Source: Leifsonia psychrotolerans
GTDB lineage: Bacteria > Actinomycetota > Actinomycetes > Actinomycetales > Microbacteriaceae
Direction of reading: 5' to 3'
DNA length: 64,000 nt
NCBI RefSeq assembly: GCF_013410665.1
Contig: NZ_JACCFM010000001.1
Location: forward strand, 3,348,001 to 3,412,000
The translations under genes and the position numbers were made by a program. The notes below the pieces were generated by a model, which had not been told where the DNA came from, searched no databases, and worked only from the letters and a program-made list of their open reading frames with translations. This document shows, in pieces, positions 1 to 64,000 of this stretch; within the stretch, counting starts at the first letter, position 1, and the number at the start of each line of letters is the position of its first letter.

Positions 1-306
1 GTACGGCTCGCTGAAAACCGCGGCGTATGCCGCGTTGTAAGCGGCGAAATCGCGCTTGAGGTGCTGGAGGTGAGCCGTGGTTTTCACCACATCGTCCATC
101 GTTGCGCCGGCCGCGGTCACGACGGCCTCGATGTTACGCAGCACCTGGGCGGTCTGCTCGGCGACGCCGCCCGCGACGACCTCGCCGGTTGCGGGATCCT
201 GCGGGCCGAAGCCGGCCGTGTAGAGGAAGCCGTTGGCGACGACGCCGTGGCTGTAGGGGCCGGCCGGGGTTGGCGCGTTGGGAATAAGGATGGCCTGCTT
301 GGGCAT
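1..306 (-). CDS. RidA family enamine/imine deaminase (3' end cut by window edge)
   Basis: The 102 visible codons read MPKQAILIPNAPTPAGPYSH at the start, followed by VANGFLYTAGFGPQDP and a VLRNIEAVVTAAG block. This is the N-terminal two thirds of the YjgF/YER057c/UK114 (RidA) fold. The family hydrolyses reactive enamine/imine products of PLP-dependent dehydratases to 2-oxo acids. The catalytic arginine lies near residue 105 in the family, so it falls outside the window and cannot be checked. The gene follows the IclR regulator on the same strand with a 50-bp gap and is probably co-transcribed with it. The nearby fold-type III PLP enzyme (9156-10403) is a natural source of the enamine. RidA is often a housekeeping gene, so the pathway link is inference. 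Confidence 0.88.
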   Translation of the reverse strand, partial: MPKQAILIPNAPTPAGPYSHGVVANGFLYTAGFGPQDPATGEVVAGGVAEQTAQVLRNIEAVVTAAGATMDDVVKTTAHLQHLKRDFAAYNAAYAAVFSEPY

Positions 307-356
307 GTGTGTCCTGTCGGTTGTGGCGGGGTAGGTGATGACGGGTGCGCGGAACG

Positions 357-1091
357 CTAGCCGAGCTGCTGGGAAACGCGGTGGGCTGTGGCGAGAAGCG
401 CGGGAACGAGTGTCTTGAGGGCGTCCAGATCGTTGACCACTCGGATCGAACTGATCGAAATCGCCCCCAGGATGGTGCCGGTTGAGTCGCTCACCGGGGC
501 AGCGATGCAGTTCATGAAATCCTCGAACTCGCCGTCATCGACGCCCCATCCGGTGCGGGCGATCTCGTCCACCTCAGCGTCGAGAGCCTCCCGCGTGGTC
601 AAGGTATTGGGGGTGTGTGCGGTCCAGTCGGTTCCGGCGAGAATGTCGTCACGGCGCGAGGCCGGCAGCATCGACAGGATGGACTTGCCGACGCCGGTGC
701 AGTGGGGCAGCACCGAGCGGCCGATGCGCGAGTACATGCGTACCCCGGCGGTGTCTTCGATTTTGTCGACGTAGACGACGCTGTTGTCGATCAACTGGGC
801 CAGGTGAATCGTGCTGCCCACGCGCTTTTGCAGCTCGCGCAGTTCGTCATGTGCGATGCGGCGCAGGTCGATCTTGTCGAGGGCTTCCTGCCCGATCGCG
901 ATCATGCGGTGTCCGATGTGGTAGCTGCCGTCGGGCCGGTGCACGAGAAAGCCGGCCTGTTCGAGGGTCTGCAGCTGACGAAACACCGTCGAGCGGTGAA
1001 CCTCGAAATGCGCGGCCATCTCGGCCAGCGTGCGCGGCGACTCGGAAATGAACTCGATGATTTCAGTGGCCCGCTTGATGGTCTGCGACAT
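357..1091 (-). CDS. IclR family transcriptional regulator
   Basis: This 244-residue protein has a winged helix-turn-helix at about 5-60 (LAEMAAHFEVHRSTVFRQLQ) and an IclR effector domain at about 75-240, including TGVGKSIL and the late NCIAAPV stretch typical of the family. The length is normal. It is divergent from the kdgK-aldolase-ABC operon, across a 255-bp region packed with TGCAAC/GTTGCA words that are good candidates for its operator. IclR members such as KdgR sense 2-keto-3-deoxygluconate, which fits the KDG kinase and aldolase it faces. The effector here is inferred. The ATG start is followed directly by the wHTH. Confidence 0.93.
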   Translation of the reverse strand: MSQTIKRATEIIEFISESPRTLAEMAAHFEVHRSTVFRQLQTLEQAGFLVHRPDGSYHIGHRMIAIGQEALDKIDLRRIAHDELRELQKRVGSTIHLAQLIDNSVVYVDKIEDTAGVRMYSRIGRSVLPHCTGVGKSILSMLPASRRDDILAGTDWTAHTPNTLTTREALDAEVDEIARTGWGVDDGEFEDFMNCIAAPVSDSTGTILGAISISSIRVVNDLDALKTLVPALLATAHRVSQQLG

Positions 1092-1346
1092 ACGAGCACT
1101 CTATATGCACAATGAAGTGCAGCATGTGCAACTCGAGGAAACCGAGTGGAATGTCGCTATCAGTGCAACATATGCAACGGTCTATGCGGATGTTGCAAAT
1201 TGGGTTTGACATTCTCGCTCTCGGCTCCCTAGTGTGGGGCTGCACCACGAAACGTGCAACGCATGTTGCAAATAATGCAACACGCGCCGGAGGCTAACAC
1301 CGGAGCGCACTCCCTGCACTGAGTGCACGCTGTGAGAGAAGGATCG
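1092..1346. promoter_or_regulatory. Divergent promoter region with a cluster of TGCAAC half-sites
   Basis: Seven TGCAAC/GTTGCA words are seen, starting at 1127, 1164, 1173, 1192 (reverse), 1255, 1265 (reverse) and 1276. Those at 1255-1270 form a perfect inverted repeat TGCAAC-GCAT-GTTGCA. Those at 1265-1281 form GTTGCA-AATAA-TGCAAC. A sigma-70-like promoter for the rightward operon is TTGACA (1206-1211), an 18-bp spacer and TAGTGT (1230-1235). The palindromes lie just downstream of the expected transcription start, a repressing position, while other copies flank the IclR gene start. Binding by the IclR protein is inferred. Confidence 0.7.
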
Positions 1347-2423
1347 ATGCAGACCATGCCACCGCTGAGCTCGCCCCCGGCGAGCGGCGCGCGTGACAGC
1401 GCGACCGCTGCCGCGCTCTGCCTGGGCGAGACCATGGTCATGCTCGGTGCAGACGAAGGCAGCCTGAGCGAGAGCGCCGTCGCCCGCCTCTACGTCGCGG
1501 GTGCCGAGTCCAACGTCGCAACGGGCATCGCGCATCTCGGTCACCACGTCGAGTGGTTCAGTCGCCTCGGCGACGACCCCTTCGGTGAACGCATCCGGTC
1601 GTCCCTTGGCAACCGCGGGGTCGACACCCGTCGCGTGATCGTCGATCCCGACCATGGTACGGGTATCTACTTCAAGGATTGGTCGAGCGGCGAGAGCTCG
1701 GTCTACTACTATCGTTCAGATTCGGCGGCGGCGCAGCTGAGCCTGGCCGACTTTGCAGGCCTCGAGTTGTCGACGCGTCGTCTCTGCCATCTCTCCGGAA
1801 TCACCCCGGCACTCTCGCCCAGCTGTGACGCGGCGATGGGGGAGCTGCTGCTCACCCGGGAGCGCGGCGACACCGTGATCAGCTTCGATGTCAACCATCG
1901 CGCGCAGCTCTGGTCTGCCGAGGTCGCCGCCCCGCGCATGCTCGAGCTCGCTCGGGGAGCCGACATCGTGATCGTGGGCCGCGACGAAGCCGAGACGTTG
2001 TGGGGCACCGCGACCGCCGAGGCGATTCGCGAGCTGTTTGCGGATGCGCCGCTCCTGGTCGTCAAGGATTCCGACATCGGAGCGACGAGCTTCATCGGCA
2101 GCGAGAGCTACTTCGTTCCGGCACTGCGCGTCGAGGTGGTCGAGCCGATCGGTGCCGGCGATGCGTTCGCGGCGGGCTTCCTCTCTGCCTGGCTCGACGA
2201 CGAGGACCCGGTGAGCTGCCTGCGCCTCGGCCACGTCATGGCCGCGCACGTTCTGAGAAGCCTCGGCGATACGCCTCAGCTTCCGCCCCGCGCGGAGCTC
2301 CTGGCACTGGCCCGTCTCGACGAGCGGAGCTGGCGTGACCTGCACCTGACCCGCCCGCGGGTCGACGCAGTGTCCCCCGACCGAACCTCGCCGCTCCTCG
2401 TCAGCGAAGGAATCGCACTGTGA
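1347..2423 (+). CDS. kdgK: PfkB-family sugar kinase, probable 2-keto-3-deoxygluconate kinase
   Basis: This is a 358-residue ribokinase-fold kinase. The start at 1347 is chosen because GAGAAGG sits just upstream; an in-frame ATG at 1323 lacks a good ribosome site. The N-terminal substrate region reads GAESNVATGIAHLGHHVEWF and FSRLGDDPFGERI, as in KdgK. The PfkB signature IGAGDAFAAGF places the anion hole and catalytic base at G269-A270-G271-D272. It should phosphorylate KDG or a close relative at O6, feeding the aldolase encoded next, whose GTG start overlaps this stop (GTGA). It is the first gene of the rightward operon, under the IclR-type control region. Confidence 0.88.
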   Translation: MQTMPPLSSPPASGARDSATAAALCLGETMVMLGADEGSLSESAVARLYVAGAESNVATGIAHLGHHVEWFSRLGDDPFGERIRSSLGNRGVDTRRVIVDPDHGTGIYFKDWSSGESSVYYYRSDSAAAQLSLADFAGLELSTRRLCHLSGITPALSPSCDAAMGELLLTRERGDTVISFDVNHRAQLWSAEVAAPRMLELARGADIVIVGRDEAETLWGTATAEAIRELFADAPLLVVKDSDIGATSFIGSESYFVPALRVEVVEPIGAGDAFAAGFLSAWLDDEDPVSCLRLGHVMAAHVLRSLGDTPQLPPRAELLALARLDERSWRDLHLTRPRVDAVSPDRTSPLLVSEGIAL

Positions 2424-3052
2424 GCATCACCACCGACACCCTGTTCGCCGGTTCGCCCGTCATGGCGATCTTCCGAAACATGACCCCCACACACGCGACC
2501 ACGCTGGCACACCGGGCCTGGGACCTCGGCATCGAACTGGTCGAGGTGCCCATCCAGACCAGTGACGCCCTGCCCACACTGCGTGCCGTGGTCGCTGCCG
2601 GCCGCGAGCGAGGCAAAGTCGTCGGGTCCGGCACCGTCATCTCCCTCGAACAACTGGAGGCGAGCCGCGCTGCCGGTGTCGGCTTCACCGTCTCACCAGG
2701 CCTGGACGAGGCCGTCGTGGCAGAGTCGGCCCGGATCAATCTTCCCCACCTGCCCGGCGTCGCAACGGCATCCGAAATTCAGCGGGCCCTTGCCCTGGGC
2801 TGTACCTGGGTCAAGGCGTTCCCCGCCAGCGTGCTCGGCGCCACCTGGTTCACGACACTGCGCGGACCGTTCCCGCAGGTGAAGTTTGTGGCGACCGGAG
2901 GAATGGACGCGTCCAACGCGGCGGCCTTCCTTGACGCGGGCGTTTCGATGGTGGCGGTCGGCTCCGCGCTTGCCGATCCCGCCCAGGTCGATCTTCTTGC
3001 ACACCTCATCGCACAACGCAGAGCGAACGGGGGTTCTGAACCCCGCTCGTAG
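2420..3052 (+). CDS. Class I KDPG/KDPGal-type aldolase
   Basis: The 210-residue protein has the compact TIM barrel of the Eda/DgoA family. The Schiff-base lysine is in TWVKAFPAS (K132), E42 begins EVPIQT, and the phosphate-binding loop is VATGGMDASNAAAFLDAG. It cleaves a 2-keto-3-deoxy-6-phospho sugar acid to pyruvate and glyceraldehyde 3-phosphate. The usual Eda motif EVTLRT is replaced by EVPIQT, so the arginine that contacts the keto-acid carboxylate is missing. This resembles the EIPLNS type of DgoA, so a galacto-configured substrate cannot be excluded. The GTG start overlaps the kinase stop, implying translational coupling. Confidence 0.88.
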   Translation: MSITTDTLFAGSPVMAIFRNMTPTHATTLAHRAWDLGIELVEVPIQTSDALPTLRAVVAAGRERGKVVGSGTVISLEQLEASRAAGVGFTVSPGLDEAVVAESARINLPHLPGVATASEIQRALALGCTWVKAFPASVLGATWFTTLRGPFPQVKFVATGGMDASNAAAFLDAGVSMVAVGSALADPAQVDLLAHLIAQRRANGGSEPRS

Positions 3053-3136
3053 AGAGCTCCATCACTTCGCACTGCACCGCGCAGCGCGAGCGTTGCACAA
3101 CCAATCCCCCTCTTAGGCAAGCTCCAAAGGAGAAGC

Positions 3137-4192
3137 ATGTTTTCACGTGTTCGCAAGACCCTCGCCATCGGCGCGGCAGCAGCAATCGTCCTCACTCTCG
3201 GTGCCTGTAGCGCCGATGCGTCAGCGGAGGCAGACGGCCCGGCCACGGCCGGCGTCGCCGAGAACCTCAAGGTCGGCTGGTCGACCATCTACCTCAGCCC
3301 GTCCTGGATGCAGCAGACCGAAAAGCTCCTCAACGAGGAAGCCGGCCGTCTGAAGGACCAGGGCATCGTCGCTTCGATCGAGACGCTCAACGCCAATGGC
3401 GACACCTCGCAGCAGATCGCCCAGATCCGCACCATGATTCAGCAGAAGTACGACATCATCCTCGTCGATGCCGGCTCCTCGACCGCGCTGAACCCGGTCA
3501 TGGAAGATGCCATCGAGGAGGGCATCACCGTGGTCAACTTCGACTCGCTCGTCACGAGCGACAAGGTCACCAAGGTGGGCACCGATCAGGGCAAGTGGGG
3601 TGGCATGCTCGCCCAGTGGCTCGTGGACGAACTCGATGGCAAGGGAGACATCATTGCCTTCAACGGCCCCGCCGGTGTTGCAGTGAGCGAAGACCGTTGG
3701 GCGGGAGCCAAGGCGGTGTTCGACAAGAACCCCGACATCAAAATCGTGACGACCCTCAACAGCGAGTACAACATCGCGCCGGCCGCGCAGGCATTCGCAT
3801 CCGCCTACGCTGCAAACCCGGACATCGACGGTGTCTTCGCCCAGGGCGGTGCACTCGGCCTGGCCGCACTGCAGACGCTCATCAAGCGTGACGCCCCGAT
3901 GATCCCGATCACCGGTGAGAACTACAACGGATTCCTTAAGGCGTGGAGCGACAACATTCCCAACGGCTTCTCGTCGATGTCGACCGCTCAGCCCAACTGG
4001 ATGAGCGCCGTCGCGTTGCGTGCCGCCGTCGCGATCAAGCAGGGCAAGGACATCCCGAAGTGGATCGAGATTCCGCTGCCCGAGATCACCAACGATAACC
4101 TGACCGAGTTCGTGAAGACCGGTGAGCCGGACGACTCGTACCCGATCAACGAGTTCAGTGACGCAGACATCAAGGCGTTGCTCGGCCTCTAG
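3137..4192 (+). CDS. Sugar ABC transporter substrate-binding lipoprotein (RbsB/Peripla_BP_4 type)
   Basis: A 351-residue secreted lipoprotein. The signal peptide ends in the lipobox LGAC, with the modified cysteine at 24. A two-lobed type I periplasmic-binding fold follows, with motifs such as QIRTMIQQKYDIILVDAGS and a late TGENYNGFLKAW. AAAGGAG precedes the ATG. The gene opens the importer block (binding protein, double ATPase, two permeases) and lies 84 bp after the aldolase. It should capture the pathway substrate outside the membrane. The ligand is unknown; the enzymes around it point to an amino-sugar acid or its acyl form. A strong hairpin follows 12 bp after the stop. Confidence 0.92.
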   Translation: MFSRVRKTLAIGAAAAIVLTLGACSADASAEADGPATAGVAENLKVGWSTIYLSPSWMQQTEKLLNEEAGRLKDQGIVASIETLNANGDTSQQIAQIRTMIQQKYDIILVDAGSSTALNPVMEDAIEEGITVVNFDSLVTSDKVTKVGTDQGKWGGMLAQWLVDELDGKGDIIAFNGPAGVAVSEDRWAGAKAVFDKNPDIKIVTTLNSEYNIAPAAQAFASAYAANPDIDGVFAQGGALGLAALQTLIKRDAPMIPITGENYNGFLKAWSDNIPNGFSSMSTAQPNWMSAVALRAAVAIKQGKDIPKWIEIPLPEITNDNLTEFVKTGEPDDSYPINEFSDADIKALLGL

Positions 4193-4203
4193 GGCGTCGC
4201 TGT

Positions 4204-4232
4204 GGGCGCCAGGCAGTTTCTGCCTGGCGCCC
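4204..4232 (+). terminator. Intercistronic hairpin after the binding-protein gene
   Basis: A perfect 13-bp stem (GGGCGCCAGGCAG paired with CTGCCTGGCGCCC) closes a TTT loop. No long T tract follows, and the ATPase gene continues the operon. It more probably acts as a partial terminator or mRNA 3' stabiliser that keeps binding-protein levels above the rest of the operon. Confidence 0.75.
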
Positions 4233-4293
4233 CTTCGCCTTTCCGTTTCACCGTCACCGTATCGGCCTTGGCCGACGAGCAAAGGAGCCGCAC

Positions 4294-5835
4294 ATGGTGG
4301 CCGAAGAACCGAGAACCGAACCGCTGCTGCGCACCGATGCGGTCTCAAAGAGCTACGTGGGCATCGAGGTGCTGCACGAGGTGAGCCTTGACATCAAACG
4401 CGGCGAGGTGCTCGGCCTCGTGGGCGAGAACGGTGCGGGAAAGAGCACAATTCTCTCGCTTATCACCGGTATGACCGCGCCGAGCTCCGGAACGATCCAC
4501 TATGACGGTCGGCAGATCGCAACCACCTGGTCGCCCAAGCAGGCCCGACTGGTCGGTATCGGTGCGGTGCACCAAGAGCTGAGCCTCAACCCGCACCAGA
4601 CCGTGGCCGAAAACGTGTTCCTGGGCAACTGGCCCGTGCGTCGGGGCGTGGCCACCCAGCGCAGCCTCGAGAAGGCGGCCCAGCCGTTTCTCGACGAGGT
4701 CGGTCTCACCGTCTCGCCCGCCGACACCGTCGCCACGCTCACGCTGGGCGAAATGCAGCTGCTCGAACTGGCTAAGGCCCTCGTCTCGAAGCCGACGCTG
4801 CTGATCCTCGACGAGGTCACGTCCGCGCTGGATGACAGCCAGGTCGAGAACGTCTTCCGTGTCGTTCGGCGGCTCTGCGCCGAGGGTGGCGCCGTGGTCA
4901 TCGTGACGCACCGCATGAGCGAACTCTTCGCCATCTGCGACAGGCTCACGGTGTTGAAGGACGGCGCCTACGTCGCCACGCGCGCGCGTGCCGAGACCAC
5001 AGAAGATGACATCGTTCAGCTCATGCTCGGTCGCGCTCTCTCCGCCATCTTTCCCCCCAAATCAGCGGATGCCGCGGCCGGCGTCGCGCCGCTCCTTCGG
5101 GTTCGCGACCTGAGCGTTCCCCGTGCCGTGCACGGGGTCAGCTTCGAACTGCGCCCCGGCACCATCACGGGTCTGGGCGGGCTGCAGGGCCAGGGACAGA
5201 GTGAGGTTCTGCGTGCCCTCTTCGGACTCGCCGCGCATACCGGCCAGATCGAGTTCGACGGCAAGCCCGTCACCATCTCGGCCCCCCGCCACGCCATCAG
5301 CAACCGCATCATCTACGTGCCGGAGGACCGCAAGGTCGAGGGCGTCGACGTGGGATTGTCGGTCGCCGCCAACCTGCAGCTGCCCAATATTCCGCTCCTC
5401 GCGCCGCTGCGCCGCCTGGGCACCGTCAACCGCCGTGCCGGCCGCGACCTGGTCGCCGAGATGATCGCGAAGCTGCAGATCAAGGCTCGCCCGACGCAGG
5501 AGGTGCGCCGTCTCTCGGGCGGAAACCAGCAGAAGGTTGCGCTCGCCAAATGGCTGCCCACCGAACCCCGTGTCTTGCTGCTGGCCGAACCCACCCGCGG
5601 TATCGACGTCGGCACCAAGCGCGAGATCTACCGGCTGTTGCGTCAGTTCGCAGATGACGGCCTGGCGATTCTCGTCACCTCGGGCGACACGCTTGAACTC
5701 ATCGGTCTCTGCGATGAGATCGCCGTCATGTACGAGGGCCGCATCGTCGAGCGGCTGCAAGGCGAAAAAATCACCGAGGAAGCGCTTGTGCATGCCTCCG
5801 TCATCGTCAAGGAGAGTGAACCCGATGTCGCTTGA
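4294..5835 (+). CDS. Sugar ABC transporter ATP-binding protein (RbsA-type, two ATPase domains)
   Basis: 513 residues with two ABC domains. Domain 1 has Walker A GENGAGKST (44-52), Walker B LLILDEVTSALD and a degenerate signature TLGEMQLLELAKAL. Domain 2 has the degenerate Walker A usual for RbsA (GLQGQGQSE) but a full LSGGNQQKVALAKW signature. Its Walker B reads VLLLAEPTRGID: the magnesium-binding Asp is Ala431, whereas the second RbsA-type protein in this window keeps Asp. Domain 2 is probably catalytically dead and domain 1 drives transport. AAAGGAG precedes the ATG. The 3' end overlaps the permease start by 11 bp. Confidence 0.93.
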   Translation: MVAEEPRTEPLLRTDAVSKSYVGIEVLHEVSLDIKRGEVLGLVGENGAGKSTILSLITGMTAPSSGTIHYDGRQIATTWSPKQARLVGIGAVHQELSLNPHQTVAENVFLGNWPVRRGVATQRSLEKAAQPFLDEVGLTVSPADTVATLTLGEMQLLELAKALVSKPTLLILDEVTSALDDSQVENVFRVVRRLCAEGGAVVIVTHRMSELFAICDRLTVLKDGAYVATRARAETTEDDIVQLMLGRALSAIFPPKSADAAAGVAPLLRVRDLSVPRAVHGVSFELRPGTITGLGGLQGQGQSEVLRALFGLAAHTGQIEFDGKPVTISAPRHAISNRIIYVPEDRKVEGVDVGLSVAANLQLPNIPLLAPLRRLGTVNRRAGRDLVAEMIAKLQIKARPTQEVRRLSGGNQQKVALAKWLPTEPRVLLLAEPTRGIDVGTKREIYRLLRQFADDGLAILVTSGDTLELIGLCDEIAVMYEGRIVERLQGEKITEEALVHASVIVKESEPDVA

Positions 5836-6850
5836 CCTCGCCACGAAGCCTGCGCCTTCGGCCCAGACCGGGTCGGCCGCGGCGCCCGTCGGGCTGCTTC
5901 GACGCGTGACAGACGTGATCTTCCAACGCAGCGCCGAACTCGTCGGCATCAGCCTGCTTCTGTTGGTGCTGCTCTCGCTCTACGCCCTCTACGACCAGAG
6001 CCTGTTCACCGGCAAATCGATCATCATGCTGTCGGCCCAGTTCTTGCCGCTGATCATCGCGTCGATGGCGCAGGCAATCGTGATGCTCACGGGCGGTATC
6101 GACCTGTCGATCGGTGCCGTGCTCTCGCTCGTCATGTCGATCTTCGCGGTTCTCGCGGGCACCGGAGTCGGCGTGGTCGGCGCGATTCTGATCGCGCTCT
6201 CGGTCGGAATGTTGGTCGGGTTGTTGAACGGGGCGCTTGTCGCATTCGCCCGGCTCCCTCCGATCATCGTCACGCTCGCCGCCTCATTCCTCTGGTCCGG
6301 GGTGACGCTTGTGATTCTTCCGCAGCCCGGCGGACTGATTCCCGCAGACCTGATCCGCGCGTACAACAAGGGTTGGAACGGCCTGGCCCTCGGCGTCGTC
6401 GCGCTCATCATCGTGCTCGCTCTGTGGAAGTACATCGCGCGGTCGCGTTTTGGTCTCTCGATCTATGCGGTCGGGGGCAATGAGCACGGCGCGTTCGCCA
6501 GCGGGATCCGGGTTCGTTCGGTCACACTGTGGGCCTACGGGCTCAGCGGACTGTTCACCGGTATCGCGGGCATCGCGTTGACGATTCAGACGGGAACCGG
6601 CGACGCTAACCTGGGCGTGCCGTACACGCTCAACACGATCGCCGCGTCGATTCTGGGCGGCGTGAGCTTTTTGGGCGGAATCGGGCGGATGCGTGGGGTC
6701 GTCATGGGCGCACTCGTCGTGGCGATCCTGCCGATTCTGTTGCTCTTCATCGGCGTCTCGCCGTTTTACCAGCTCGTGGTGCAGGGTGGCGTTCTCATCA
6801 TCGCCTTCGCCTCCAAGTACGTCCTCACCCGTGGAAAGCAGGCGGTCTAG
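5825..6850 (+). CDS. Sugar ABC transporter permease (RbsC-type)
   Basis: 341 residues with a cytoplasmic N terminus of about 35 residues followed by roughly ten hydrophobic segments. The family motif GGIDLSIGAVLSLVMS follows MAQAIVMLT, and FARLPPIIVTLAASFLWSG is the usual BPD_transp_2 stretch. The ATG at 5825 overlaps the ATPase stop and is the only start that does not add unrelated upstream sequence. It forms the membrane channel with the next gene, giving a heterodimeric permease. Confidence 0.92.
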   Translation: MSLDLATKPAPSAQTGSAAAPVGLLRRVTDVIFQRSAELVGISLLLLVLLSLYALYDQSLFTGKSIIMLSAQFLPLIIASMAQAIVMLTGGIDLSIGAVLSLVMSIFAVLAGTGVGVVGAILIALSVGMLVGLLNGALVAFARLPPIIVTLAASFLWSGVTLVILPQPGGLIPADLIRAYNKGWNGLALGVVALIIVLALWKYIARSRFGLSIYAVGGNEHGAFASGIRVRSVTLWAYGLSGLFTGIAGIALTIQTGTGDANLGVPYTLNTIAASILGGVSFLGGIGRMRGVVMGALVVAILPILLLFIGVSPFYQLVVQGGVLIIAFASKYVLTRGKQAV

Positions 6851-7912
6851 ATGTCTGAAACCAGCACACTCACCCCGGATGCCGCCCGGCTCGGTGCCAG
6901 CGCTCCCGGCGGCGGCGCTCCCCACGGCAGCGACCCCCACGACGACGGGCCTCGCCCGGCAGCGCGGTCAGGTCTCAGCGTCGGCGTGCGTTCCGCGCTC
7001 GGCAGCCGTGCCGTGCTGTCGTTCATCGCTCTCGCTGCACTCTGGCTGATCGCCGTGCTCGTCTCGCCCTCGTTCGGCGCGCCGGCCACGACCCAGTATC
7101 TGCTGCAGACGGCGGCGTTCCTCGGGATCATCGCGCTCGGTCAGACCCTCGTGATCATCATGGGCGGCATCGACCTCTCGGTCTCGGGTGTCGTCGCGCT
7201 CTCCGCTGTCGTCTGTGCCCAGATCGCCGAGGCGGGCGGGCCGGTCGCCGGCGTGATCGTCGCGCTGATCGCCTGCGCGGTGGTCGGAACCTTCAACGGC
7301 GCCGGGGTCATCTTTCTGGGCATCCCACCGATCGTGATGACTCTCGCGAGCGGTACGATCCTCACCGGTGTGCTGCTGATCTACACGAACGGCAGCCCCC
7401 GCTCGGCCGATATTCCGCTTCTTCGCGTGATTGCCAACGATTCCATCGCCGGCATTCCGTGGGCGTTCCTGGTCTGGTTGGCTTTCGCCGCACTCACTCT
7501 CTGGCTGCTGCACGGGTCGGGAATGGGCCGCTACGCCTTCGCCGCGGGCAGCAGCGCGACGGCTTCCCGGGCGGCCGGCGTGCCGATGCGAGCAACCACC
7601 CTGACCATGTACACCGCCTGCGCCGTTCTCGCGGGCGTCTCGGGGCTCGTCTTGCTCGGCTTCACCGGAACCAGCTCGCTCACCATGGGCAGCCCCTATC
7701 AGTTGCTCTCAATCGCCGCGGTGGTGCTCGGGGGAACCTCCATCCTGGGCGGTCGCGGCCACCTGCTCGGCACCGTCTCGGGTGCGTTGCTGCTCACGCT
7801 GCTCACGTCGTTGCTCAGCGCCTGGGACTTCTCGGAGGCGTGGCGCCGCGTCGCACTCGGCGCTCTCATCCTGGTGCTGCTGCTGTTCTACTCCCGCGAA
7901 TCAAAACGATGA
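6851..7912 (+). CDS. Sugar ABC transporter permease (RbsC-type), second subunit
   Basis: 353 residues, starting at the base after the preceding stop codon. An Ala/Gly/Pro-rich cytoplasmic N terminus (about 40 residues) is followed by some ten membrane segments. The signature GGIDLSVSGVVALSAVV and IFLGIPPIVMTLASG identify the BPD_transp_2 family. The tail ends in RESKR. It is a paralogue of the upstream permease. The stop codon overlaps the start of the M20 hydrolase gene (ATGA), which ties that enzyme to the transport operon. Confidence 0.92.
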   Translation: MSETSTLTPDAARLGASAPGGGAPHGSDPHDDGPRPAARSGLSVGVRSALGSRAVLSFIALAALWLIAVLVSPSFGAPATTQYLLQTAAFLGIIALGQTLVIIMGGIDLSVSGVVALSAVVCAQIAEAGGPVAGVIVALIACAVVGTFNGAGVIFLGIPPIVMTLASGTILTGVLLIYTNGSPRSADIPLLRVIANDSIAGIPWAFLVWLAFAALTLWLLHGSGMGRYAFAAGSSATASRAAGVPMRATTLTMYTACAVLAGVSGLVLLGFTGTSSLTMGSPYQLLSIAAVVLGGTSILGGRGHLLGTVSGALLLTLLTSLLSAWDFSEAWRRVALGALILVLLLFYSRESKR

Positions 7913-9159
7913 CGCCCCACGCGGATGCCGTGGCCTCGGTTCACTCCGAGACGGCGATCGACCTGGTGCTGGCCGAGCTCGTCACGATTTCGAGTGTGAC
8001 TCCCCGAGACGAGGCGCCCTGCGCCGACCGGCCCGGTGAGCAGGCGCTCGCCGAGTACGTCGTCGACTGGTTGAGCGCGCGCGGGGTGACCGCGGCGTTG
8101 CAGGAGGCGCTGCCCGGTCGGCCCAACGTCGTCGCCTCTGTCGCCGGGGCGAGCGAGCGGGCCGTGCTGCTGGAAACGCATCTCGACACCGTCGAGGTCG
8201 ACGGAATGACGCAGCCGTTTCTGCCCCGCGTGGCGAACGATCGGCTGTACGGCCGCGGTTCCGCAGACGCGAAGGCCTCGCTCGCCGCATTCATGGTCGC
8301 CCTCGCCCGGCTGGCCGCTTCATCGTGCCCCCCGCCCGTGACCGTCGTGCTCGCCGCCGTCGCCGACGAGGAGCACGCCTACCGTGGTGTTCTGGCCTTT
8401 CTCGCGGCCGCGGGCGACACCGATTTTGTCGGGGCCATCGTCGGCGAACCCACGAGCTTGGTTCCCGGCATCGCGCACACCGGCTGCGTGCGAGCGACCG
8501 TGCGCATCAGCGGGGTCTCCGGCCACAGTTCACGCCCAGCTGACGCGATGAACGCGATCGGTCTCGCGGCGACCGTGGTGCAGCGCATTGAATCGGTGCA
8601 GCCGCTGGCCCCGCGGCATCCGCTGCTGGGAACGGGCAGCAGAACCGTCACCCGCATCGCGTCCGGTGAGGGGCCCAACGTGGTGCCCGGCAGCTGTGAA
8701 CTCGACGTGGATCGCAGAACCGTGCCCGGGGAAGAGCCCGAGACCGTGCTCGATGAGCTGCGCGCGGAGCTCGATCGCGAGCTTCCTGGCCGTGTCACAA
8801 TCGACCCACCGTTCACCGTTGACTATTCCCTCGACACCCCACTGGATGCCACAATCGTGACGGCCCTTCGGAGCGCCCTGCGCACCGCCGGTCTCGCCGC
8901 GGAGCCGAGCGGCATGCCCTTCGGCACGGATGCGAGCAAGATAGCCCGCGTCGGCATTCCCGCCGTCGTCTTCGGCCCCGGAGACATCGCCGATGCGCAC
9001 ACGATCGACGAGTCCGTCGATCTCGGCGAGGTGCGACTGGCCGTCGACCTGGTGCTGGCCACCATCGCCGCACTCGCCCCCGGTGCCGACAATGACAGCA
9101 CGGCGCACGACAGCACGGCGCACGACGGCACAGCTCACGAGAACAACGAGGAATCATGA
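7909..9159 (+). CDS. M20 family metallo-amidohydrolase/deacylase (ArgE/DapE type)
   Basis: 416 residues with di-zinc ligands in the M20 pattern: H91 in ETHLDTVEVDG, D120 in GRGSADAKA, the E154-E155 pair in VADEEHAYRG, and H364 in DIADAHTIDES. A lid/dimerisation domain occupies about 180-290. Family members remove an N-acyl group (acetyl, succinyl) from an amino acid or cleave a dipeptide. The ATGA overlap with the permease gene and the GTCATG overlap with the PLP enzyme gene suggest it acts just after import, releasing the free amine for the PLP enzyme. The tail after about residue 395 is a short Asp/Thr/His/Ala repeat (SxAHD-like units) of low complexity. Substrate is inferred from context only. 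Confidence 0.87.
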   Translation: MTPHADAVASVHSETAIDLVLAELVTISSVTPRDEAPCADRPGEQALAEYVVDWLSARGVTAALQEALPGRPNVVASVAGASERAVLLETHLDTVEVDGMTQPFLPRVANDRLYGRGSADAKASLAAFMVALARLAASSCPPPVTVVLAAVADEEHAYRGVLAFLAAAGDTDFVGAIVGEPTSLVPGIAHTGCVRATVRISGVSGHSSRPADAMNAIGLAATVVQRIESVQPLAPRHPLLGTGSRTVTRIASGEGPNVVPGSCELDVDRRTVPGEEPETVLDELRAELDRELPGRVTIDPPFTVDYSLDTPLDATIVTALRSALRTAGLAAEPSGMPFGTDASKIARVGIPAVVFGPGDIADAHTIDESVDLGEVRLAVDLVLATIAALAPGADNDSTAHDSTAHDGTAHENNEES

Positions 9160-10403
9160 CCAGCACCCCGCACATCGACTGGCACGAGAAGGCCATCTGG
9201 CCCGGTCTCACCGAAGAAACGGTCGACGACTATCTGGCCGCCGGGCATTCGCTGTTCGACGGCAGCCTCACCTGGCCCGCCATGATCGTGCGTGAGGCGG
9301 CGCTCGCCGCCAATGTCGAGACCCTCGCGGCGTTCTGCCGTCGGCACGGCCTCGACTTCGCGCCGCACGGCAAGACCAGCATGGCGCCCGCACTCTTCCA
9401 CCGGCAGCTCGACGCGGGGGCCTGGGGTATCACTCTGGCGACGGCGCAGCAGGTGCGGGTCGCCTGGGGACACGGCGTGACGCGGGTGTTGCTCGCCAAC
9501 GAGATCCTCGACCCGGTCGCCCTCGACGCGATTGCCCAGCTGCTCATCGAAGACTCGTCTCGAGAATTTCTCTGCCTGGTCGACTCCGCTGAGGGTGTGC
9601 GCGTCATCGCGGAAGCCGGCGCGCGGCACCCTCTGCTTGCCGACGGCCTCTCGGTGCTCGTCGACCTCGGCTGGACCGGGGGACGCACCGGCGTACGTGG
9701 CGCCGACGCAGCGCTCGCGCTGGCCCACGTCGTGGCCGCGACCCCCGAGATCCGTTTGGCCGGCGTCTCGAGTTATGAAGGCGGCTTGAAGACCACGGAT
9801 GCCGTGCGCGGCTACTTCACCGAGGTGCGCGCCGTCGTCGACGGAATCGCCCGGGCCGGGCTGGTGAGCGGGCGCATGGTCGTGACAGCCGGCGGCAGCG
9901 CCTACTTCGACCTCGTCGCCTCGGAGCTCGCGGGCTCGTGGGCGACGGAACACGGGCTGCAGCTGATTCTGCGCAGCGGCGCGTATGCCAGCCATGACGA
10001 CGGCGTCTACGTGGGCAAGACCGGATTCAACCGCATTCCCGAGGAGGGCCACCTCGAGGCCGCACTCGAGATCTGGGCGCAGGTGATTTCGGCCCCAGAA
10101 CCCGGGCTGGCGATCGTGGGGATGGGCAAACGTGATGCGCCCTACGACGAGGGGATGCCGATCCCGCTCGCGCTGCGCCGCGCGGGTTCGACCGAGCTTG
10201 AGCCGATTCGGGGCCGCGCCGAGGTTCCGGGAATGGACGATCAGCACGGCTACCTGCGCCTGAACTCGGGCCTCGAGCTGCGCCCTGGCGACCTCGTCTG
10301 CTTCGGTATTTCGCATCCGTGTACGGCGTTCGATAAGTGGCGCGTCGTGCCCGTGCTGGATGCAGACGACCGCATCGTCGACCTGTTCACCTGCTACTTT
10401 TAG
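9156..10403 (+). CDS. Fold-type III PLP enzyme, D-serine dehydratase / D-threonine aldolase-like
   Basis: 415 residues with an N-terminal alanine-racemase-like barrel. The PLP lysine is K73 in FAPHGKTSMAPAL. The C-terminal D-serine-dehydratase-like beta domain carries H387-P-C389 in CFGISHPCTAFDKW, the His-x-Cys pair that binds zinc in eukaryotic D-serine dehydratase. Such enzymes eliminate water and ammonia from, or retro-aldol cleave, beta-hydroxy-D-amino acids. D-glucosaminate-type acids are exactly that: 2-amino, 3-hydroxy. Elimination would give KDG, the substrate of the kinase encoded in the same operon. D-threonine or D-serine catabolism is an alternative. The start codon overlaps the M20 stop. 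Confidence 0.87.
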   Translation: MTSTPHIDWHEKAIWPGLTEETVDDYLAAGHSLFDGSLTWPAMIVREAALAANVETLAAFCRRHGLDFAPHGKTSMAPALFHRQLDAGAWGITLATAQQVRVAWGHGVTRVLLANEILDPVALDAIAQLLIEDSSREFLCLVDSAEGVRVIAEAGARHPLLADGLSVLVDLGWTGGRTGVRGADAALALAHVVAATPEIRLAGVSSYEGGLKTTDAVRGYFTEVRAVVDGIARAGLVSGRMVVTAGGSAYFDLVASELAGSWATEHGLQLILRSGAYASHDDGVYVGKTGFNRIPEEGHLEAALEIWAQVISAPEPGLAIVGMGKRDAPYDEGMPIPLALRRAGSTELEPIRGRAEVPGMDDQHGYLRLNSGLELRPGDLVCFGISHPCTAFDKWRVVPVLDADDRIVDLFTCYF

Positions 10404-10410
10404 GAACCCC

Positions 10411-11691
10411 ATGAGCGCACTTTTTGCTTCTGTCGAAGATCTTCTGGGTGAGGGCGTCGACACTGTCGCGCGTCGTGCCGCCGAGTGGGGCTGCACCGAG
10501 CTGGCCGTCTCGTTCGCCTATCACGCGGCGCGGGACGTCACTCCGCATGGCCCGCGCCGGGTGACGGTGCGGCGCGACGGCGTGAGCTTTGTGCCCGCCG
10601 CCGACGCGTTCACCGGCAGTGGCTTGGTGCCGGCCGTGCTGCAGCACGATGCCGACTTCGGACCCGCGACGCTCGGCGGTGCGGCGGCGCACGGGGTCGG
10701 CGTCGTGGGGTGGGCCGTGTTCCTGCACAACGAGGAGCTCGGGCTGCGGCATCCGGAGACCACCCAGCTCAGCTGTTTCGGCGACCGGGCGGCCCCGGCC
10801 GATCTCTGCCCCGCCAACCCCCGCGTGCGCGAGTACTGCGTCGAATTGGCGCTCGCCGTGGCCGGTCTCGGAGTGAGGGAAGTGATCGCTGAATCGTTGC
10901 ATTTCGGCGCCTTCGGCCACGGCTATCACCATGAGCGCGACTTCGTCGGGTTGGGAGCGCTCGAGCAGTTTTTGCTCGGGCTGTGCTTTTGCGGCTACTG
11001 CGTCAAGGCGGCGACGGATGTCGGGGTCGACGTCTCCGCAGCACGCACGAGTGCCGTTCGATTGGTTGAGCGCCCGTTCGACGGCATCGAGGCGCGGCTC
11101 GGCGACACCGCACTGACGCCACAGCTGCTCGCTGAAGCGGGCGGAATCGAACTGCACAACTTTGCGCTCGCGCGGTCGGCCACGGTGACCAGCCTGGTCG
11201 CGGAGGTGGCCGCAGCACTCGCTGCGCGCGGCGTACGGTTGACCTTTCTCGACCTGATGGGTGCGATGCAGGGCTACGGCGACGGGCTGCCGGGCCCAGC
11301 GTCGGGGCTCGACGAGGGGTGGCAACTCGGTATCGACATTCCTGCCATTGCCGCGCACTCCGGGGTGGGGATTCTCGCCTACGCGCAGGACGCCGAGCGG
11401 GTGGCGGACGAGACGGCCCGGTATCGAGCGGTGCTCGATACGGCAGACGATGCGGAAGACGAGGTGTCAGCCGAGGCGACGGGCGATGCGGCAGACGACG
11501 CACGGATGCTGCGGGTGCTGTTGCGGCCGGGCAACCCGGACTGTTCTGACGAGGCCAACCTGGCGGCGAAGGCGGCGGTGGCACAGGCTGCCGGAGCCGA
11601 TTCGGTTGACTTCTACCACTACGGGTTATTGCCGTTTCGGGTGCTCGACCGAGTGCGGGGCGCGCTGGTGGGGCGGCGACGGTCCGCATGA
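10411..11691 (+). CDS. Unrecognised TIM-barrel-like protein with a CFCGYC motif
   Basis: 426 residues, ATG chosen 7 bp after the upstream stop. I cannot assign it to a named family. The sequence alternates strands and helices like a (beta/alpha)8 barrel. It has a LGVREVIAESLHFGAFGHGY stretch (about 153-172) and further histidines, then C192-F-C194-G-Y-C197, a possible metal or disulfide site. An acidic DxLMGAMQGYGDGLPGP segment follows at about 280. Similar 'CFCxxC' patterns occur in unclassified glycoside-hydrolase-like barrels, so hydrolysis of a sugar derivative is one guess. No signal peptide is seen, so it should be cytoplasmic. The GC-rich 3' end overlaps the MBL gene (ATGA). About residues 345-375 are an acidic low-complexity loop. 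Confidence 0.75.
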   Translation: MSALFASVEDLLGEGVDTVARRAAEWGCTELAVSFAYHAARDVTPHGPRRVTVRRDGVSFVPAADAFTGSGLVPAVLQHDADFGPATLGGAAAHGVGVVGWAVFLHNEELGLRHPETTQLSCFGDRAAPADLCPANPRVREYCVELALAVAGLGVREVIAESLHFGAFGHGYHHERDFVGLGALEQFLLGLCFCGYCVKAATDVGVDVSAARTSAVRLVERPFDGIEARLGDTALTPQLLAEAGGIELHNFALARSATVTSLVAEVAAALAARGVRLTFLDLMGAMQGYGDGLPGPASGLDEGWQLGIDIPAIAAHSGVGILAYAQDAERVADETARYRAVLDTADDAEDEVSAEATGDAADDARMLRVLLRPGNPDCSDEANLAAKAAVAQAAGADSVDFYHYGLLPFRVLDRVRGALVGRRRSA

Positions 11692-12467
11692 GCGCGATCA
11701 CGCTGCGTCCCGGGGTGCATCTGGTGGGCAGCGGCGCGGCGGGTTTCGACCTGAGCGATGCGCTTGACTGCCATGTCTATCTCATCGAAGGCACCACGGG
11801 CTGGGCCGTCATCGACGCGGGCAGCGGCAACGATTCGGCGCGCATCGTCGCGAGCATCCGCTCGGTTGCTGCCGCGCGGGGGCTCGACCTGACTCAGCCG
11901 GGAACGCTGCTGCTCACGCACGGCCATGCCGACCATTCGGGGGGCACGGCCGACCTGCTCGCCGCCTTTCCCACCCTGACGGCCTACGCGGGCGCTGCCG
12001 CGGCCGAGTGGGTGTCGCGTGGCGATCTGCAGGGCATCAGCCTCGACCGGGGCAAGGCCAGCGGCGCGTACCCCGCGGACTACGCGTACGGCGGTGCTGC
12101 CCCGGTACTGCCGCTTGCAGGGGGCGAAACGAGGGGGTTCGGGGGGCGCAGCATCCGTGTCATTGCCGCACCGGGCCACGCGCGCGGACACCTCTGTTTT
12201 CTGCTGCAGGATAATGCGCCCGGTCCGGGCTCGGCACGGATTCTGTTCTCGGGCGATTGCGTCTTCACTCGCGGGCGAATCTCACTGCAGAATCTGCACG
12301 ACGTTGACATTCCCGCCTACGCGAACACGCTCGCGGTGCTCGACGGGCTGAACATCGATGCGCTTCTGCCCGGCCACTATTCCGTGTCGCTGTCGAATGC
12401 CGCACGTCATATTCGCATCGCGCACGACGCATTTCAGGCCGGATCGGTGCCGCCGAACGCACCCTGA
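11688..12467 (+). CDS. MBL-fold metallo-hydrolase
   Basis: 259 residues with the metallo-beta-lactamase metal motif LLTHGHADHSGG (H78, H80, D82, H83), then APGHARGHLCFLL, the bridging Asp in FSGDCVF, and the final His in LLPGHYSVSL. This is a glyoxalase II-like di-metal hydrolase, possibly a lactonase or thioesterase. As the last gene of the operon it could open a sugar lactone before deacylation; that is inference. It ends 14 bp before the convergent kynU. Confidence 0.88.
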   Translation: MSAITLRPGVHLVGSGAAGFDLSDALDCHVYLIEGTTGWAVIDAGSGNDSARIVASIRSVAAARGLDLTQPGTLLLTHGHADHSGGTADLLAAFPTLTAYAGAAAAEWVSRGDLQGISLDRGKASGAYPADYAYGGAAPVLPLAGGETRGFGGRSIRVIAAPGHARGHLCFLLQDNAPGPGSARILFSGDCVFTRGRISLQNLHDVDIPAYANTLAVLDGLNIDALLPGHYSVSLSNAARHIRIAHDAFQAGSVPPNAP

Positions 12468-12481
12468 CGCTGGTCTCGCGA

Positions 12482-13876
12482 TCACTGCTGTGGCGCGAGG
12501 CCCGACTGCTTCAGCAGGATGCCGCGCAGTGTCTCGCGCACGGCACGCATGCCCTCGTAGGTTTCAACGAAGCTGGTCGACAGAGGGGAGAGGCCGATGC
12601 GCAGGCCTTCCGGCGCGCGAAAGTCGGGAATCACATTCTGCTGCCAGAGCAGAGCCGTGACCTCGCGCATCGCCGGATGGTTGAGTGTGACATGTCCGCC
12701 GCGACGGCCGGCCTCACGGGGCGACGCGACGGTGACGCCCCACGGCGCCAGCCATTCGTCGGCGAGTGCGATCGTGAAGTCGGTCAACGCGACCGATTTT
12801 GCCCTGATCCGATCGATGCCGGCCTCAGCGATCATGCCGATGGTGTCCTGCATGGCCAACATTCCGAGGATCGCAGGGGTGCCGCTCATGAACCGACGGA
12901 TGCCCGTGGCCGGCTGGTACCCCGGGCCCATCAGAAAGATGTCGGTGGTGCCCATCCAGCCCTGAATAGGCTGGGCGAGCCGTTCCTGCAGGTCGGCACG
13001 AACGTAGCCGAACGCGGGGGATCCCGGGCCGCCGTTCAGATACTTGTAGGTGCAGCCGGCGGCGAGGTCGACACCGGCGGCGTCGAGCTCGACGGGCACC
13101 GAACCGACCGAGTGGGAGAGATCCCAGAGCACGAGTGCGCCGGCGTCGTGGGCGATGCGGGTGATCGCGGCCAGGTCGGCCACGAAACCCGACCGGTAGG
13201 CGACGTGGCTGAGCAGCAGAAGCGCGGTGTTCTCGTCGACGGCGTGGGCGACCTGCTCCGCAGTGACGCCGGCGGTGGTGTCGGCTTCGATCCAGCGCAG
13301 GGTCAGCCCACGCTCGGCGGCGATGCCCTCGAGAATGTAGCGGTCGGTCGGAAAGTTGTCGGTGTCGAGCACGAGGGTGGTGCGGCCGGGCTGCGCGTCG
13401 ACCGCGGCGCGCGCCAGTTTGTACAGCACGACGGTCGTCGAGTCACCGATGAACGTCTGGCCGGCTGCGGCGCCGAGTGCGGCGGCGGCCAGGTCGTCGC
13501 CGATCGTCAGGGGGAGCTCCATCCACTGCTCATCCCAGCCGCGGATGAGTCGTGCGCCCCAGGTATGTTCGATGAAATCGGCGATGCGTGTGGCGCTGGC
13601 GCGGGTGGGTCGACCGAGGGAATTGCCATCGAGATAGACGACGGAGGCGGCAGTGGCCGGTGCCGTGCCCGTGCCCGTGACGGTGTCGGTATCGGGGTCT
13701 GCGTCGGCAGCGGTGCTGTCGTTTCGCGTCGGCACGTCATCGAGGCCGAGGAAGCGGCTCCGGTAGTGGGCGAGGCCGTCGATCCGATCCATGCGTCGGG
13801 CAAAATCCAGGTGCGGGTCCCGGTGCGGTGCTTCGGAAGCGGAAGTTGAGGGGGAGAGGGGACTGCCAGTGGTCAT
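12482..13876 (-). CDS. kynU: Kynureninase
   Basis: 464 residues, aspartate-aminotransferase fold. The PLP lysine is K278 in GCTYKYLNGGPGSP, the family signature. VLDTDNFPTDRYILEGIA and WDLSHSVGSVPVELD are also typical. It cleaves L-kynurenine to anthranilate and alanine. The ATG at 13876 overlaps the upstream amidohydrolase stop (ATGA), and so is preferred over an upstream in-frame start. A low-complexity Asp/Thr/Ala stretch (about residues 45-70) is an unusual insertion near the N terminus. It is the last gene of the kynA operon, and anthranilate can feed tryptophan recycling or further degradation. Confidence 0.95.
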   Translation of the reverse strand: MTTGSPLSPSTSASEAPHRDPHLDFARRMDRIDGLAHYRSRFLGLDDVPTRNDSTAADADPDTDTVTGTGTAPATAASVVYLDGNSLGRPTRASATRIADFIEHTWGARLIRGWDEQWMELPLTIGDDLAAAALGAAAGQTFIGDSTTVVLYKLARAAVDAQPGRTTLVLDTDNFPTDRYILEGIAAERGLTLRWIEADTTAGVTAEQVAHAVDENTALLLLSHVAYRSGFVADLAAITRIAHDAGALVLWDLSHSVGSVPVELDAAGVDLAAGCTYKYLNGGPGSPAFGYVRADLQERLAQPIQGWMGTTDIFLMGPGYQPATGIRRFMSGTPAILGMLAMQDTIGMIAEAGIDRIRAKSVALTDFTIALADEWLAPWGVTVASPREAGRRGGHVTLNHPAMREVTALLWQQNVIPDFRAPEGLRIGLSPLSTSFVETYEGMRAVRETLRGILLKQSGLAPQQ

Positions 13877-14787
13877 CGAAGTGCCTCCAGTTCGGCGGGG
13901 GTTACGGCGCGTGCGGTGCACAGCCAGTCGACAAATGCGCGGCGGTCGTGCGGCTGCGAACCGGGAATGAGCGTGACCGAACCTGTCTCGGCCACGGGCC
14001 TGGTCGAAACGCTCCCGTGTGCGTGGGCCAACCGGCCGGTGAGCGCGCGGAGCACATCATCGGCGGAGAAGCCGGCTGTCATCAGCGCCTCGATTTCACG
14101 GTGATTCAGGCCGACGGGCAGCGGGCCATTCCCCAGGTCGGTGCCGTACAGCACCCGGCCGCCCCGCGCGTGGAATCGGCGCACATTGTCGACAGCACGC
14201 TCGAATTCGGGGCCGTACTCACCCCAGCCATGAATGTCGAGGGTGCTGATCCAGGTGATTGAGCCGGCCATCGCCGCGAGTTCGACGTCGGAGAGGCGCT
14301 CGCTGAACGGGGCGTGGGCGAGCACGTCGACGCCGGCGGCGAACGCACGTGTCGCCTGGCCGCTGCCCTCGGTGTGGGCGACAACGGGTAGCCCGTGGGC
14401 GTGGGCGCGGGCGAGGATCGCGTCGAGCACGTCGGTGGACAAGACGGGACCGGCGAGTGAGTTCAGCGTGACTTTGATCACGGATGCGCCGGCCGCGACC
14501 TGCCGGTCGACGGCAGCGGCGGCATCCGTCGGCGTCGAAACCGCGCAGACGCTGCTCGGCGGAGTCCAGGACTGTCGGCTTGGGTAGCCGCCCGGGGCGG
14601 TGAGGAACTGGCCGGCACAGTCGATCTCAATGTCGATGTCGATGATGCGCTCAGGGCGGCCCGTGTCGGGGAGCCAGCCGCCGAGGTCGACGACTCGCGC
14701 AATGCCCGCAGACCTCAGCGCGGTGGCGTCGAACAACGCCAGATGCACATGGGCGTCTTGGAAGCCGGGCAGAACGGTATGGGTCAT
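13873..14787 (-). CDS. Short amidohydrolase-superfamily protein in the kynurenine formamidase position
   Basis: 304 residues. It starts almost at the first metal motif, LPGFQDAHVHL (HxH at about 13-15), so it lacks the N-terminal half of the beta-sandwich found in ~400-residue relatives. Then come a lysine in SVIKVTL, metal His in VVAHTEG and VLAHAPF, and the catalytic Asp in LYGTDLGNG. The start is fixed by ATGA overlap with kynA and the stop by ATGA overlap with kynU. The pathway needs N-formylkynurenine hydrolysis between those two enzymes, and no KynB-type cyclase-fold or alpha/beta-hydrolase formamidase is encoded here. I infer that this gene supplies the step, which would be a non-standard formamidase. 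It could instead be an imidazolonepropionase-like enzyme of another role. Confidence 0.8.
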   Translation of the reverse strand: MTHTVLPGFQDAHVHLALFDATALRSAGIARVVDLGGWLPDTGRPERIIDIDIEIDCAGQFLTAPGGYPSRQSWTPPSSVCAVSTPTDAAAAVDRQVAAGASVIKVTLNSLAGPVLSTDVLDAILARAHAHGLPVVAHTEGSGQATRAFAAGVDVLAHAPFSERLSDVELAAMAGSITWISTLDIHGWGEYGPEFERAVDNVRRFHARGGRVLYGTDLGNGPLPVGLNHREIEALMTAGFSADDVLRALTGRLAHAHGSVSTRPVAETGSVTLIPGSQPHDRRAFVDWLCTARAVTPAELEALR

Positions 14788-15638
14788 GAGCCGATTTCGG
14801 TGCGCACCGCAAAGAGTTCGGGGAAAAAGGTGAGTTCGAGGGCCTTCTGCAGAAATGCGGCGCCACTGGAGCCGCCCGTTCCCGTCTTCATGCCGATGAT
14901 GCGCTGCACGGTCTTCAGATGGCGAAAACGCCAGAGTTGAAAGTTGTCCTCGAGGTCGACCAACTCTTCACAGGCTTCGTAGGCGGCCCAATTGGCCGAG
15001 GCATCCTGATAAATCGAGACGAACGTCGGTACAAGCTCGGGGTGCAGCACCCAGGCCTCTGTGACGTCGCGCTGCACCACATCGATCGGAATCGGATAGC
15101 CGGCGCGATGCAGATAGCGCAGGAACTCGTCGTAAATGCTCGGCGCTTCATAGACGTCGGTGAGCAGAGCCAGGGCATCCGGATCGCTCTCAAACACACT
15201 CAACATGCGGCGGTTCTTGTTTCCGAGAGCGAACTCGACGGCGCGGTACTGGTACGACTGGAAGCCCGAGGAATTGCCGAGAAAACCGCGGAATTCGGCA
15301 TACTCCGACGGGGTGAGGGTGGCCAGCACCGACCACTGTTCGGTGAGTGTGCGCTGGATGTGCTTGACCCGCGCGATGCCCTTGAGTGCGGGGGCGAGCT
15401 GGTCGGCTCGCAGCGCAGCGCTGGCCGCGCGCAGCTCGTGAAGCATCAATTTGAGCCAGAGTTCTGACGTTTGATGCTGGATGATGAACAGGAGTTCGTC
15501 GTGGTGCGGGGGCGTGCTCACCGGGCGCTGGGCACGCAGCAGAGTGTCAAGATCGAGATACGAGCTGTAGCTCATTCGGTCTCGAAAATCTGTCACAATA
15601 TTCGGATCGAACTCGCGGGTGTTCTTCTCAACGGGCAC
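14784..15638 (-). CDS. kynA: Tryptophan 2,3-dioxygenase
   Basis: 284 residues, all-helical heme dioxygenase. DELLFIIQHQTSELWLKLML contains the substrate- and heme-pocket residues of the TDO family, followed by FQSYQYRAVEFALGNKN and LWRFRHLKTVQRIIGMKTG near the C terminus. It oxidises L-tryptophan to N-formylkynurenine. The GTG start follows GGAG at good spacing. It is the first gene of a leftward three-gene operon, and its promoter faces a TetR gene across 76 bp. Confidence 0.96.
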   Translation of the reverse strand: MPVEKNTREFDPNIVTDFRDRMSYSSYLDLDTLLRAQRPVSTPPHHDELLFIIQHQTSELWLKLMLHELRAASAALRADQLAPALKGIARVKHIQRTLTEQWSVLATLTPSEYAEFRGFLGNSSGFQSYQYRAVEFALGNKNRRMLSVFESDPDALALLTDVYEAPSIYDEFLRYLHRAGYPIPIDVVQRDVTEAWVLHPELVPTFVSIYQDASANWAAYEACEELVDLEDNFQLWRFRHLKTVQRIIGMKTGTGGSSGAAFLQKALELTFFPELFAVRTEIGS

Positions 15639-15661
15639 GGCAACTCCGTTCGGGCGTTATC

Positions 15662-15681
15662 GGAGGAGGCAACTCTCCTCC
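15662..15681. promoter_or_regulatory. Inverted repeat in the kynA/tetR divergent promoter
   Basis: GGAGGAG and CTCCTCC form perfect 7-bp arms around a 6-bp centre (GCAACT). The 20-bp element sits in the 76-bp gap between kynA and the TetR gene. The size and place suit a TetR operator that controls both. Function is inferred. Confidence 0.5.
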
Positions 15682-15714
15682 CCCCAGTTTGGCAGGAGTC
15701 CTAGACTTGAGGTT

Positions 15715-16416
15715 ATGACAACTTCTGCGCGCGCCACCGAGGATTCGGCGTTGCCCCGTCGACGGGACGCCCGGCAGAATCGCGAGCGGCTCATCGTCGA
15801 GGCTCGTGCGATGATCGCCGAAAACGGTGTGGATGCGTCGCTCGAAGAGATCGCCCGTCGCGCCGGGGTCGGTGTAGCCACGCTGTATCGCAACTTTCCC
15901 AGCCGTGACGACCTGGTGAAGACGCTGTATGAGGTCGCGCTCGACGAATTGGCGACGGTCCGTGCCGAGATCGCCGCCGCGCCGACCGCCTGGGACGGCG
16001 TCGTCGTCTATGCCGAAAGGGTTGCGGAGTGGCTTGTGGCCGACCCGTCGCTGCCGCCGATTCTGCGTCGGATCGCCGTGATCGACCCGAACTATCGGCC
16101 ACCGGGAACCTTTGAGAACTTCATCAACTCGCTCGTCGCCCAGGCGAAGCGTGACGGCGATCTGCGCGGCGACGTCACTGCCGTTGACGTGGCCATGCTG
16201 GTGACGATCGTCGGCTCGCTCGGCACCCTGGGCACACCGTACGGTGGCCAGTGGCGACGGCAACTCTCGATCGTGCTTGATGGTCTGCGGGTTGCCGGCG
16301 GCGAACGCCCGAAGCTGCCCGGTCGGCCACTGAACATCAACGAGTTCCAGGCGTCGGTACACGGACTGAGCCGGGCCGCGAAGCGACGGGCCTCGCGCAC
16401 CGGCGGCGCACAGTAG
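15715..16416 (+). CDS. TetR family transcriptional regulator
   Basis: 233 residues. The N-terminal HTH (about 15-65) reads ARAMIAENGVDASLEEIARR then AGVGVATLYRNFPSRDDLV, a textbook TetR DNA-binding domain. The C-terminal ligand domain resembles the SbtR-like group. ATG at 15715 is preferred; an in-frame ATG at 15619 would run through the kynA start. Divergence from kynA suggests control of tryptophan catabolism, perhaps responding to a kynurenine intermediate. The C-terminal RAAKRRASRTGG tail is basic. Confidence 0.9.
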   Translation: MTTSARATEDSALPRRRDARQNRERLIVEARAMIAENGVDASLEEIARRAGVGVATLYRNFPSRDDLVKTLYEVALDELATVRAEIAAAPTAWDGVVVYAERVAEWLVADPSLPPILRRIAVIDPNYRPPGTFENFINSLVAQAKRDGDLRGDVTAVDVAMLVTIVGSLGTLGTPYGGQWRRQLSIVLDGLRVAGGERPKLPGRPLNINEFQASVHGLSRAAKRRASRTGGAQ

Positions 16417-16468
16417 ATCCGCACTGCGACGAGTGTCACCCCTCGCGGAACCTTCGTAGGCTGGGGTC

Positions 16469-17167
16469 ATGCGTCCAGCCCCGAACGACCCCCGAGCCGA
16501 CCTCGAGCAACTCTGCGCCCGCGGACTCAGTTGGAGCAACGATCTGACGCGAAACCTGCCCGACTCGACGCGGGGCCGGCCGGCCGCAGTGCTTGTGCTC
16601 TTCGGCGTGCTCGATTCGGTGCCCGCGACGAGAGCCGATCGGGGTGAGCGCGCCAGCTCACCGACCGCCCGGGTGCCACGGGACCTCGATGTGCTGCTCG
16701 TGCGCCGTGCCGAGACGCTCGGAAGCCACCCGGGGCAGATCGGATTCCCCGGCGGCAGGCTCGAGGCTGCCGACGCCGACGCTACCGCCGGCGCCCTGCG
16801 GGAGGCCATCGAAGAGACGGGCGTGGACCCGTCCGGTGTTGACACGTTGGGGGCCCTTCCCGAACTGTCCCTGACCGCGAGCAACCACCTGGTGACGCCC
16901 GTGCTGGCCTGGTGGACGCGCCCGTCGGAGGTGGTTGCCGTCGACCATGCCGAGACCATCGAGGTGTTCCGGGTGCCCGTCGCAGACCTGCTCGACCCGG
17001 CGAATCGGTCGATCACCGTTCACGGCGGCGTCTACCGGATGCCCGCGTTCACCGTCGGGGATCGGCTCATTTGGGGGTTCACCGCGCACGTGCTGTCCCG
17101 ACTCTTCGAGGAGCTCGGCTGGGCCGTGCCGTGGGACTCGGGTCGAATCGTTCAACCCGACCGCTGA
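16469..17167 (+). CDS. NUDIX hydrolase, CoA pyrophosphatase-like
   Basis: 232 residues. The Nudix box runs from GGRLEAAD through ALREAIEETGV, and the upstream SHPGQIGFPGG is the pattern of the NudL/CoAse group, which cleaves coenzyme A to 3',5'-ADP and phosphopantetheine. HVLSRLFEELGW is the typical C-terminal helix. It stands alone, convergent with the VOC gene 27 bp away. Confidence 0.88.
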   Translation: MRPAPNDPRADLEQLCARGLSWSNDLTRNLPDSTRGRPAAVLVLFGVLDSVPATRADRGERASSPTARVPRDLDVLLVRRAETLGSHPGQIGFPGGRLEAADADATAGALREAIEETGVDPSGVDTLGALPELSLTASNHLVTPVLAWWTRPSEVVAVDHAETIEVFRVPVADLLDPANRSITVHGGVYRMPAFTVGDRLIWGFTAHVLSRLFEELGWAVPWDSGRIVQPDR

Positions 17168-17194
17168 GCCGTCACCGTCGGGCGGATGCTCGCC

Positions 17195-18064
17195 CTACGC
17201 GGTCCGCACGCGAATCAGGTTCGCCCACGGGTCATCGAAGCTGAGAGTCTGCCCGTCGTCACGGGTGCTGATGCCGTGGTGCGTCATCCGCTCGTTCAGT
17301 GCTCCGAGATCGTCTGCGCCGGGCACGATGATGTCGACCTGGCCGAGTCCGAGGGCGAGGCGGCGCCTGCCGGAGCCGGCGCTGTTCCAGGTGTTCATGG
17401 CCATGTGGTGGTGGTAGCCGCCAGCCGAGACGAACAGGGCCGAGCCGCCAAGTTCGGCTGTGGATTCGAAGCCGAGCGCGTCAACGTAGAACGAACGGGC
17501 GCTCGCCACATCGCCCACCGAGAGATGCACATGACCGACGATGGCATTGCCGAGCGAGGGATTGGCGAGTGCTTCGTCGGTCAGATGGGCGCGGATGAAC
17601 TCGTTCGGGTCGAGGGCGAGGGTGGACATCTCGACCTGGCCGTGAGCCCAGCTCCAGGCCGTGCGGTCACGGTCCCAATAGAGCTCGATCCCATTGCCTT
17701 CGGGGTCGGTGAAGTAGAAGGCCTCGCTGACCAGATGATCAGCGCTGCCGGTGAAGGTTCCCGGGTGCTTCGTGGCGACCGAGTAGACGGCTGCCGCGAG
17801 TTGTGCCTGAGTGTCAAAGAGAATCGCGGTGTGGAACAGGCCGGCGGCGCGCGGCTCGGGCGCCGCCAGTTGCGGAGCATGCTGCAAAATCACGATCGGT
17901 GTCGTGCCGCGGCCGAGCACGGCGACGGGACCGTCGTGACTCTGCAGTTCGAGCGTGACGGCGTCGCGGTAGTAGGCGATCATCGCGTCAAGGTTGCCCA
18001 CGCGCACGGTGACAGCGCCCATACCGGTCTCGGGGGCCAATAATTCGCGCGTGGACGTGTTCAT
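17195..18064 (-). CDS. Two-domain VOC protein (CatE-like glyoxalase/dioxygenase)
   Basis: 289 residues with two VOC modules. The first starts AVTVRVGNLDAMIAYYRDAV and the second VGHVHLSVGDVASARSFYV. EGNGIELYWDRD ends module one with the conserved metal Glu, and second-module ligands H (GHVHLS) and the YHHHMAMNTW segment match the CatE/YwbC group of putative catechol 2,3-dioxygenase-like enzymes. The true reaction is unknown for most of the group. It follows a single-domain VOC gene by 37 bp on the same strand. Confidence 0.85.
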   Translation of the reverse strand: MNTSTRELLAPETGMGAVTVRVGNLDAMIAYYRDAVTLELQSHDGPVAVLGRGTTPIVILQHAPQLAAPEPRAAGLFHTAILFDTQAQLAAAVYSVATKHPGTFTGSADHLVSEAFYFTDPEGNGIELYWDRDRTAWSWAHGQVEMSTLALDPNEFIRAHLTDEALANPSLGNAIVGHVHLSVGDVASARSFYVDALGFESTAELGGSALFVSAGGYHHHMAMNTWNSAGSGRRRLALGLGQVDIIVPGADDLGALNERMTHHGISTRDDGQTLSFDDPWANLIRVRTA

Positions 18065-18101
18065 GGTGAGTCAAACAGGGGCAGCGCGCTGCGTATTCCG
18101 A

Positions 18102-18476
18102 TCAGTCCTGGTGCAGTTGGATCAGATTGCCGCAGCTGTCGTCGAAGATCGCGGTCGTGCCCGACGCATCCGTTGACGGCTCTTGCTCGAAATGCACGTT
18201 CAGCGCGCGAAGCCGTTCAAACTCGGCCTGCACATCGGCAGTACCGAACACAATCGCGGGGACGCCGAGCTTGCGTAGGCCCTTCTTATAGGCCTCGGCC
18301 ACCGAATTGTCGCTCGGTTCCAATAAGAGTCCGAGCAGGGGGTCTTCGCGGGACTGGACAACGTACAGCTGGTATTCGGGCATGACCATGAGCTCCTCGA
18401 AGCCCAAGGTGTTCGTGTAGAACTCAAACGCCGTCAATGGGTCGTCCACATGGATGCTGCACATCTTCACTCGCAT
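18102..18476 (-). CDS. Single-domain VOC family protein
   Basis: 124 residues, beginning MRVKMCSIHVDDPLTAFEFY. An upstream in-frame start would add ten unconserved residues and is rejected. The module closes with SCGNLIQLHQD, as in many glyoxalase-like resistance or epimerase proteins. Function unknown. It lies between purC and the two-domain VOC gene, all leftward. Confidence 0.82.
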   Translation of the reverse strand: MRVKMCSIHVDDPLTAFEFYTNTLGFEELMVMPEYQLYVVQSREDPLLGLLLEPSDNSVAEAYKKGLRKLGVPAIVFGTADVQAEFERLRALNVHFEQEPSTDASGTTAIFDDSCGNLIQLHQD

Positions 18477-18532
18477 AGGCTGCACACTACGCGCCCCCGG
18501 TGACACTCAACCGGATCTGCCGTCATTCAGAG

Positions 18533-19492
18533 TCACTCGGTGAGGCGCTCCAGCAGCTCGCGGTAGCGCGCCGCGGTCTGCTTCACAATGTGAGTCGGCA
18601 GCAGGGGCGGGGTGCCGGTCTGGTCCCAGTTCGCGGCGAGCCAGTCGCGCACGATCTGTTTGTCGAAGCTGGCCATCCGGGCTTCGGGGGTGGTGCCGTT
18701 CTGCCAGGCCGCGGCATCCCAGTAGCGGCTCGAGTCGCTTGTGAGAACCTCGTCGCCGAGGGTGATCACGCCAGTTTCGGGATCGGTGCCGAACTCAAAC
18801 TTCGTGTCGGCGAGGATGACGCCGGCCGATTCAGCGATGGCAGAGGCCGCGCGGAAGATCGACAGTGACGCGTCGCGGAGGGCGGCCGCGACATCCGCTC
18901 CGACGAGCTCGACGGTGCGCTCAAACGAAATGTTCTCGTCGTGTTCGCCCAAGGGGGCCTTCCACGCCGGGGTGTAGAGCGGCTCAGGCAGACGGTCACC
19001 GTTCGTGAGGCCGGCCGGCAGCGGGATGCCGCAGACGGTCTGCGAGACCTGGTATTCCTTCCAGCCGGAACCGGTGAGATAGCCACGCACGACACATTCA
19101 ATCGGGAACATCGCCAGGCGCTTGCAGAGCATGGCGCGGCCGGCAACGGCGGCGGGAATCAGGCCCACGGTGTGTTCGGTGCCGGCGTCTTTGCTCATGA
19201 CATGGTCGGCCACGAGATGGTTGGGCACGTCGGCCAGACGGTCGAACCACCACAGGCTCAGGGTCGTGAGCAGTTCGCCCTTGCCCGGGATTCCCGGCTC
19301 GAGCACGTGGTCGAACGCACTCACACGGTCGCTGGCGACGACAAGAACCCGATCCAGAGCCGAAAGTTTGGCCGCGGCGGCCGAGCTCGGCGCATCGGGC
19401 ACGTACAGGTCACGGACCTTGCCCGAGTAGGAATGGGTCCATCCGGGCAGATCGACGGCGACGGATGCGGGCGGCGGGGTCTCGTGGGTCAC
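18533..19492 (-). CDS. purC: Phosphoribosylaminoimidazole-succinocarboxamide synthase
   Basis: 319 residues. SGKVRDLY, SDRVSAFD and VRGYLTGSGWKEYQ are SAICAR synthase signatures, and ILADTKFEFG and WDAAAWQNG are also conserved. It joins aspartate to CAIR in purine synthesis, ATP-dependently. The GTG at 19492 (MTHETPP) follows GGGAGA and is chosen over an in-frame start 12 codons upstream. It lies 86 bp downstream of purD on the same strand, so purD-purC are probably co-transcribed. Confidence 0.96.
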   Translation of the reverse strand: MTHETPPPASVAVDLPGWTHSYSGKVRDLYVPDAPSSAAAAKLSALDRVLVVASDRVSAFDHVLEPGIPGKGELLTTLSLWWFDRLADVPNHLVADHVMSKDAGTEHTVGLIPAAVAGRAMLCKRLAMFPIECVVRGYLTGSGWKEYQVSQTVCGIPLPAGLTNGDRLPEPLYTPAWKAPLGEHDENISFERTVELVGADVAAALRDASLSIFRAASAIAESAGVILADTKFEFGTDPETGVITLGDEVLTSDSSRYWDAAAWQNGTTPEARMASFDKQIVRDWLAANWDQTGTPPLLPTHIVKQTAARYRELLERLTE

Positions 19493-19578
19493 GTCACCAT
19501 TCTCCCGCACCGCGGGGCGCCTGCGCACGCACGGGAGTGGCAGCGGCGCCTCAGCGCTCTGGCGCGTGGCGCCGGTGC

Positions 19579-20847
19579 CTACTGCGCGACGCGAGCCGCG
19601 ATGTCGGTGCGGAACTGGGCGCCCTCCAGCGTGATCGTGTCGATCGCGTCGTAGGCGCGAGCGCGCGCATCCGTGAAGTCACTCCCGACCGCGACGACGC
19701 TCAGCACCCGGCCACCGGTGGCGATGAAGGTGTCGCCCTCGAGACGGGTCGCGGCGTGTGCGATCGTGACGCCGGGTACCGCGAGGGCGGCAGCCAGGCC
19801 CGTGATCGCACGACCGGTGATCGGAGTCTCGGGGTAGTTCTCACTGGCGAGAACCACGGTGACTGCGACATCGGTCGAGAATTCGGGGCGCGGTACCGAG
19901 GAGAGCTCGCCGGATGCCGCGGCGAGCAGCAGGCCAGACAGTGGCGTGATCAGGCGCGGCAGCACGACCTGGGTCTCGGGGTCGCCGAATCGGGCGTTGA
20001 ATTCGATGACGCGGATGCCGGCATCCGTCAGAATCAGTCCGCAATACAGCAGCCCGATGAACGGGGTGCCTTCGGCGGCGAGCTGGCGCACGGTGGGGAG
20101 GGCGACGGTGGCGATGACCTCGTCCACGAAAGCCTGTTCGCTCCCAAAGCGCCGGTCGAGCCAGGGCAGCGGGGAGTAGGCACCCATGCCGCCGGTGTTC
20201 GGGCCGGCATCGCCGTCGGCGAGGCGCTTGTAATCCTGCGCGGGCGAGAGCGGCAGCACGGTGTGGCCGTCGCTGAGCAGGAAGAGGGACACCTCCGCTC
20301 CGTCGAGGAACTCTTCGATCAGCACGCTGCCGTGCTGCAGCCAGTACGTGGAGTGGGCGATCGCGGCGTCGCGGTCGCTCGTGACGAGCACACCCTTGCC
20401 CGCGGCCAGTCCGTCGGCCTTGACCACGTAAGGGGCGCCGAACGCGTCGAGGGCCGCTTCTGCCTCGGCGAGGGAGCCGGCGCGCACGGCGCGACCAGTG
20501 GGAACCCCGGCCGCATCCATGATGCGCTTGGCGAACGTCTTGCTGCCTTCGAGGGCGGCTGCGGCCTGGCCCGGTCCGAAGACGGGGATGCCTCGACTGC
20601 GCAGTGCGTCGGCGACGCCGGCGACGAGGGGAGCCTCCGGCCCAACGACCACGAGATCGACGTTGTCGGCGATCGCGAAGTTGGTGACGGCGTCCGGGTC
20701 ATTCGCATCGAGGGCGACGCACGGAACATCCGCGGCAATTCCGGCGTTGCCGGGTGCCGCAACGATCTCGTGGCGCGGCTCTTCGCGGAGCAGAGCGGTG
20801 ACGATTGCGTGCTCGCGAGCACCGGAGCCGAGGACCAGAATTTTCAC
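19579..20847 (-). CDS. purD: Phosphoribosylamine-glycine ligase
   Basis: 422 residues, ATP-grasp. It begins MKILVLGSGAREHAIV, with VVVGPEAPLVAG, YVVKADGLAAGKGVLV and the GARS signature RFGDPETQVVLPRL. It makes GAR from phosphoribosylamine and glycine. Length and order of motifs are normal. It heads a leftward purD-purC group. The 160 bp upstream, before the SCP-like gene, hold no clear gene. Confidence 0.96.
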   Translation of the reverse strand: MKILVLGSGAREHAIVTALLREEPRHEIVAAPGNAGIAADVPCVALDANDPDAVTNFAIADNVDLVVVGPEAPLVAGVADALRSRGIPVFGPGQAAAALEGSKTFAKRIMDAAGVPTGRAVRAGSLAEAEAALDAFGAPYVVKADGLAAGKGVLVTSDRDAAIAHSTYWLQHGSVLIEEFLDGAEVSLFLLSDGHTVLPLSPAQDYKRLADGDAGPNTGGMGAYSPLPWLDRRFGSEQAFVDEVIATVALPTVRQLAAEGTPFIGLLYCGLILTDAGIRVIEFNARFGDPETQVVLPRLITPLSGLLLAAASGELSSVPRPEFSTDVAVTVVLASENYPETPITGRAITGLAAALAVPGVTIAHAATRLEGDTFIATGGRVLSVVAVGSDFTDARARAYDAIDTITLEGAQFRTDIAARVAQ

Positions 20848-21007
20848 AGTCTCAGGTTACCGGACGGGCTCGGCGCCACTGCCCGCGCCCACGAATTGCC
20901 ACACATCGCCACATGAAGCGCCGCCACGGGGCGATCTCCGGCAACTCGCGCGCTGTCTGGGCGCCGTCGGGCGGCGTCGGGCGGCGGGTGGATGGGAGGA
21001 TAGAAGC

Positions 21008-21376
21008 ATGGGTAGGGCTCGAATTGAGGACGCGGCCGGGCTCGCCGCCGTGCGCCAGTGGCAGACGGATGCCGCTGCGGGCGCCACATCGAGCCGCGAT
21101 GTGCGTGCGCTGGCCGTGCGCTACACGCTTCAATTGCTCGCCGAGCAGGCCGAGGGCAACACGCTCGAGGTGCGCGTGCCACCATTCGGCGCCGTGCAGT
21201 GCATCGAGGGCCCGCGGCACACCCGCGGCACCCCGCCGAACGTCGTCGAAATGGATGCCGCTACCTGGCTGGCGCTCGCCACCGGCGGATTGAGTTGGGT
21301 TGACGGCCTCGCCACCGGGGCCATTCACGCGTCGGGTCAGCGCGCCGACCTGACCGGGCACGTGCCGATCGTCTGA
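21008..21376 (+). CDS. Bacterial sterol-carrier-like (SCP) protein
   Basis: 122 residues. The pattern VRALAVRYTLQLLAEQAEGN, VEVRVPPFGAVQ-like LEVRVPPFGAVQCIEG, then VEMDAATWLALATG and ASGQRADLTGHVP is the small SCP orthologue often found beside purD or purF in Actinobacteria. GGGAGG lies shortly before the ATG. The ligand and role are not known; a lipid-binding fold is expected. Confidence 0.82.
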   Translation: MGRARIEDAAGLAAVRQWQTDAAAGATSSRDVRALAVRYTLQLLAEQAEGNTLEVRVPPFGAVQCIEGPRHTRGTPPNVVEMDAATWLALATGGLSWVDGLATGAIHASGQRADLTGHVPIV

Positions 21377-21497
21377 CTGCGCCCCGGCTAGTCCGAGCAG
21401 GCCCGGTGCACTCGGCGCAGGGTATGGCCGCAGGCGCACGGTAGCCCGTGTGCCCAGCACTCGGTGCCACGTTCGCCCTGTTGTTGACCGGATGTGC

Positions 21498-21557
21498 CGC
21501 GCAGGTTGTGGCGCTGGGCGCATGGTCTAGCGTGCGCGCAGCACCACAACCTGCGCG
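21498..21557. terminator. Long inverted repeat between convergent genes
   Basis: A 19-bp arm beginning CGCGCAGGTTGTGG (21498-21516) pairs with 21539-21557 with one wobble position. The 22-nt centre can itself pair through GCGCA/TGCGC. It lies between the SCP-like gene and rbsK, which converge, so a bidirectional terminator or a REP-like intergenic element is likely. The rest of 21377-21579 shows no gene. Confidence 0.65.
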
Positions 21558-21579
21558 CGGCGTTGTCGTACTGCGCGAC

Positions 21580-22641
21580 TTACGCCAGAATCGCCGCGAC
21601 CTCGGCCAGCGTCGGCATCGAGCTGGTCGCGCCGGCGCGCGTGACCGCGATCGACGATGCGACGGTCGCCCAGCGCACGGCCTCGATCATGTCGGATTCG
21701 CTGATGGTGCTGCGAGCGGATGCCGCGGCGTCGGCCGAGCTCGAGCCCGAGCCAGCGGCCGAGCCCGAGGCAGCGGCCGAGCCCGAGGCAGCGGCCGAGC
21801 CCGAGGCAGCGGCCGAGCCCGAGCTCGAGCCCGACGCAGCTGCCGCATCCGTCGAACCGGCGCCGCGCAGTGCAGCCAATCGGGCCACGAGCGCACCCAC
21901 GAAGGTGTCGCCGGCGGCGGTCGTGTCGACGGCCTTCACCGGACGGGCCGGGGCGAGTCCGAGCACGACACCGTCGTGCGCGATCACCGCGCCTTCTGCG
22001 CCCAGGGTAACGATCGCCCAGGTCTGGTCGGCGCTGAGCACCTCGGCGGCGCGCACCGGATCGCTCTCTCCGGTCAGTTCAGACGCTTCGATCTGGTTCG
22101 GCACGATGAGGTCGACCGACGCAAGAAATCCCTCCGGAAACGGCATCACCGGAGCCGGTGTGAGCACGGTGAAAACACCGGCTGCTCGGGCGACGGCGAT
22201 GCCCTCGACGAGCGCGCTCAGTGGCAGTTCGCACTGCATCACCAGGAATGCGGAACTCTCGATGGTGGCGTGCTGCACGTCGGTGAGTGCGGTCACGCAG
22301 GCGTTGGCGCCCGAAACGACGACGATCGAGTTCTCACCCGAGCCGACGACCGAGATGTGGGCGGTGCCGGTGGGGGCATCAACGAGCGCGAGGCCGGTGG
22401 TACGCATTCCCTCCGCAGTCATCAACGTGTGCAGATCGCGGCCGTAGGCGTTGGTGCCGACGGCGCCGAGAAAATCGACGGTGCCACCCATTCGGGCGGC
22501 CGCCACGGCCTGGTTCAGGCCCTTGCCGCCGGGAACTGTCGTGAAGCTCGAGCCGAAGATGGTTTCACCCGGCAGCGGGAGGCGGGCCATCTGCACGACG
22601 AGGTCCATATTTGCACTGCCCAGCACGGCGATTGTAGTCAT
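21580..22641 (-). CDS. rbsK: Ribokinase with a low-complexity Ala/Gly/Ser insert
   Basis: 353 residues versus about 300 in the family. It starts MTTIAVLGSANMDLVVQMAR, with the substrate stretch FTTVPGGKGLNQAVAAARMGG and the PfkB signature VDTTAAGDTFVGALVARLAA. It phosphorylates D-ribose at O5. The extra length is an SGSAAA-type repeat at about residues 268-305, between two helices near the C terminus, followed by normal RWATVASSIAVTRAGA. The active site is intact, so function is expected. No rbs transporter is adjacent, and the hmu operon ends 42 bp upstream. Confidence 0.92.
   Translation of the reverse strand: MTTIAVLGSANMDLVVQMARLPLPGETIFGSSFTTVPGGKGLNQAVAAARMGGTVDFLGAVGTNAYGRDLHTLMTAEGMRTTGLALVDAPTGTAHISVVGSGENSIVVVSGANACVTALTDVQHATIESSAFLVMQCELPLSALVEGIAVARAAGVFTVLTPAPVMPFPEGFLASVDLIVPNQIEASELTGESDPVRAAEVLSADQTWAIVTLGAEGAVIAHDGVVLGLAPARPVKAVDTTAAGDTFVGALVARLAALRGAGSTDAAAASGSSSGSAAASGSAAASGSAAASGSAAGSGSSSADAAASARSTISESDMIEAVRWATVASSIAVTRAGATSSMPTLAEVAAILA
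21738..21829. repeat. Short tandem repeat coding the ribokinase Ala/Ser linker
   Basis: An 18-bp word (GCAGCGGCCGAGCCCGAG on the plus strand) is repeated several times nearly exactly inside rbsK, read on the minus strand as SGSAAA units. It stays in frame. Copy number may vary between strains by slippage. Confidence 0.85.
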
Positions 22642-22683
22642 TCGACTAGTCTGCCAGGCCGGCAGTGCGGTGAGGCATCGGTA

Positions 22684-23511
22684 TCAGCCGAGCTGGCGCA
22701 CCGGCAGAATGATTGGCACGTCGGTGAGCGGATGCCGGATCACTTCGACCGGATGCCGATAGACGGCGCTGACGCGCTCGGCCGTGAGCACGTCGCCGGG
22801 GGTACCGCTGGCCACGACGCGCCCCCGCTCGAGCAGCGTGATCCGGTCGGACCAGGCCGCCGCCAGTGACAGATCGTGAAGGACGACCACGACAGCGTCG
22901 CCGGCCCTGGCCCGCTCGCGGGCGAGCTGCAGCACGGCTTCCTGATGGCCGAGGTCGAGGGCCGCCGTCGGTTCGTCGAGCAGCAGGATGCCGGTGCGCT
23001 GCGCAAGCACCCGGGCGAATGCGGCCCGAGCGCGCTCGCCGCCGGACAGAGTCGGCAGTCGGCGTTCTGCCAGATGCTCGATGTCGGTGGCCGTGAGTGC
23101 AGCGGCGACGGCGGCGTCATCCTCGTCTTCCTGGGCCGTGCGCGCCCAGGGTGCCCGGCCCATTTCGACGACCTGACGCACCGTGAACGGGAAGAACACT
23201 GAGTGGTCCTGCAACAGCACCGCACGTTCACGGGCCAGCGCGCGCAACTGCCACTCCGCCAAGGGGCGGCCGGCGATCCGCACGGCACCGGCTGTGGTGG
23301 CCTGGTCGCCTGCAATCACGGCGAGCAGCGTCGACTTGCCGGCGCCGTTCGGGCCGATCAGTGCGTGCACCTCGCCCGGCTGAGCGACGAAGTCGACCTC
23401 GTCGAGGATGCGCTGAGAGTCGATGTCGACGCAGACGCCGGTCGTGCAGATGGCGGGTTCGTGCGTTGGCACGGCATCCGCGTGGGGGGTCAGCGCGTGT
23501 GCGGTGTGCAT
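22684..23511 (-). CDS. hmuV: Heme ABC transporter ATP-binding protein
   Basis: 275 residues. Walker A GPNGAGKST, Q-loop LLQDHSVFFPFTVRQVVEMG, signature LSGGERARAAFARVL and Walker B ILLLDEPTAALD are all intact. HmuV/FhuC-type ATPase. The ATG overlaps the permease stop by one base (TGATG). It energises heme import with HmuU and HmuT. The leading HTAHALTPHADAVPTHEPA is His-rich and not part of the ABC fold. Confidence 0.93.
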   Translation of the reverse strand: MHTAHALTPHADAVPTHEPAICTTGVCVDIDSQRILDEVDFVAQPGEVHALIGPNGAGKSTLLAVIAGDQATTAGAVRIAGRPLAEWQLRALARERAVLLQDHSVFFPFTVRQVVEMGRAPWARTAQEDEDDAAVAAALTATDIEHLAERRLPTLSGGERARAAFARVLAQRTGILLLDEPTAALDLGHQEAVLQLARERARAGDAVVVVLHDLSLAAAWSDRITLLERGRVVASGTPGDVLTAERVSAVYRHPVEVIRHPLTDVPIILPVRQLG

Positions 23512-24572
23512 CAGGCCCACCCTCCTTCGCGGCGGCGGGTGCGTCGCAGCAGCCAGAAGAAGAACGGACCGCCCACGAGCGAGGTGAGCATTCCGATCGG
23601 CAGATCGGCCATCGGCACGGCGGTGCGAGCGACCAGGTCGGCGGTGACGAGCAGCAGGGCGCCACCGATCGCGCTCGCTGTGAGCAGCGGCAGGTGGGCC
23701 GGGCCGATGATCATGCGCATGAGGTGCGGCACCACCAAACCGACGAAGCCGATGATGCCCGCGAACGAGACGGCCGCGCAGACCAGCAGGGCGACGACGA
23801 CGATGATGATGATGCGCACGAGCTCGACGTTGACGCCGAGGTGGCGCGCGCTGCGCTCGCCGAGGGCGAAGAGGTCGAGGGTGCGGGCCAGCAAAAAGGC
23901 GACGATGAGGCCGACGACGATGAGCGGCAGCACCACGCCGACCTGTTCCCAGCGGGATCCGTTCAAACTGCCCAGCTGCCAGAAAATGATCTGTTCGCGG
24001 GCGCTGGTGTCGCCGAGAAAGGTGAGTAGGGCGAGCCCGGCGCCGGCGACGGCATTCACGGCGATGCCGGTGAGTACGAGCGTGACGATCTCGGTGCGGC
24101 CGTTCGAGCGGCTCGAGAGATAGATCACCAGGGTGGTGATGAGACCGGCGGCGAAGGCGGTGACGGCGATCGTCCATTCGCCGAGGAACGTCCAGCCGAG
24201 CACGATGCTGAGGGAGGCCCCGAGCGCGGCTCCTGACGAGACACCGACAACGCTCGGTTCGGCCAGCGGGTTGCCGAAGATCGCCTGCATGAGTGTGCCC
24301 GCCGAGGCGAGGGCCGCACCGATCAGCAGCGCCATCACAATGCGGGGAAAACGGATTGTCCAGAGTGTGGCGTCGGTCATCGCCGTGTCAGCGCCGCCGC
24401 CGGAGTCGAAGCCAAGCGCGCGGCCGATCGAGGCGAGCACGCCGCCGGGGGTGATCGCGACCTGACCGCTGCCGGCCGAGACGAGCACCATCAGGACCAG
24501 TGCGACGCTGAGGCCGGTGAAGAGGAGGGCGCGGCGGGTGGCGGAGGCCGCAGCTGTGCGATCGAGCGTCAC
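23511..24572 (-). CDS. hmuU: Heme ABC transporter permease (FecCD family)
   Basis: 353 residues, about nine to ten membrane segments. RFPRIVMALLIGAALASAGT, FGNPLAEPSVVGVSSGAALG and FVGLVVPHLMRMIIGPAH are the conserved FecCD/BtuC motifs. The start overlaps the hmuT stop (ATGA). It transports heme or possibly a siderophore; heme is favoured by the divergent HtaA gene. Confidence 0.94.
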   Translation of the reverse strand: MTLDRTAAASATRRALLFTGLSVALVLMVLVSAGSGQVAITPGGVLASIGRALGFDSGGGADTAMTDATLWTIRFPRIVMALLIGAALASAGTLMQAIFGNPLAEPSVVGVSSGAALGASLSIVLGWTFLGEWTIAVTAFAAGLITTLVIYLSSRSNGRTEIVTLVLTGIAVNAVAGAGLALLTFLGDTSAREQIIFWQLGSLNGSRWEQVGVVLPLIVVGLIVAFLLARTLDLFALGERSARHLGVNVELVRIIIIVVVALLVCAAVSFAGIIGFVGLVVPHLMRMIIGPAHLPLLTASAIGGALLLVTADLVARTAVPMADLPIGMLTSLVGGPFFFWLLRRTRRREGGWA

Positions 24573-25702
24573 GACGCATCCGGCGCGTAAATCGCGCGGG
24601 CCAACGAATCGAGCACTTCGGAGGTGCGCGGACCGAACGCGAGAATCGCGTCGTCACGCATATCGACGATGCGTCGGTGCTGCCCAGCGGGGGTGGCCTG
24701 CAACGCCGGAATGGTGTCGAGCAGGCCGTCGACCCCGCCCACCGATTTGAGACCGTTCGTCATCACGAGCAGCACGTCGGGTGCCGTAGCGACGAGGGCT
24801 TCCGCCGTCAAGGGCTTCATGCCCTGCCAGCCAAACTCCGACGCCACGTCGATGCCGCCGAGACTGTCGATCAGTGAATCGGCTCCGGATTCGGCACCGA
24901 AGATGTAGTAAATGCTTGACGCTCCGCGCATATAGAGGAACAGGATACGCGGGCGATCCGCGGGGTTCTGTGGGGCGAGAGCGGCGATCGACGCGATTGT
25001 CGCATCCGTCTCGCTGGTCAGTCGCTCGGTGAGTGCGGTGCCCGCGGCTGGAACGCCAAGCGCGGTGGCGACCTGGCCGATGAGAACCGCGTTGTCGCTG
25101 AGGCTGCGGTCGGCCGTGACGACGACGATCGGAATCCCGACCTCACGCAGCTGGGCGAGCACGTCGCGGGAGCCGACGGTGCGGTCGGTCAGGATCACTG
25201 TGGGGGCAAGGGCGATCACCGCTTCGGCGGCCAGCTCATGGCCGTTTTGGGTGATCAACGGCAGATCGGCAGCGCCGGGAAACTCGGTGGAGCTGTCCCT
25301 GGCGATCACGCGGTCGCCGAGGCCGAGGGCGAAGACCGTTGCGGCGAGGGTGCCGGAGCGGTCGACGGCGATGATGCGGTCGGCGTTCGTCACGGTGACC
25401 GTCAGGCCGTCATTGTCGGTGACCGTCACGGGGAGGGCGGGCGTCGGGGTGCCGGCGATGGGCTCGATGGCCTGCGACGACAGGCAGGCCGTCGATTCGC
25501 CGGTCAGGGTGGCGGGCGAGGCGGCGGCGACGAGTTCGGTGAGTGGAACGTCGGCTCCGGGGCACTGCGCCGCGGCGGTGTCAGGGGTGGCCGTAGCGCC
25601 GGTCACCGGGTCGGTTGTCGCCGCGCAGCCGGCGGCGGAAGAGACGACGACGAGGGCAAGGATGGCGCTGGTCAGGCGACGGCGCGAGGGAGAGAGGGGC
25701 AC
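24569..25702 (-). CDS. hmuT: Heme ABC transporter substrate-binding lipoprotein
   Basis: 377 residues. The lipobox SAAGC puts the lipidated Cys at 26, and a type III binding fold follows: DRIIAVDRSGTLAATVFALG, VIARDSSTEFPGA, VIALAPTVILTD, then FGWQGMKPLTAEALVATAPD. This matches actinobacterial HmuT. A GTG start with no Shine-Dalgarno lies 6 bp from an IdeR/DtxR-like box, so a leaderless mRNA is possible. About residues 40-85 are an extra Thr/Pro/Ala-rich region with a cysteine pair (PGADV..STACLS) before the binding domain. Confidence 0.92.
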   Translation of the reverse strand: MPLSPSRRRLTSAILALVVVSSAAGCAATTDPVTGATATPDTAAAQCPGADVPLTELVAAASPATLTGESTACLSSQAIEPIAGTPTPALPVTVTDNDGLTVTVTNADRIIAVDRSGTLAATVFALGLGDRVIARDSSTEFPGAADLPLITQNGHELAAEAVIALAPTVILTDRTVGSRDVLAQLREVGIPIVVVTADRSLSDNAVLIGQVATALGVPAAGTALTERLTSETDATIASIAALAPQNPADRPRILFLYMRGASSIYYIFGAESGADSLIDSLGGIDVASEFGWQGMKPLTAEALVATAPDVLLVMTNGLKSVGGVDGLLDTIPALQATPAGQHRRIVDMRDDAILAFGPRTSEVLDSLARAIYAPDAS

Positions 25703-25708
25703 AATTAT

Positions 25709-25727
25709 TTAGGATAGCCTATCCTCA
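25709..25727. promoter_or_regulatory. IdeR/DtxR-type iron box upstream of hmuT
   Basis: TTAGGATAGCCTATCCTCA is a close match to the DtxR/IdeR consensus (TTAGGTTAGSCTAACCTAA), with GGATAG/CTATCC as perfect arms. It ends 6 bp from the hmuT start, so iron-loaded repressor would block transcription and give expression only in low iron. Confidence 0.85.
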
Positions 25728-25758
25728 GCTTGACAGCATCTTCACGCGCCCTCTACGG

Positions 25759-25777
25759 TTAGCTTAGCCTCACCTAA
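25759..25777. promoter_or_regulatory. Second IdeR/DtxR-type iron box, upstream of the HtaA gene
   Basis: TTAGCTTAGCCTCACCTAA matches the DtxR/IdeR consensus at most positions. It is 31 bp from the first box and on the side of the rightward HtaA gene, so each divergent promoter seems to have its own operator. Confidence 0.8.
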
Positions 25778-25907
25778 GCGGGTGAAGTTTCCCCCCCTCT
25801 GGTTCTCACACTGCGCTCGTCGCTCATCCTCGCTCATCGTCGGAATTCGTTCCGTTGGCGCGCCCGGCGGCGTGTGCACAGATCACCACGTCTGGAGTTC
25901 TCGTTCC

Positions 25908-28900
25908 ATGATTCACGCCTCCCCGCCGGCAAGCCGGTTCCGAACACTTCTGGCGACAGTGGTCGTCTCGCTTCTGGTCGGTGGTGCGTCTGTTGTCACC
26001 GCGATGCCGGCGCTCGCCGATGAACCGGTGGGCGGTCCCGCCGTGACGGTGACCGAGGTTCCCGCGGGGGGCGGCACCGTCACAGTCACCGGTAGCGGCT
26101 TCGCTGTGCCCGCACCGGGAATCTATCTGTCTCTCGGCCCCGTCGGACTGGCCGGCTTCTACGCTGGGTCCGCTTCGCTGATCGGCGAAACGGCAGTGAT
26201 CGTGCCGGCGGCGGATGGCACGTTCTCCCAGACGATGACGGTTCCTGCATCACAGGACGGCGGCTACGCCTTCTATACCTCGCGCGCGCACGGCGCCGGT
26301 CTCAGCGATCCAAGCATGAACACCGCCACGACGGTGACGTTCGCGGCCGCGCCTGATCCTGAACCGACGGATGAACCGACGGCTGAACCGACGGCTGAAC
26401 CGACGGCTGAACCGACGGCGGCTCCTGCTCCGGTTCCGACGGTGTCGGTGACGAAGTCGACGGGTTTGAATGCTGCGGGCGAGACGATCACGGTCACTGG
26501 TGCCGGGTTCGTGCCGTCGGCTCCGGCCACGGATGGTACTCGTCCGCCGTTGCAGGGTGCGTTCGCTGGGACGTATGTGGCGTTTGGTAAGTTCGCGGAT
26601 GTCTGGCAGCCGTCGGTTGAGGCGGATGGTGCGGCGCGGGCGACGGATGCGGCCAACACGAAGTGGGCTGTTCCGGCCGAGAGTATGACGCTTCCCGGCA
26701 TGGCGGGGCGGTCGATCGAGTTGAAGGCTGATGGTAGCTTCGCGATCACGATGACCGTGAAGAAGGGCTTCGATAAGGAGCCGGCGACGGGTAACTACGG
26801 CATTTACACGTATTCCGGTGGTGGTGCGAAGTACGCCGGTTTCGAGACTATGACTCCGATCGCGTTTGCGGCTCCTGCTCCGGTTCCGACGGTGTCGGTG
26901 ACGAAGTCGACGGGTTTGAATGCTGCGGGCGAGACGATCACGGTCACTGGTGCCGGGTTCGTGCCGTCGGCTCCGGCCACGGATGGTACTCGTCCGCCGT
27001 TGCAGGGTGCGTTCGCTGGGACGTATGTGGCGTTTGGTAAGTTCGCGGATGTCTGGCAGCCGTCGGTTGAGGCGGATGGTGCGGCGCGGGCGACGGATGC
27101 GGCCAACACGAAGTGGGCTGTTCCGGCCGAGAGTATGACGCTTCCCGGCATGGCGGGGCGGTCGATCGAGTTGAAGGCTGATGGTAGCTTCGCGATCACG
27201 ATGACCGTGAAGAAGGGCTTCGATAAGGAGCCGGCGACGGGTAACTACGGCATTTACACGTATTCCGGTGGTGGTGCGAAGTACGCCGGTTTCGAGACTA
27301 TGACTCCGATCGCGTTTGCGGCTCCTGCTCCGGTTCCGACGGTGTCGGTGACGAAGTCGACGGGTTTGAATGCTGCGGGCGAGACGATCACGGTCACTGG
27401 TGCCGGGTTCGTGCCGTCGGCTCCGGCCACGGATGGTACTCGTCCGCCGTTGCAGGGTGCGTTCGCTGGGACGTATGTGGCGTTTGGTAAGTTCGCGGAT
27501 GTCTGGCAGCCGTCGGTTGAGGCGGATGGTGCGGCGCGGGCGACGGATGCGGCCAACACGAAGTGGGCTGTTCCGGCCGAGAGTATGACGCTTCCCGGCA
27601 TGGCGGGGCGGTCGATCGAGTTGAAGGCTGATGGTAGCTTCGCGATCACGATGACCGTGAAGAAGGGCTTCGATAAGGAGCCGGCGACGGGTAACTACGG
27701 CATTTACACGTATTCCGGTGGTGGTGCGAAGTACGCCGGTTTCGAGACTATGACTCCGATCGCGTTTGCGGCTTCCGACCCGAATCCCCCGGTCGCCGAA
27801 ACCGGTTCGCTCAACTGGGGTGTGAGCAAGTCGTTCCGTGACTATGTCACTGGGCCGATTGCGCACGGCCGCATCGTCGTCTCCGGCAGTGCAACCGCCG
27901 TAAACGGCAGTTTCAGCTTCGCGCAGTCCGGTGGAACGTTCGACCCGTCAACCGGCACCGGCGCCGCGCTCTACTCGGGGACCATGCGATTCATCGGCCA
28001 TGACGGTGCTCTTGACCTCTCGTTTGCGAACCCGATGATTCGTTTCGACTCCGCTACGAAGGCCACCCTCATCGTCTTCATCAACGGAGTGTCCGTCGAG
28101 TACGCCACGATCGACCTCACTCCGAAGAGCCAGGTGCTTCGCGCCGCGGCAACAGCAACGACCAACGTCTTCCGCCTCGAGAACGCCAAGGTCGTCCTGA
28201 CGGCCGCCGGGTCCGCGGCCATGGACGGCTTCTACCCGGCCGGCACCGTGCTCGACTCGATGGACCTCACCGTCGGTGCCCCGAGCGTCAAGCCCGACCC
28301 GACCCCGAAGCCTGACCCAACCCCGAAGCCCGATCCCATGCCGGTCCCGCCGACGACTCCGACCACGGGTAACGGCGGCAACCAGCCGCAGCTGCAGAGC
28401 GGGTCGCTCACATGGGGCGTCAGTTCGGCCTTCCGCAACTACATCACCGGTACTATCGCTCACGGCAGCATCTCGGTCTCGGGCGGAGCCACCTCCGGTG
28501 ACGAGGCCTACCGGTTCGGTCAGTCCGGCGGCAGCTACAACGCTGCAGCGCAGACGGGCGAGGGAAACTACGCGGGAGCAGTGCGGTTCACCGGTCACGG
28601 TGGCGTGCTCGACCTCACCTTCGCGAACCCCACGGTGCGCATCGATTCACCGGCAGCGGCCACCTTGGTCGTCTCGGTCAACGGCAGCCGCACCGACCTC
28701 GGTCGTGTCGACATTGCCGGCAATGGCGCGCTGCGCGACGGCGCATTCACCGTGACGGATGCCGCGGTCACCGTGACCGCAGCCGGCGCGACCGCCTTCA
28801 ACGGCTTCTACAGCGCCGGGGCGGCGCTTTCGCCGCTGAGCTTCACGATCGGCGCCAACGGAGCCGCCCCGGCCGGTTCGACGGGAACCGTGTCGACGGC

Positions 28901-29693
28901 GTCCTTCGTCGGACCCAAGCCCGCCGTCGAACAGCCGGCCGTTTCGGCCGCCGCCGGGTGCACGGTCTCGGCCGCCACCCTGGACTGGGGCTTCAAGGAA
29001 GGCTTCCGCAGCTACCTGACAAGCGCCATTGCGAATGGCGACTGGGAGCTCGGTGCCGGAACGACCTACGCCAACGGTGCCTTCTCCTGGACCGGCGGAA
29101 CCGGAACCTACGACGCACAAGCCGAGACTGGTCTCGTCAGCTTCGTCGGCGACATCCGTTTCACCGGCCATGAGGGCATTCTTGACACGAAGATCGCCAA
29201 CCCGCGCATCGAGTTCGTCGATGCGGCGACCGCCTACCTCGTGTTCGATGTGACGGGCAACACCCAGATGGGTGAGGCAGTGAACGCCGCCGACGTGCGC
29301 TTCGTGCAGCTCGACCTGGCGGCAGCACCGCCGATGATCGCCGATGGTGCAGGCACCGAATCGACCCAGACCGTCACGCTCACGGCTGTGCCGACGACGC
29401 TGACAGATGCCGGTGTCGCAGCATTCGGAACCTACCCCGCTGGCGAGGAGTTCGACCCGGTCTCGGCGACGTTTGAGCTGGATTCCGCCTGTGCACAGGC
29501 GCTCGCTGTTCCGACGAGCGACATGCAGGTCGAGGCGAAGGCCGGAACAACTGCGGTCGACCCGGCGTCGTCGACCAGCCCGATGTCGTGGATTCTCTGG
29601 GCGGTCATCGGCGTACTGCTCGCCGTCGTGCTCGTGCTCCTGGTGTTGCTGCGCCGTCGCGCGGTTGCGTCACGCGCGGTCGCTTCGAACTAG
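25908..29693 (+). CDS. HtaA-domain heme-binding surface protein with three apparently identical 150-residue repeats
   Basis: 1261 residues. ATG at 25908 follows GGAG and opens a signal peptide ending near PALADEP. Residues 45-150 are an Ig-like domain. A DEPTAEPTAEPTAEP linker precedes three 150-residue copies that read identically (172-321, 322-471, 472-621), each starting APAPVPTVSVTK. Three HtaA domains follow (about 630-790, 830-985, 1022-1195). Each keeps the Tyr and His used as heme ligands in Corynebacterium HtaA: RDYVT/IGHDG, RNYIT/TGHGG, RSYLT/TGHEG. PKPDPTPKPDP is a proline spacer. A membrane helix (about 1225-1250) and an Arg-rich tail anchor it; there is no LPxTG. It should take heme at the surface and pass it to HmuT. 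Confidence 0.92.
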   Translation: MIHASPPASRFRTLLATVVVSLLVGGASVVTAMPALADEPVGGPAVTVTEVPAGGGTVTVTGSGFAVPAPGIYLSLGPVGLAGFYAGSASLIGETAVIVPAADGTFSQTMTVPASQDGGYAFYTSRAHGAGLSDPSMNTATTVTFAAAPDPEPTDEPTAEPTAEPTAEPTAAPAPVPTVSVTKSTGLNAAGETITVTGAGFVPSAPATDGTRPPLQGAFAGTYVAFGKFADVWQPSVEADGAARATDAANTKWAVPAESMTLPGMAGRSIELKADGSFAITMTVKKGFDKEPATGNYGIYTYSGGGAKYAGFETMTPIAFAAPAPVPTVSVTKSTGLNAAGETITVTGAGFVPSAPATDGTRPPLQGAFAGTYVAFGKFADVWQPSVEADGAARATDAANTKWAVPAESMTLPGMAGRSIELKADGSFAITMTVKKGFDKEPATGNYGIYTYSGGGAKYAGFETMTPIAFAAPAPVPTVSVTKSTGLNAAGETITVTGAGFVPSAPATDGTRPPLQGAFAGTYVAFGKFADVWQPSVEADGAARATDAANTKWAVPAESMTLPGMAGRSIELKADGSFAITMTVKKGFDKEPATGNYGIYTYSGGGAKYAGFETMTPIAFAASDPNPPVAETGSLNWGVSKSFRDYVTGPIAHGRIVVSGSATAVNGSFSFAQSGGTFDPSTGTGAALYSGTMRFIGHDGALDLSFANPMIRFDSATKATLIVFINGVSVEYATIDLTPKSQVLRAAATATTNVFRLENAKVVLTAAGSAAMDGFYPAGTVLDSMDLTVGAPSVKPDPTPKPDPTPKPDPMPVPPTTPTTGNGGNQPQLQSGSLTWGVSSAFRNYITGTIAHGSISVSGGATSGDEAYRFGQSGGSYNAAAQTGEGNYAGAVRFTGHGGVLDLTFANPTVRIDSPAAATLVVSVNGSRTDLGRVDIAGNGALRDGAFTVTDAAVTVTAAGATAFNGFYSAGAALSPLSFTIGANGAAPAGSTGTVSTASFVGPKPAVEQPAVSAAAGCTVSAATLDWGFKEGFRSYLTSAIANGDWELGAGTTYANGAFSWTGGTGTYDAQAETGLVSFVGDIRFTGHEGILDTKIANPRIEFVDAATAYLVFDVTGNTQMGEAVNAADVRFVQLDLAAAPPMIADGAGTESTQTVTLTAVPTTLTDAGVAAFGTYPAGEEFDPVSATFELDSACAQALAVPTSDMQVEAKAGTTAVDPASSTSPMSWILWAVIGVLLAVVLVLLVLLRRRAVASRAVASN
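26421..27770 (+). repeat. Three tandem 450-bp direct repeats inside the HtaA gene
   Basis: Copies at 26421-26870, 26871-27320 and 27321-27770 look identical base for base wherever I compared them. Each codes 150 residues in frame. Synonymous sites have not diverged, which implies very recent amplification or ongoing gene conversion. The repeat uses more T-ending and G-ending codons (GGTTTG, GCTGCG) than the flanking gene. Confidence 0.93.
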
Positions 29694-29708
29694 TACGGCT
29701 CACACTCA

Positions 29709-29769
29709 CGCGAGATCGGAGTTGTTGTCGTTATGAATGCCTCATAACGACAACGACTCCGATCTCGCG
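29709..29769. terminator. 28-bp-stem hairpin after the HtaA gene
   Basis: Arms 29709-29736 and 29742-29769 (CGCGAGATCGGAG... and its complement) pair over 28 bp with one T/C difference that still allows a G-U pair in RNA. The loop is ATGCC. No T tract follows. It may terminate the HtaA transcript or be a mobile REP-like palindrome. Confidence 0.7.
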
Positions 29770-29818
29770 CGTTAAGGATTGCGAGAATCCTCGCGTGCAC
29801 GCATGCGACAATAGAGGA

Positions 29819-30229
29819 GTGAGTTCTGCAGAACAGCCAGCACCGACCGACCGTCCCGATCAGCCAGTGAATTCGGCGCAATCCGCCGACGAAACGGTGA
29901 TCTCCCACACCACAGTGGTGGTGCACCGTTCCCCGCGCTACGTCAACTTCATGATTCTGGGCGCCATCCTCGGCGCGGTCCTCGCCCTCATTCTCACGGT
30001 GGCTTTCCCCGACAACCCCGACTTCGGCAAGGCCCAGGTCTTCGGTTTCCTGCTTCTGGCTGGTGTCGCATTCGGTGTGGCCATTGGTTCACTCGTCGCG
30101 CTGGTCATCGACCGTCTCATTCGATCGCGCACCGTCGGCGTCGATAGACTGGCCGCGAAAGAATCACCGGCCGACTCGGCTACGGATGTCGTCACAGGCA
30201 CCCACTCGTCCAACGAAAATTCAGAGTAA
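29819..30229 (+). CDS. Small two-helix membrane protein, conserved near purF
   Basis: 136 residues. The hydrophilic N terminus (about 40 residues) is followed by two membrane segments, MILGAILGAVLALILTVAF and VFGFLLLAGVAFGVAIGSLV, with a short PDNPDFGKAQ loop between, and a polar tail. The GTG at 29819 lies directly after GAGGA, too close for a normal ribosome site. A GACAAT box at 29807-29812 suggests a leaderless mRNA. I do not recognise a functional family. It ends 12 bp before purF. Confidence 0.72.
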   Translation: MSSAEQPAPTDRPDQPVNSAQSADETVISHTTVVVHRSPRYVNFMILGAILGAVLALILTVAFPDNPDFGKAQVFGFLLLAGVAFGVAIGSLVALVIDRLIRSRTVGVDRLAAKESPADSATDVVTGTHSSNENSE

Positions 30230-30241
30230 AGGGGCTGCGGC

Positions 30242-31840
30242 GTGCCCGGTGGCGATGGACTTCTCAGTCATGATCTTCTGCACGGGGAGAAGGGGCCCCA
30301 GGATGCCTGCGGCGTTTTCGGCGTCTGGGCTCCGGGCGAGGAGGTAGCCAAGCTCAGCTACTTCGGTCTCTACGCACTGCAGCACCGCGGACAGGAATCT
30401 GCCGGAATCGCCACGAGCGATGGCAGCAAGATCCTCATCTACAAAGACATGGGCCTGGTGTCGCAGGTCTTCAATGAGGCCGCGCTCAGCACTCTGCTCG
30501 GCCACATCGCCGTGGGCCACACGCGCTACTCCACGACAGGGTCGTCGAGCTGGCAGAATGCGCAGCCGACGCTCGGGAGCACCGCGAACGGAACTGTTGC
30601 GCTCGGCCACAACGGCAACCTCACCAACACGGCCGAGCTGATGCAACTCGTGCACGACCGGTACCCCGAGGCCGACGGTGAGTTGCGCCGTGGCAACACC
30701 ACCGATACCGCCGTGGTCACTGCGTTGCTCACCGGTGACACCGCGCACACGCTCGAACAGACGGCCCTTGAGGTGCTGCCGCGCCTGCGCGGCGCCTTCT
30801 GCCTCGTCTTCATGGACGAGACCACGCTCTATGCCGCCCGCGATCCCCAGGGCGTGCGCCCACTCGTTCTCGGCCGCCTGGACCGGGGCTGGGTCGTCGC
30901 CTCCGAAACCGCCGCCCTCGACATCGTCGGCGCGAGCTTCGTGCGCGAGGTCGAACCGGGTGAGCTCGTCACGATCGACGAGGATGGCCTGCGCACCCAG
31001 CGTTTCGCTCAGCCCGACCCCAAGGGTTGCGTGTTCGAATACGTCTATCTGGCCCGGCCAGACACCACCATTGCCGGACGAGGCGTGCACGAAGCCCGCG
31101 TCGAGATGGGCCGCAAGCTCGCCGCCGAGCATCCGGTCGAAGCCGATCTCGTCATTCCGACCCCCGAGTCGGGAACGCCAGCGGCGATCGGTTACGCGCA
31201 GGCCTCCGGGATCCCTTTCGGACAGGGCCTGGTCAAGAACTCCTACGTCGGACGTACGTTCATTCAGCCCTCGCAGACCATTCGCCAGCGCGGCATCAAG
31301 CTCAAGCTGAACCCGCTCAAAGAGGTCATCAAGGGCAAGCGTCTGATCGTCGTCGACGACTCGATTGTGCGCGGCAACACGCAGCGCGCCCTCGTCAGCA
31401 TGTTGCGTGAGGCCGGCGCCGCCGAGGTGCACGTGCGGATCTCGAGCCCGCCCATCACCTGGCCCTGTTTTTACGGGATCGACTTCGCCACCCGCGCCGA
31501 ACTAATCGCCACCGGCCTCGGCGTCGACGAGGTGCGCCAGTCGATCGGTGCCGATTCTCTCGGGTACCTCTCCGAAGACGGCATGATCGCCTCGACCCAC
31601 CAGCCGCGCGAGCGCCTGTGCACCGCCTGCTTCACGGGTGTGTACCCGATTCCGCTGCCCGACTCGCAGCACCTCGGCAAGAACCTCCTCGAACGTCAAC
31701 CGGCATCGAACGGATGCGACCCCGGCCCCGACGCCGAGTTCGAATCCACGCTCGAGTCGGAGCCAACTGCAGCCCCCGAGCGAACGGATGCCGCGCATCC
31801 CGTATCGCTTCCCCTCGGAGACCCAGGAAGACAAGAATGA
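30242..31840 (+). CDS. purF: Amidophosphoribosyltransferase
   Basis: 532 residues. The propeptide ends before C23 (PQDACGVFGVWAPG), the N-terminal nucleophile for glutamine hydrolysis. LQHRGQESAGIA, GHTRYSTTGSS and the PRPP loop LIVVDDSIVRGNTQRALV are conserved. Later cysteines (WPCFYGID, LCTACFTG) could bind a 4Fe-4S cluster, as in B. subtilis PurF. It carries out the first committed step of purine synthesis. The GTG start follows AAAGGGG. The C-terminal 50 residues are Pro/Glu/Ser-rich and beyond the usual end. Confidence 0.96.
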   Translation: MPGGDGLLSHDLLHGEKGPQDACGVFGVWAPGEEVAKLSYFGLYALQHRGQESAGIATSDGSKILIYKDMGLVSQVFNEAALSTLLGHIAVGHTRYSTTGSSSWQNAQPTLGSTANGTVALGHNGNLTNTAELMQLVHDRYPEADGELRRGNTTDTAVVTALLTGDTAHTLEQTALEVLPRLRGAFCLVFMDETTLYAARDPQGVRPLVLGRLDRGWVVASETAALDIVGASFVREVEPGELVTIDEDGLRTQRFAQPDPKGCVFEYVYLARPDTTIAGRGVHEARVEMGRKLAAEHPVEADLVIPTPESGTPAAIGYAQASGIPFGQGLVKNSYVGRTFIQPSQTIRQRGIKLKLNPLKEVIKGKRLIVVDDSIVRGNTQRALVSMLREAGAAEVHVRISSPPITWPCFYGIDFATRAELIATGLGVDEVRQSIGADSLGYLSEDGMIASTHQPRERLCTACFTGVYPIPLPDSQHLGKNLLERQPASNGCDPGPDAEFESTLESEPTAAPERTDAAHPVSLPLGDPGRQE

Positions 31841-32940
31841 GCAACGCTTCATACGCCGCAGCCGGAGTCGACACCACGGCCGGTGACCTCGCCGTCGAAT
31901 TGATGAAGGCGGCGGTCAGCCGCACACACGGACCCGAGGTGCAGGGCGGCTTCGGCGGTTTCGCCGGCCTCTACGACGTGTCGTTCCTGACTGCGTTCAA
32001 GCGTCCCTTGCTGGCGACCTCCACCGACGGCGTCGGCACAAAGGTCGCAATCGCCCAAGCCATCGACAAGCACGACACCATCGGCCAAGATCTGGTCGGC
32101 ATGGTCGTCGACGACATCATCGTGGTGGGCGCTCGCCCGCTGTTCATGACTGATTACATCGCCTGTGGCAAAGTCGTTCCCGAGCGCATCGCCTCGATCG
32201 TGGCCGGCATCGCCACGGCCTGTGCAGCCACAGGCACCGCCCTCGTCGGCGGAGAGACCGCGGAACACCCGGGGCTGCTCGGCCCCGACGACTATGACGT
32301 GGCCGGTGCGGCCACCGGCGTGGTCGAGGCCGAACAGGTGCTCGGCGCCGAGCGCGTGCGGCACGGTGATGTCGTCATCGCAATGGCTTCGTCGGGCCTG
32401 CACTCCAACGGCTACTCGCTCGTGCGCCACATTCTGGCCCAGCGCGGTATTGCCTTCACCGACACGTCGGCGGAACTCGGCGGCAACGTCGGCGAAGCGC
32501 TGCTCGTGCCCACCCGCCTCTACACGGCACCGCTGCTTGGCATCCTCACCGATCCGAGCCTGGCCGGTGCGGTGCACTCGCTCAGCCACGTGACCGGCGG
32601 TGGCATCGCTGCCAACCTGGCTCGCGTGCTGCCGCTTGGCTCCTGGGTAGAGGTCGAGCGTTCCACCTGGTCGCCGCCCGGTGTCTTCCGCGTGCTCAGC
32701 GACATGGCCGGGTCGACGCTGGAAAGCTCGGAAGGCACCTGGAATCTCGGCATCGGCATGTTCGCCGTGGTCGCCGCGGATGCCGCCCCCGCCGTGATCG
32801 CGCGGCTTGAGGCCGACGGCATCCCGTCCTGGGTCGCCGGCCGTGTGTCGACCGAGACCCGCGACTTTGCCGGGTTCGAGCAGGGCGCCAAGGGCGTCAA
32901 CGGCGGCGCGGTGCGCCTCACCGGTTCTTACCTGAGCTAA
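31837..32940 (+). CDS. purM: Phosphoribosylformylglycinamidine cyclo-ligase (AIR synthetase)
   Basis: 367 residues. YAAAGVDTTAGDLAVELMK, TDGVGTKVAIAQ, DLVGMVVDDIIVVGARPLFM and GETAEHPGLL are PurM motifs. It closes FGAM to AIR with ATP. The ATG overlaps the purF stop (ATGA), so purF-purM are translationally coupled. Two hairpins follow the gene. Confidence 0.96.
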   Translation: MSNASYAAAGVDTTAGDLAVELMKAAVSRTHGPEVQGGFGGFAGLYDVSFLTAFKRPLLATSTDGVGTKVAIAQAIDKHDTIGQDLVGMVVDDIIVVGARPLFMTDYIACGKVVPERIASIVAGIATACAATGTALVGGETAEHPGLLGPDDYDVAGAATGVVEAEQVLGAERVRHGDVVIAMASSGLHSNGYSLVRHILAQRGIAFTDTSAELGGNVGEALLVPTRLYTAPLLGILTDPSLAGAVHSLSHVTGGGIAANLARVLPLGSWVEVERSTWSPPGVFRVLSDMAGSTLESSEGTWNLGIGMFAVVAADAAPAVIARLEADGIPSWVAGRVSTETRDFAGFEQGAKGVNGGAVRLTGSYLS

Positions 32941-32990
32941 TCGAACGCAGCCGGAACTCACGGAACCCAGTCGGAGCTCACCGCACTCAG

Positions 32991-33110
32991 ACGGATGCCG
33001 CGGGCCACTGGCACCGCGGCATCCGTGCCGGAGAGAAAGCGCGGGCACCCAGAATCACCAATAACGCCGAGCGCCGCTGTGTGAGCAGCGATACTCGGCG
33101 TGAATGGTGA
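32991..33110. terminator. Two consecutive hairpins between purM and the DUF3073 gene
   Basis: Hairpin 1 is a perfect 13-bp stem, ACGGATGCCGCGG (32991-33003) with its complement at 33014-33026. Hairpin 2 (33055-33110) pairs TCACCA with TGGTGA and CGCCGAG with CTCGGCG and has an inner CGCTG/CAGCG stem. The flanking genes converge, so this is a bidirectional terminator. Confidence 0.72.
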
Positions 33111-33120
33111 TCGTCGCCGG

Positions 33121-33345
33121 TCAGGCGCGCTTTTGCTCGTCTTCAGGAGCGTAGTGGTCGACGTAGTCCGAGGACTCGGTCGGCTCATACTCCGGCCATT
33201 TGGCCAGATCTTCGTCGAGCCGCGGGTCAGCGGCAGGATGCCCGGTGAGTTCGCGCTCGAGCGCGTTGTAGTTGGTGTCCGGGCTGAAATACTTCAGCTC
33301 GCGAGCCACCTTGGTGTGCTTTGCTTTTTGACGGCCGCGCCCCAT
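33121..33345 (-). CDS. DUF3073 small protein
   Basis: 74 residues starting MGRGRQKAKHTKVARELKYF, with SPDTNYNALERELTG and a C-terminal DLAKWPEYEP. This is the highly conserved actinobacterial DUF3073 protein, basic at the N terminus and acidic at the C terminus. Function is unknown; its closeness to purM is common in Actinobacteria. Confidence 0.9.
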   Translation of the reverse strand: MGRGRQKAKHTKVARELKYFSPDTNYNALERELTGHPAADPRLDEDLAKWPEYEPTESSDYVDHYAPEDEQKRA

Positions 33346-33407
33346 GCGAGACCCCCTTACGATGCCAGGCCAAGTCTGCCAAAGCCACTTGGGATTTACC
33401 GAACGGA

Positions 33408-33437
33408 TTGTATGAAAACTAACCGCTAGTTTAGCAT
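33408..33437 (+). promoter_or_regulatory. Putative promoter with an internal palindrome for the flavoprotein gene
   Basis: TTGTAT (33408-33413) and TAGCAT (33432-33437) are 18 bp apart. Between them AAACTA (33416-33421) and TAGTTT (33427-33432) form a perfect 6-bp inverted repeat around ACCGC, a good place for a repressor site. Prediction only. Confidence 0.45.
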
Positions 33438-33494
33438 GATGGGCCGCGCGCGCTGCCGCTGCGGTTCCCGATCGAAAATACAGGAGGCGAAACG

Positions 33495-34595
33495 GTGACG
33501 AGTAGCGAAACCGTGCCCGTTGTCATCATCGGTGCCGGACAGGCCGGACTCTCTGTTGCTTACTATTTGCGCCGGTTCGAGTTGGTTGCGGGCCGCGATT
33601 TCGTCATTCTTGACCGCGGGCCGGATGCCGGCGGCGCCTGGCAACATCGGTGGGAATCCCTGCGGCTTGGCACCGCTCACCGGGTGAACGACCTCCCGGG
33701 TCTGGCCGAACTGGGGCTGAGCTTCGCGACAGCAGACCGCGCCCGGGCGGCCCGTGACATCGTCGCCGATTACTACAGCCGGTATGAAGAACACTTCGAA
33801 TTGAATGTGCATCGGCCTGAGACCGTGTTGCGCGTGTTCAACCGCAGCGCAGACCTCGTCGTGACATCGAGCCGACCTGGTCGGGCCGGGGAGCCTGCCG
33901 AGGAACGCGAAACCGTCGCCCAGCTGCTGGTCAACGCCACCGGAACCTGGGGTGCTCCGTTCATTCCCTACTACCCGGGAGCGCATACCTTTGCGGGGCG
34001 GCAGGTGCACACCGCGGGGTTCAGCTCGGCGGAAGAGTTCAGGGGTCAACGGGTTCTGGTGGTCGGCGGCGGAACCTCGGCCATCGGATTTCTGCTCGAG
34101 CTCGAGGGTGTCGCGGCTGAACTCGTGTGGGCGGCCCGGCGCCCGATCGACTGGGTGCACGGCGAAGAACTCGACCTGGAGGGGGCATCGGCCGCCGTGG
34201 CGGCGCAAGATGAGGCGGCGCGCAGCGGACGGGCCTTGCCGAGCATCGTCAGCGGCACCGGAGTGCCGGTCAGCCGACGGATCTCAGCGGGAATCGAGCG
34301 GGGGCTTCTCGTGGCCCGGCCGATGTTTGCGGCGATCGAGCCTGACGGCGTGCGGTGGGATGACGGCAGTTTCACCGCCGTCGACACGATCATCTGGGCC
34401 TCGGGTTTTCGCGCGGAATTGCGGCACCTGGCTCCACTCAAGCTGCGTGAGAAGGCCGGCGGACTGACGGTCGGTGCCGGGGCATCCTGGACCGACCCGC
34501 GCATCTTTTTGGCCGGTTATGGACCGCAGGCCAGTACCGTCGGCGCAAATCGGGCGGGCCGCATGATTGCCCGTCAGGTCATGGCGTTGCTCTAG
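33495..34595 (+). CDS. FAD/NAD(P)-binding monooxygenase-like flavoprotein (CzcO type)
   Basis: 366 residues. The FAD Rossmann motif is VVIIGAGQAGLSVAYYL at about 6-22, the second dinucleotide motif VLVVGGGTSAIGFLLEL at about 185, and LVNATGTWGAPFIPYYPG is the usual flavoprotein 'ATG' region. FLAGYGPQASTVGANRAG near the end resembles TrkA/CzcO oxidoreductases. The GTG start has an AGGAGG 7 bp upstream. Substrate unknown; it is a single-gene unit. Confidence 0.85.
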   Translation: MTSSETVPVVIIGAGQAGLSVAYYLRRFELVAGRDFVILDRGPDAGGAWQHRWESLRLGTAHRVNDLPGLAELGLSFATADRARAARDIVADYYSRYEEHFELNVHRPETVLRVFNRSADLVVTSSRPGRAGEPAEERETVAQLLVNATGTWGAPFIPYYPGAHTFAGRQVHTAGFSSAEEFRGQRVLVVGGGTSAIGFLLELEGVAAELVWAARRPIDWVHGEELDLEGASAAVAAQDEAARSGRALPSIVSGTGVPVSRRISAGIERGLLVARPMFAAIEPDGVRWDDGSFTAVDTIIWASGFRAELRHLAPLKLREKAGGLTVGAGASWTDPRIFLAGYGPQASTVGANRAGRMIARQVMALL

Positions 34596-35062
34596 CAGCC
34601 CCGTTGGTCGGCAGTCCCCGTTCCCGCTGGTCGAGCTGCCCCGTTGGTCGAGCGACCCCGACCCCGTTGGTCGAGCCTGTCGAGACCCTGCGACTCAGTC
34701 CGGAGGTGGGCGTGCGTGATCTCGACGAGCTCGATCGGCGGTGGGGTCGAGCGGTCCCGGGCGTTCGAGCGGCCCCGTTGGTCGAGCCTGTCGAGACCTC
34801 GTCGTCACCGTTGGTCGAGCGTGTCGAGACCCTGCGACTCAGTCCGGGGGTGGGCGTGCGTGATCTCGACGAGCTCGATCGGCGGTGGGGTCGGGCGGTC
34901 CCGGGCGTTCGAGCAGCCCCGTTGGTCGAGCCTGTCGAGACCCTGTCGCTACCGTTGGTCGAGCGTGTCGAGACCCTGCGACTCAGTCCGGAGGTGGGCG
35001 TGCGTGATCTCGACGAGGTCGATCGGCGGTGGGGTTGAGCGGTCCCGTGAGTCCCGCGGCCC
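34596..35062. repeat. Gene-free stretch with a 144-bp tandem repeat built of GGTCGAGC...GTCGAGACC units
   Basis: Two full 144-bp copies (34666-34809, 34810-34953) and a partial third (34954 to about 35040) are seen. Each joins a 111-bp and a 33-bp part, both opening with GTTGGTCGAGC[CG]TGTCGAG. Inside the longer part GATCTCGACGAGCTCGATC is a near reverse complement of the opening, so each unit can fold as a hairpin. ORFs across it are compositional and rejected. A related element is at 38140-38192. Position between a rightward and a leftward gene fits transcription termination. Confidence 0.85.
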
Positions 35063-37207
35063 CTACTTCCGTTTGCGCCTGCGGGACGCCGCCGGGCGGG
35101 ACCGCGGGGGTGGGCCACCGATCAGTGCCGGGTTCTTCTTGGCGGCTGCAGCTGCGGCCGCCTCGGCTGCCTTGGCCGCCGGTGTGAGTGGCTTGCGTTG
35201 GATGGGACGCGGACGCACGGGCTCGCCGCGCCGCGATTCCCCGGGAATCGGCCGTGATCGACGCCCGTAGATCAGTTCCGACGAGTCAAGCAGCCACGGA
35301 ACGAGCGCAATCGTGACTCCGTGCACGAGCATCAGCTTCTGACGAATGCGCCGGGCCTTGTGGTTGTGCAGCAGGTTCTCCCACCAGTGCCCGACGATAT
35401 AGATGGGCGTGTACACCGTGATCACCTCGGAGCCGTGGGCGGCGCGATGCTCCTTGACGTAGTTGATCAGCGGCCAGCTGATGTCGCGGTACGGCGACTG
35501 CACGATGCGCAAGCGCACCTGAATGTTCTGCGCGATCCAGTCGTGCTTGAGCTGTTTGGTCTCGTCATCGTCGATCGACACATGGATGGCCTCGAGCGAA
35601 TCGTGGCGCGCGGCAATCGCGTAATCGAGCGCCTTCAAAACGGGCTTCTGCATCTTGCCGACGAGAACGATGGCGTGGTCACCATTCGCGCCGAACGTGG
35701 TCACCGGATCGACTTGAATTTCGGTGGCCACGTCACGGTAGTAGCGGTTCACGCCCAACATGAGCAGGAACAGGATCGGCATGAGAAGGAAGACGAGCCA
35801 GGCTCCGTGCGTGAACTTGGTGATCGTGACGACGATGAGCACGACGCCGGTGAGAATCGCACCGAAGCCGTTGATGGAGAGACTGCGAATGATCGCGCCA
35901 CGGTTCGGCGGATTCGTTTTCAGAAGCGTGAGCCAATGCCGCACCATGCCGGTCTGGCCGAGCGTAAACGATACAAAGACGCCGATGATGTACAGCTGGA
36001 TCAGCAGCGTCAGGTTGGCCTGGTAGACGATCAGGATGGCGCTGGCGGCAAAAGCCAGCAGCAGCACGCCGTTGGAATAGATCAGACGGTCGCCACGGGT
36101 GCTGAGCGACTTGGGTGCGTAGGAGTCCTTTGCCAGAACCGAGCCGAGCAGGGGGAACCCGTTGAACGCGGTGTTGGCCGCCAGCAGCAGCACCGCCGCC
36201 GTGGCCGCCTGCAGCACGTAGAACAGGATCGTGTTGTTGCCAAAAGTGGCCGCAGCGAGCTGGGCGATCAGGCTGCGTTGGGGAGAGGATGCGCACTCCG
36301 TCCAGCCGATCAGGTCACAGGGGTTCTCGACGTAATGCACCTTCGCGACGAGCGCGAGCGTGATGAGCCCGATGAAGAGCACGATCGCGATGCTGCCCAT
36401 CAGCACCAGAGTCTTTTGCGCATTGGCAATCTTGGGCCGCTTGAACGCGGGAACACCGTTGGCGATCGCCTCGACACCGGTCAGGGCGCTGCATCCGCTC
36501 GCGAACGAACGCAGCAAAAGCAAGATGAACGCCGACTGCGCGAGACTCTGACCCTGCACTGTGAATGCGGCGGATTCGGCAACCGGGGGATCGCCGAGAG
36601 CGATGCGCACCACGCCGACGATCACGAGGAGCATTGCGCTGGCGATGAAGAGATAGGTGGGGATGGCGAACGCCGTGCTCGCTTCGCGCACACCGCGCAG
36701 GTTCGCTGCGGCCAACGCGATCACGAAGAAGACCGCGAGTTCCACCCGCAGTGAGGCCAACACGGGGAATGCGGAGATGATGTTGTCAACACCGCTCGCG
36801 ACCGAGACCACGACGGTCATCACATAGTCGACGAGCAGGGCGGATGCGACGATCAAGCCGGCCTTTTCGCCCAGGTTCTTCGAGGCGACTTCGTAGTCGC
36901 CACCGCCTGACGGGTAGGCCTTGACCAGCTGCCGGTACGACAGTACGACGGTGAGCATGAGCACGACGACCGCGGCGGCAATCCACGGCGCGAAGCTGAG
37001 AAAAGCCAGCCCGCCGAGCGTCAGAATGAGCAGGAGCTCCTGTGGCGCGTAGGCAACGCTCGACAGCGCATCACTCGCGAAAATGGGCAGCGCAAGCCGC
37101 TTGCTGAGAAGTTGACCCTCCAGATGTTCGCTCGGGAGGGGGTCGCCGATGATCCACCGCTTAGGAGATCGACTTTCTATCGGCGGGGGATCGACCTGAT
37201 TTGTCAC
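35063..37207 (-). CDS. kimA: KimA-like APC-superfamily potassium transporter
   Basis: 714 residues, about 12 membrane segments to near residue 490 and then a cytoplasmic domain. It closely follows B. subtilis KimA as I recall it: FASDALSSVAYAPQELLLIL, VLSYRQLVKAYPSGGGDYEV, LLVDYVMTVVVSVASGVDNI, SGCSALTGVEAIANGVPAFK and TRGDRLIYSNGVLLLAFA. The Asp, Thr and Ser residues around helices 1 and 3 are kept. KimA imports K+ with protons and is inhibited by c-di-AMP. The GTG at 37207 is favoured by a TTGACT/TAGTGT promoter just upstream (leaderless). The tail is Ala/Lys/Arg-rich and longer than in KimA. Amino-acid transport is the alternative. Confidence 0.85.
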   Translation of the reverse strand: MTNQVDPPPIESRSPKRWIIGDPLPSEHLEGQLLSKRLALPIFASDALSSVAYAPQELLLILTLGGLAFLSFAPWIAAAVVVLMLTVVLSYRQLVKAYPSGGGDYEVASKNLGEKAGLIVASALLVDYVMTVVVSVASGVDNIISAFPVLASLRVELAVFFVIALAAANLRGVREASTAFAIPTYLFIASAMLLVIVGVVRIALGDPPVAESAAFTVQGQSLAQSAFILLLLRSFASGCSALTGVEAIANGVPAFKRPKIANAQKTLVLMGSIAIVLFIGLITLALVAKVHYVENPCDLIGWTECASSPQRSLIAQLAAATFGNNTILFYVLQAATAAVLLLAANTAFNGFPLLGSVLAKDSYAPKSLSTRGDRLIYSNGVLLLAFAASAILIVYQANLTLLIQLYIIGVFVSFTLGQTGMVRHWLTLLKTNPPNRGAIIRSLSINGFGAILTGVVLIVVTITKFTHGAWLVFLLMPILFLLMLGVNRYYRDVATEIQVDPVTTFGANGDHAIVLVGKMQKPVLKALDYAIAARHDSLEAIHVSIDDDETKQLKHDWIAQNIQVRLRIVQSPYRDISWPLINYVKEHRAAHGSEVITVYTPIYIVGHWWENLLHNHKARRIRQKLMLVHGVTIALVPWLLDSSELIYGRRSRPIPGESRRGEPVRPRPIQRKPLTPAAKAAEAAAAAAAKKNPALIGGPPPRSRPAASRRRKRK

Positions 37208-37218
37208 GAGGGACGACA

Positions 37219-37243
37219 CTACTCTCCCTACACCCCCAGTCAA
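37219..37243 (-). promoter_or_regulatory. Predicted promoter of the KimA-like gene, leaderless
   Basis: On the minus strand TTGACT is followed, after a 16-17-bp spacer, by TAGTGT, with the GTG start codon about 8 nt further on and no separate Shine-Dalgarno. This is the usual layout of an actinobacterial leaderless transcript. Confidence 0.55.
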
Positions 37244-37271
37244 GCCGAACGGGGCAATGACAGATGAAGCG

Positions 37272-37754
37272 TTATGAAAGTGCTGTCGCGGAGCCGGGAA
37301 TCCGTTCCCCTGCCGCGCTCTGAGCGGCGTCGATGACTCGCCACAGTGCGCTGCGCAGCAGGGCCAATTCGTCGAGACTCAGGCCGAGCTGGTCGATGAT
37401 TCGCGGCGGAATGCTCTCGGCTTCGGCACGCAGGGCGACGCCCGTTTCGGTCAGCGAGATGTCGAGCATCCGTTCGTCAATGCTGCTTCGGGCGCGGCGA
37501 ACGAGGCCGGCCGCTTCGAGACGTTTCACGAGTGGCGACAGGGTGCCTGGTTCCAGCTGAATGGCGCTCCCGAGGTCTTTGATCGAGCGCGGGCTGTGTT
37601 CCCAGAGGGCGAGCATCACGAGGTATTGCGGATGCGTGAGGCCGTACGGCTCGAGAATGGGGCGGTAGATGGCGTTCACGCTCCGTGAGGCGATGGCCAG
37701 GGCGAAGCAGACCTGCTCTTCGAGCTGGAGCAGATTGGGCGTCTCCGCAGTCAA
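37272..37754 (-). CDS. OhrR-like MarR family peroxide sensor
   Basis: 160 residues from a TTG start (MTAETPNLLQ); further upstream codons belong to the neighbouring gene region. LEEQVCFALAIASRSVNAIY places C16 where B. subtilis OhrR has its reactive Cys15. LTHPQYLVMLALWEH, LEPGTLSPLVKRLEAAGLV and DERMLDISLTETG match the OhrR winged helix. Family members leave the DNA when the Cys is oxidised by organic hydroperoxides. No ohr gene is in the window. The gene is divergent from a small Cys-motif protein with a palindrome between. Confidence 0.85.
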   Translation of the reverse strand: MTAETPNLLQLEEQVCFALAIASRSVNAIYRPILEPYGLTHPQYLVMLALWEHSPRSIKDLGSAIQLEPGTLSPLVKRLEAAGLVRRARSSIDERMLDISLTETGVALRAEAESIPPRIIDQLGLSLDELALLRSALWRVIDAAQSAAGERIPGSATALS

Positions 37755-37804
37755 GGTCTGTCCGATCCATGCAAGCCGTGCGTGTCTCGCACCTGTCGAA
37801 AAGC

Positions 37805-37816
37805 TTAGTACACTAA
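37805..37816. promoter_or_regulatory. MarR-type palindrome
   Basis: TTAGTACACTAA is an inverted repeat with 5-bp arms around AC. It lies in the divergent region and directly abuts the start of the 93-residue protein, so an OhrR/MarR dimer here would block that gene and could autoregulate. Confidence 0.6.
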
Positions 37817-37821
37817 TGGTT

Positions 37822-38103
37822 ATGGCACGAACTATACCGACACCGGATGCCGGGCGTCCGCATGGCCGCATGACCGCCTGGCTCAACCGCACCCTGTTCC
37901 CGTGGATCGGGCCCCCACCGCTCGGGCCGTACACGGACGAACCGGAGGCAGCGGTGGCCGCCGCCCAAGCTCAGTCGGTTTGCCCGATGTGTGGCGAACT
38001 CATGTCGCTGCACGAGATCGATCGCTCGGGGGAGCGCACCCAGATCTACCACCCTTCAGCAGAGCAGGCCGCCGAGCGCCGGGCGGCACTCGGTCTCGAG
38101 TAG
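37822..38103 (+). CDS. Small protein with a CPMC zinc-ribbon-like motif
   Basis: 93 residues (ATG at 37822; an in-frame ATG two codons earlier is equally possible). The N-terminal half has RPHGRMTAWLNRTLFPWIGP, the C-terminal half a single VCPMCGELMSLHEID with HP in IYHPSA. One CxxC plus His may bind a metal or act in redox sensing. I do not recognise a family. It is divergent from the OhrR-like regulator and so may be peroxide-inducible. Confidence 0.7.
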   Translation: MARTIPTPDAGRPHGRMTAWLNRTLFPWIGPPPLGPYTDEPEAAVAAAQAQSVCPMCGELMSLHEIDRSGERTQIYHPSAEQAAERRAALGLE

Positions 38104-38139
38104 CCGCATCGCGGGTCGAGCCCGCCGTCGTTGGTCGTC

Positions 38140-38192
38140 GTTGGTCGAGCTTGTCGAGACCTGGCCACGAGATCTCGACAAGCTCGATCAAC
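38140..38192. terminator. GTCGAG-type hairpin between convergent genes
   Basis: A 22-bp arm, GTTGGTCGAGCTTGTCGAGA.., at 38140-38161 pairs with 38171-38192 at 20 of 22 positions. It is the same family as the 34666-35040 repeat. A 17-bp word GCTCGATCAACGCATTC is then directly duplicated (38182-38215). Probably a bidirectional terminator. Confidence 0.75.
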
Positions 38193-38222
38193 GCATTCGC
38201 TCGATCAACGCATTCGCAGCCG

Positions 38223-39227
38223 CTAGCCGAGCGCGCGCAGGCGCGGCGCGAGGTCGCGCTCGAAGAGGTCGAGGAAACGCTTTTGGTCGTGACCGGGGGA
38301 GTGGAAGACCAGGTGGTTGAGGCCCGCGTCAATGTACTGCGCGACCTGAGCGACGGCGTCCTCAGGGTCTGACGCCACGATCCACCGCTTGGCGACCTGC
38401 TCGATCGGCAGGGCATCGGCTGCTGCCTCCATCTCGATCGGATCTTCGATCGAGTGTTTCTGTTCGGCGGTCAACGACAGCGGGGCCCAGAATCGGGTGT
38501 TCTCAAGCGCGAGCGCGGGGTCGGTGTCGTAGGAGATCTTGATTTCAATCATGCGGTCGATGTCGGCCAGATTGCGCCCCGCCTGCTCCGCGCCTTCGGC
38601 CACGGCCGGAAGAAGCTTCTCGGTATACAGCTCCATTCCCTTGCCCGACGTGCAGATGAAGCCGTCGCCGCTTCGTCCGGCATACCGGGCAACGAAGGGG
38701 CCGCCGGCGGCGATATAGACGGGGATTCCATCGTCGGGGCGGTCGTAGATCGATGCGCCGTTGGTCGTGTAGTACTCGCCGTCGAAGTCGACGCGGTCCC
38801 GCGACCAGAGTTCACGCATGAGGTCGACGGACTCGCGCAGGCGCGCAAACCGCTCCTTGAACTCGGGCCATTCGCCCTGGAAGCCCGTGGCGATCTCGTT
38901 GAGGGCCTCACCCGTGCCGACCCCGAGCATGATGCGCCCCGGGTAGAGGCAGCCCATCGTGGCGAACGCCTGCGCGATGACGGCTGGGTTGTAGCGGAAG
39001 GTCGGCGTCATGACCGAGGTGCCGATCTGAATGCGCGAGGTGCGCTCACCCACGGCGGTCATCCAGGCGATCGAGAACGGCGCATGCCCGCCGACGTGGC
39101 GCCAGGGTTGAAAGTGGTCGCTGACCGTGACGCTGTCGAAGCCGTGTTCCTCGGCCATCACCCCCAGCTCAACGAGTTCACGCGGCGCGAACTGCTCAGC
39201 CGATGCCTTCAAACCCAACTTCAACAC
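38223..39227 (-). CDS. fgd: F420-dependent glucose-6-phosphate dehydrogenase
   Basis: 334 residues, luciferase-like TIM barrel. [58 protein letters not shown] and [20 protein letters not shown] are almost word for word those of mycobacterial Fgd1, including the H40-region and E109-region active-site segments. [20 protein letters not shown] covers the phosphate-binding loop. It oxidises glucose 6-phosphate and reduces coenzyme F420. The GTG start has GGAGG at good spacing. It implies that the organism makes F420; no F420 synthesis gene is in the window. Confidence 0.95.
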
Positions 39228-39339
39228 GGTGCCTCCACTTAGTACTGTCGATCACTCCAGGCCGATGATTCTGCTCTCACGACACTAGCGAGAAGTGGGC
39301 CCTCTGTGCCGTTCTGGCCGCAGGTCATTGCATGCGTGC

Positions 39340-39945
39340 TCAGGTGAGCGACGCCAGGATGTCGGCCCGCACATCGGCGAGACGGCGGCGCAACTCGGAC
39401 ACGGTGTCGAGCGGCACCTGCGACCGAGCGGCCGCCGTGCGCAGATCGGCGCGCAACTGCTGGCGGAACTCGGTGAGAACCATCTCGGCTTCGCGCAGGG
39501 CACGGGTGGAATCGGCGTGCTGCTTCGACTCAGTGCCGTGCTGCTTCGACTCGGAAGCGGCTTGCCGGGCAGCCGAAGCGAGATCGGCCCGCAAGCTCTT
39601 CATGGCCGCGTTCACCCCCGAACGCACCTCGTCGGCGAGGCGACGCACCGAATCGGTGACCTCGTTCTCGATTGCATCAAGCTCGCCCTGGCGGGTCGCC
39701 AGTTCGGCGCGGCCGGCCTCCGTGATGGAGTAGACGGTCTTGCGGCCGTCTGACGTCTTCGTGACGAGTCCGTCTTCTTCGAGTTTGGCCAGTCGGGGGT
39801 AGATCGTGCCGGCGCTCGGGCTGTAGGTGCCGCCGAATCGTTCGCTCAGTGCCTGGATCAGCTCGTAGCCGTGTCGGGGCTGCTCGGCGAGAAGGCTGAG
39901 CAGGTAGAGACGCAGGCTGCCGTGGGAGAAGACCGGGGGAGTCAT
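39340..39945 (-). CDS. PadR family transcriptional regulator
   Basis: 201 residues. The N-terminal wHTH reads LYLLSLLAEQPRHGYELIQA, then SAGTIYPRLAKLEEDGLV and DGRKTVYSITEAGRAEL, all PadR. A long helical C-terminal part (about 100-200, coiled-coil-like, with repeated SESKQHGTESKQHAD) replaces the usual short dimerisation helix. The ATG overlaps the stop of the DUF4097 gene (ATGA), so both are in one leftward operon preceded by a strong palindrome. Confidence 0.9.
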   Translation of the reverse strand: MTPPVFSHGSLRLYLLSLLAEQPRHGYELIQALSERFGGTYSPSAGTIYPRLAKLEEDGLVTKTSDGRKTVYSITEAGRAELATRQGELDAIENEVTDSVRRLADEVRSGVNAAMKSLRADLASAARQAASESKQHGTESKQHADSTRALREAEMVLTEFRQQLRADLRTAAARSQVPLDTVSELRRRLADVRADILASLT

Positions 39946-40772
39946 GCCGACGCCTCCGTGCTCGTTTCTGAGGCGCGACGCACGACCGAGATGTCACCGG
40001 AGACCGAGTTGGCATTCAGTTCGAGCCACGAGCCCGACAGGTCGCCGTCGGTGCCGGTGTACCCCTTGCCGAGCGTGCCGCGAATGGTGCGGTCGTCGAG
40101 CTGGATCGTGCCGGATACCGTGTTGATGCGGTAACGCGCGGCTACCTCGGCGGCGAGCCGCACGGTGAGATTTCCACTGACCGTGTTGGTGCTGATGCGG
40201 TCTGGCACTCCCGTGACGTCGAGAAAGACGTTGCCGGCGACGCCGTCGACGCTGAACCGACGGATGCTTCCACTCGCGGTGATCTCGCCCGACACGGTGT
40301 GCGCCGAGACGGTTCCGGTGTGGTTGCGCACCGAGAACTCGCCATTTACGCCGTTGAGTTCGAGCCCACCCGTGCAGCCGTCGACCGTCACGTCCCCCGA
40401 GACGGTGCTGAGACGGGCGTCGTTGGCGAGGCCCGAGATGAGGGCGTCGGCCGAGACCACGCCGAATTTCAGCGCGACATCCCGCGGCACCATGATGCTT
40501 ACGTCGGCCTGGGCGCTGCCGCGGAACGAGCTGAACACTTCGATGAAGTTGTCCCAGCGCAATTGGGGGTGATCGATCTCGAGAGTGTCGCCATCCATTT
40601 GGATCTTGAGGTCTTTGCCGCTGACACTGTGCACCTCGACCCGGGCGCCGGGTTCATCGTGGCCGATGACGTCGACCTTGCCGGCGATCAGGCTGACCTT
40701 GAGCTGGCGCACCAGCGCAACATCAATGATCTTGCTGTGGCCGGGGGCGACCAGCCATTTTTCGAGTGTCAT
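39942..40772 (-). CDS. DUF4097 beta-helix-like protein
   Basis: 276 residues, ATG at 40772 after AAGGAG. The repeated 'VSGxxTVSGxI' pattern (ARLSTVSGDVTVDGC, SAHTVSGEITASG, NTVSGNLTVRL, INTVSGTIQL, NSVSGDISVV) is a solenoid of short beta rungs typical of DUF4097. No signal peptide or membrane segment is seen, so it is cytoplasmic or associated with a partner. It is regularly paired with PadR or anti-sigma-like regulators. Exact function unknown. Confidence 0.88.
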   Translation of the reverse strand: MTLEKWLVAPGHSKIIDVALVRQLKVSLIAGKVDVIGHDEPGARVEVHSVSGKDLKIQMDGDTLEIDHPQLRWDNFIEVFSSFRGSAQADVSIMVPRDVALKFGVVSADALISGLANDARLSTVSGDVTVDGCTGGLELNGVNGEFSVRNHTGTVSAHTVSGEITASGSIRRFSVDGVAGNVFLDVTGVPDRISTNTVSGNLTVRLAAEVAARYRINTVSGTIQLDDRTIRGTLGKGYTGTDGDLSGSWLELNANSVSGDISVVRRASETSTEASA

Positions 40773-41190
40773 TGCGTTCTCCTTGGCGGGGCATCCGTGG
40801 ATGCCGACATCACGATCCTGAAATCTGAATAACGCGATATATCGCGTTGTGTTGATTTCACGATATATCGCGTCTTGCGCCGGCGCAAGGGGGCGGGTGG
40901 GGAAGGGGTATTCGTGGCTGCCAAACGGACCCAGTCCGCTCACGCAGCCCGTCTCAACGCCGCCTTATTGCTTCCGCAAGTCAGCTTATGGTGGTCTTCA
41001 ACGCAAGTTTTGCTTGACGACACACGGAACTCGCCATACGATCAACCGATCCCTCAGATCGATTCTGCTCAGCATTGAGGAGGGCTGTCGCGGCAATCCT
41101 GCCGATGCGTCCATATATGAAACGTGTCAATTTATCCAGGCAATTCCGGCTTGCGTCGGCTCGGCGCACCGTATCCAAGGAGCACAGACG
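40773..41190. promoter_or_regulatory. Gene-free region: PadR operator pair and promoter of the giant secreted protein
   Basis: AACGCGATATATCGCGTT (40831-40848) is a perfect 18-bp palindrome. A second, ACGATATATCGCGT (40860-40873), has its centre 26 bp away. They lie just upstream of the DUF4097-PadR operon and suit PadR autoregulation. A rightward promoter TTGACG (41014-41019), 17 bp, TACGAT (41037-41042) gives an approximately 140-nt leader to the giant gene. No gene is supported between. Confidence 0.75.
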
Positions 41191-44100
41191 TTGAACACTG
41201 CTGTCCAACACTCTCGGCACTGGAGGACGCGATTGATCGCGACCGCAGCAGCCCTCGGCATGGTCGCTACCGGTGCATTCGCCGCGACGCCCGCGGTAGC
41301 GGGGACCTCCCCCGCGGCCGCGGCACTCTCGGCTGCCTCAACTCATCAGATTGCCCCGCTGGCAGCCCCGGAGGTGACTCCCGCCTTTAAGGCTCTCGTC
41401 TTCTCGAAGACCGCCGGCTTCCGCCATACGTCGATCGAGGCAGGGACCGCGGCAATCAAGCAGCTGGGGGTCGACAACGGCTTCGACGTTGATTCCACTG
41501 AAGACGCGACCGCATTCACCGAGGCCAATCTCGCCCAATACGATGTCGTCATCTGGCTATCGACGACCGGCGACGTTCTCGACGCGACCCAACAAGCCGC
41601 GTTCGAGCACTACATTGAAGGCGGCGGAGGCTACGCCGGCATTCACGCGGCAGCCGACACGGAGTATGACTGGCCCTGGTACGCCGACCTGGTCGGGGCT
41701 CAGTTCTCAAACCATCCAGCCAATCAGAACGCAACGATCAAAGTCGAAGACCGGGCGCACCCCTCGACGGCTTTCCTCGACCAGACCTGGGACCGCTATG
41801 ACGAGTGGTACGCCTACCGAGAAAACCCGCGCACCAGCGTGCATGTCTTGGCGAGCGTCGACGAGAAGAGCTACTCGGGGGGAACCATGGGCGTTGATCA
41901 CCCCATCGCCTGGTGCCAGAACTATGACGGCGGTCGGTCGTGGTACACCGGTGGAGGTCACGTCGATGAAAACTATGCCGACCCGCAATTCCTCGAGCAC
42001 CTGCTCGGCGGCATCCGAACGGCCTCAGGCGATCTGGCAGCAGACTGTTCCGCCACCGACGAGGGCAGCTTCGACATGGTCGCGTTGGACGACAACACAA
42101 GCAACCCGATGATGCTCGATGTCGCTCCGAACGGTGACGTGTTCTACGCGGAGCGTGACGGACGTGTCATGCGGATCGACAGCACGACCACCACCACGTC
42201 GACGGCGCTCACCCTGAACGTCTTCACGGCGAACGAAGATGGCTTACAAGGACTGGTTCTCGACCCTGATTTTGCGACGAACAACTGGGTGTACGTCTAT
42301 TGGTCGCCGGCGAACGTCGAGTCCTACGGACCGCACAACAAGCTCTCGCGGTTCAGCTACGACCCCGCGACGAAATCCATCGTGCCCTCGACAGAGAAAT
42401 CAATTCTTCGGGTGCCCGTGCAACGCGATAACTGCTGTCATGTCGGCGGAGACATGGTGTTCGACGCCGAGGGCAACCTCATTCTGGTCACCGGCGACAA
42501 CTCCAACCCGTTCGAGTCGAGCGGTTTCACTCCCATCGATGAGCGCCCGGGGCGCTCCGACTTCGACGCCCAGCGCACGTCGGCCAACACCAATGATCTC
42601 CGGGGCAAGGTGCTGCGCATCACGCCGCACGAGGACGGCAGCTACACCGTGCCGGCCGGCAACTTGTTCGACGAAGCGGCCGACAGCACCGATAAGACGA
42701 AGCCCGAGATCTACGCCATGGGCTTCCGCAATCCCTTCCGTATCGGCATCGATGAGAAGACCAATGCACTCTTCGTTGCCGACTTTGGCCCCGACGCGGG
42801 CAGCGCGAGCAGTTCTCGCGGCCCGGGCGGAACCGTGGAGTGGAACATCATCAAAGAGCCCGGCAACTACGGGTGGCCGTACTGCGCGGGAATCAAGTGC
42901 TTCAACGACTACAACTTCGCCAACGAAGTTTCCGGACCGAAATTCAATCCCCAGGCGCTCGTGAACACCAGCCCGAACAACACGGGGCTGACGAACCTGC
43001 CGCCGATGGTCGACGCCGACTGGTGGACCGAGAATGGCGCGACGCCGATCTATACCGAGATCGGCGTCAGTGGCGCACCCATGGGCGGGCCGATTTATCA
43101 CTACGACGAGAATCTCGACTCTGACGTGAAGTGGCCCGAATACTGGGACGGCAAGGTTCTGTTCGGTGAATGGAACCAGGGCAAGATGTACTCGTTCCAA
43201 CTTGACGAAGCCACATCTAGCACGATCTTCAAGGTCAACCGAGCTCTGCCCGGCATCTTCGATCCAGCCGCTGGCTTCAACCGCATGATGGACTTTGACT
43301 TCGGCCCGGATGGTTCGCTCTATGCCATCGACTGGGGTTCGGGTTTCGGCGGAAACAATGCCGACTCGGGAATCTACAAAATCAATTACAACGGTGGAAA
43401 CCCGGCGCCGATCGCTCATGCAACCGCCGATGTGACAAATGGTCCAGCTCCGCTCACCGTCAAATTCAGTTCTGAAGGAACGCGCCACCCGACAAGCAAC
43501 AGGATCACGCTGGAGTGGAGTTTCGGCGACGGGAGCCCGGCTGTCACCGAGGCGAATCCGACTCACGTCTACGCGGATAACGGGCAGTACACCGCCCAGC
43601 TGACGGTCACCGATGAGGACGACGGGCAGATTTCCGTCGCCAATGTGGTTGTCGTGGTCGGCAACGAGGTGCCCTCGGTCTCGATCGATTTTCCCGATAA
43701 CGGAGGATTCTTTGAGTGGGGTGATCAGGTTGCCTACTCGGTCACGGTGAACGACCCCGACGGCGCATTCGACTGCGCAAACGTTTCAGTGCATCCGGCC
43801 CTCGGCCACGATGCCCACGCGCACCCGATGGAAGCCCTTCAGGGCTGCGAGGGCGTGCTCCAGACCAGTCGCGACGATGGTCATGGCGCCGAAGCGAACA
43901 TCTTCTGGGTGATCGACGCGCGCTACACGGATGACGGCGGGGCGGCCGGCATTCCGCTGACCGGTTACGCCCTGGGCGTGCTGCAGCCGAAGCGCGTGCA
44001 GTCGGAGTTCTTCACCTCAACCGGTCGCATCGGAGGCACGGGCTCCGGCGATGACGGAGTGCGGGTCGAGAGCACGTCCGATGTGCAGGGCGGTGGCAGC

Positions 44101-47100
44101 AACATTGGCTACGTCGAGCCGAACGACTGGTGGGCACACGAGCCAGTGAGCCTCAAGAACGTCGACTCGATCAGCCTGCGCGCGGCCTCAGGGAATGCGG
44201 CCGGTGCGAAACTCTCCGTTCGGTGGGGATCTCCAACCGGCACTGAACTCGGCCAGGTCACGGTGCCGAACACCGGCGACTGGCAGAGGTACGGTGACTT
44301 CCCGCTCGATATTCCCTCGAATGCACCGACCGGCTCAGGCGGCCTGTTCTTCGTGCTGCTCAGCGGTGGGATCAACGTGAACTGGCTCACGATCAACGGC
44401 AGGGGCGTCACCGACAACGTGCGCCCCGACCTCGCCGTGACCTACGACAAGGTCTCGGGTGGTGCACCCCTCACGGTGGTGGCAACGTCGGTTTCACATG
44501 ACCCTGACGGTGATTCTGCAAAAATTGTCACCACCTGGAATCAGGGCACGGGGGACGGCTTCATTGTCGGCGCGGCCAGCAACGAACTCGTCTACACCGA
44601 ACCGGGCACCTACCTGTTGACCGTTCGTGCTACCGACGAGCGTGGCGCGTACGCGGAGAAGAAGCAGACAATCACCGTCATCGATGGCGGTCCGGCCCGG
44701 TGTTTCGCTGGTCGTTCGGACGACTTCACGGGCACGACTCTTGATGAGGATCGCTGGGACACCATCATCCGTCGGGACCAGACTCTGGTCGTGAAAGATG
44801 GAAACCTGGTGATTCCCGTCTCGAAGACCGACATCAACGGAGCTGCCAACGCCGGGGCCAAAAATATCGTGTTGCAGGACCTGCCAGCCGGAGCGTGGGA
44901 AGCCACGACCAAAGTCGCCGTACCCCTGCGGGCGGGCTATCAGCAGGCCGGCCTGATGATTTATGGGGACGATGACAACTACGCAAAGATGGTGATCATT
45001 GCCAGAAACGCGGCGGGTGAGTCACCGAACGAGCGCTACTTCCAGTACATCCGGGAAGAGGCCGGCAACTCGAACGAAGGTATCGCCTCGAACACGGGCA
45101 GGCTGAGCCCGGACTTCCCGGACACGGCGTACCTGCGTCTGACAAGTGACGGCACCAACCTCACTGCCGCATACTCGGAAGACGGTGTCGCCTTCACCGC
45201 TATGCCCGAGACAAAGCAGCTGGCGGGCATCACAAACCCCAAAATCGGTCTCTTCGCTGCAGCCGGAACCGGTTCGAAGCCTGCCGTGATCAACGCTGAG
45301 TTCGACTGGTTTACCATCACGCCCGACGACACCGCCGGTTCGGCGGTGCCGAATGACGAGTTCGACGGCACTGGCCTCGACGCATGCCGGTGGACGGTGC
45401 TGAACGAAGACCGCGCGGGCTACCGCGTTGCCGACGGGCAGCTCGCCATTGACACGACGCCGACGGATATCTACGAGGCTTCGAATTCAACAGTGCCGAA
45501 CATCGTCGTGCAGCCGCAGCCTTCACCGGACTGGACTGTCGAGACCAAGGTGGACGCATCAACGTTTGACCGGAAGTATCACCAGGGTGGCCTCATCCTC
45601 TATGGGAATGAGGACAACTACGTCAAGCTCACCACGATGGCGTCGAACAACGGCGGAGCTGCACTGACGCGCGTGATCGAACTGCGCAGCGAGAGTGGCG
45701 GCGTCATTGCGCAGCCGCAGCCGCAGGCGGCGGTCACGGGCGGCACTTACTGGTTGCGGTTGAGCAAGGTCGGTTCCGTCTTCACTGGTTCGTTCAGTGA
45801 AGACGGCGTGACCTGGAGCGTGCTCGACGCGCCGGTCGTCAACTCGGGCTTGAACGCCGCTTCGGTCGGTCTGTTCGCACTCGGTGCAGAGCAGACGAAG
45901 GCGACAACGGCGAAGTTCGATCACTTCCGGGTGATCGCCGCTCCCCTTCGCGTGTCGGGCGTTCTCTCGCCTGGTGCGCCGACGGGCACGAACGGTTGGT
46001 ACACGAACGCTGTGTCGTTGACTGTCGCTGCTGAGGGCGGCACCGGTACCGTCTATCGCGAGTACAAGCTTGATGGTGCTGCCAACTGGTTCGAATACAC
46101 CTCCCCGGTGATCGTTCAGACCGATGGCGATCACTCCATCGCGTACCGTGCCTCGGCGCAGGGGGCCACGACCGACCCGCAGATGGTGTCGTTCAAGATC
46201 GACAGGTTGGCTCCGGTGCCGGTGGCAACCCTGACGGTTGATCCGAGCGACGCAACGTTGCGCACCGTAGCCATCACGGCGACGGATGCGACGAGCGGTG
46301 TGGCTTCGATCGAGTACCGCACTGATGGAGGCGACTGGATTGCGTACTCGGCTGTGATTCCGCTCACGGCCAACGCACAGACGGTGACCTACCGAGCGCA
46401 GGATGCGGCGGGCAACCTCTCGTCTGAGTCCACGCTCCAGGTTGCTTCAGTGGGCGAGCCGGAAGCGACTGTTCTGACCGTGACGGGCACGCTGTCACCC
46501 GCCACGCCGAATGGTGCGAACGGGTGGTATACGAACTCAGTCGATGTCTCGGCGACGGGAACGTCGACGGTTGATGGGGTCGTCACGGTTGAATACTCGA
46601 CCGACGGCAGCGTGTTCACGACGCTGACCGGCACCGTTACTCTCTCGTCCGAGGGCCCCAATTCAGTGTGGCTGCGTGCGAAGGATTCTGAGGATAACCG
46701 GTCGGAGCCGAAGCGGTTTGACGTGAAGATCGACTCTGTCGTTCCGACCGCGACCGCGGCCCTCTCTGATGCACGGGTCATCACTCTGGAAGCGGCTGAC
46801 GAGACGAGCTCGATTGCTCGCATCGAATACCGACTCTCGACGGATGCGGCCGACGCCTCATGGCGCGTGTATTCGGGCGGCTTCAGCGCCAGCGATGCCG
46901 CGATGACGGTGAGTTACCGCGGCGTCGACGCCGCTGGCAACGTCGGTGACACCGGAGTGCTCGCGGTCGATGCTGCTCCTGCTGTGCCGGCCACCCCAGC
47001 GCTTGTTGTCGACGACACCACTCTCGTCGTCGGCGGACTCGTGAGAGTGAACGGCACCGGCTTCACGGCCGGAGACGACGTTGAGATCTGGTTCTACTCG

Positions 47101-47475
47101 GATCCGCAGCTGGTCACCACCGTTACGGTGAATGAGCAGGGCGGCTTCGCGCGCACAATTCAGGTACCCGCGACGGTAAGTCCGGGCACACACCACCTCC
47201 GAGCGCTGATCAACGGTGCAGTCGTGGCCTCCAGTGTGGAGATCACAGTCTCGGCGGTTCCGGTCGGTCCGGGCCCCGGCGACGGCGGCGGGAACGGGCC
47301 CGGGAATGGCCCCGGATCCGGAAACGGAGCCGGGGGGTCGGCGACCGGCTCGCTCGCCGAAACCGGCGCCGAGGGCTGGCAGAGCCTGATTCCGCTCGCG
47401 CTCATTCTGTTGTTCGCCGGACTCGTCGGGGTGGTGATCTCAAAGCATCGCCGCGCGGGTGCCTCCACGAGCTGA
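41191..47475 (+). CDS. Giant cell-wall-anchored ThuA / PQQ sugar dehydrogenase / PKD / CBM6 / DUF1349 protein
   Basis: 2094 residues. The TTG start at 41191 follows AAGGAG by 8 bp; an upstream in-frame extension has no signal peptide. Order: signal peptide (about 1-37); ThuA-like domain (66-280, GFRHTSIEAG, GGGGYAGIHAAADTEYDW); GSDH/PQQ beta-propeller (290-735, CCHVGGDMVFDAEGNLI, MGFRNPFRIGID); PKD (745-825); an unassigned His-rich domain (826-935); CBM6-like (940-1073); PKD (1079-1167); two DUF1349-like lectin folds (1171-1378, 1384-1584); two Ig/OmpL47-like modules; a last Ig module; a Gly/Pro linker; then LAETG (2055-2059), a hydrophobic helix and SKHRRAG. LAxTG is the class E sortase type. 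Role: oxidation of an extracellular sugar or polysaccharide held by its binding modules. Confidence 0.9.
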   Translation: MNTAVQHSRHWRTRLIATAAALGMVATGAFAATPAVAGTSPAAAALSAASTHQIAPLAAPEVTPAFKALVFSKTAGFRHTSIEAGTAAIKQLGVDNGFDVDSTEDATAFTEANLAQYDVVIWLSTTGDVLDATQQAAFEHYIEGGGGYAGIHAAADTEYDWPWYADLVGAQFSNHPANQNATIKVEDRAHPSTAFLDQTWDRYDEWYAYRENPRTSVHVLASVDEKSYSGGTMGVDHPIAWCQNYDGGRSWYTGGGHVDENYADPQFLEHLLGGIRTASGDLAADCSATDEGSFDMVALDDNTSNPMMLDVAPNGDVFYAERDGRVMRIDSTTTTTSTALTLNVFTANEDGLQGLVLDPDFATNNWVYVYWSPANVESYGPHNKLSRFSYDPATKSIVPSTEKSILRVPVQRDNCCHVGGDMVFDAEGNLILVTGDNSNPFESSGFTPIDERPGRSDFDAQRTSANTNDLRGKVLRITPHEDGSYTVPAGNLFDEAADSTDKTKPEIYAMGFRNPFRIGIDEKTNALFVADFGPDAGSASSSRGPGGTVEWNIIKEPGNYGWPYCAGIKCFNDYNFANEVSGPKFNPQALVNTSPNNTGLTNLPPMVDADWWTENGATPIYTEIGVSGAPMGGPIYHYDENLDSDVKWPEYWDGKVLFGEWNQGKMYSFQLDEATSSTIFKVNRALPGIFDPAAGFNRMMDFDFGPDGSLYAIDWGSGFGGNNADSGIYKINYNGGNPAPIAHATADVTNGPAPLTVKFSSEGTRHPTSNRITLEWSFGDGSPAVTEANPTHVYADNGQYTAQLTVTDEDDGQISVANVVVVVGNEVPSVSIDFPDNGGFFEWGDQVAYSVTVNDPDGAFDCANVSVHPALGHDAHAHPMEALQGCEGVLQTSRDDGHGAEANIFWVIDARYTDDGGAAGIPLTGYALGVLQPKRVQSEFFTSTGRIGGTGSGDDGVRVESTSDVQGGGSNIGYVEPNDWWAHEPVSLKNVDSISLRAASGNAAGAKLSVRWGSPTGTELGQVTVPNTGDWQRYGDFPLDIPSNAPTGSGGLFFVLLSGGINVNWLTINGRGVTDNVRPDLAVTYDKVSGGAPLTVVATSVSHDPDGDSAKIVTTWNQGTGDGFIVGAASNELVYTEPGTYLLTVRATDERGAYAEKKQTITVIDGGPARCFAGRSDDFTGTTLDEDRWDTIIRRDQTLVVKDGNLVIPVSKTDINGAANAGAKNIVLQDLPAGAWEATTKVAVPLRAGYQQAGLMIYGDDDNYAKMVIIARNAAGESPNERYFQYIREEAGNSNEGIASNTGRLSPDFPDTAYLRLTSDGTNLTAAYSEDGVAFTAMPETKQLAGITNPKIGLFAAAGTGSKPAVINAEFDWFTITPDDTAGSAVPNDEFDGTGLDACRWTVLNEDRAGYRVADGQLAIDTTPTDIYEASNSTVPNIVVQPQPSPDWTVETKVDASTFDRKYHQGGLILYGNEDNYVKLTTMASNNGGAALTRVIELRSESGGVIAQPQPQAAVTGGTYWLRLSKVGSVFTGSFSEDGVTWSVLDAPVVNSGLNAASVGLFALGAEQTKATTAKFDHFRVIAAPLRVSGVLSPGAPTGTNGWYTNAVSLTVAAEGGTGTVYREYKLDGAANWFEYTSPVIVQTDGDHSIAYRASAQGATTDPQMVSFKIDRLAPVPVATLTVDPSDATLRTVAITATDATSGVASIEYRTDGGDWIAYSAVIPLTANAQTVTYRAQDAAGNLSSESTLQVASVGEPEATVLTVTGTLSPATPNGANGWYTNSVDVSATGTSTVDGVVTVEYSTDGSVFTTLTGTVTLSSEGPNSVWLRAKDSEDNRSEPKRFDVKIDSVVPTATAALSDARVITLEAADETSSIARIEYRLSTDAADASWRVYSGGFSASDAAMTVSYRGVDAAGNVGDTGVLAVDAAPAVPATPALVVDDTTLVVGGLVRVNGTGFTAGDDVEIWFYSDPQLVTTVTVNEQGGFARTIQVPATVSPGTHHLRALINGAVVASSVEITVSAVPVGPGPGDGGGNGPGNGPGSGNGAGGSATGSLAETGAEGWQSLIPLALILLFAGLVGVVISKHRRAGASTS

Positions 47476-47514
47476 ACGTTCCCGGCAATAACTGAATAGC
47501 GCAGAAACTGGCTT

Positions 47515-47543
47515 CTCCCCGGGGCCGAGTCGGCCCCGGGGAG
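47515..47543 (+). terminator. Perfect GC hairpin after the giant gene
   Basis: A 13-bp stem, CTCCCCGGGGCCG with its complement at 47531-47543, closes an AGT loop. It lies 40 bp after the giant gene and 25 bp before the next start, so it may be a terminator or an expression step between the two genes. Confidence 0.75.
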
Positions 47544-47567
47544 GACCCTGATCGAAAGGCCTTCACC

Positions 47568-48164
47568 ATGTCAGCCATCACCAGACGAGCGCCCCGCCTC
47601 GGCGTGCTCGTTGCAGCATTCATTCTCGCGGTTGGGCTGGTTCTCAGTGCGACCCCCGCCAGCGCTCACGGTGGCCCCTACGAACTTTCTGTTTCATCGG
47701 ATGGCGCGGGCGGGCTGACCGTGTTGGGTCATTATGGCGAGGACGATCATGTGGTGAACGAGATCATGGACCCGGTCGCGACGGCCACATCGACAGACGG
47801 GCGCACGGTGGGTCCGGTGGCGCTGGTGTCGTCGCCGGAAGGCGAGGGAGTGTGGGTCACCGCCGAGCCGTTCATCCCGACTGGCGACTGGACGGTGACT
47901 GTCACGACCACCGTGCCGAGTGCTGTCTCGACCACAGCCGAGATGACGGTCACCGAGCTGACGGCACCACGCGAGTCGACATCAGGTGCGGACGCAGAGC
48001 CCGAGGCGCCGGGCCTGACGACGTGGCTCTGGGTTGTCGCCGGGGCCGTTGCTCTGGGCCTCGCCCTGCTGTGGCTCTTTCTGGCACGTGCACGGCAGCC
48101 CCGTTCACCGCGACCGCGCGCCGGAGGAGCCGCCGGCGGGACTCCGCCCCGAGCGGAGATATGA
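47568..48164 (+). CDS. Secreted membrane-anchored beta-domain protein
   Basis: 198 residues. Signal peptide with cleavage near SAHGGPYE, a beta-rich external domain (about 35-135, VTVTTTVPSAVSTTAEMTV) resembling CopC/YtkA-like modules, an Asp/Glu/Pro linker, one membrane helix (LWVVAGAVALGLALLWLFL) and a basic tail. The new N terminus would be His-Gly-Gly, suggestive of copper binding but unproven. GAAAGG precedes the ATG. Confidence 0.78.
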   Translation: MSAITRRAPRLGVLVAAFILAVGLVLSATPASAHGGPYELSVSSDGAGGLTVLGHYGEDDHVVNEIMDPVATATSTDGRTVGPVALVSSPEGEGVWVTAEPFIPTGDWTVTVTTTVPSAVSTTAEMTVTELTAPRESTSGADAEPEAPGLTTWLWVVAGAVALGLALLWLFLARARQPRSPRPRAGGAAGGTPPRAEI

Positions 48165-48206
48165 GCACGGCGGTCATCGTTTAGTCGACTGTTGTGATTG
48201 AATTGC

Positions 48207-49424
48207 ATGATGATCGACATAAGTCGCGAGAATGCCCTGGGGTCAGCCGGCGCGAGCGACCTTTTCCAGATTCTACGAGACGGAAAACCGCGTACCCGCA
48301 CCGAGCTGGCGCACCTCACCGGGCTCGCCCGCTCGACGGTCGCACTGCGAATGGATTCCCTGACGCAACTCGGTCTGGTGGGTCCCGCTGCCGATGCGCC
48401 GTCGACGGGCGGGCGCCCGTCGTCCCAGGTCGCTTTGGCCACCGGAACCAAGGTGGTGCTGGGCGTCGATATCGGGGCCTCCCATGCGCGAATCGCGGTG
48501 AGCGACTTGACCGGGCGCCCGCTGCATGAGGAAGTCGCCGAGATTGAGGTCTCTCTCGGTCCAAAGCCGGTTCTCAACTGGGTGATCGAGGCCGGCGACG
48601 CCCTGGTCCGAAAGGCCGGGCGAAACCTGGGTGACCTGCTCGCGATCGGCATCGGACTTCCCGGGCCGGTCGAATACAGCACGGGCCGGCCGATCAATCC
48701 GCCGATCATGCCCGGCTGGGATCGTTTCGATGTGCCGGGCTGGTTGCAAGCGCACTTCGACGTTCCGGTATTGGTCGACAATGACGTGAACATCATGGCG
48801 CTCGGTGAACGAGAGACGGCCTGGCCAGAGGTCGACCATCTCATTTTTGTGAAGGTCGCGACCGGTATCGGCGCCGGGGTCATCTCCGGCGGGATGCTGC
48901 AGCGTGGCGCCCAAGGGATCGCGGGTGACATTGGGCACGTGCAGGTGGCGCGCGGCGTTGACGTTCCGTGCCACTGCGGAAACCGAGGCTGCTTGGAGGC
49001 GCTGGCCTCCGGGCCCGCGATCGCGGCAGCACTGCGAGAACGCGGTCTAGACGCGGCCAGCAGCCACGATGTGGTCGAGCTCGTGAAGCTCGGTAATCTC
49101 GAGGCGATTCAGGCCGTTCGGCAGGCTGGGCGGGACATGGGCGAGGTGCTGACGGCTTGTGTCAGCCTGATCAACCCCTCCGTGATCGTGATCGGTGGGT
49201 CGATGGCCCGCGCCGGGGAACAACTGATCGCCGGCATGCGAGAGGTGGTCTACACCCGCTCAATGCCGCTGGCGACCCAGCATCTGCAGATTGTTCCGTC
49301 GACGGCCGGCGCTAATGCTGCGGTTCTGGGGGCGAGCATGTTGGCCATTCACCACGCGCTGTCGCCGGCCCGGGTCGATGCGATGGTGCTTGAGTTGCTC
49401 GAGTCTGCAGCCGAGAAAAAATAG
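48207..49424 (+). CDS. ROK family transcriptional regulator
   Basis: 405 residues from ATG 48207 (a TTG nine bases earlier and the next ATG are alternatives). The N-terminal HTH is LFQILRDGKPRTRTELAHLT then GLARSTVALRMDSL. The ROK kinase-like domain has LGVDIGASHARIAVSDL and the zinc site HCGNRGCLEALASG. Such proteins repress sugar genes and release on binding the sugar. The gene faces the isomerase-oxidoreductase-binding protein operon 2 bp away tail to tail. The CGAC-ATAA-GTCG word overlapping its own start (48219-48230) resembles palindromes at the divergent transporter promoter. Confidence 0.9.
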   Translation: MMIDISRENALGSAGASDLFQILRDGKPRTRTELAHLTGLARSTVALRMDSLTQLGLVGPAADAPSTGGRPSSQVALATGTKVVLGVDIGASHARIAVSDLTGRPLHEEVAEIEVSLGPKPVLNWVIEAGDALVRKAGRNLGDLLAIGIGLPGPVEYSTGRPINPPIMPGWDRFDVPGWLQAHFDVPVLVDNDVNIMALGERETAWPEVDHLIFVKVATGIGAGVISGGMLQRGAQGIAGDIGHVQVARGVDVPCHCGNRGCLEALASGPAIAAALRERGLDAASSHDVVELVKLGNLEAIQAVRQAGRDMGEVLTACVSLINPSVIVIGGSMARAGEQLIAGMREVVYTRSMPLATQHLQIVPSTAGANAAVLGASMLAIHHALSPARVDAMVLELLESAAEKK

Positions 49425-49426
49425 AG

Positions 49427-50428
49427 TCACCGACTACTGAACGCCGCATCGAACGCGGCATCCGGCTGGTCGAATGCCAGTCGGCGCACGAACTCGAGCG
49501 CTTCGGGGGCGCCGATCAGTCGGTCCATTCCCGCGTCTTCCCACTCCACCGAGAGCGGGCCGTCGTAGCCAATCGAGTTGAGCATTCTGAAGCTGTCTTC
49601 CCAGGGCACGTCGCCGTGTCCGGTTGAGACGAAGTCCCAGCCGCGACGCGGGTCGGCCCAGGCGAGGTGGGAACCGAGACGTCCGTTCCGGCCATTGACC
49701 ATGCGCTTCTTGGTGTCTTTGCAGTCGACGTGGTAGATCCGCTCCTTGAAGTCCCAGAGAAAGCCGACCGGATCGAGGTCTTGCCAGACAAAGTGGCTCG
49801 GGTCCCAGTTGAGGCCGAACGCCTCCCGGTGGCCGATCGCTTCGAGGGTGCGTACGGTCGTCCAATAGTCATAGGCGATCTCACTCGGGTGCACTTCGTG
49901 CGCGAAGCGCACGCCGACCTCGTCAAAGACGTCGAGGATGGGGTTCCAGCGGTCGGCGAAGTCGTGGTAGCCGGCATCGATGGCCTCCTGCGCGACCGGC
50001 GGAAACATGGCCACGTACTTCCAAATCGATGAACCGGTAAAGCCGACGACGGTCTTCACGCCGAGTTTGGCGGCGAGCCGGGCCGTGTGCTTCATCTCCT
50101 CGGCCGCACGCTGGCGCACGCCCTCGGGATCGCCGTCACCCCAGACCACATCGGGCAGGATGTCCCGGTGCCGCTGGTCGATGGGGTCGTCACAGACGGC
50201 CTGGCCCTTGAGATGGTTGGAAATGGCGTAGACCGACAGGTTGTATTTCGCGAGGATGGCCAGCTTGTCGTCGACATACTTCTCGTCGTTCCAGCGCCAC
50301 GGATCGAGGTGGTCGCCCCAGCAAGCGATCTCCAGGCCGTCATAGCCCCAGCCGGAGGCGAGGCGCGCGACCTCGTCGAAGGGGAGGTCGGCCCATTGGC
50401 CGGTGAACAGGGTGACAGGGCGACTCAT
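49427..50428 (-). CDS. Sugar phosphate isomerase/epimerase family TIM-barrel protein
   Basis: 333 residues, ATG at 50428 after AAAGGAG. AP-endonuclease-2/xylose-isomerase-like barrel: [56 protein letters not shown] and [11 protein letters not shown] supply the Glu/Asp/His metal ligands. It probably isomerises or epimerises the sugar imported by the neighbouring transporter, perhaps an inositol-like or keto-sugar. It is the last gene of the leftward operon (binding protein, oxidoreductase, isomerase). Confidence 0.88.
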
Positions 50429-50460
50429 GGGTGACTCCTTTGTCGGGCGAGCGGGGTGGA

Positions 50461-51660
50461 TCAGAGTGCAGAGGTGGAGGTCCAGATGCTGTCTGCGTTG
50501 GCACTGCGTTCGACCGCATCCAGCACGCGCTGCACCTGGAGGCCCGCGGCGAATGAGGGCTCTGGCTGCGTTTCGGTGATGATTCCCTCGACGAAGTCTT
50601 TCGCCTGATGTGTGAAACCGTGCTCGTAGCCGAGGGTGTGTCCCGCCGGCCACCAGGCCGACAGGTACGGATGGCTCGGCGCGGTCACAAGGATCTTGGT
50701 GAATCCGCGCAGTGTCTCGGGAGCGTTCGAGTCGTAGTACTCGAGCGAATTCAGCTCCTCGAGGTCGAAGGAGAGTGCGCCGGTCGAGCCGGCGACTTCG
50801 ATACGCAGCGCATTCTTGCGTCCCGTCGACATCCGTGTGGCTTCAAAGGAGCCGAGGGCCCCGCCAGTGAATCGGCCGGTGAAGAGTGCCACATCGTCAA
50901 CTGTGACCTCACCGAATTCGGCGCCGGCGGTGCCCGTCGTGCGAGCTGTGCCGGAGAGGCCCGACGTTTCGCCGAGGAGCGGGCGGCGAGGCACGAAAGT
51001 CTCCATGACTCCGCTGACGCCGGTGAGCTGTTGACCCGTGATGAACTGGGCAAGATCGATGGCGTGGGCACCGATGTCTCCGAGGGCCCCCGAGCCGGCG
51101 AGGTGCTTCTGCAGGCGCCACGCCAGGGGCGTTTGAGGGTCGACCAGCCAATCTTGCAGGTAGGCGGCGCGCACCTGGCGCACCTCGCCGATCCGACCGG
51201 ATGCGACGAGGTCGCGAGCAAAAGTGGCGGCGGGTACCCGGCGGTAGGTGAAGCCGACCATGGCATAGATGCCACGCGTGGCCGCTCGAGCCGCTGCATC
51301 CGCCATCGCTGCAGCCTCCTCGGCACTGTTTGCGAGCGGCTTTTCGCAGAGAACGTGTTTGCCGGCGTCGAGCGCGGCAATGGCGATCTCTACGTGCGAG
51401 TCTCCGGGGGTGACGATGTCGATCACATCGATGTCATCTCGGGCGATGGCGTCACGCCAGCTGGTGCCTGATTCTGCCCAGCCCCACCGGCGTGCCGCGG
51501 CGGCGGCGCGGTCGGGGTCGCGGCCGATAAGGAGGGCCATCTCGGGGTGGACCGGCAAATCGAAGAACCGCGGTGCCACCCGCCAGCCCTGGGAGTGCGC
51601 AGCCCCCATGAAGCCGTGTCCCACCAGGGCAATTCTGAAGCGGGGGGTGTTCTTCGACAA
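50461..51660 (-). CDS. Gfo/Idh/MocA family oxidoreductase
   Basis: 399 residues from a TTG start supported by AGAGGAA five bases upstream (an in-frame ATG at 51675 is the alternative). The NAD(P) Rossmann motif is [27 protein letters not shown] is the catalytic Lys region, and [16 protein letters not shown] carries the conserved Asp/His. It oxidises a sugar or cyclitol. With the TIM-barrel isomerase it forms the oxidation-isomerisation pair typical of inositol or keto-sugar routes. The upstream hairpin separates it from the binding-protein gene. Confidence 0.9.
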
Positions 51661-51701
51661 CGTTTCCTCTTTCATGATGCGCAGAAATTCTCGGGGAAAC
51701 C

Positions 51702-51727
51702 GGGGTCCGTGACCGCTCACGGACCCC
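51702..51727 (-). terminator. Intercistronic hairpin after the second binding-protein gene
   Basis: GGGGTCCGTGA and TCACGGACCCC form a perfect 11-bp stem with a CCGC loop. It lies between the binding-protein stop (51737) and the oxidoreductase start, just as in the first and last transporter operons. A partial terminator or mRNA stabiliser is likely. Confidence 0.75.
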
Positions 51728-51736
51728 AGCCTCGTC

Positions 51737-52783
51737 TTAGGATTCGAACGCGGTAGGTAAGAACCGGTCGACGTTGTCGCTCGTGACGACCGGAGCGTTC
51801 AACACGATGCGGCTCGGAATCTCCACCTCGACCAGGTCGCTCATCGCCTTGCCCTGCACAAGCAGGCGGGCGAGCCGGATGCCGTCGGCGGCTTGCGTCG
51901 ACGGGTAGATGACCGTCGCCTTCATGACGCTCGCAGGGTTCTGGATCTCGCGCATGGCGTTGGCCGATCCGGCACCACCGACCATGATGAACTCGTCGCG
52001 TCCGGCTGCGTCGATGGCGGCGAGAACGCCGATACCCTGATCGTCATCGTGGTTCCACAACGCGTCGATCTTCGGTGCGGCGGCCAGTAGCTGCGAGGTG
52101 GATGCCTCGCCGCCCTGCACGGTGAAGTCGGCGGCGACTCGGTTTGACACGACGAGTCCGCAGTCCTTCAGCGCGTCGGAGAAGCCCTTGCTGCGGTCCT
52201 GAGTGAGCGGAAGTGAATCGATGCCGGCGATCTCGGCGACGATGGCGTTGGGGTTGTCGCCGACCTGGTCGCAGACGAATGACCCGGCGCTGACGCCCAT
52301 GCCGTAGTTGTCCCCCAGGATTGTGACACGTGCGGCGAAGGTGCTCGAGAACTCGCGATCGACGTTGATCACCGGGATGCCCGCCGCCATGGCCTGCAAG
52401 GCCACCTCGGTGAGAGCCGCTCCATCGGTCGGGAGCAGCACGATGGCGTCCACCTTGTCGTTGATGAAGCCTTCAACCTGACTGATCTGCAGGTTGGCAT
52501 CGTTGGTGCCTTCGGCGACCTTGAGGTCGACATCGGGGTATTTTTTCGCTTCGGCCAGGGCCGCGGAGTTGATGGCGCCGAGCCAGCCGTGGTCGGCGGC
52601 GGGGCCGGAGAAACCGATGGTGATGGTGTCGCCGGTTGCGGAATTACCCTCAACCGACGCGTTGGTGGGCTCGGTGTTAGACGCGCCGGTTTCGGCGCTG
52701 CAGCCGGCCATGAGGCCGACGGCGGCCAGTGACGCGCCGACTGCGTAAAGCATCCGCTGACGCTTGGTGCGTGAAGCGAGCAT
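51737..52783 (-). CDS. Sugar ABC transporter substrate-binding lipoprotein
   Basis: 348 residues. Lipobox MAGC with Cys28, then a type I binding fold: IGFSGPAADHGWLGAINSAA, DAIVLLPTDGAALTEVALQA, NVDREFSS, LWNHDDDQGIGVLAAID. The strong AGGAGG sits 6-7 bp before the ATG. It is divergent from the ATPase and permease genes of the same importer, and its own operon continues with the oxidoreductase and isomerase. Ligand unknown. Confidence 0.92.
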   Translation of the reverse strand: MLASRTKRQRMLYAVGASLAAVGLMAGCSAETGASNTEPTNASVEGNSATGDTITIGFSGPAADHGWLGAINSAALAEAKKYPDVDLKVAEGTNDANLQISQVEGFINDKVDAIVLLPTDGAALTEVALQAMAAGIPVINVDREFSSTFAARVTILGDNYGMGVSAGSFVCDQVGDNPNAIVAEIAGIDSLPLTQDRSKGFSDALKDCGLVVSNRVAADFTVQGGEASTSQLLAAAPKIDALWNHDDDQGIGVLAAIDAAGRDEFIMVGGAGSANAMREIQNPASVMKATVIYPSTQAADGIRLARLLVQGKAMSDLVEVEIPSRIVLNAPVVTSDNVDRFLPTAFES

Positions 52784-52913
52784 GTTGTTCCTCCTGTAAG
52801 TGATTCGCGGGGTAGCGCCAGCGAAAGGGAGTGCGGCAACTGCTCGAGGATCCCCTCCTCGCCGGCCTGTCCACGCTGACGGAACAAACCATAGCAGAAG
52901 TCATCACAGATTC

Positions 52914-52939
52914 GACGACTTAATGTCGTCAATCGACAT
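52914..52939. promoter_or_regulatory. Overlapping palindromes in the divergent sugar-transporter promoter
   Basis: GACGAC-TTAAT-GTCGTC (52914-52930) and ATGTCG-TCAAT-CGACAT (52923-52939) overlap. A related CGAC-ATAA-GTCG lies at the ROK gene start. They are the best candidates for the ROK protein's operator, controlling both the binding-protein and ATPase operons. Confidence 0.65.
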
Positions 52940-52959
52940 ATGTGTGTTATCTTCGATTC

Positions 52960-54480
52960 ATGATCAACGACGACCATCCGGTGCCGCTGCTCTCCGTGCG
53001 GGGGATCACGAAGAGCTTCGCGGGAGTTCACGCTCTCCGGGGGGTTGACCTGACCGTACGTGCCGGTGAGGTGCACTGCGTGCTCGGTCAAAACGGAGCC
53101 GGCAAATCAACTCTGATCAAAACGCTGTCGGGGGTGCACCAGCCCGATTCTGGGGAGATCCGCTGGGCGGGCGAACCGACCGCCATCACTGATCCCGTCG
53201 CCGCACTCACCCTCGGCATCGCCACGATGTACCAAGAACTGGATGTCGTGGACGGGCTGACCATTGCGGAGAACATCTTCCTCGGCCATGAGAAGGCAAC
53301 CGGCGGAGTGCTTCACGTCGCAGAATCGAATCGGGTGGCGAGTGAGCTGCTGACGCGGCTCGGCCACGGCTCGATCTCGCCAAGCACTGAGGTGAGCCGA
53401 CTGTCGGCGGCCAACAAGCAGATCGTGAGCATGGCCCGAGCGCTGTCCCATGACATCCGTCTCATCATCATGGATGAGCCGAGCGCCGTGCTCGACTCCG
53501 AAGAAGTCAAGAACCTCTTCCGAGTCGTGCGAGAGCTGACAGCGCAGGGGATTGCCGTCGTCTATATCTCGCACCGCTTGGAAGAAATCCGTCAGATCGG
53601 TGATCGGATTACCGTGATCAAAGACGGCCGCAGCATGGCGGGGGGACTCAACGTCGCCGAGACCTCGACGCCCGAACTGATCAAGCTGATGACGGGACGC
53701 GATCTGGCCAACGTGTTCCCCGCTGCGGGTGCCGTTTCGACGGATGCCGCAGTCGTGATCGACGTCGACAGCCTGGGCCTACGCGGCCAGTTCAGCGACG
53801 TCAGCTTCACTGTGCGCGCGGGAGAGATCGTTGGTCTGGCCGGACTTGTCGGGTCGGGTCGTTCCGAAATTTTGGAGACCATCTACGGTGCGCGCAAGCC
53901 GACCTCCGGTCGCGTGAGCGTAGGCGGACGGGCCCTGCGTCCCGGTTCGGTCAGGGCCGCCGTCGATGCGGGGATCGGGTTCTCCCCGGAGGAACGCAAG
54001 AGCCAGGGACTTATTCTCGACGAGCCGATCTTCAAGAACGTCACACTGTCATCGTTTGCGCGCTTTGCCCGGTTCGGTATTCTCCAGGAGCGCCGTGAAC
54101 GCGCGGTGGCCGCCGAGCAAATCGACGCACTCGAGCTACGACCGGCCGATCCCGACCGGTCGACGCGCACCCTGTCGGGCGGCAATCAGCAGAAGATCCT
54201 CTTGGCCCGTTGGCTGGTGCACGGCACCCGCGTTCTCCTGCTCGACGAACCGACCCGCGGTGTCGACGTCGGGGCTCGCGCCGAGATCTACGCGTTAATC
54301 CGCCGGCTTTCCGCAGTCGGGACCGCCATCATCGTGGTCTCGAGCGAAATCGAAGAAGTGCTCGGTCTCGCCGATCGAGTTCTTGTCATCGGAGAAGGTG
54401 CCGTTCTCGCCACCTCACCCGCCACCGACATTGACGAGCACGCCGTGCTCGATCTGGTCATGAAAGGAACCGCCGCGTGA
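52960..54480 (+). CDS. Sugar ABC transporter ATP-binding protein (RbsA-type)
   Basis: 506 residues from ATG 52960; no Shine-Dalgarno is seen and a TTATCT box lies 7 bp upstream, so a leaderless mRNA is likely. Domain 1: Walker A GQNGAGKST, LSAANKQIVSMARAL, Walker B LIIMDEPSAVLD. Domain 2: degenerate Walker A GLVGSGRSE, full signature LSGGNQQKILLARWL and Walker B VLLLDEPTRGVD with the Asp present, unlike the first RbsA-type protein in the window. It works with the permease encoded next. Confidence 0.93.
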   Translation: MINDDHPVPLLSVRGITKSFAGVHALRGVDLTVRAGEVHCVLGQNGAGKSTLIKTLSGVHQPDSGEIRWAGEPTAITDPVAALTLGIATMYQELDVVDGLTIAENIFLGHEKATGGVLHVAESNRVASELLTRLGHGSISPSTEVSRLSAANKQIVSMARALSHDIRLIIMDEPSAVLDSEEVKNLFRVVRELTAQGIAVVYISHRLEEIRQIGDRITVIKDGRSMAGGLNVAETSTPELIKLMTGRDLANVFPAAGAVSTDAAVVIDVDSLGLRGQFSDVSFTVRAGEIVGLAGLVGSGRSEILETIYGARKPTSGRVSVGGRALRPGSVRAAVDAGIGFSPEERKSQGLILDEPIFKNVTLSSFARFARFGILQERRERAVAAEQIDALELRPADPDRSTRTLSGGNQQKILLARWLVHGTRVLLLDEPTRGVDVGARAEIYALIRRLSAVGTAIIVVSSEIEEVLGLADRVLVIGEGAVLATSPATDIDEHAVLDLVMKGTAA

Positions 54481-55544
54481 GTGAGCAGAGCAGCACAATC
54501 GCCGTCCAGCCCCCGGTGCGCGGAGACGACACCGAGCACGTCGTTTCGGAGGCGCGGAGTGGCACCACCAAACGGATGCTCGGTGGCTCGGTCGGTCGCA
54601 ACCTCGGGCTGGTCATCGCGCTCGCTCTGCTGATCGTGATCGGCGCCCTGACCGCAGGAGATCGCTTCGCCACGATCGACAACTTCGTCACGATCATCCG
54701 CTTCGCCTCGATCATCGGCGTGATCAGCATCGGCATGACGTTTGTCATCACGGCGGGGGGAATCGATCTCTCGGTAGGGTCCGTGATGGGCTTGGCGACC
54801 GTGGTCGCCAGTCTGTCGGCCGTGCAACTCGCTGCGACGAACAGTTCCTGGCTGCTCATGGTCGTGATTGCGCTCGCCGTTGGAGTGGGGGTCGGGCTCG
54901 TGAACGGGGTCGTGATCGCCTACGGCAATGTTGTGGCATTCATGGCGACGCTGGCGATGCTGGTCGCCGCAAAGGGCTTGGCCGAGCTGATCTCCGGCCG
55001 CAAAACGCAGATCGTGATCAACAGGGAGTTTCTCAACGCTATGAGGTCCGACCTGTTCGGCATCCCGATCTTGATCTGGATCTTCGTGGTCGTGGCCGCC
55101 GCCGGCTGGTTCCTGCTCAACCGCACCACATTCGGTCGACGCACGGTCGCGATCGGCGGTAACCGGGAGGCGTCCCGCTTGGCCGGGATTCGGGTCAAGC
55201 GTCACCTCGTCTTTGTCTACGCCCTGTGCGGTTTGACCGCTGGCATCTCTGCGGTGATGATGCTCGGACGCACCACTGCCGGGACGTCCACTCACGGTGG
55301 GCTGTACGAGCTCGATGCCATCGCCGCGGTGGTGGTCGGTGGAACGTTGTTGATCGGCGGACGCGGCACCATCGTTGGAACCGTGCTGGGCGTGCTGATC
55401 TTCAGCACCCTGACCAATGTGTTCACGCAGAACAACCTCGACACCTCGGTGCAGGCGGTGGCGAAGGGCCTGATCATTGTGGTGGCCGTGCTGCTGCAGC
55501 AGCGGTTCGCCGCGCGGGGTGCCTCGGCCGCCTGGCCGCGCTGA
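54477..55544 (+). CDS. Sugar ABC transporter permease (RbsC-type)
   Basis: 355 residues, GTG start overlapping the ATPase stop (GTGA). A 40-residue cytoplasmic N terminus precedes some ten membrane segments; TAGGIDLSVGSVMGLATVVA is the family signature and GGTLLIGGRGTIVGTVLGVLI the conserved last part. Only one permease is encoded here, so it would form a homodimer, in contrast to the two-permease importer of region 1. Confidence 0.93.
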   Translation: MSEQSSTIAVQPPVRGDDTEHVVSEARSGTTKRMLGGSVGRNLGLVIALALLIVIGALTAGDRFATIDNFVTIIRFASIIGVISIGMTFVITAGGIDLSVGSVMGLATVVASLSAVQLAATNSSWLLMVVIALAVGVGVGLVNGVVIAYGNVVAFMATLAMLVAAKGLAELISGRKTQIVINREFLNAMRSDLFGIPILIWIFVVVAAAGWFLLNRTTFGRRTVAIGGNREASRLAGIRVKRHLVFVYALCGLTAGISAVMMLGRTTAGTSTHGGLYELDAIAAVVVGGTLLIGGRGTIVGTVLGVLIFSTLTNVFTQNNLDTSVQAVAKGLIIVVAVLLQQRFAARGASAAWPR

Positions 55545-55593
55545 CTGCCGCCTCGATGTCGGCCTCGATACTGTGCACCGGTCTGGTAGCCTA

Positions 55594-55609
55594 ACCAACC
55601 AAGCGCTAG
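55594..55609. promoter_or_regulatory. TetR-like half-palindromic site
   Basis: ACCAACCAAGCGCTAG lies just upstream of the 55623 gene and agrees at about 12 of 18 positions with the palindrome at 58128-58149 when the sites are aligned. It may be a weaker site for the same regulator. No regulator gene is in this window. Confidence 0.4.
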
Positions 55610-55622
55610 ACAGAGGAGTCCG

Positions 55623-56390
55623 ATGCTTACCGACCTTGCCTTTTTTTCATTCGTAGAACTCGCCGATGCCGCCCAGCACGACGCGTACAACCGCTGGCAC
55701 CAGCTTGACCACCGGCCCGAGAACCTGGCTCTGCCCGGCGTGGCCTGGGGGGACCGGTGGGCTCGCGCGGCCACAACCGGCTTGGCCGAGCCGGGCGGTG
55801 AATTTGCCGGAACCGACTACGTGGCGATGTATTGGTTCCGTTCGCCCGTCGCCGAGAGCGTCGCAGCGTGGGACCGCCTCGGCGAGGCCTCCTTCCAGTG
55901 GGGCCGTGGGCCGATCATCCCCGGCGTCGAGCGCACCCTTCTGGCCTTCTTTCGCCCGGTGAAGGGGTATTCGGCTCCCCGAGTGCTGGTGGATCCCGAT
56001 GTGCTTCCGTACCGTCCGAACCGGGGGATTCACGTCACCCTCACCCGCTATCCCGAGGCGCATGGGGCCGAAACTCACCGGTGCTTCGGCTGGGAAGACG
56101 CCCGGCTCATTCCTGCGTTGGTGGCGGTTCCCGGAGTGGCCGGGGCCTGGACGTTTTCATTCAGCCACTCCCAGCAGCACACGACGCTGCCCTTCGACGG
56201 CTCGCGGACCGAGCAGCCCGGCGGGCTGCGCATTCGTCTGCTCTATCTCGACGGCGACCCGGTCGAGACCGGTGAGGCGATCCGGCGGGTCGAGAATGAG
56301 ACCGCTGCGCACCCCGATGCGCCCCAGGAGGCCGGCGACGTGCTGTTCTCGTCGTCCATGCGCACGATTATCCCCTGGCAGGACTGGTGA
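55623..56390 (+). CDS. Uncharacterised EthD/Dabb-like two-module protein
   Basis: 255 residues, AGAGGAG precedes the ATG. The N-terminal half starts LTDLAFFSFVELADAAQHDAYNRW, with a HQLDHRPENLALPGVAWGDR region, and the second half has RGIHVTLTRY and GVAGAWTFSFSHS. The alternating pattern and HxxDH suggest two ferredoxin-like (EthD/Dabb) modules. I do not recognise the family with certainty. It overlaps the SnoaL-like gene and both probably belong to a small-molecule degradation route. Confidence 0.72.
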   Translation: MLTDLAFFSFVELADAAQHDAYNRWHQLDHRPENLALPGVAWGDRWARAATTGLAEPGGEFAGTDYVAMYWFRSPVAESVAAWDRLGEASFQWGRGPIIPGVERTLLAFFRPVKGYSAPRVLVDPDVLPYRPNRGIHVTLTRYPEAHGAETHRCFGWEDARLIPALVAVPGVAGAWTFSFSHSQQHTTLPFDGSRTEQPGGLRIRLLYLDGDPVETGEAIRRVENETAAHPDAPQEAGDVLFSSSMRTIIPWQDW

Positions 56391-56833
56391 GCGGCCTCGA
56401 GGACCGGCTGCGAGCACTTGAAGATCGGGCCAGCATTCTCGATCTGATCGCCAGCTACGGACCCTACGCGGATTCCGGCAACGGCGACGCGATCGGGGCG
56501 CTCTGGGCCGAGGGGGGAACCTACTCCTTCGGCACGACGACTCTCGAGCACCCCGACATCGCCGGGTTGGTCGAGCTGCAGTCCCACCGCGAGCTGATGG
56601 CAGCCGGATGCGCCCATGTGCTCAGCGCGCCCCGGCTCACGATCGACGGGGACACGGCCGTCGCGGTCAACCACTCCATCGTGCTCGCGTGCCACGGCGA
56701 AGCCTGGGCGGCGGTGCGGGTGAGCGCCAATCGGTGGAACTTCGTCCGCACCGATGCGGGCTGGCGTGTGGCCGACCGGGTCAACAGCCTTCTGGCGGGG
56801 GGCGAGTCAGCGCGCGAACTCCTCATGCTCTGA
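56387..56833 (+). CDS. SnoaL-like (NTF2-fold) protein
   Basis: 148 residues. LEDRASILDLIASYGPYADSG and the alpha+beta cone pattern ending NRWNFVRTDAGWRVADRV are typical of the SnoaL_4/NTF2-like group, which includes dehydratases, isomerases and small hydroxylase partners. The YADS Asp is the usual catalytic residue of this group. GTG start overlaps the upstream stop. Confidence 0.85.
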   Translation: MSGLEDRLRALEDRASILDLIASYGPYADSGNGDAIGALWAEGGTYSFGTTTLEHPDIAGLVELQSHRELMAAGCAHVLSAPRLTIDGDTAVAVNHSIVLACHGEAWAAVRVSANRWNFVRTDAGWRVADRVNSLLAGGESARELLML

Positions 56834-56906
56834 ACGCCGTCTGCGGGGGAGGCCGCAGGTGCGAGCGCGGGGAGCCGGGCACGATCGGTGCTCGGCCCCC
56901 CTGCCT

Positions 56907-58118
56907 TCAGAGTCGGGCGGGCTGCTCGAAACGCGTCAGCGGAGTCTCTCCGGCGTCGGCGAGGCGACGCAGCGCGCCGAGCCGCGGTCCGAGTGCACTG
57001 CCATAGCGCGGCTCCCAGTGGTCGAATTCGTCATCGGCGTGGCTGCGACGGGCGTGATGCACCCAGTTCGGGTCGTCCAGCATCTCTCGGCCGAGTAACA
57101 CGATGTCGGCATCGCCGTCTTCGATGAGGCGGCTGGCCTGTTCCGGATCGACGATGAAGCCGACGCAGGCGACGATCGCTCCGGTGCGTGCCTTGAGCTC
57201 ACGCGCGAAGTCGGCGTGGAAGGCAAACCCACGACGCACCCGTGTGTCGGTTGACCGATCGGCGCTGATGCCGCCCGAGGAGGTGTCGATGACGTCGACT
57301 CCCGCCGCGACCGCGTGCCGCGCGAACTCGGCGACGTCGTCGAGGCCCAGGCCGCCATCGAGAATCCCGTCGACCGCCGAGACCCGATACGAGAGCACCA
57401 CGTCGTCGGGGAGGGCGGCCCGGACGGCCCTGATCACCTCGAGGGGGTAGCGCATTCGGCGCAGGGCGTCGCCGCCATAGTCGTCGTCGCGCACATTCGA
57501 GACTGGCGAGAGAAAGGAATGCAGCAGATAGCCGTGTGCGCCGTGGAGTTCGACGAAGCGGAACCCCGCCGCGGCCGCGCGGGTCGCGGCCGCGGCCCAG
57601 GCGGCGACCGAATCGGCGATCTCATGCGCGTCGAGTGCGTGTGGAAGTGGCCAGTCCGGCCCGGCCGGGATCGCCGACGGTCCGACGACCGGCCAGGGGG
57701 CCCAGCCGGCCGCGGCATCCGATGCGTCAAGTGGTGCGCCCGCGAACCAGGGTTCGCGCACCGAGGCCCGGCGCCCGGCGTGGGCGAGCTGGATGCCGGG
57801 CACCGCACCGTGCGCGCTGAGGAAGGTGGCGAGCCGACGCATACCGTCGAGCTGCGCGTCGTCCCAGAGCCCGAGGTCATGGTGGGAGATGCGGCCCCGC
57901 GGCTCAATGGCGGTCGCTTCGACAATGACGAGGCCCGCGCCGCCGAAAGCAAAACGCCCCAGATGGACCAGGTGGAAGTCGCTGACCAGGCCGTCCCGGG
58001 CGCCATAGGTGCACATGGGCGAGACGCCCGCACGATTATTCAGGGTGATGCCCCGAAGCGTCAAAGGTGTGAAGAGTGCCCTCGGTGCGGGGCGTGCGTT
58101 GTCAGCGTCGACGGTCAT
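56907..58118 (-). CDS. Old yellow enzyme-type NADH:flavin oxidoreductase (YqjM class)
   Basis: 403 residues, FMN TIM barrel. FTPLTLRGITLNNRAGVSPM is followed by C36, the redox-tuning Cys of the YqjM class. FVELHGAHGYLLHSFLSP and SNVRDDDYGG are the signature and DIVLLGREMLDDPNWV the phosphate-binding end. It reduces activated C=C bonds. ATG at 58118 has no ribosome site but TATATT lies 7-8 nt upstream, so a leaderless mRNA is likely, with the palindrome at 58128-58149 over the promoter. Confidence 0.92.
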   Translation of the reverse strand: MTVDADNARPAPRALFTPLTLRGITLNNRAGVSPMCTYGARDGLVSDFHLVHLGRFAFGGAGLVIVEATAIEPRGRISHHDLGLWDDAQLDGMRRLATFLSAHGAVPGIQLAHAGRRASVREPWFAGAPLDASDAAAGWAPWPVVGPSAIPAGPDWPLPHALDAHEIADSVAAWAAAATRAAAAGFRFVELHGAHGYLLHSFLSPVSNVRDDDYGGDALRRMRYPLEVIRAVRAALPDDVVLSYRVSAVDGILDGGLGLDDVAEFARHAVAAGVDVIDTSSGGISADRSTDTRVRRGFAFHADFARELKARTGAIVACVGFIVDPEQASRLIEDGDADIVLLGREMLDDPNWVHHARRSHADDEFDHWEPRYGSALGPRLGALRRLADAGETPLTRFEQPARL

Positions 58119-58127
58119 GAAGCGAAT

Positions 58128-58149
58128 ATACCAAGCATTTGTTTGGTAT
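58128..58149. promoter_or_regulatory. 22-bp TetR-type palindrome over the old-yellow-enzyme promoter
   Basis: ATACCAA (58128-58134) and TTGGTAT (58143-58149) are perfect 7-bp arms around an 8-bp centre. The ACCAA..TTGGT form is common for TetR-family repressors. It overlaps the expected -10 region of the leftward gene and also lies upstream of the rightward hydrolase gene. Confidence 0.6.
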
Positions 58150-58308
58150 TGTTCCAGCATTGAGGGGTGGGAATGACTGCGAACGGGTGATGCCGACGGA
58201 CGGCAACGCTGGCCGCGAGGCGGAGAACTGTCCCGCTGAGCGGGAACCACCCGCGTTCCCGGTGATCTGCTGGGTCACACTGACCAGAACAGCGAAGAAA
58301 GGCACGCG

Positions 58309-59160
58309 ATGACGAGTGCGAACTACGAGGCCACCCGCAAAGAATTGCAGGTGGGCGACATCACCTTCTCCTACCATGAGGCGGGTCAGGGCGAGCCGCT
58401 CCTGATGCTTCATGGCTCCGGCCCTGGCGTGAGCGCGTGGTCGAATTTTCAACACAACCTTCCGGTCTTCGCCGAGAATTTCCGTGTCATCATGCCGGAT
58501 CTCCCCGGGTTCGGGCGGACAGATCTGCCAGAGATCAACGATGTGTATCCCCGTTTTGCTGCGCGCTTAGTTGCGCAGTTCATGCACGAGCTGGGTATTG
58601 ATTCCTGCCTGATCATCGGTAATTCGATGGGTGGGTCCGTCGCCGCAGAACTGGCCGCGATGGAGCCGTCTCGTGTGCGACGACTGGCTCTGATGGGACC
58701 CGGTGGGCTCGCAGTGAGTGTGTTCGGTACTGACCCGAGCGAGGGGGCCTTGCGATTGTTCGAGTTCCTCGACGATCCGACACGTGAACGCATGGTCGCC
58801 TGGGTCACGACGATGGTTTCTGACCCGGCCACCATTACCGAGGAGCTCATCGATGAGCGAATGGCAAACGCCTTGGCTGATGGCGCGATTGAGCGTTCAC
58901 GGGCGATTTTTGCCTCGGTCTTCGAGCCAGCCTTCACCGCGGCGCACCAGCCACTCTGGTCGAGAGCCGAACAGATTCCCATGCCGACCCTGATGATCTG
59001 GGGCCGCGACGATCGGATGCTTCCTTTCGATCAAGCGCATTTCGCCAATAGAAGGCTGCCTGACGTGGAGTTGCACACGTTCTCGCGCTGTGGCCACTGG
59101 GCCCAAATCGAGCGCAAACGTGATTTCGAGCGAGTCGTAACGGAATTCTTTACCCGCTAA
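58309..59160 (+). CDS. Alpha/beta hydrolase of the meta-cleavage product hydrolase group
   Basis: 283 residues. Catalytic triad: S106 in GNSMGGS, D234 in WGRDDRMLPF and H263 in CGHWAQIE. LLMLHGSGPGVSAWSNFQ has the oxyanion-hole HGSGPG. The order and spacing match BphD/HsaD/MhpC C-C hydrolases. It would hydrolyse a ring-cleavage product, but no extradiol dioxygenase is adjacent, so another ester or diketone substrate is possible. It is divergent from the old yellow enzyme and 43 bp upstream of a peptide-type importer. Confidence 0.88.
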   Translation: MTSANYEATRKELQVGDITFSYHEAGQGEPLLMLHGSGPGVSAWSNFQHNLPVFAENFRVIMPDLPGFGRTDLPEINDVYPRFAARLVAQFMHELGIDSCLIIGNSMGGSVAAELAAMEPSRVRRLALMGPGGLAVSVFGTDPSEGALRLFEFLDDPTRERMVAWVTTMVSDPATITEELIDERMANALADGAIERSRAIFASVFEPAFTAAHQPLWSRAEQIPMPTLMIWGRDDRMLPFDQAHFANRRLPDVELHTFSRCGHWAQIERKRDFERVVTEFFTR

Positions 59161-59203
59161 TTTCCAAGCCCTGCCCAGCGTTACCCAACCGAGAGAGAGA
59201 ACA

Positions 59204-60760
59204 ATGATGTTCACCCAGAAAAGACGTGGCTGGTGGTTGCCAGCCTCTGCGCTGCCGATTGTGCTGATCTTGTCGGCCTGTTCGGCTGTTGCGGAGGATG
59301 CCGCCCCCGACGAAGTCGGCACGACGGCCGCGACAGAGCTCGTCGTCGGATCACTCTACGAGCATGATGGCTTTGACCCGCTCAACCCCCTCTCGGCTTC
59401 CGCCAACGGAGAACGACTCGTACCCGTCTTCGACACGCTGTTGCGCGTGGGAACCGACGGCGATGTGATCCCGTTTCTGGCCAGCGGCATGGAGTCCGAC
59501 GACGGTGCGACCTGGACCATGACGCTCAGGGACGGCGTGACTTTCACGGATGGGACCCCGTTCGATGCCGAAGCAGTGATCTTTAACGTTGAGCGCCACC
59601 GGGCGAAGGACAGCCCCTCGTCTAGCAAGTTCTTGCTCGCAAACCTCACCACGATGACCGCGCCGGACGCGACAACTGTCGTATTCACCCTGTCTCAGCC
59701 AAACTATTCCTTTCCGTACCTGTTCACCGCTTCCGGTGCTGTGGGCCTGATCGGATCCCCGACCGCGCTTGCCGCTGATGCCGAAGCATTCAATCGTTCT
59801 CCGGTGGGTGCCGGCCCGTTCATCGTTCAGGAGTGGGTCGTCGACGACCACGTCACCATGACGCGCAATCCCAATTACTGGGGCGATAAACCGCAGTTCG
59901 AGACCTTGACCTATCGGGTGCTTCCAGACCCTCAATCCCGCGAGAACGCACTGGTCACAGGGCAAATTCAAGCCGGTGTGATCATGGGCAACTTCGGTGC
60001 GGTGAGCCAGAACAAGGACCTCACGATCAACACGCAAGGAGTTCGTGGCGCCATCGCGTTACTACCGAACATGAGTGCTGCACCGCTGAACGACCAGCGT
60101 GTCCGCGAAGCAATCCAGATCGCGTTCGACCCGAAGAACACCAACAGCGTGATGTATGGAACGGCGGACCTCTGGAACGGAGAGCGCGGGTGCATTCCGT
60201 TCGGCGTGGATACAGCGCAGTGTGAACCCAGCAGCGTGAAAACTGACGTGACGCGGGCCAGCAAGCTGATTGCCGACTACGTCGCCGATGGAAACAGCCC
60301 GGCCATCGAAATTCTGACCAACAGCCTGATGACGACATACTCCGAGTACGTCGACCAGGTGCTGAAATCCATCGGCCTGGCATCGACGATTCGCTCGGTC
60401 AGTCCCAGCGAGCATATTCCGGCGCTCTACAGCGGAGACTTCCAGCTTGGAATGTGGCAGATGACACCCTTCGACTCCTTCTATCCGTTGGGGTACACCG
60501 TCTTCAGCAGCAGCGCCCGCAACGTCATCAAGCAGGACAGCGCGCCATTCCAGGACGCTTTGAACATCGGCGTCAATGCGCCAACAATTGATGAGCGAAA
60601 CCAGGGACTGCGCGACATGCAGTCTCAGATCAACGACCAGGCATTGGCGATCTGGTTGAGCCCTCTGCCGATGTATATGACCACGCGAAACACCGTCGAC
60701 CTCGGGCCGGGATATCTCGGCGGAATGGTGTTCTACGCATCTGAGGTCACCCTCAAATAG
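59204..60760 (+). CDS. ABC transporter substrate-binding lipoprotein (peptide/nickel type, SBP family 5)
   Basis: 518 residues. Lipobox LSAC with Cys26. DGDVIPFLASGMESDDGATW, LRDGVTFTDGTPFDAEAV and the GAGPFIVQEW / MTRNPNYWGDKP motifs define SBP family 5. GAGAGAGA precedes the ATG. Ligands include peptides, opines, nickel chelates and glycosides; nothing here fixes it. It opens a complete importer (B, C, D, F genes) and is followed by a strong hairpin. Confidence 0.92.
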   Translation: MMFTQKRRGWWLPASALPIVLILSACSAVAEDAAPDEVGTTAATELVVGSLYEHDGFDPLNPLSASANGERLVPVFDTLLRVGTDGDVIPFLASGMESDDGATWTMTLRDGVTFTDGTPFDAEAVIFNVERHRAKDSPSSSKFLLANLTTMTAPDATTVVFTLSQPNYSFPYLFTASGAVGLIGSPTALAADAEAFNRSPVGAGPFIVQEWVVDDHVTMTRNPNYWGDKPQFETLTYRVLPDPQSRENALVTGQIQAGVIMGNFGAVSQNKDLTINTQGVRGAIALLPNMSAAPLNDQRVREAIQIAFDPKNTNSVMYGTADLWNGERGCIPFGVDTAQCEPSSVKTDVTRASKLIADYVADGNSPAIEILTNSLMTTYSEYVDQVLKSIGLASTIRSVSPSEHIPALYSGDFQLGMWQMTPFDSFYPLGYTVFSSSARNVIKQDSAPFQDALNIGVNAPTIDERNQGLRDMQSQINDQALAIWLSPLPMYMTTRNTVDLGPGYLGGMVFYASEVTLK

Positions 60761-60776
60761 TCACCGAGTGACCGAC

Positions 60777-60806
60777 GGGGTGGGGCGGCGCAGGCCGCCC
60801 CACCCC
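60777..60806 (+). terminator. Intercistronic hairpin after the third binding-protein gene
   Basis: GGGGTGGGGCGGC (60777-60789) and its complement (60794-60806) form a perfect 13-bp stem with a GCAG loop. It lies between the binding-protein and permease genes, with no T tract. Confidence 0.75.
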
Positions 60807-60831
60807 GGCTGCAACCAACGATGGATGAGCG

Positions 60832-61779
60832 ATGAAACGTTTTGGATTGAGGGCGCTGCACCTGTTCGTGGTGCTGATCCTTGTCACTTTCCTGGTGTCG
60901 GTGATGCTGGAGTTTCTTCCCGGCGATCCGGCGGTGGTGATCGCGGGGGAGAATGCGACGCCCGAGCAGGTGGAATTGGTTCGACAGAAGTTGAATCTCG
61001 ACCAGCCTGTCATTGCGCGCTACTTTCTATGGGCCTCTCACGTGCTGCAGGGCGATCTTGGGGTCTCGTTCCGCACCACTCAGCCCGTCGGTGAAGCCAT
61101 CGCGCAGCGGCTGCCAGTGTCACTCGAACTCATGGTCCTGGCGCAGATCATTGCCCTGATTATGGCCGTACCGATGGCTGTCTGGGCGGCATATCGACCA
61201 CGCTCGACCGTTGGTCGTATCGCGACGCCGACGTCGGTTCTGATGATCTCGACGCCAGAATTTGTGATCGCCCTGATGCTGATTCTCGGGGGCGCAATGG
61301 TCCTCGGCTGGTTTCCGGCGACCGGTTTCGTCCCCCTGGCGGCGGGCCTGGGCCTGAACCTCATCAGCCTCGCACTTCCGGCGCTGGCCGTTGCTGCCGA
61401 ACCCGCGGGGACCTACTCGCGCATATTGCGGGCGGATATGTCACGAACCTTCGACGAAGATTTCATGCTCGCCGCAAAAGCCAAGGGTATGACGATTCCC
61501 AATATCCTGTTTCGCCAAGCGTTGCGACCGTCGTCGCTGTCGTTGGTCACTCTTGCCGGTCTCAACACTGCTCGGCTGCTGGGCAGCGTTGTCGTGATCG
61601 AGAGCCTCTTCGGCATCCCCGGCATTGGGCGGCTGCTGGTGGAATCCGTCAACAATTCCGACTTCGTCACGGTACAAGGTGTCGTGTGCGTGATTGCGCT
61701 GACGTATGTCATCGTCAATGCACTCACGGATCTGTCCTACGCGATCATCGACCCGAGAGTACGACATGCAGTCGCTTAG
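60832..61779 (+). CDS. Oligopeptide-type ABC transporter permease (DppB-like)
   Basis: 315 residues, six membrane segments. LEFLPGDPAVVIAGENATPE and LNLDQPVIARYFLWASHVLQ then GDLGVSFRTTQPVGEAIAQR are DppB/OppB signatures; the cytoplasmic EAA loop is LAAKAKGMTIPNILFRQALR. It overlaps the next gene by 14 bp. Confidence 0.93.
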   Translation: MKRFGLRALHLFVVLILVTFLVSVMLEFLPGDPAVVIAGENATPEQVELVRQKLNLDQPVIARYFLWASHVLQGDLGVSFRTTQPVGEAIAQRLPVSLELMVLAQIIALIMAVPMAVWAAYRPRSTVGRIATPTSVLMISTPEFVIALMLILGGAMVLGWFPATGFVPLAAGLGLNLISLALPALAVAAEPAGTYSRILRADMSRTFDEDFMLAAKAKGMTIPNILFRQALRPSSLSLVTLAGLNTARLLGSVVVIESLFGIPGIGRLLVESVNNSDFVTVQGVVCVIALTYVIVNALTDLSYAIIDPRVRHAVA

Positions 61780-62599
61780 ATCACGGGCCGTTGCCCGAAC
61801 CACACTGCCCCTCGGTCAGTGGCTCTCGATCGGGTGGTTGGCGCTGATCGTCAGCCTGGCAGTTCTGGTTGATCTTCTCCCTATCCCGGCGGCGGATACG
61901 CCGGACTACAGCGCCTATCTCGCGAGCCCGAGCCTCAGCCACCTCCTCGGCACCGATGAACTCGGTCGCGATATCCTGTCTCGCTCGCTGCACGGTGCCC
62001 GAGTGTCGCTGACCATTGCAGGGTCGACGATTTGCCTCGGGCTCATCGTCGGAACGACCCTGGGCGTGCTCGCCGGCTACTTCCGGGGCAGAATCGACAC
62101 CGTCGTCGGCGTGCTGACCGACACCGTTCTCGCCTTCCCCGTGCTGATTTTGATCATGACCGTGGTCGCCGTGCGCGGCGCGTCGGTGGAGGCACTGGTT
62201 GTTGGACTGGCTGTTGGAACCATGCCGGCCTTCATTCGGATGGCTCGGGCGCACACATTGACGCTGGCGCGTCGGGACTTCGTGAGCGCAGCTCGAAGCA
62301 TCGGTGCACGCCACCCGCGCGTGATTATCGGCGACGTGCTGCCGATGATCGCCGGTCCCATGCTCGTCTACAGTCTGGTCGTTGCCGCAATTGTGATGAT
62401 GGCCGAGGGATCGCTCAGCTTTCTGGGGTACGGCGTGCCGCCGCCGGCCGCGAGCTGGGGCAGCATGATTGCCTCGGGTCGGCCGGTACTGCAGCAAGCG
62501 CCTCATGTGGTGGTCTTTCCAGCACTCATGCTGATTTTCACTGTCATGGCGATGAACGTTTTGGGTGACGGATACGAACGGAAGAGGCAGGCGCGATGA
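61766..62599 (+). CDS. Oligopeptide-type ABC transporter permease (DppC-like)
   Basis: 277 residues. ATG at 61766 lies inside the previous gene's end; the in-frame start further upstream is rejected. HLLGTDELGRDILSRSLHGA is the DppC hallmark and FVSAARSIGARHPRVIIGDV the EAA loop. About six membrane segments. Coupled to the ATPase gene by ATGA overlap. Confidence 0.93.
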   Translation: MQSLRSRAVARTTLPLGQWLSIGWLALIVSLAVLVDLLPIPAADTPDYSAYLASPSLSHLLGTDELGRDILSRSLHGARVSLTIAGSTICLGLIVGTTLGVLAGYFRGRIDTVVGVLTDTVLAFPVLILIMTVVAVRGASVEALVVGLAVGTMPAFIRMARAHTLTLARRDFVSAARSIGARHPRVIIGDVLPMIAGPMLVYSLVVAAIVMMAEGSLSFLGYGVPPPAASWGSMIASGRPVLQQAPHVVVFPALMLIFTVMAMNVLGDGYERKRQAR

Positions 62600-63633
62600 C
62601 CAAGAACAGGCCGATGCCCCCGGGGCAGTCGATGGTCGCCACTGACATCACGACCCGATTCTCGACGGAACGTGGTGAGTTGTGTGCGGTGGAGCAGGTT
62701 GATTTTCACGTCATGCCCGGAGAAGCAGTTGGTTTGGTCGGTGAATCTGGTTCGGGGAAATCCGTTCTTACGCGCACCATGATGGGTCTCAACGCCGGCT
62801 CCGACGGGGTCAGTACCTCAGGGCGGGCTGTTTTGGGCGGTGTCGACCTGCTGTCGCTGACCCAGAAACAGCTCCGAGGCATCTGGGGTCGACGCATCGG
62901 GATTGTGCTGCAAGATCCGCTCTCGTCGTTGAACCCTGTCCGTCGAGTCGGTACCCAAATCGTCGAAACCATTCGCCGGCATAGAAGCGGAACGACCACT
63001 TCCGAGGCTCGAGTGCAGGCCGAGCAGATTTTGCGCGAGGTCGGCATTGCAGATCCGGCCGCTCGACTCGCCGTCTACCCGCACCAGATGTCTGGCGGAA
63101 TGCGGCAACGGGTCATGATCGCAATCGCTCTGAGCGGTGACCCCGATGTGCTCATTGCCGATGAACCGACCACCGCGTTGGACGTCACCGTGCAACGCCA
63201 GATCTTGGATCTGCTTGATAGGGAGCGGCGGGCGAGGAAGATGGGGCTCATTTTGGTTACGCACGATCTCTCAGTCGTTGCCTCCCGCACCGACAGAGTG
63301 GTGGTGATGTACGCGGGCCAGATCGTGGAGGAGGCGCCAACGCGGGATCTCTTTGCCACCCCTCTGATGCCCTACACGCGCGCACTGCTGAACGCAGTTC
63401 CCCCGATGGACGGCCCGATCCATCTGACCTTGGCAGCGATACCGGGTGGCCCACCTGACCTGTCCGAACCGATCTCGGGCTGTCGGTTCGCGCCACGCTG
63501 CGTCCGAGTGCAGGCGCGCTGCACCGTCGAGGCTCCCGAACTTCGGGAAGCCGATGACAATCCAGAACATCGCATCCGCTGTCATTTTCCGTTGATGCCC
63601 AGAGACGCAGTCCACACGCGAGGTGAATCATGA
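62596..63633 (+). CDS. Oligopeptide-type ABC transporter ATP-binding protein (DppD-like)
   Basis: 345 residues. Walker A GESGSGKSV, signature MSGGMRQRVMIAIAL, Walker B VLIADEPTTALD and the H-loop LVTHDLSVVA are intact. The C-terminal oligo_HPY region, GGPPDLSEPISGCRFAPRC with later Cys, could bind a 4Fe-4S cluster as in DppD. The ATG overlaps the permease stop. Confidence 0.94.
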   Translation: MTKNRPMPPGQSMVATDITTRFSTERGELCAVEQVDFHVMPGEAVGLVGESGSGKSVLTRTMMGLNAGSDGVSTSGRAVLGGVDLLSLTQKQLRGIWGRRIGIVLQDPLSSLNPVRRVGTQIVETIRRHRSGTTTSEARVQAEQILREVGIADPAARLAVYPHQMSGGMRQRVMIAIALSGDPDVLIADEPTTALDVTVQRQILDLLDRERRARKMGLILVTHDLSVVASRTDRVVVMYAGQIVEEAPTRDLFATPLMPYTRALLNAVPPMDGPIHLTLAAIPGGPPDLSEPISGCRFAPRCVRVQARCTVEAPELREADDNPEHRIRCHFPLMPRDAVHTRGES

Positions 63634-64000
63634 GCACGCCCATCCTTCAGGTGCGTGACGTGCACGTTCGATACGGTCGCAACGGGTTACACGCTGTGGC
63701 TGGAGTCGATCTGGATTTAGCGCGAGGTGAGACCCTGGGCGTCGTCGGTGAGTCCGGCTGCGGCAAGTCCTCGCTGGCTCGAGCACTCATGCAGATGCCC
63801 CCGCCATCGGCCGGAACCGTCGCATACAACGGGCAAGAATTGACCGGCCTGCGCGGGCAGGAGCTGCGTCGAATCCGCCTCGATCTGCAGATGGTTTTTC
63901 AAGATCCGATTGCGTCCTTGCACCCCCTGCGCACCGTCCGCCAACTCGTGGGCGAACCACTCGGGGTATGGCGTATCGGCACGAAGGACGAGCGCAAGGT
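63630..64000 (+). CDS. Oligopeptide-type ABC transporter ATP-binding protein (DppF-like), cut by window edge
   Basis: The first 123 codons are visible: MSTPILQVRDVHVRYG, Walker A GESGCGKSS and the Q-loop MVFQDPIASLHPLRTV. This is the second ATPase of the importer. The rest lies beyond the window. The ATG overlaps the DppD-like stop (ATGA). Confidence 0.93.
   Translation, partial: MSTPILQVRDVHVRYGRNGLHAVAGVDLDLARGETLGVVGESGCGKSSLARALMQMPPPSAGTVAYNGQELTGLRGQELRRIRLDLQMVFQDPIASLHPLRTVRQLVGEPLGVWRIGTKDERK

Follow-up and report, generated by a model that had tools for sequence, protein, structure and literature searches.

A putative operon of Leifsonia psychrotolerans for the uptake and degradation of N-acylated 2-amino-2-deoxy-hexonates

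Operon organisation and proposed route

A ten-gene rightward operon of Leifsonia psychrotolerans, together with a D-aminoacylase encoded elsewhere in the genome, probably serves the uptake and degradation of an N-acylated 2-amino-2-deoxy-hexonate, i.e. an oxidised amino sugar. The evidence comprises protein families, gene order, recurrence in relatives, metal ligands and a shared palindrome, all of which were directly observed. The window (the whole stretch of DNA analysed, 64 kb) presented the following features:

1..306, minus strand: RidA family protein, N-terminal part (PF01042)
357..1091, minus strand: IclR-type regulator (PF01614, PF09339)
1118..1327, no strand: candidate operator region, four TGCA-N5-TGCA palindromes at 1118, 1164, 1267 and 1315
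1323..2423, plus strand: PfkB sugar kinase, KDG/KDGal kinase-like (PF00294; GTG start, uncertain)
2420..3052, plus strand: KDPG/KHG-type aldolase, Eda family (PF01081)
3137..4192, plus strand: Rbs-type (CUT2) substrate-binding protein (PF13407)
4294..5835, plus strand: ABC sugar transporter ATPase (PF00005, two stretches)
5825..6850, plus strand: ABC permease 1 (PF02653; ATG at 5825, GTG at 5816 possible)
6851..7912, plus strand: ABC permease 2 (PF02653)
7909..9159, plus strand: M20 amidohydrolase, ArgE/DapE-like (PF01546, PF07687)
9156..10403, plus strand: fold-type III PLP enzyme, D-serine-dehydratase-like (PF14031)
10411..11691, plus strand: TIMb, uncharacterised actinobacterial protein with a predicted glycoside-hydrolase-like barrel (fold matches of the model)
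11688..12467, plus strand: MBL-fold hydrolase (PF00753)

The RidA and IclR genes are divergent from the operon, and the former is cut by the window edge, its complete ORF comprising 128 aa (G000:C1:3347920-3348306). Overlapping junctions were found for PfkB/Eda, ATPase/permease 1, permease 2/M20, M20/PLP and TIMb/MBL, while the two permease genes abut, 7 bases separate the PLP and TIMb genes, and the two gaps of the operon (84 and 101 bases) flank the binding-protein gene; start codons were checked. Base composition, followed in 1 kb steps, showed no sharp insert boundary. The gene list given by an earlier sequence-only reading held throughout, with clear Pfam assignments for every gene except that of the barrel protein.

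As to function, all substrates and reactions that we assign here are inferred, as follows. Under IclR control, the N-acylated precursor would be imported by the ABC importer, as part of a feeder module that brings it in and trims it, and would be N-deacylated by the D-aminoacylase, perhaps by the M20 enzyme too. The PLP enzyme would then dehydrate and deaminate the product to a 2-keto-3-deoxy-hexonate, with RidA clearing the enamine/imine, after which phosphorylation by PfkB and cleavage by the Eda-type aldolase would yield pyruvate and glyceraldehyde 3-phosphate.

Recurrence in relatives

PfkB, Eda, PLP, RidA, M20, MBL, IclR and TIMb appeared together in all seven Thermomonosporaceae loci carrying M20, so this gene set is not a chance neighbourhood. 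Conservation within the own family (Microbacteriaceae) had been put forward earlier as a check: among 20 PLP regions, mostly top matches, 13 had PfkB and Eda and 12 had both of these and the D-aminoacylase. L114, which holds the nearest PLP relative (68%), had none of the tracked partner genes within 17 kb. Furthermore, the Tsukamurella cluster carried an annotated gluconate symporter, and a similar one, judged by its likeness to that of Tsukamurella, was found in two own-family loci and in five of seven Streptomyces clusters. A similar core appears in the own family, Tsukamurella, Streptomyces and Thermomonosporaceae, with sugar-acid or sugar importers and with a palindrome common to core and feeder genes, and oxidised amino sugars would, if the proposed route is true, be a wider nutrient than thought.

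PLP enzyme, kinase and aldolase

The PLP enzyme, which we propose from its sequence to be a 2-amino-2-deoxyaldonate dehydratase/deaminase, shares PF14031 with the D-serine dehydratase/D-threonine aldolase family. It was nearer to the protein in the OngC position of the ong-type cluster of Pseudoalteromonas CF6-2 (36% identity over 398 aa, 223 bits; 34% in the comparison with the enzymes named next) and to PDB 3gwq (41% identity, 278 bits) than to D-threonine aldolase (30%) or BhcC (24%). The PLP lysine K73, H387 and C389 were kept in 92 of 92 aligned rows, the tree and alignment omitting L099, L100 and L107, too short, from the 94 loci matching the PLP enzyme. According to part of the text of PMC4401734, the metal ligands are His/Cys in D-serine dehydratase and His/Asp in D-threonine aldolase, and H387 and C389 were assigned as metal ligands by comparison with it. 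Hence, the His and Cys ligands and the PLP lysine of the zinc-type D-serine dehydratase are all present, while the Asp ligand of D-threonine aldolase is replaced by Cys in all 92 rows.

Regarding the neighbouring genes, PfkB matched the NCBIfam bifunctional KDG/KDGal kinases at 155-161 bits (below cut-off), the aldolase matched TIGR01182 (KDPG/KHG) at 144.3 bits (cut-off 156), and the best NCBIfam model for the IclR regulator was KdgR at 147.7 bits (cut-off 275). Homology and gene context back the earlier proposal that a D-serine-dehydratase-type enzyme, acting alongside RidA and IclR, provides a 2-keto-3-deoxy acid for the adjoining kinase and aldolase. Counting against the proposed route are these scores below cut-off, the low identity of the kinase and RidA to their ong counterparts (25-27%), the neighbourhood of L114, the setting of the related PLP genes in Pantoea and Klebsiella, the missing OngB signature and the activity of OngC on D-Ser and D-Thr (see below). 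The same route might act on another configuration, e.g. galactosaminate via KDGal and a KDPGal aldolase, which we consider possible but rather doubtful: the top kinase models are bifunctional, the aldolase matches the KDPGal aldolase model at 112.5 bits and the OngB signature is missing from the actinobacterial D-aminoacylases (see below), but the aldolase scored higher with TIGR01182, and the sequence does not settle the configuration.

Candidate operator

The TGCA-N5-TGCA pattern occurred six times in the 64 kb, compared with 0.82 expected (0 of 100 shuffles). Genome-wide, the pattern had 114 copies and its reversed control 84, which leaves the loose form with little significance by itself. 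The weight is instead carried by an exact 13-mer, TGCAACATATGCA (window position 1164), and by promoter enrichment. The 13-mer had two copies in 3.82 Mb, one before the operon and the other before the D-aminoacylase gene (G000:C1:3329908-3331497), which lies ~16 kb from the operon. As for the enrichment, 21 of 63 palindrome sites fell in 2.6% of the bases, a count that treats related loci as independent, takes in three overlapping copies in L046 and uses zones chosen with the pattern already in view; many of the remaining sites lay within MBL or RidA coding sequence. To judge from these motifs, the D-aminoacylase is probably co-regulated with the operon.

N-deacylation

The sequence-only reading had assigned removal of the N-acyl group to the M20 enzyme, whose best NCBIfam model was TIGR01892, acetylornithine deacetylase (201.8 bits, below the cut-off of 297.7). 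This assignment has to be revised, as M20 probably does not account for N-deacylation by itself: the D-aminoacylase of the genome, a member of the OngB superfamily, is encoded separately with the identical candidate operator, and both enzymes are co-operonic in two relatives (L182 and L183, from Actinoallomurus soli and Actinomadura chibensis). That M20 alone would replace the D-aminoacylase (OngB), with the operon constituting the whole route, is unlikely. Its gene and that of the PLP enzyme share four bases, it is linked with PLP, Eda and PfkB in the seven Thermomonosporaceae loci and its top-scoring model is an N-deacetylase, but, besides the shared 13-mer and the co-operonic cases, a whole-genome search found the D-aminoacylase in 15 of the 17 genomes with an M20 or ABC-TIMb locus, own included. 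Moreover, ArgE/DapE-type enzymes generally prefer L-configured residues.

The D-aminoacylase also lay inside a second PLP cluster in four of the wider regions (L164, L184, L185 and L186). Within 10 kb flanks of 80 TIMb loci, M20 appeared in 15, the D-aminoacylase in 42 and both in none; nevertheless, mutual exclusion of the two enzymes was withdrawn, since it arose from limiting the flanks to 10 kb and is contradicted by the whole-genome search and the wider regions. By pattern match on the loop, the OngB Ser292/Gln298 signature was found in none of the 69 actinobacterial loci checked, and the loop of the own D-aminoacylase (YPYTRGCTLLAMPLLPP) was likewise without it; a scan of 71 loci gave one with the signature (L134, Cupriavidus), and the Pseudoalteromonas control had it as well. 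D-gluco specificity is accordingly left without support. The idea that the D-aminoacylases of relatives prove GlcNAc1A to be the substrate was rejected, since their loops are without the signature.

Plain N-acyl-D-amino acids (D-Ser, D-Thr) as substrates, with the kinase and aldolase serving another use, are quite improbable: the PLP relatives of Pantoea and Klebsiella adjoin a polar amino-acid ABC importer, RidA and IclR with no annotated kinase or aldolase, 40 of the 80 TIMb loci have the D-aminoacylase and PLP but lack the kinase-aldolase pair within the DNA retrieved, and OngC acts on both amino acids too (see below), but the kinase and aldolase would be needless for D-Ser or D-Thr and are linked in the window, in the 13 own-family regions and in the seven Thermomonosporaceae loci, while the importer is of sugar type and some relatives have a gluconate-type symporter.

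Importer, TIMb and MBL hydrolase

The importer, M20, TIMb and MBL are, in our reading, an add-on feeder module. The binding protein shared 84% identity with its L034 counterpart. TIMb had no Pfam or NCBIfam matches and no PDB sequence match at E<=1. The earlier label of a TIM-barrel-like protein was upheld for the barrel by structure prediction (pLDDT 83.8, with fold matches supporting the barrel); the predicted fold is the same as that of GH42/GH20/GH153-type glycoside hydrolases. A total of 345 homologues at E<=0.001 were found among 7996 scored candidates, and the 120 of them listed had no Pfam domain and names that were at most 'hypothetical' or 'alanine-rich'. As regards a catalytic acid pair like that of these hydrolases, D281, D377, C192/C194/C197 and E161, the last at the end of predicted strand four, were invariant across 19 rows, and no invariant Glu was found on the seventh strand. 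The family of TIMb is actinobacterial and uncharacterised, and its fold is predicted to be glycoside-hydrolase-like.

The MBL protein gave weak, mixed matches to several MBL hydrolases among PDB sequences, lactonases included, and its sequence makes a lactonase or esterase possible. In one genus, a beta-propeller lactonase adjoined PLP in five of five regions (L115-L119; Pfam was run on L116 only). Such neighbours suggest a lactone step and give a hint for the MBL role.

The earlier account had left the barrel protein and the MBL hydrolase without a role. Tentatively, the four components may constitute a module dedicated to taking up and trimming an oxidised amino sugar in conjugated form, and so feed an ong-type core. 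Such a conjugate might be a glycosyl-aldonate or a further amide-linked form, part of it reaching the cell as lactone. TIMb would then represent a new family of glycosidase-like enzymes of the cytosol, the amide bond cleaved by M20 would differ from that cut by the D-aminoacylase, and the freed N-acyl-hexosaminate would enter the ong-type core. If true, this would constitute a second, actinobacterial way to scavenge oxidised amino sugars, and it gives TIMb a first testable role.

The chitin-oxidation setting brought up earlier was not borne out by the genome, where LPMO_10 (the sole LPMO family searched) and GH18 had no matches and GH20 was represented by one gene, outside the operon. A chitin-degrading lifestyle was rejected on these counts, and scavenging is likelier than chitin oxidation because neither LPMO_10 nor GH18 was found.

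Comparison with known systems

The core chemistry is already known from the marine ong pathway, for which part of the text of Jiang 2022 (PMC9537276) describes deacetylation of GlcNAc1A by OngB, conversion of glucosaminate to KDG and ammonia by OngC, which deaminates D-Ser and D-Thr too, phosphorylation of KDG by KdgK and an essential RidA (OngD). The survey published there locates the complete pathway for oxidised-chitin sugars in Gammaproteobacteria and one Achromobacter. The window operon resembles the Pseudoalteromonas ong cluster in its fold-III PLP deaminase, RidA and sugar kinase (25% identity for PfkB and 27% for RidA), with the D-aminoacylase elsewhere in the own genome, and in the proposed deamination ahead of phosphorylation. 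It differs in the importer (ABC instead of a sodium (SSS) symporter) and in the regulator (IclR instead of RpiR); it includes neither the GH20 nor the TonB receptor of the ong cluster, and it goes beyond it with M20, MBL, TIMb and an aldolase inside the operon.

The Tsukamurella-type clusters, arranged as RidA-IclR-kinase and PLP-D-aminoacylase-Eda-GntP (e.g. L135), share RidA, IclR, kinase, PLP enzyme and aldolase with the window. In contrast, they hold the D-aminoacylase inside the cluster, have the gluconate symporter as transporter and, as far as the fetched region extends, contain neither an Rbs-type importer nor M20, TIMb or MBL. Finally, a known phosphorylation-first route ends likewise in a 2-keto-3-deoxy-6-phospho acid, with a PLP enzyme from another family.

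Organisation of the operon

All the genes listed by the sequence-only reading were present in the annotation of the 64 kb window. The region is arranged as follows:

1-306, minus strand: RidA
357-1091, minus strand: IclR regulator
plus strand, first six of ten genes: PfkB kinase, Eda-type aldolase, Rbs-type binding protein, ATPase and two permeases
plus strand, last four of ten genes, ending at 12467: M20 hydrolase, D-serine-dehydratase-like PLP enzyme, an unannotated protein with a predicted barrel (TIMb) and MBL-fold hydrolase
12482-15638, minus strand, directly past the operon: kynureninase, amidohydrolase and tryptophan 2,3-dioxygenase

The genes of the rightward run overlapped, abutted or were separated by at most 7 bases, except on either side of the binding-protein gene (gaps of 84 and 101 bases). 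The genes at 12482-15638 form a leftward tryptophan-degradation operon, in which the amidohydrolase may, as a guess, substitute for the formamidase.

Neighbourhood of the PLP enzyme

PLP relatives were encoded in 95 of 299 Microbacteriaceae genomes (E<=1e-30). Among 20 such regions from 19 genomes, mostly top hits, the PLP gene lay beside PfkB and Eda genes in 13, and beside PfkB, Eda and D-aminoacylase genes in 12. Against this linkage stands the nearest PLP relative (68%, region L114), around which none of the tracked partner genes was found in 17 kb. The closest gene-for-gene match to the window among the family regions compared came from a single genus (L115-L119), with identities of 54-56% for the kinase, 64-70% for the aldolase and 57-59% for the PLP enzyme, as well as 85-86% for RidA and 67-69% for IclR in L115-L118, L119 being a short contig without both. 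D-aminoacylase was absent from L116. In all five regions a beta-propeller lactonase gene followed the PLP gene (PF10282 in L116), a hint that the pathway includes a lactone step.

PLP relatives on Pantoea and Klebsiella plasmids (L136 and L172) had RidA, IclR and an ABC importer of the polar amino-acid type as neighbours, and no annotated kinase or aldolase, a setting in which this enzyme family possibly serves the use of D-amino acids.

TIMb and the proposed feeder module

The best 80 of 240 TIMb matches were taken as TIMb loci, of which 59 carried PLP, 50 RidA, 42 D-aminoacylase, 15 M20 and 15 MBL, while the fetched DNA of 11 lacked every pathway and importer gene tracked (L049, L055, L057, L058, L059, L063, L066, L072, L078, L088 and L098). 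Within these best 80, M20, MBL, IclR, PLP, Eda, PfkB, RidA and TIMb appeared together in seven Thermomonosporaceae loci, and M20, MBL, IclR and TIMb without PLP in eight Streptomyces loci. Seven of these eight had ABC genes, the exception being L046, with a weak opposite-strand ATPase match. A separate PLP gene was present elsewhere in seven of the eight Streptomyces genomes, accompanied in every case by D-aminoacylase, kinase and IclR, and in five by a gluconate-type symporter (the other two clusters end at contig edges). A further locus, L034, combined IclR, TIMb and an importer whose binding protein was 84% identical to that of the window; M20 and PLP were absent from it, and its genome had a separate core cluster (L163). 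Judged by gene content, TIMb is thus the gene linking the feeder module (ABC importer, M20, TIMb, MBL) to the core (PLP enzyme, kinase, aldolase, RidA, IclR, D-aminoacylase).

Because none of the other 395 genomes in a set of 396 from the Actinomycetales had a match to the binding protein (E<=1e-60), and TIMb appeared in 6 of 299 Microbacteriaceae genomes, the source one included, the feeder block is evidently rare in this lineage, and its horizontal gain would be plausible.

D-aminoacylase and the candidate operator

M20 and D-aminoacylase never occurred together in the TIMb loci with 10 kb flanks (best 80 of 240). Replacement of D-aminoacylase by M20 was rejected as the explanation, as a D-aminoacylase gene was detected in 15 of 17 genomes having the M20 or ABC-TIMb locus (all but G691 and G306). 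Furthermore, Actinoallomurus soli (L182) and Actinomadura chibensis (L183) had both in a single same-strand run: D-aminoacylase, binding protein, ATPase, two permeases, M20 and MBL, followed by IclR, PLP, Eda, PfkB, RidA and TIMb. The D-aminoacylase gene of four further Thermomonosporaceae genomes lay in a second PLP cluster (L164, L184, L185 and L186). A. spadix showed the D-aminoacylase-PLP-RidA-TIMb version, its PLP enzyme and the A. soli one sharing 94.5% identity.

In the source genome, the D-aminoacylase gene lies outside the window:

G000:C1:3329908-3331497 (L177:8909-10498; match C1:3329938-3331494): D-aminoacylase ORF

Its product shared 70% identity with the D-aminoacylase encoded close to the PLP cluster in another genome of the genus (L131). 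The gene itself adjoins genes which, in the related genus (L115-L119), border the entire cluster.

The gap between IclR and PfkB contained four TGCA-N5-TGCA palindromes. The window had six, against 0.82 expected, a number reached in 0 of 100 shuffles; genome-wide, the loose pattern occurred 114 times vs. 84 for a reversed control, and its counts by themselves are poor support. Similar palindromes were found in promoter gaps of L115-L119, L034, L131, L133 and L164, and of five of the seven Streptomyces clusters. The 13-mer TGCAACATATGCA had two copies in the source genome, at C1:3349164 (window operon) and at C1:3329848, about 50 bases upstream of the D-aminoacylase gene, and recurred in L118. 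It is thus a candidate IclR operator, and the D-aminoacylase gene and the window operon probably belong to one regulon.

Comparison with the oxidised-chitin pathway

The sequence-only proposal that a D-serine-dehydratase-type enzyme yields KDG has direct precedent, since this chemistry is known in Pseudoalteromonas. There, according to the excerpted text of PMC9537276, OngB deacetylates N-acetylglucosaminate, OngC, a fold-III PLP enzyme also acting on D-Ser and D-Thr, converts glucosaminate to KDG and ammonia, the kinase KdgK acts on KDG, and a RidA protein is indispensable. The top PDB relative of the window's PLP enzyme was 3gwq, named D-serine deaminase (278 bits), followed by D-threonine aldolases and BhcC (<=100 bits). 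K73, H387 and C389 did not vary across 92 aligned sequences, those of the window and of 91 of 94 matching loci (L099, L100 and L107 were too short). The metal ligands are His and Cys in D-serine dehydratase, and His and Asp in D-threonine aldolase (PMC4401734, in excerpt); as the His/Cys pair is invariant here, a dehydratase-type reaction is favoured over aldol cleavage.

The specificity of OngB depends on Ser292 and Gln298 (PMC12017989, in excerpt), both kept in a Pseudoalteromonas and a Cupriavidus loop. This signature appeared in one of 71 D-aminoacylase loci scanned, that of Cupriavidus, being absent from the other 70 (69 actinobacterial and Comamonas) and from the source-genome D-aminoacylase. 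Because these actinobacterial D-aminoacylases lack it, the D-gluco configuration of the substrate is unproven and acetyl as its acyl group is not certain. Neither LPMO_10 nor GH18 was found in the source genome, in line with scavenging of a free compound.

The Cupriavidus locus (L134, megaplasmid of C. metallidurans CH34), whose D-aminoacylase keeps the signature, is an Ong-like core in a betaproteobacterium, with GntP-like, RidA, D-aminoacylase, PLP, kinase and aldolase genes. Among the open-licence papers listed, titles and abstract beginnings showed no actinobacterial, ABC-fed or M20-bearing version of the pathway. Finally, against a Pseudoalteromonas ong-type cluster (L173) with the gene content described in the excerpted PMC9537276, the window's PLP enzyme was 36% identical to the deaminase over 398 residues, while the kinase and RidA differed more, at 25% and 27% identity, respectively.
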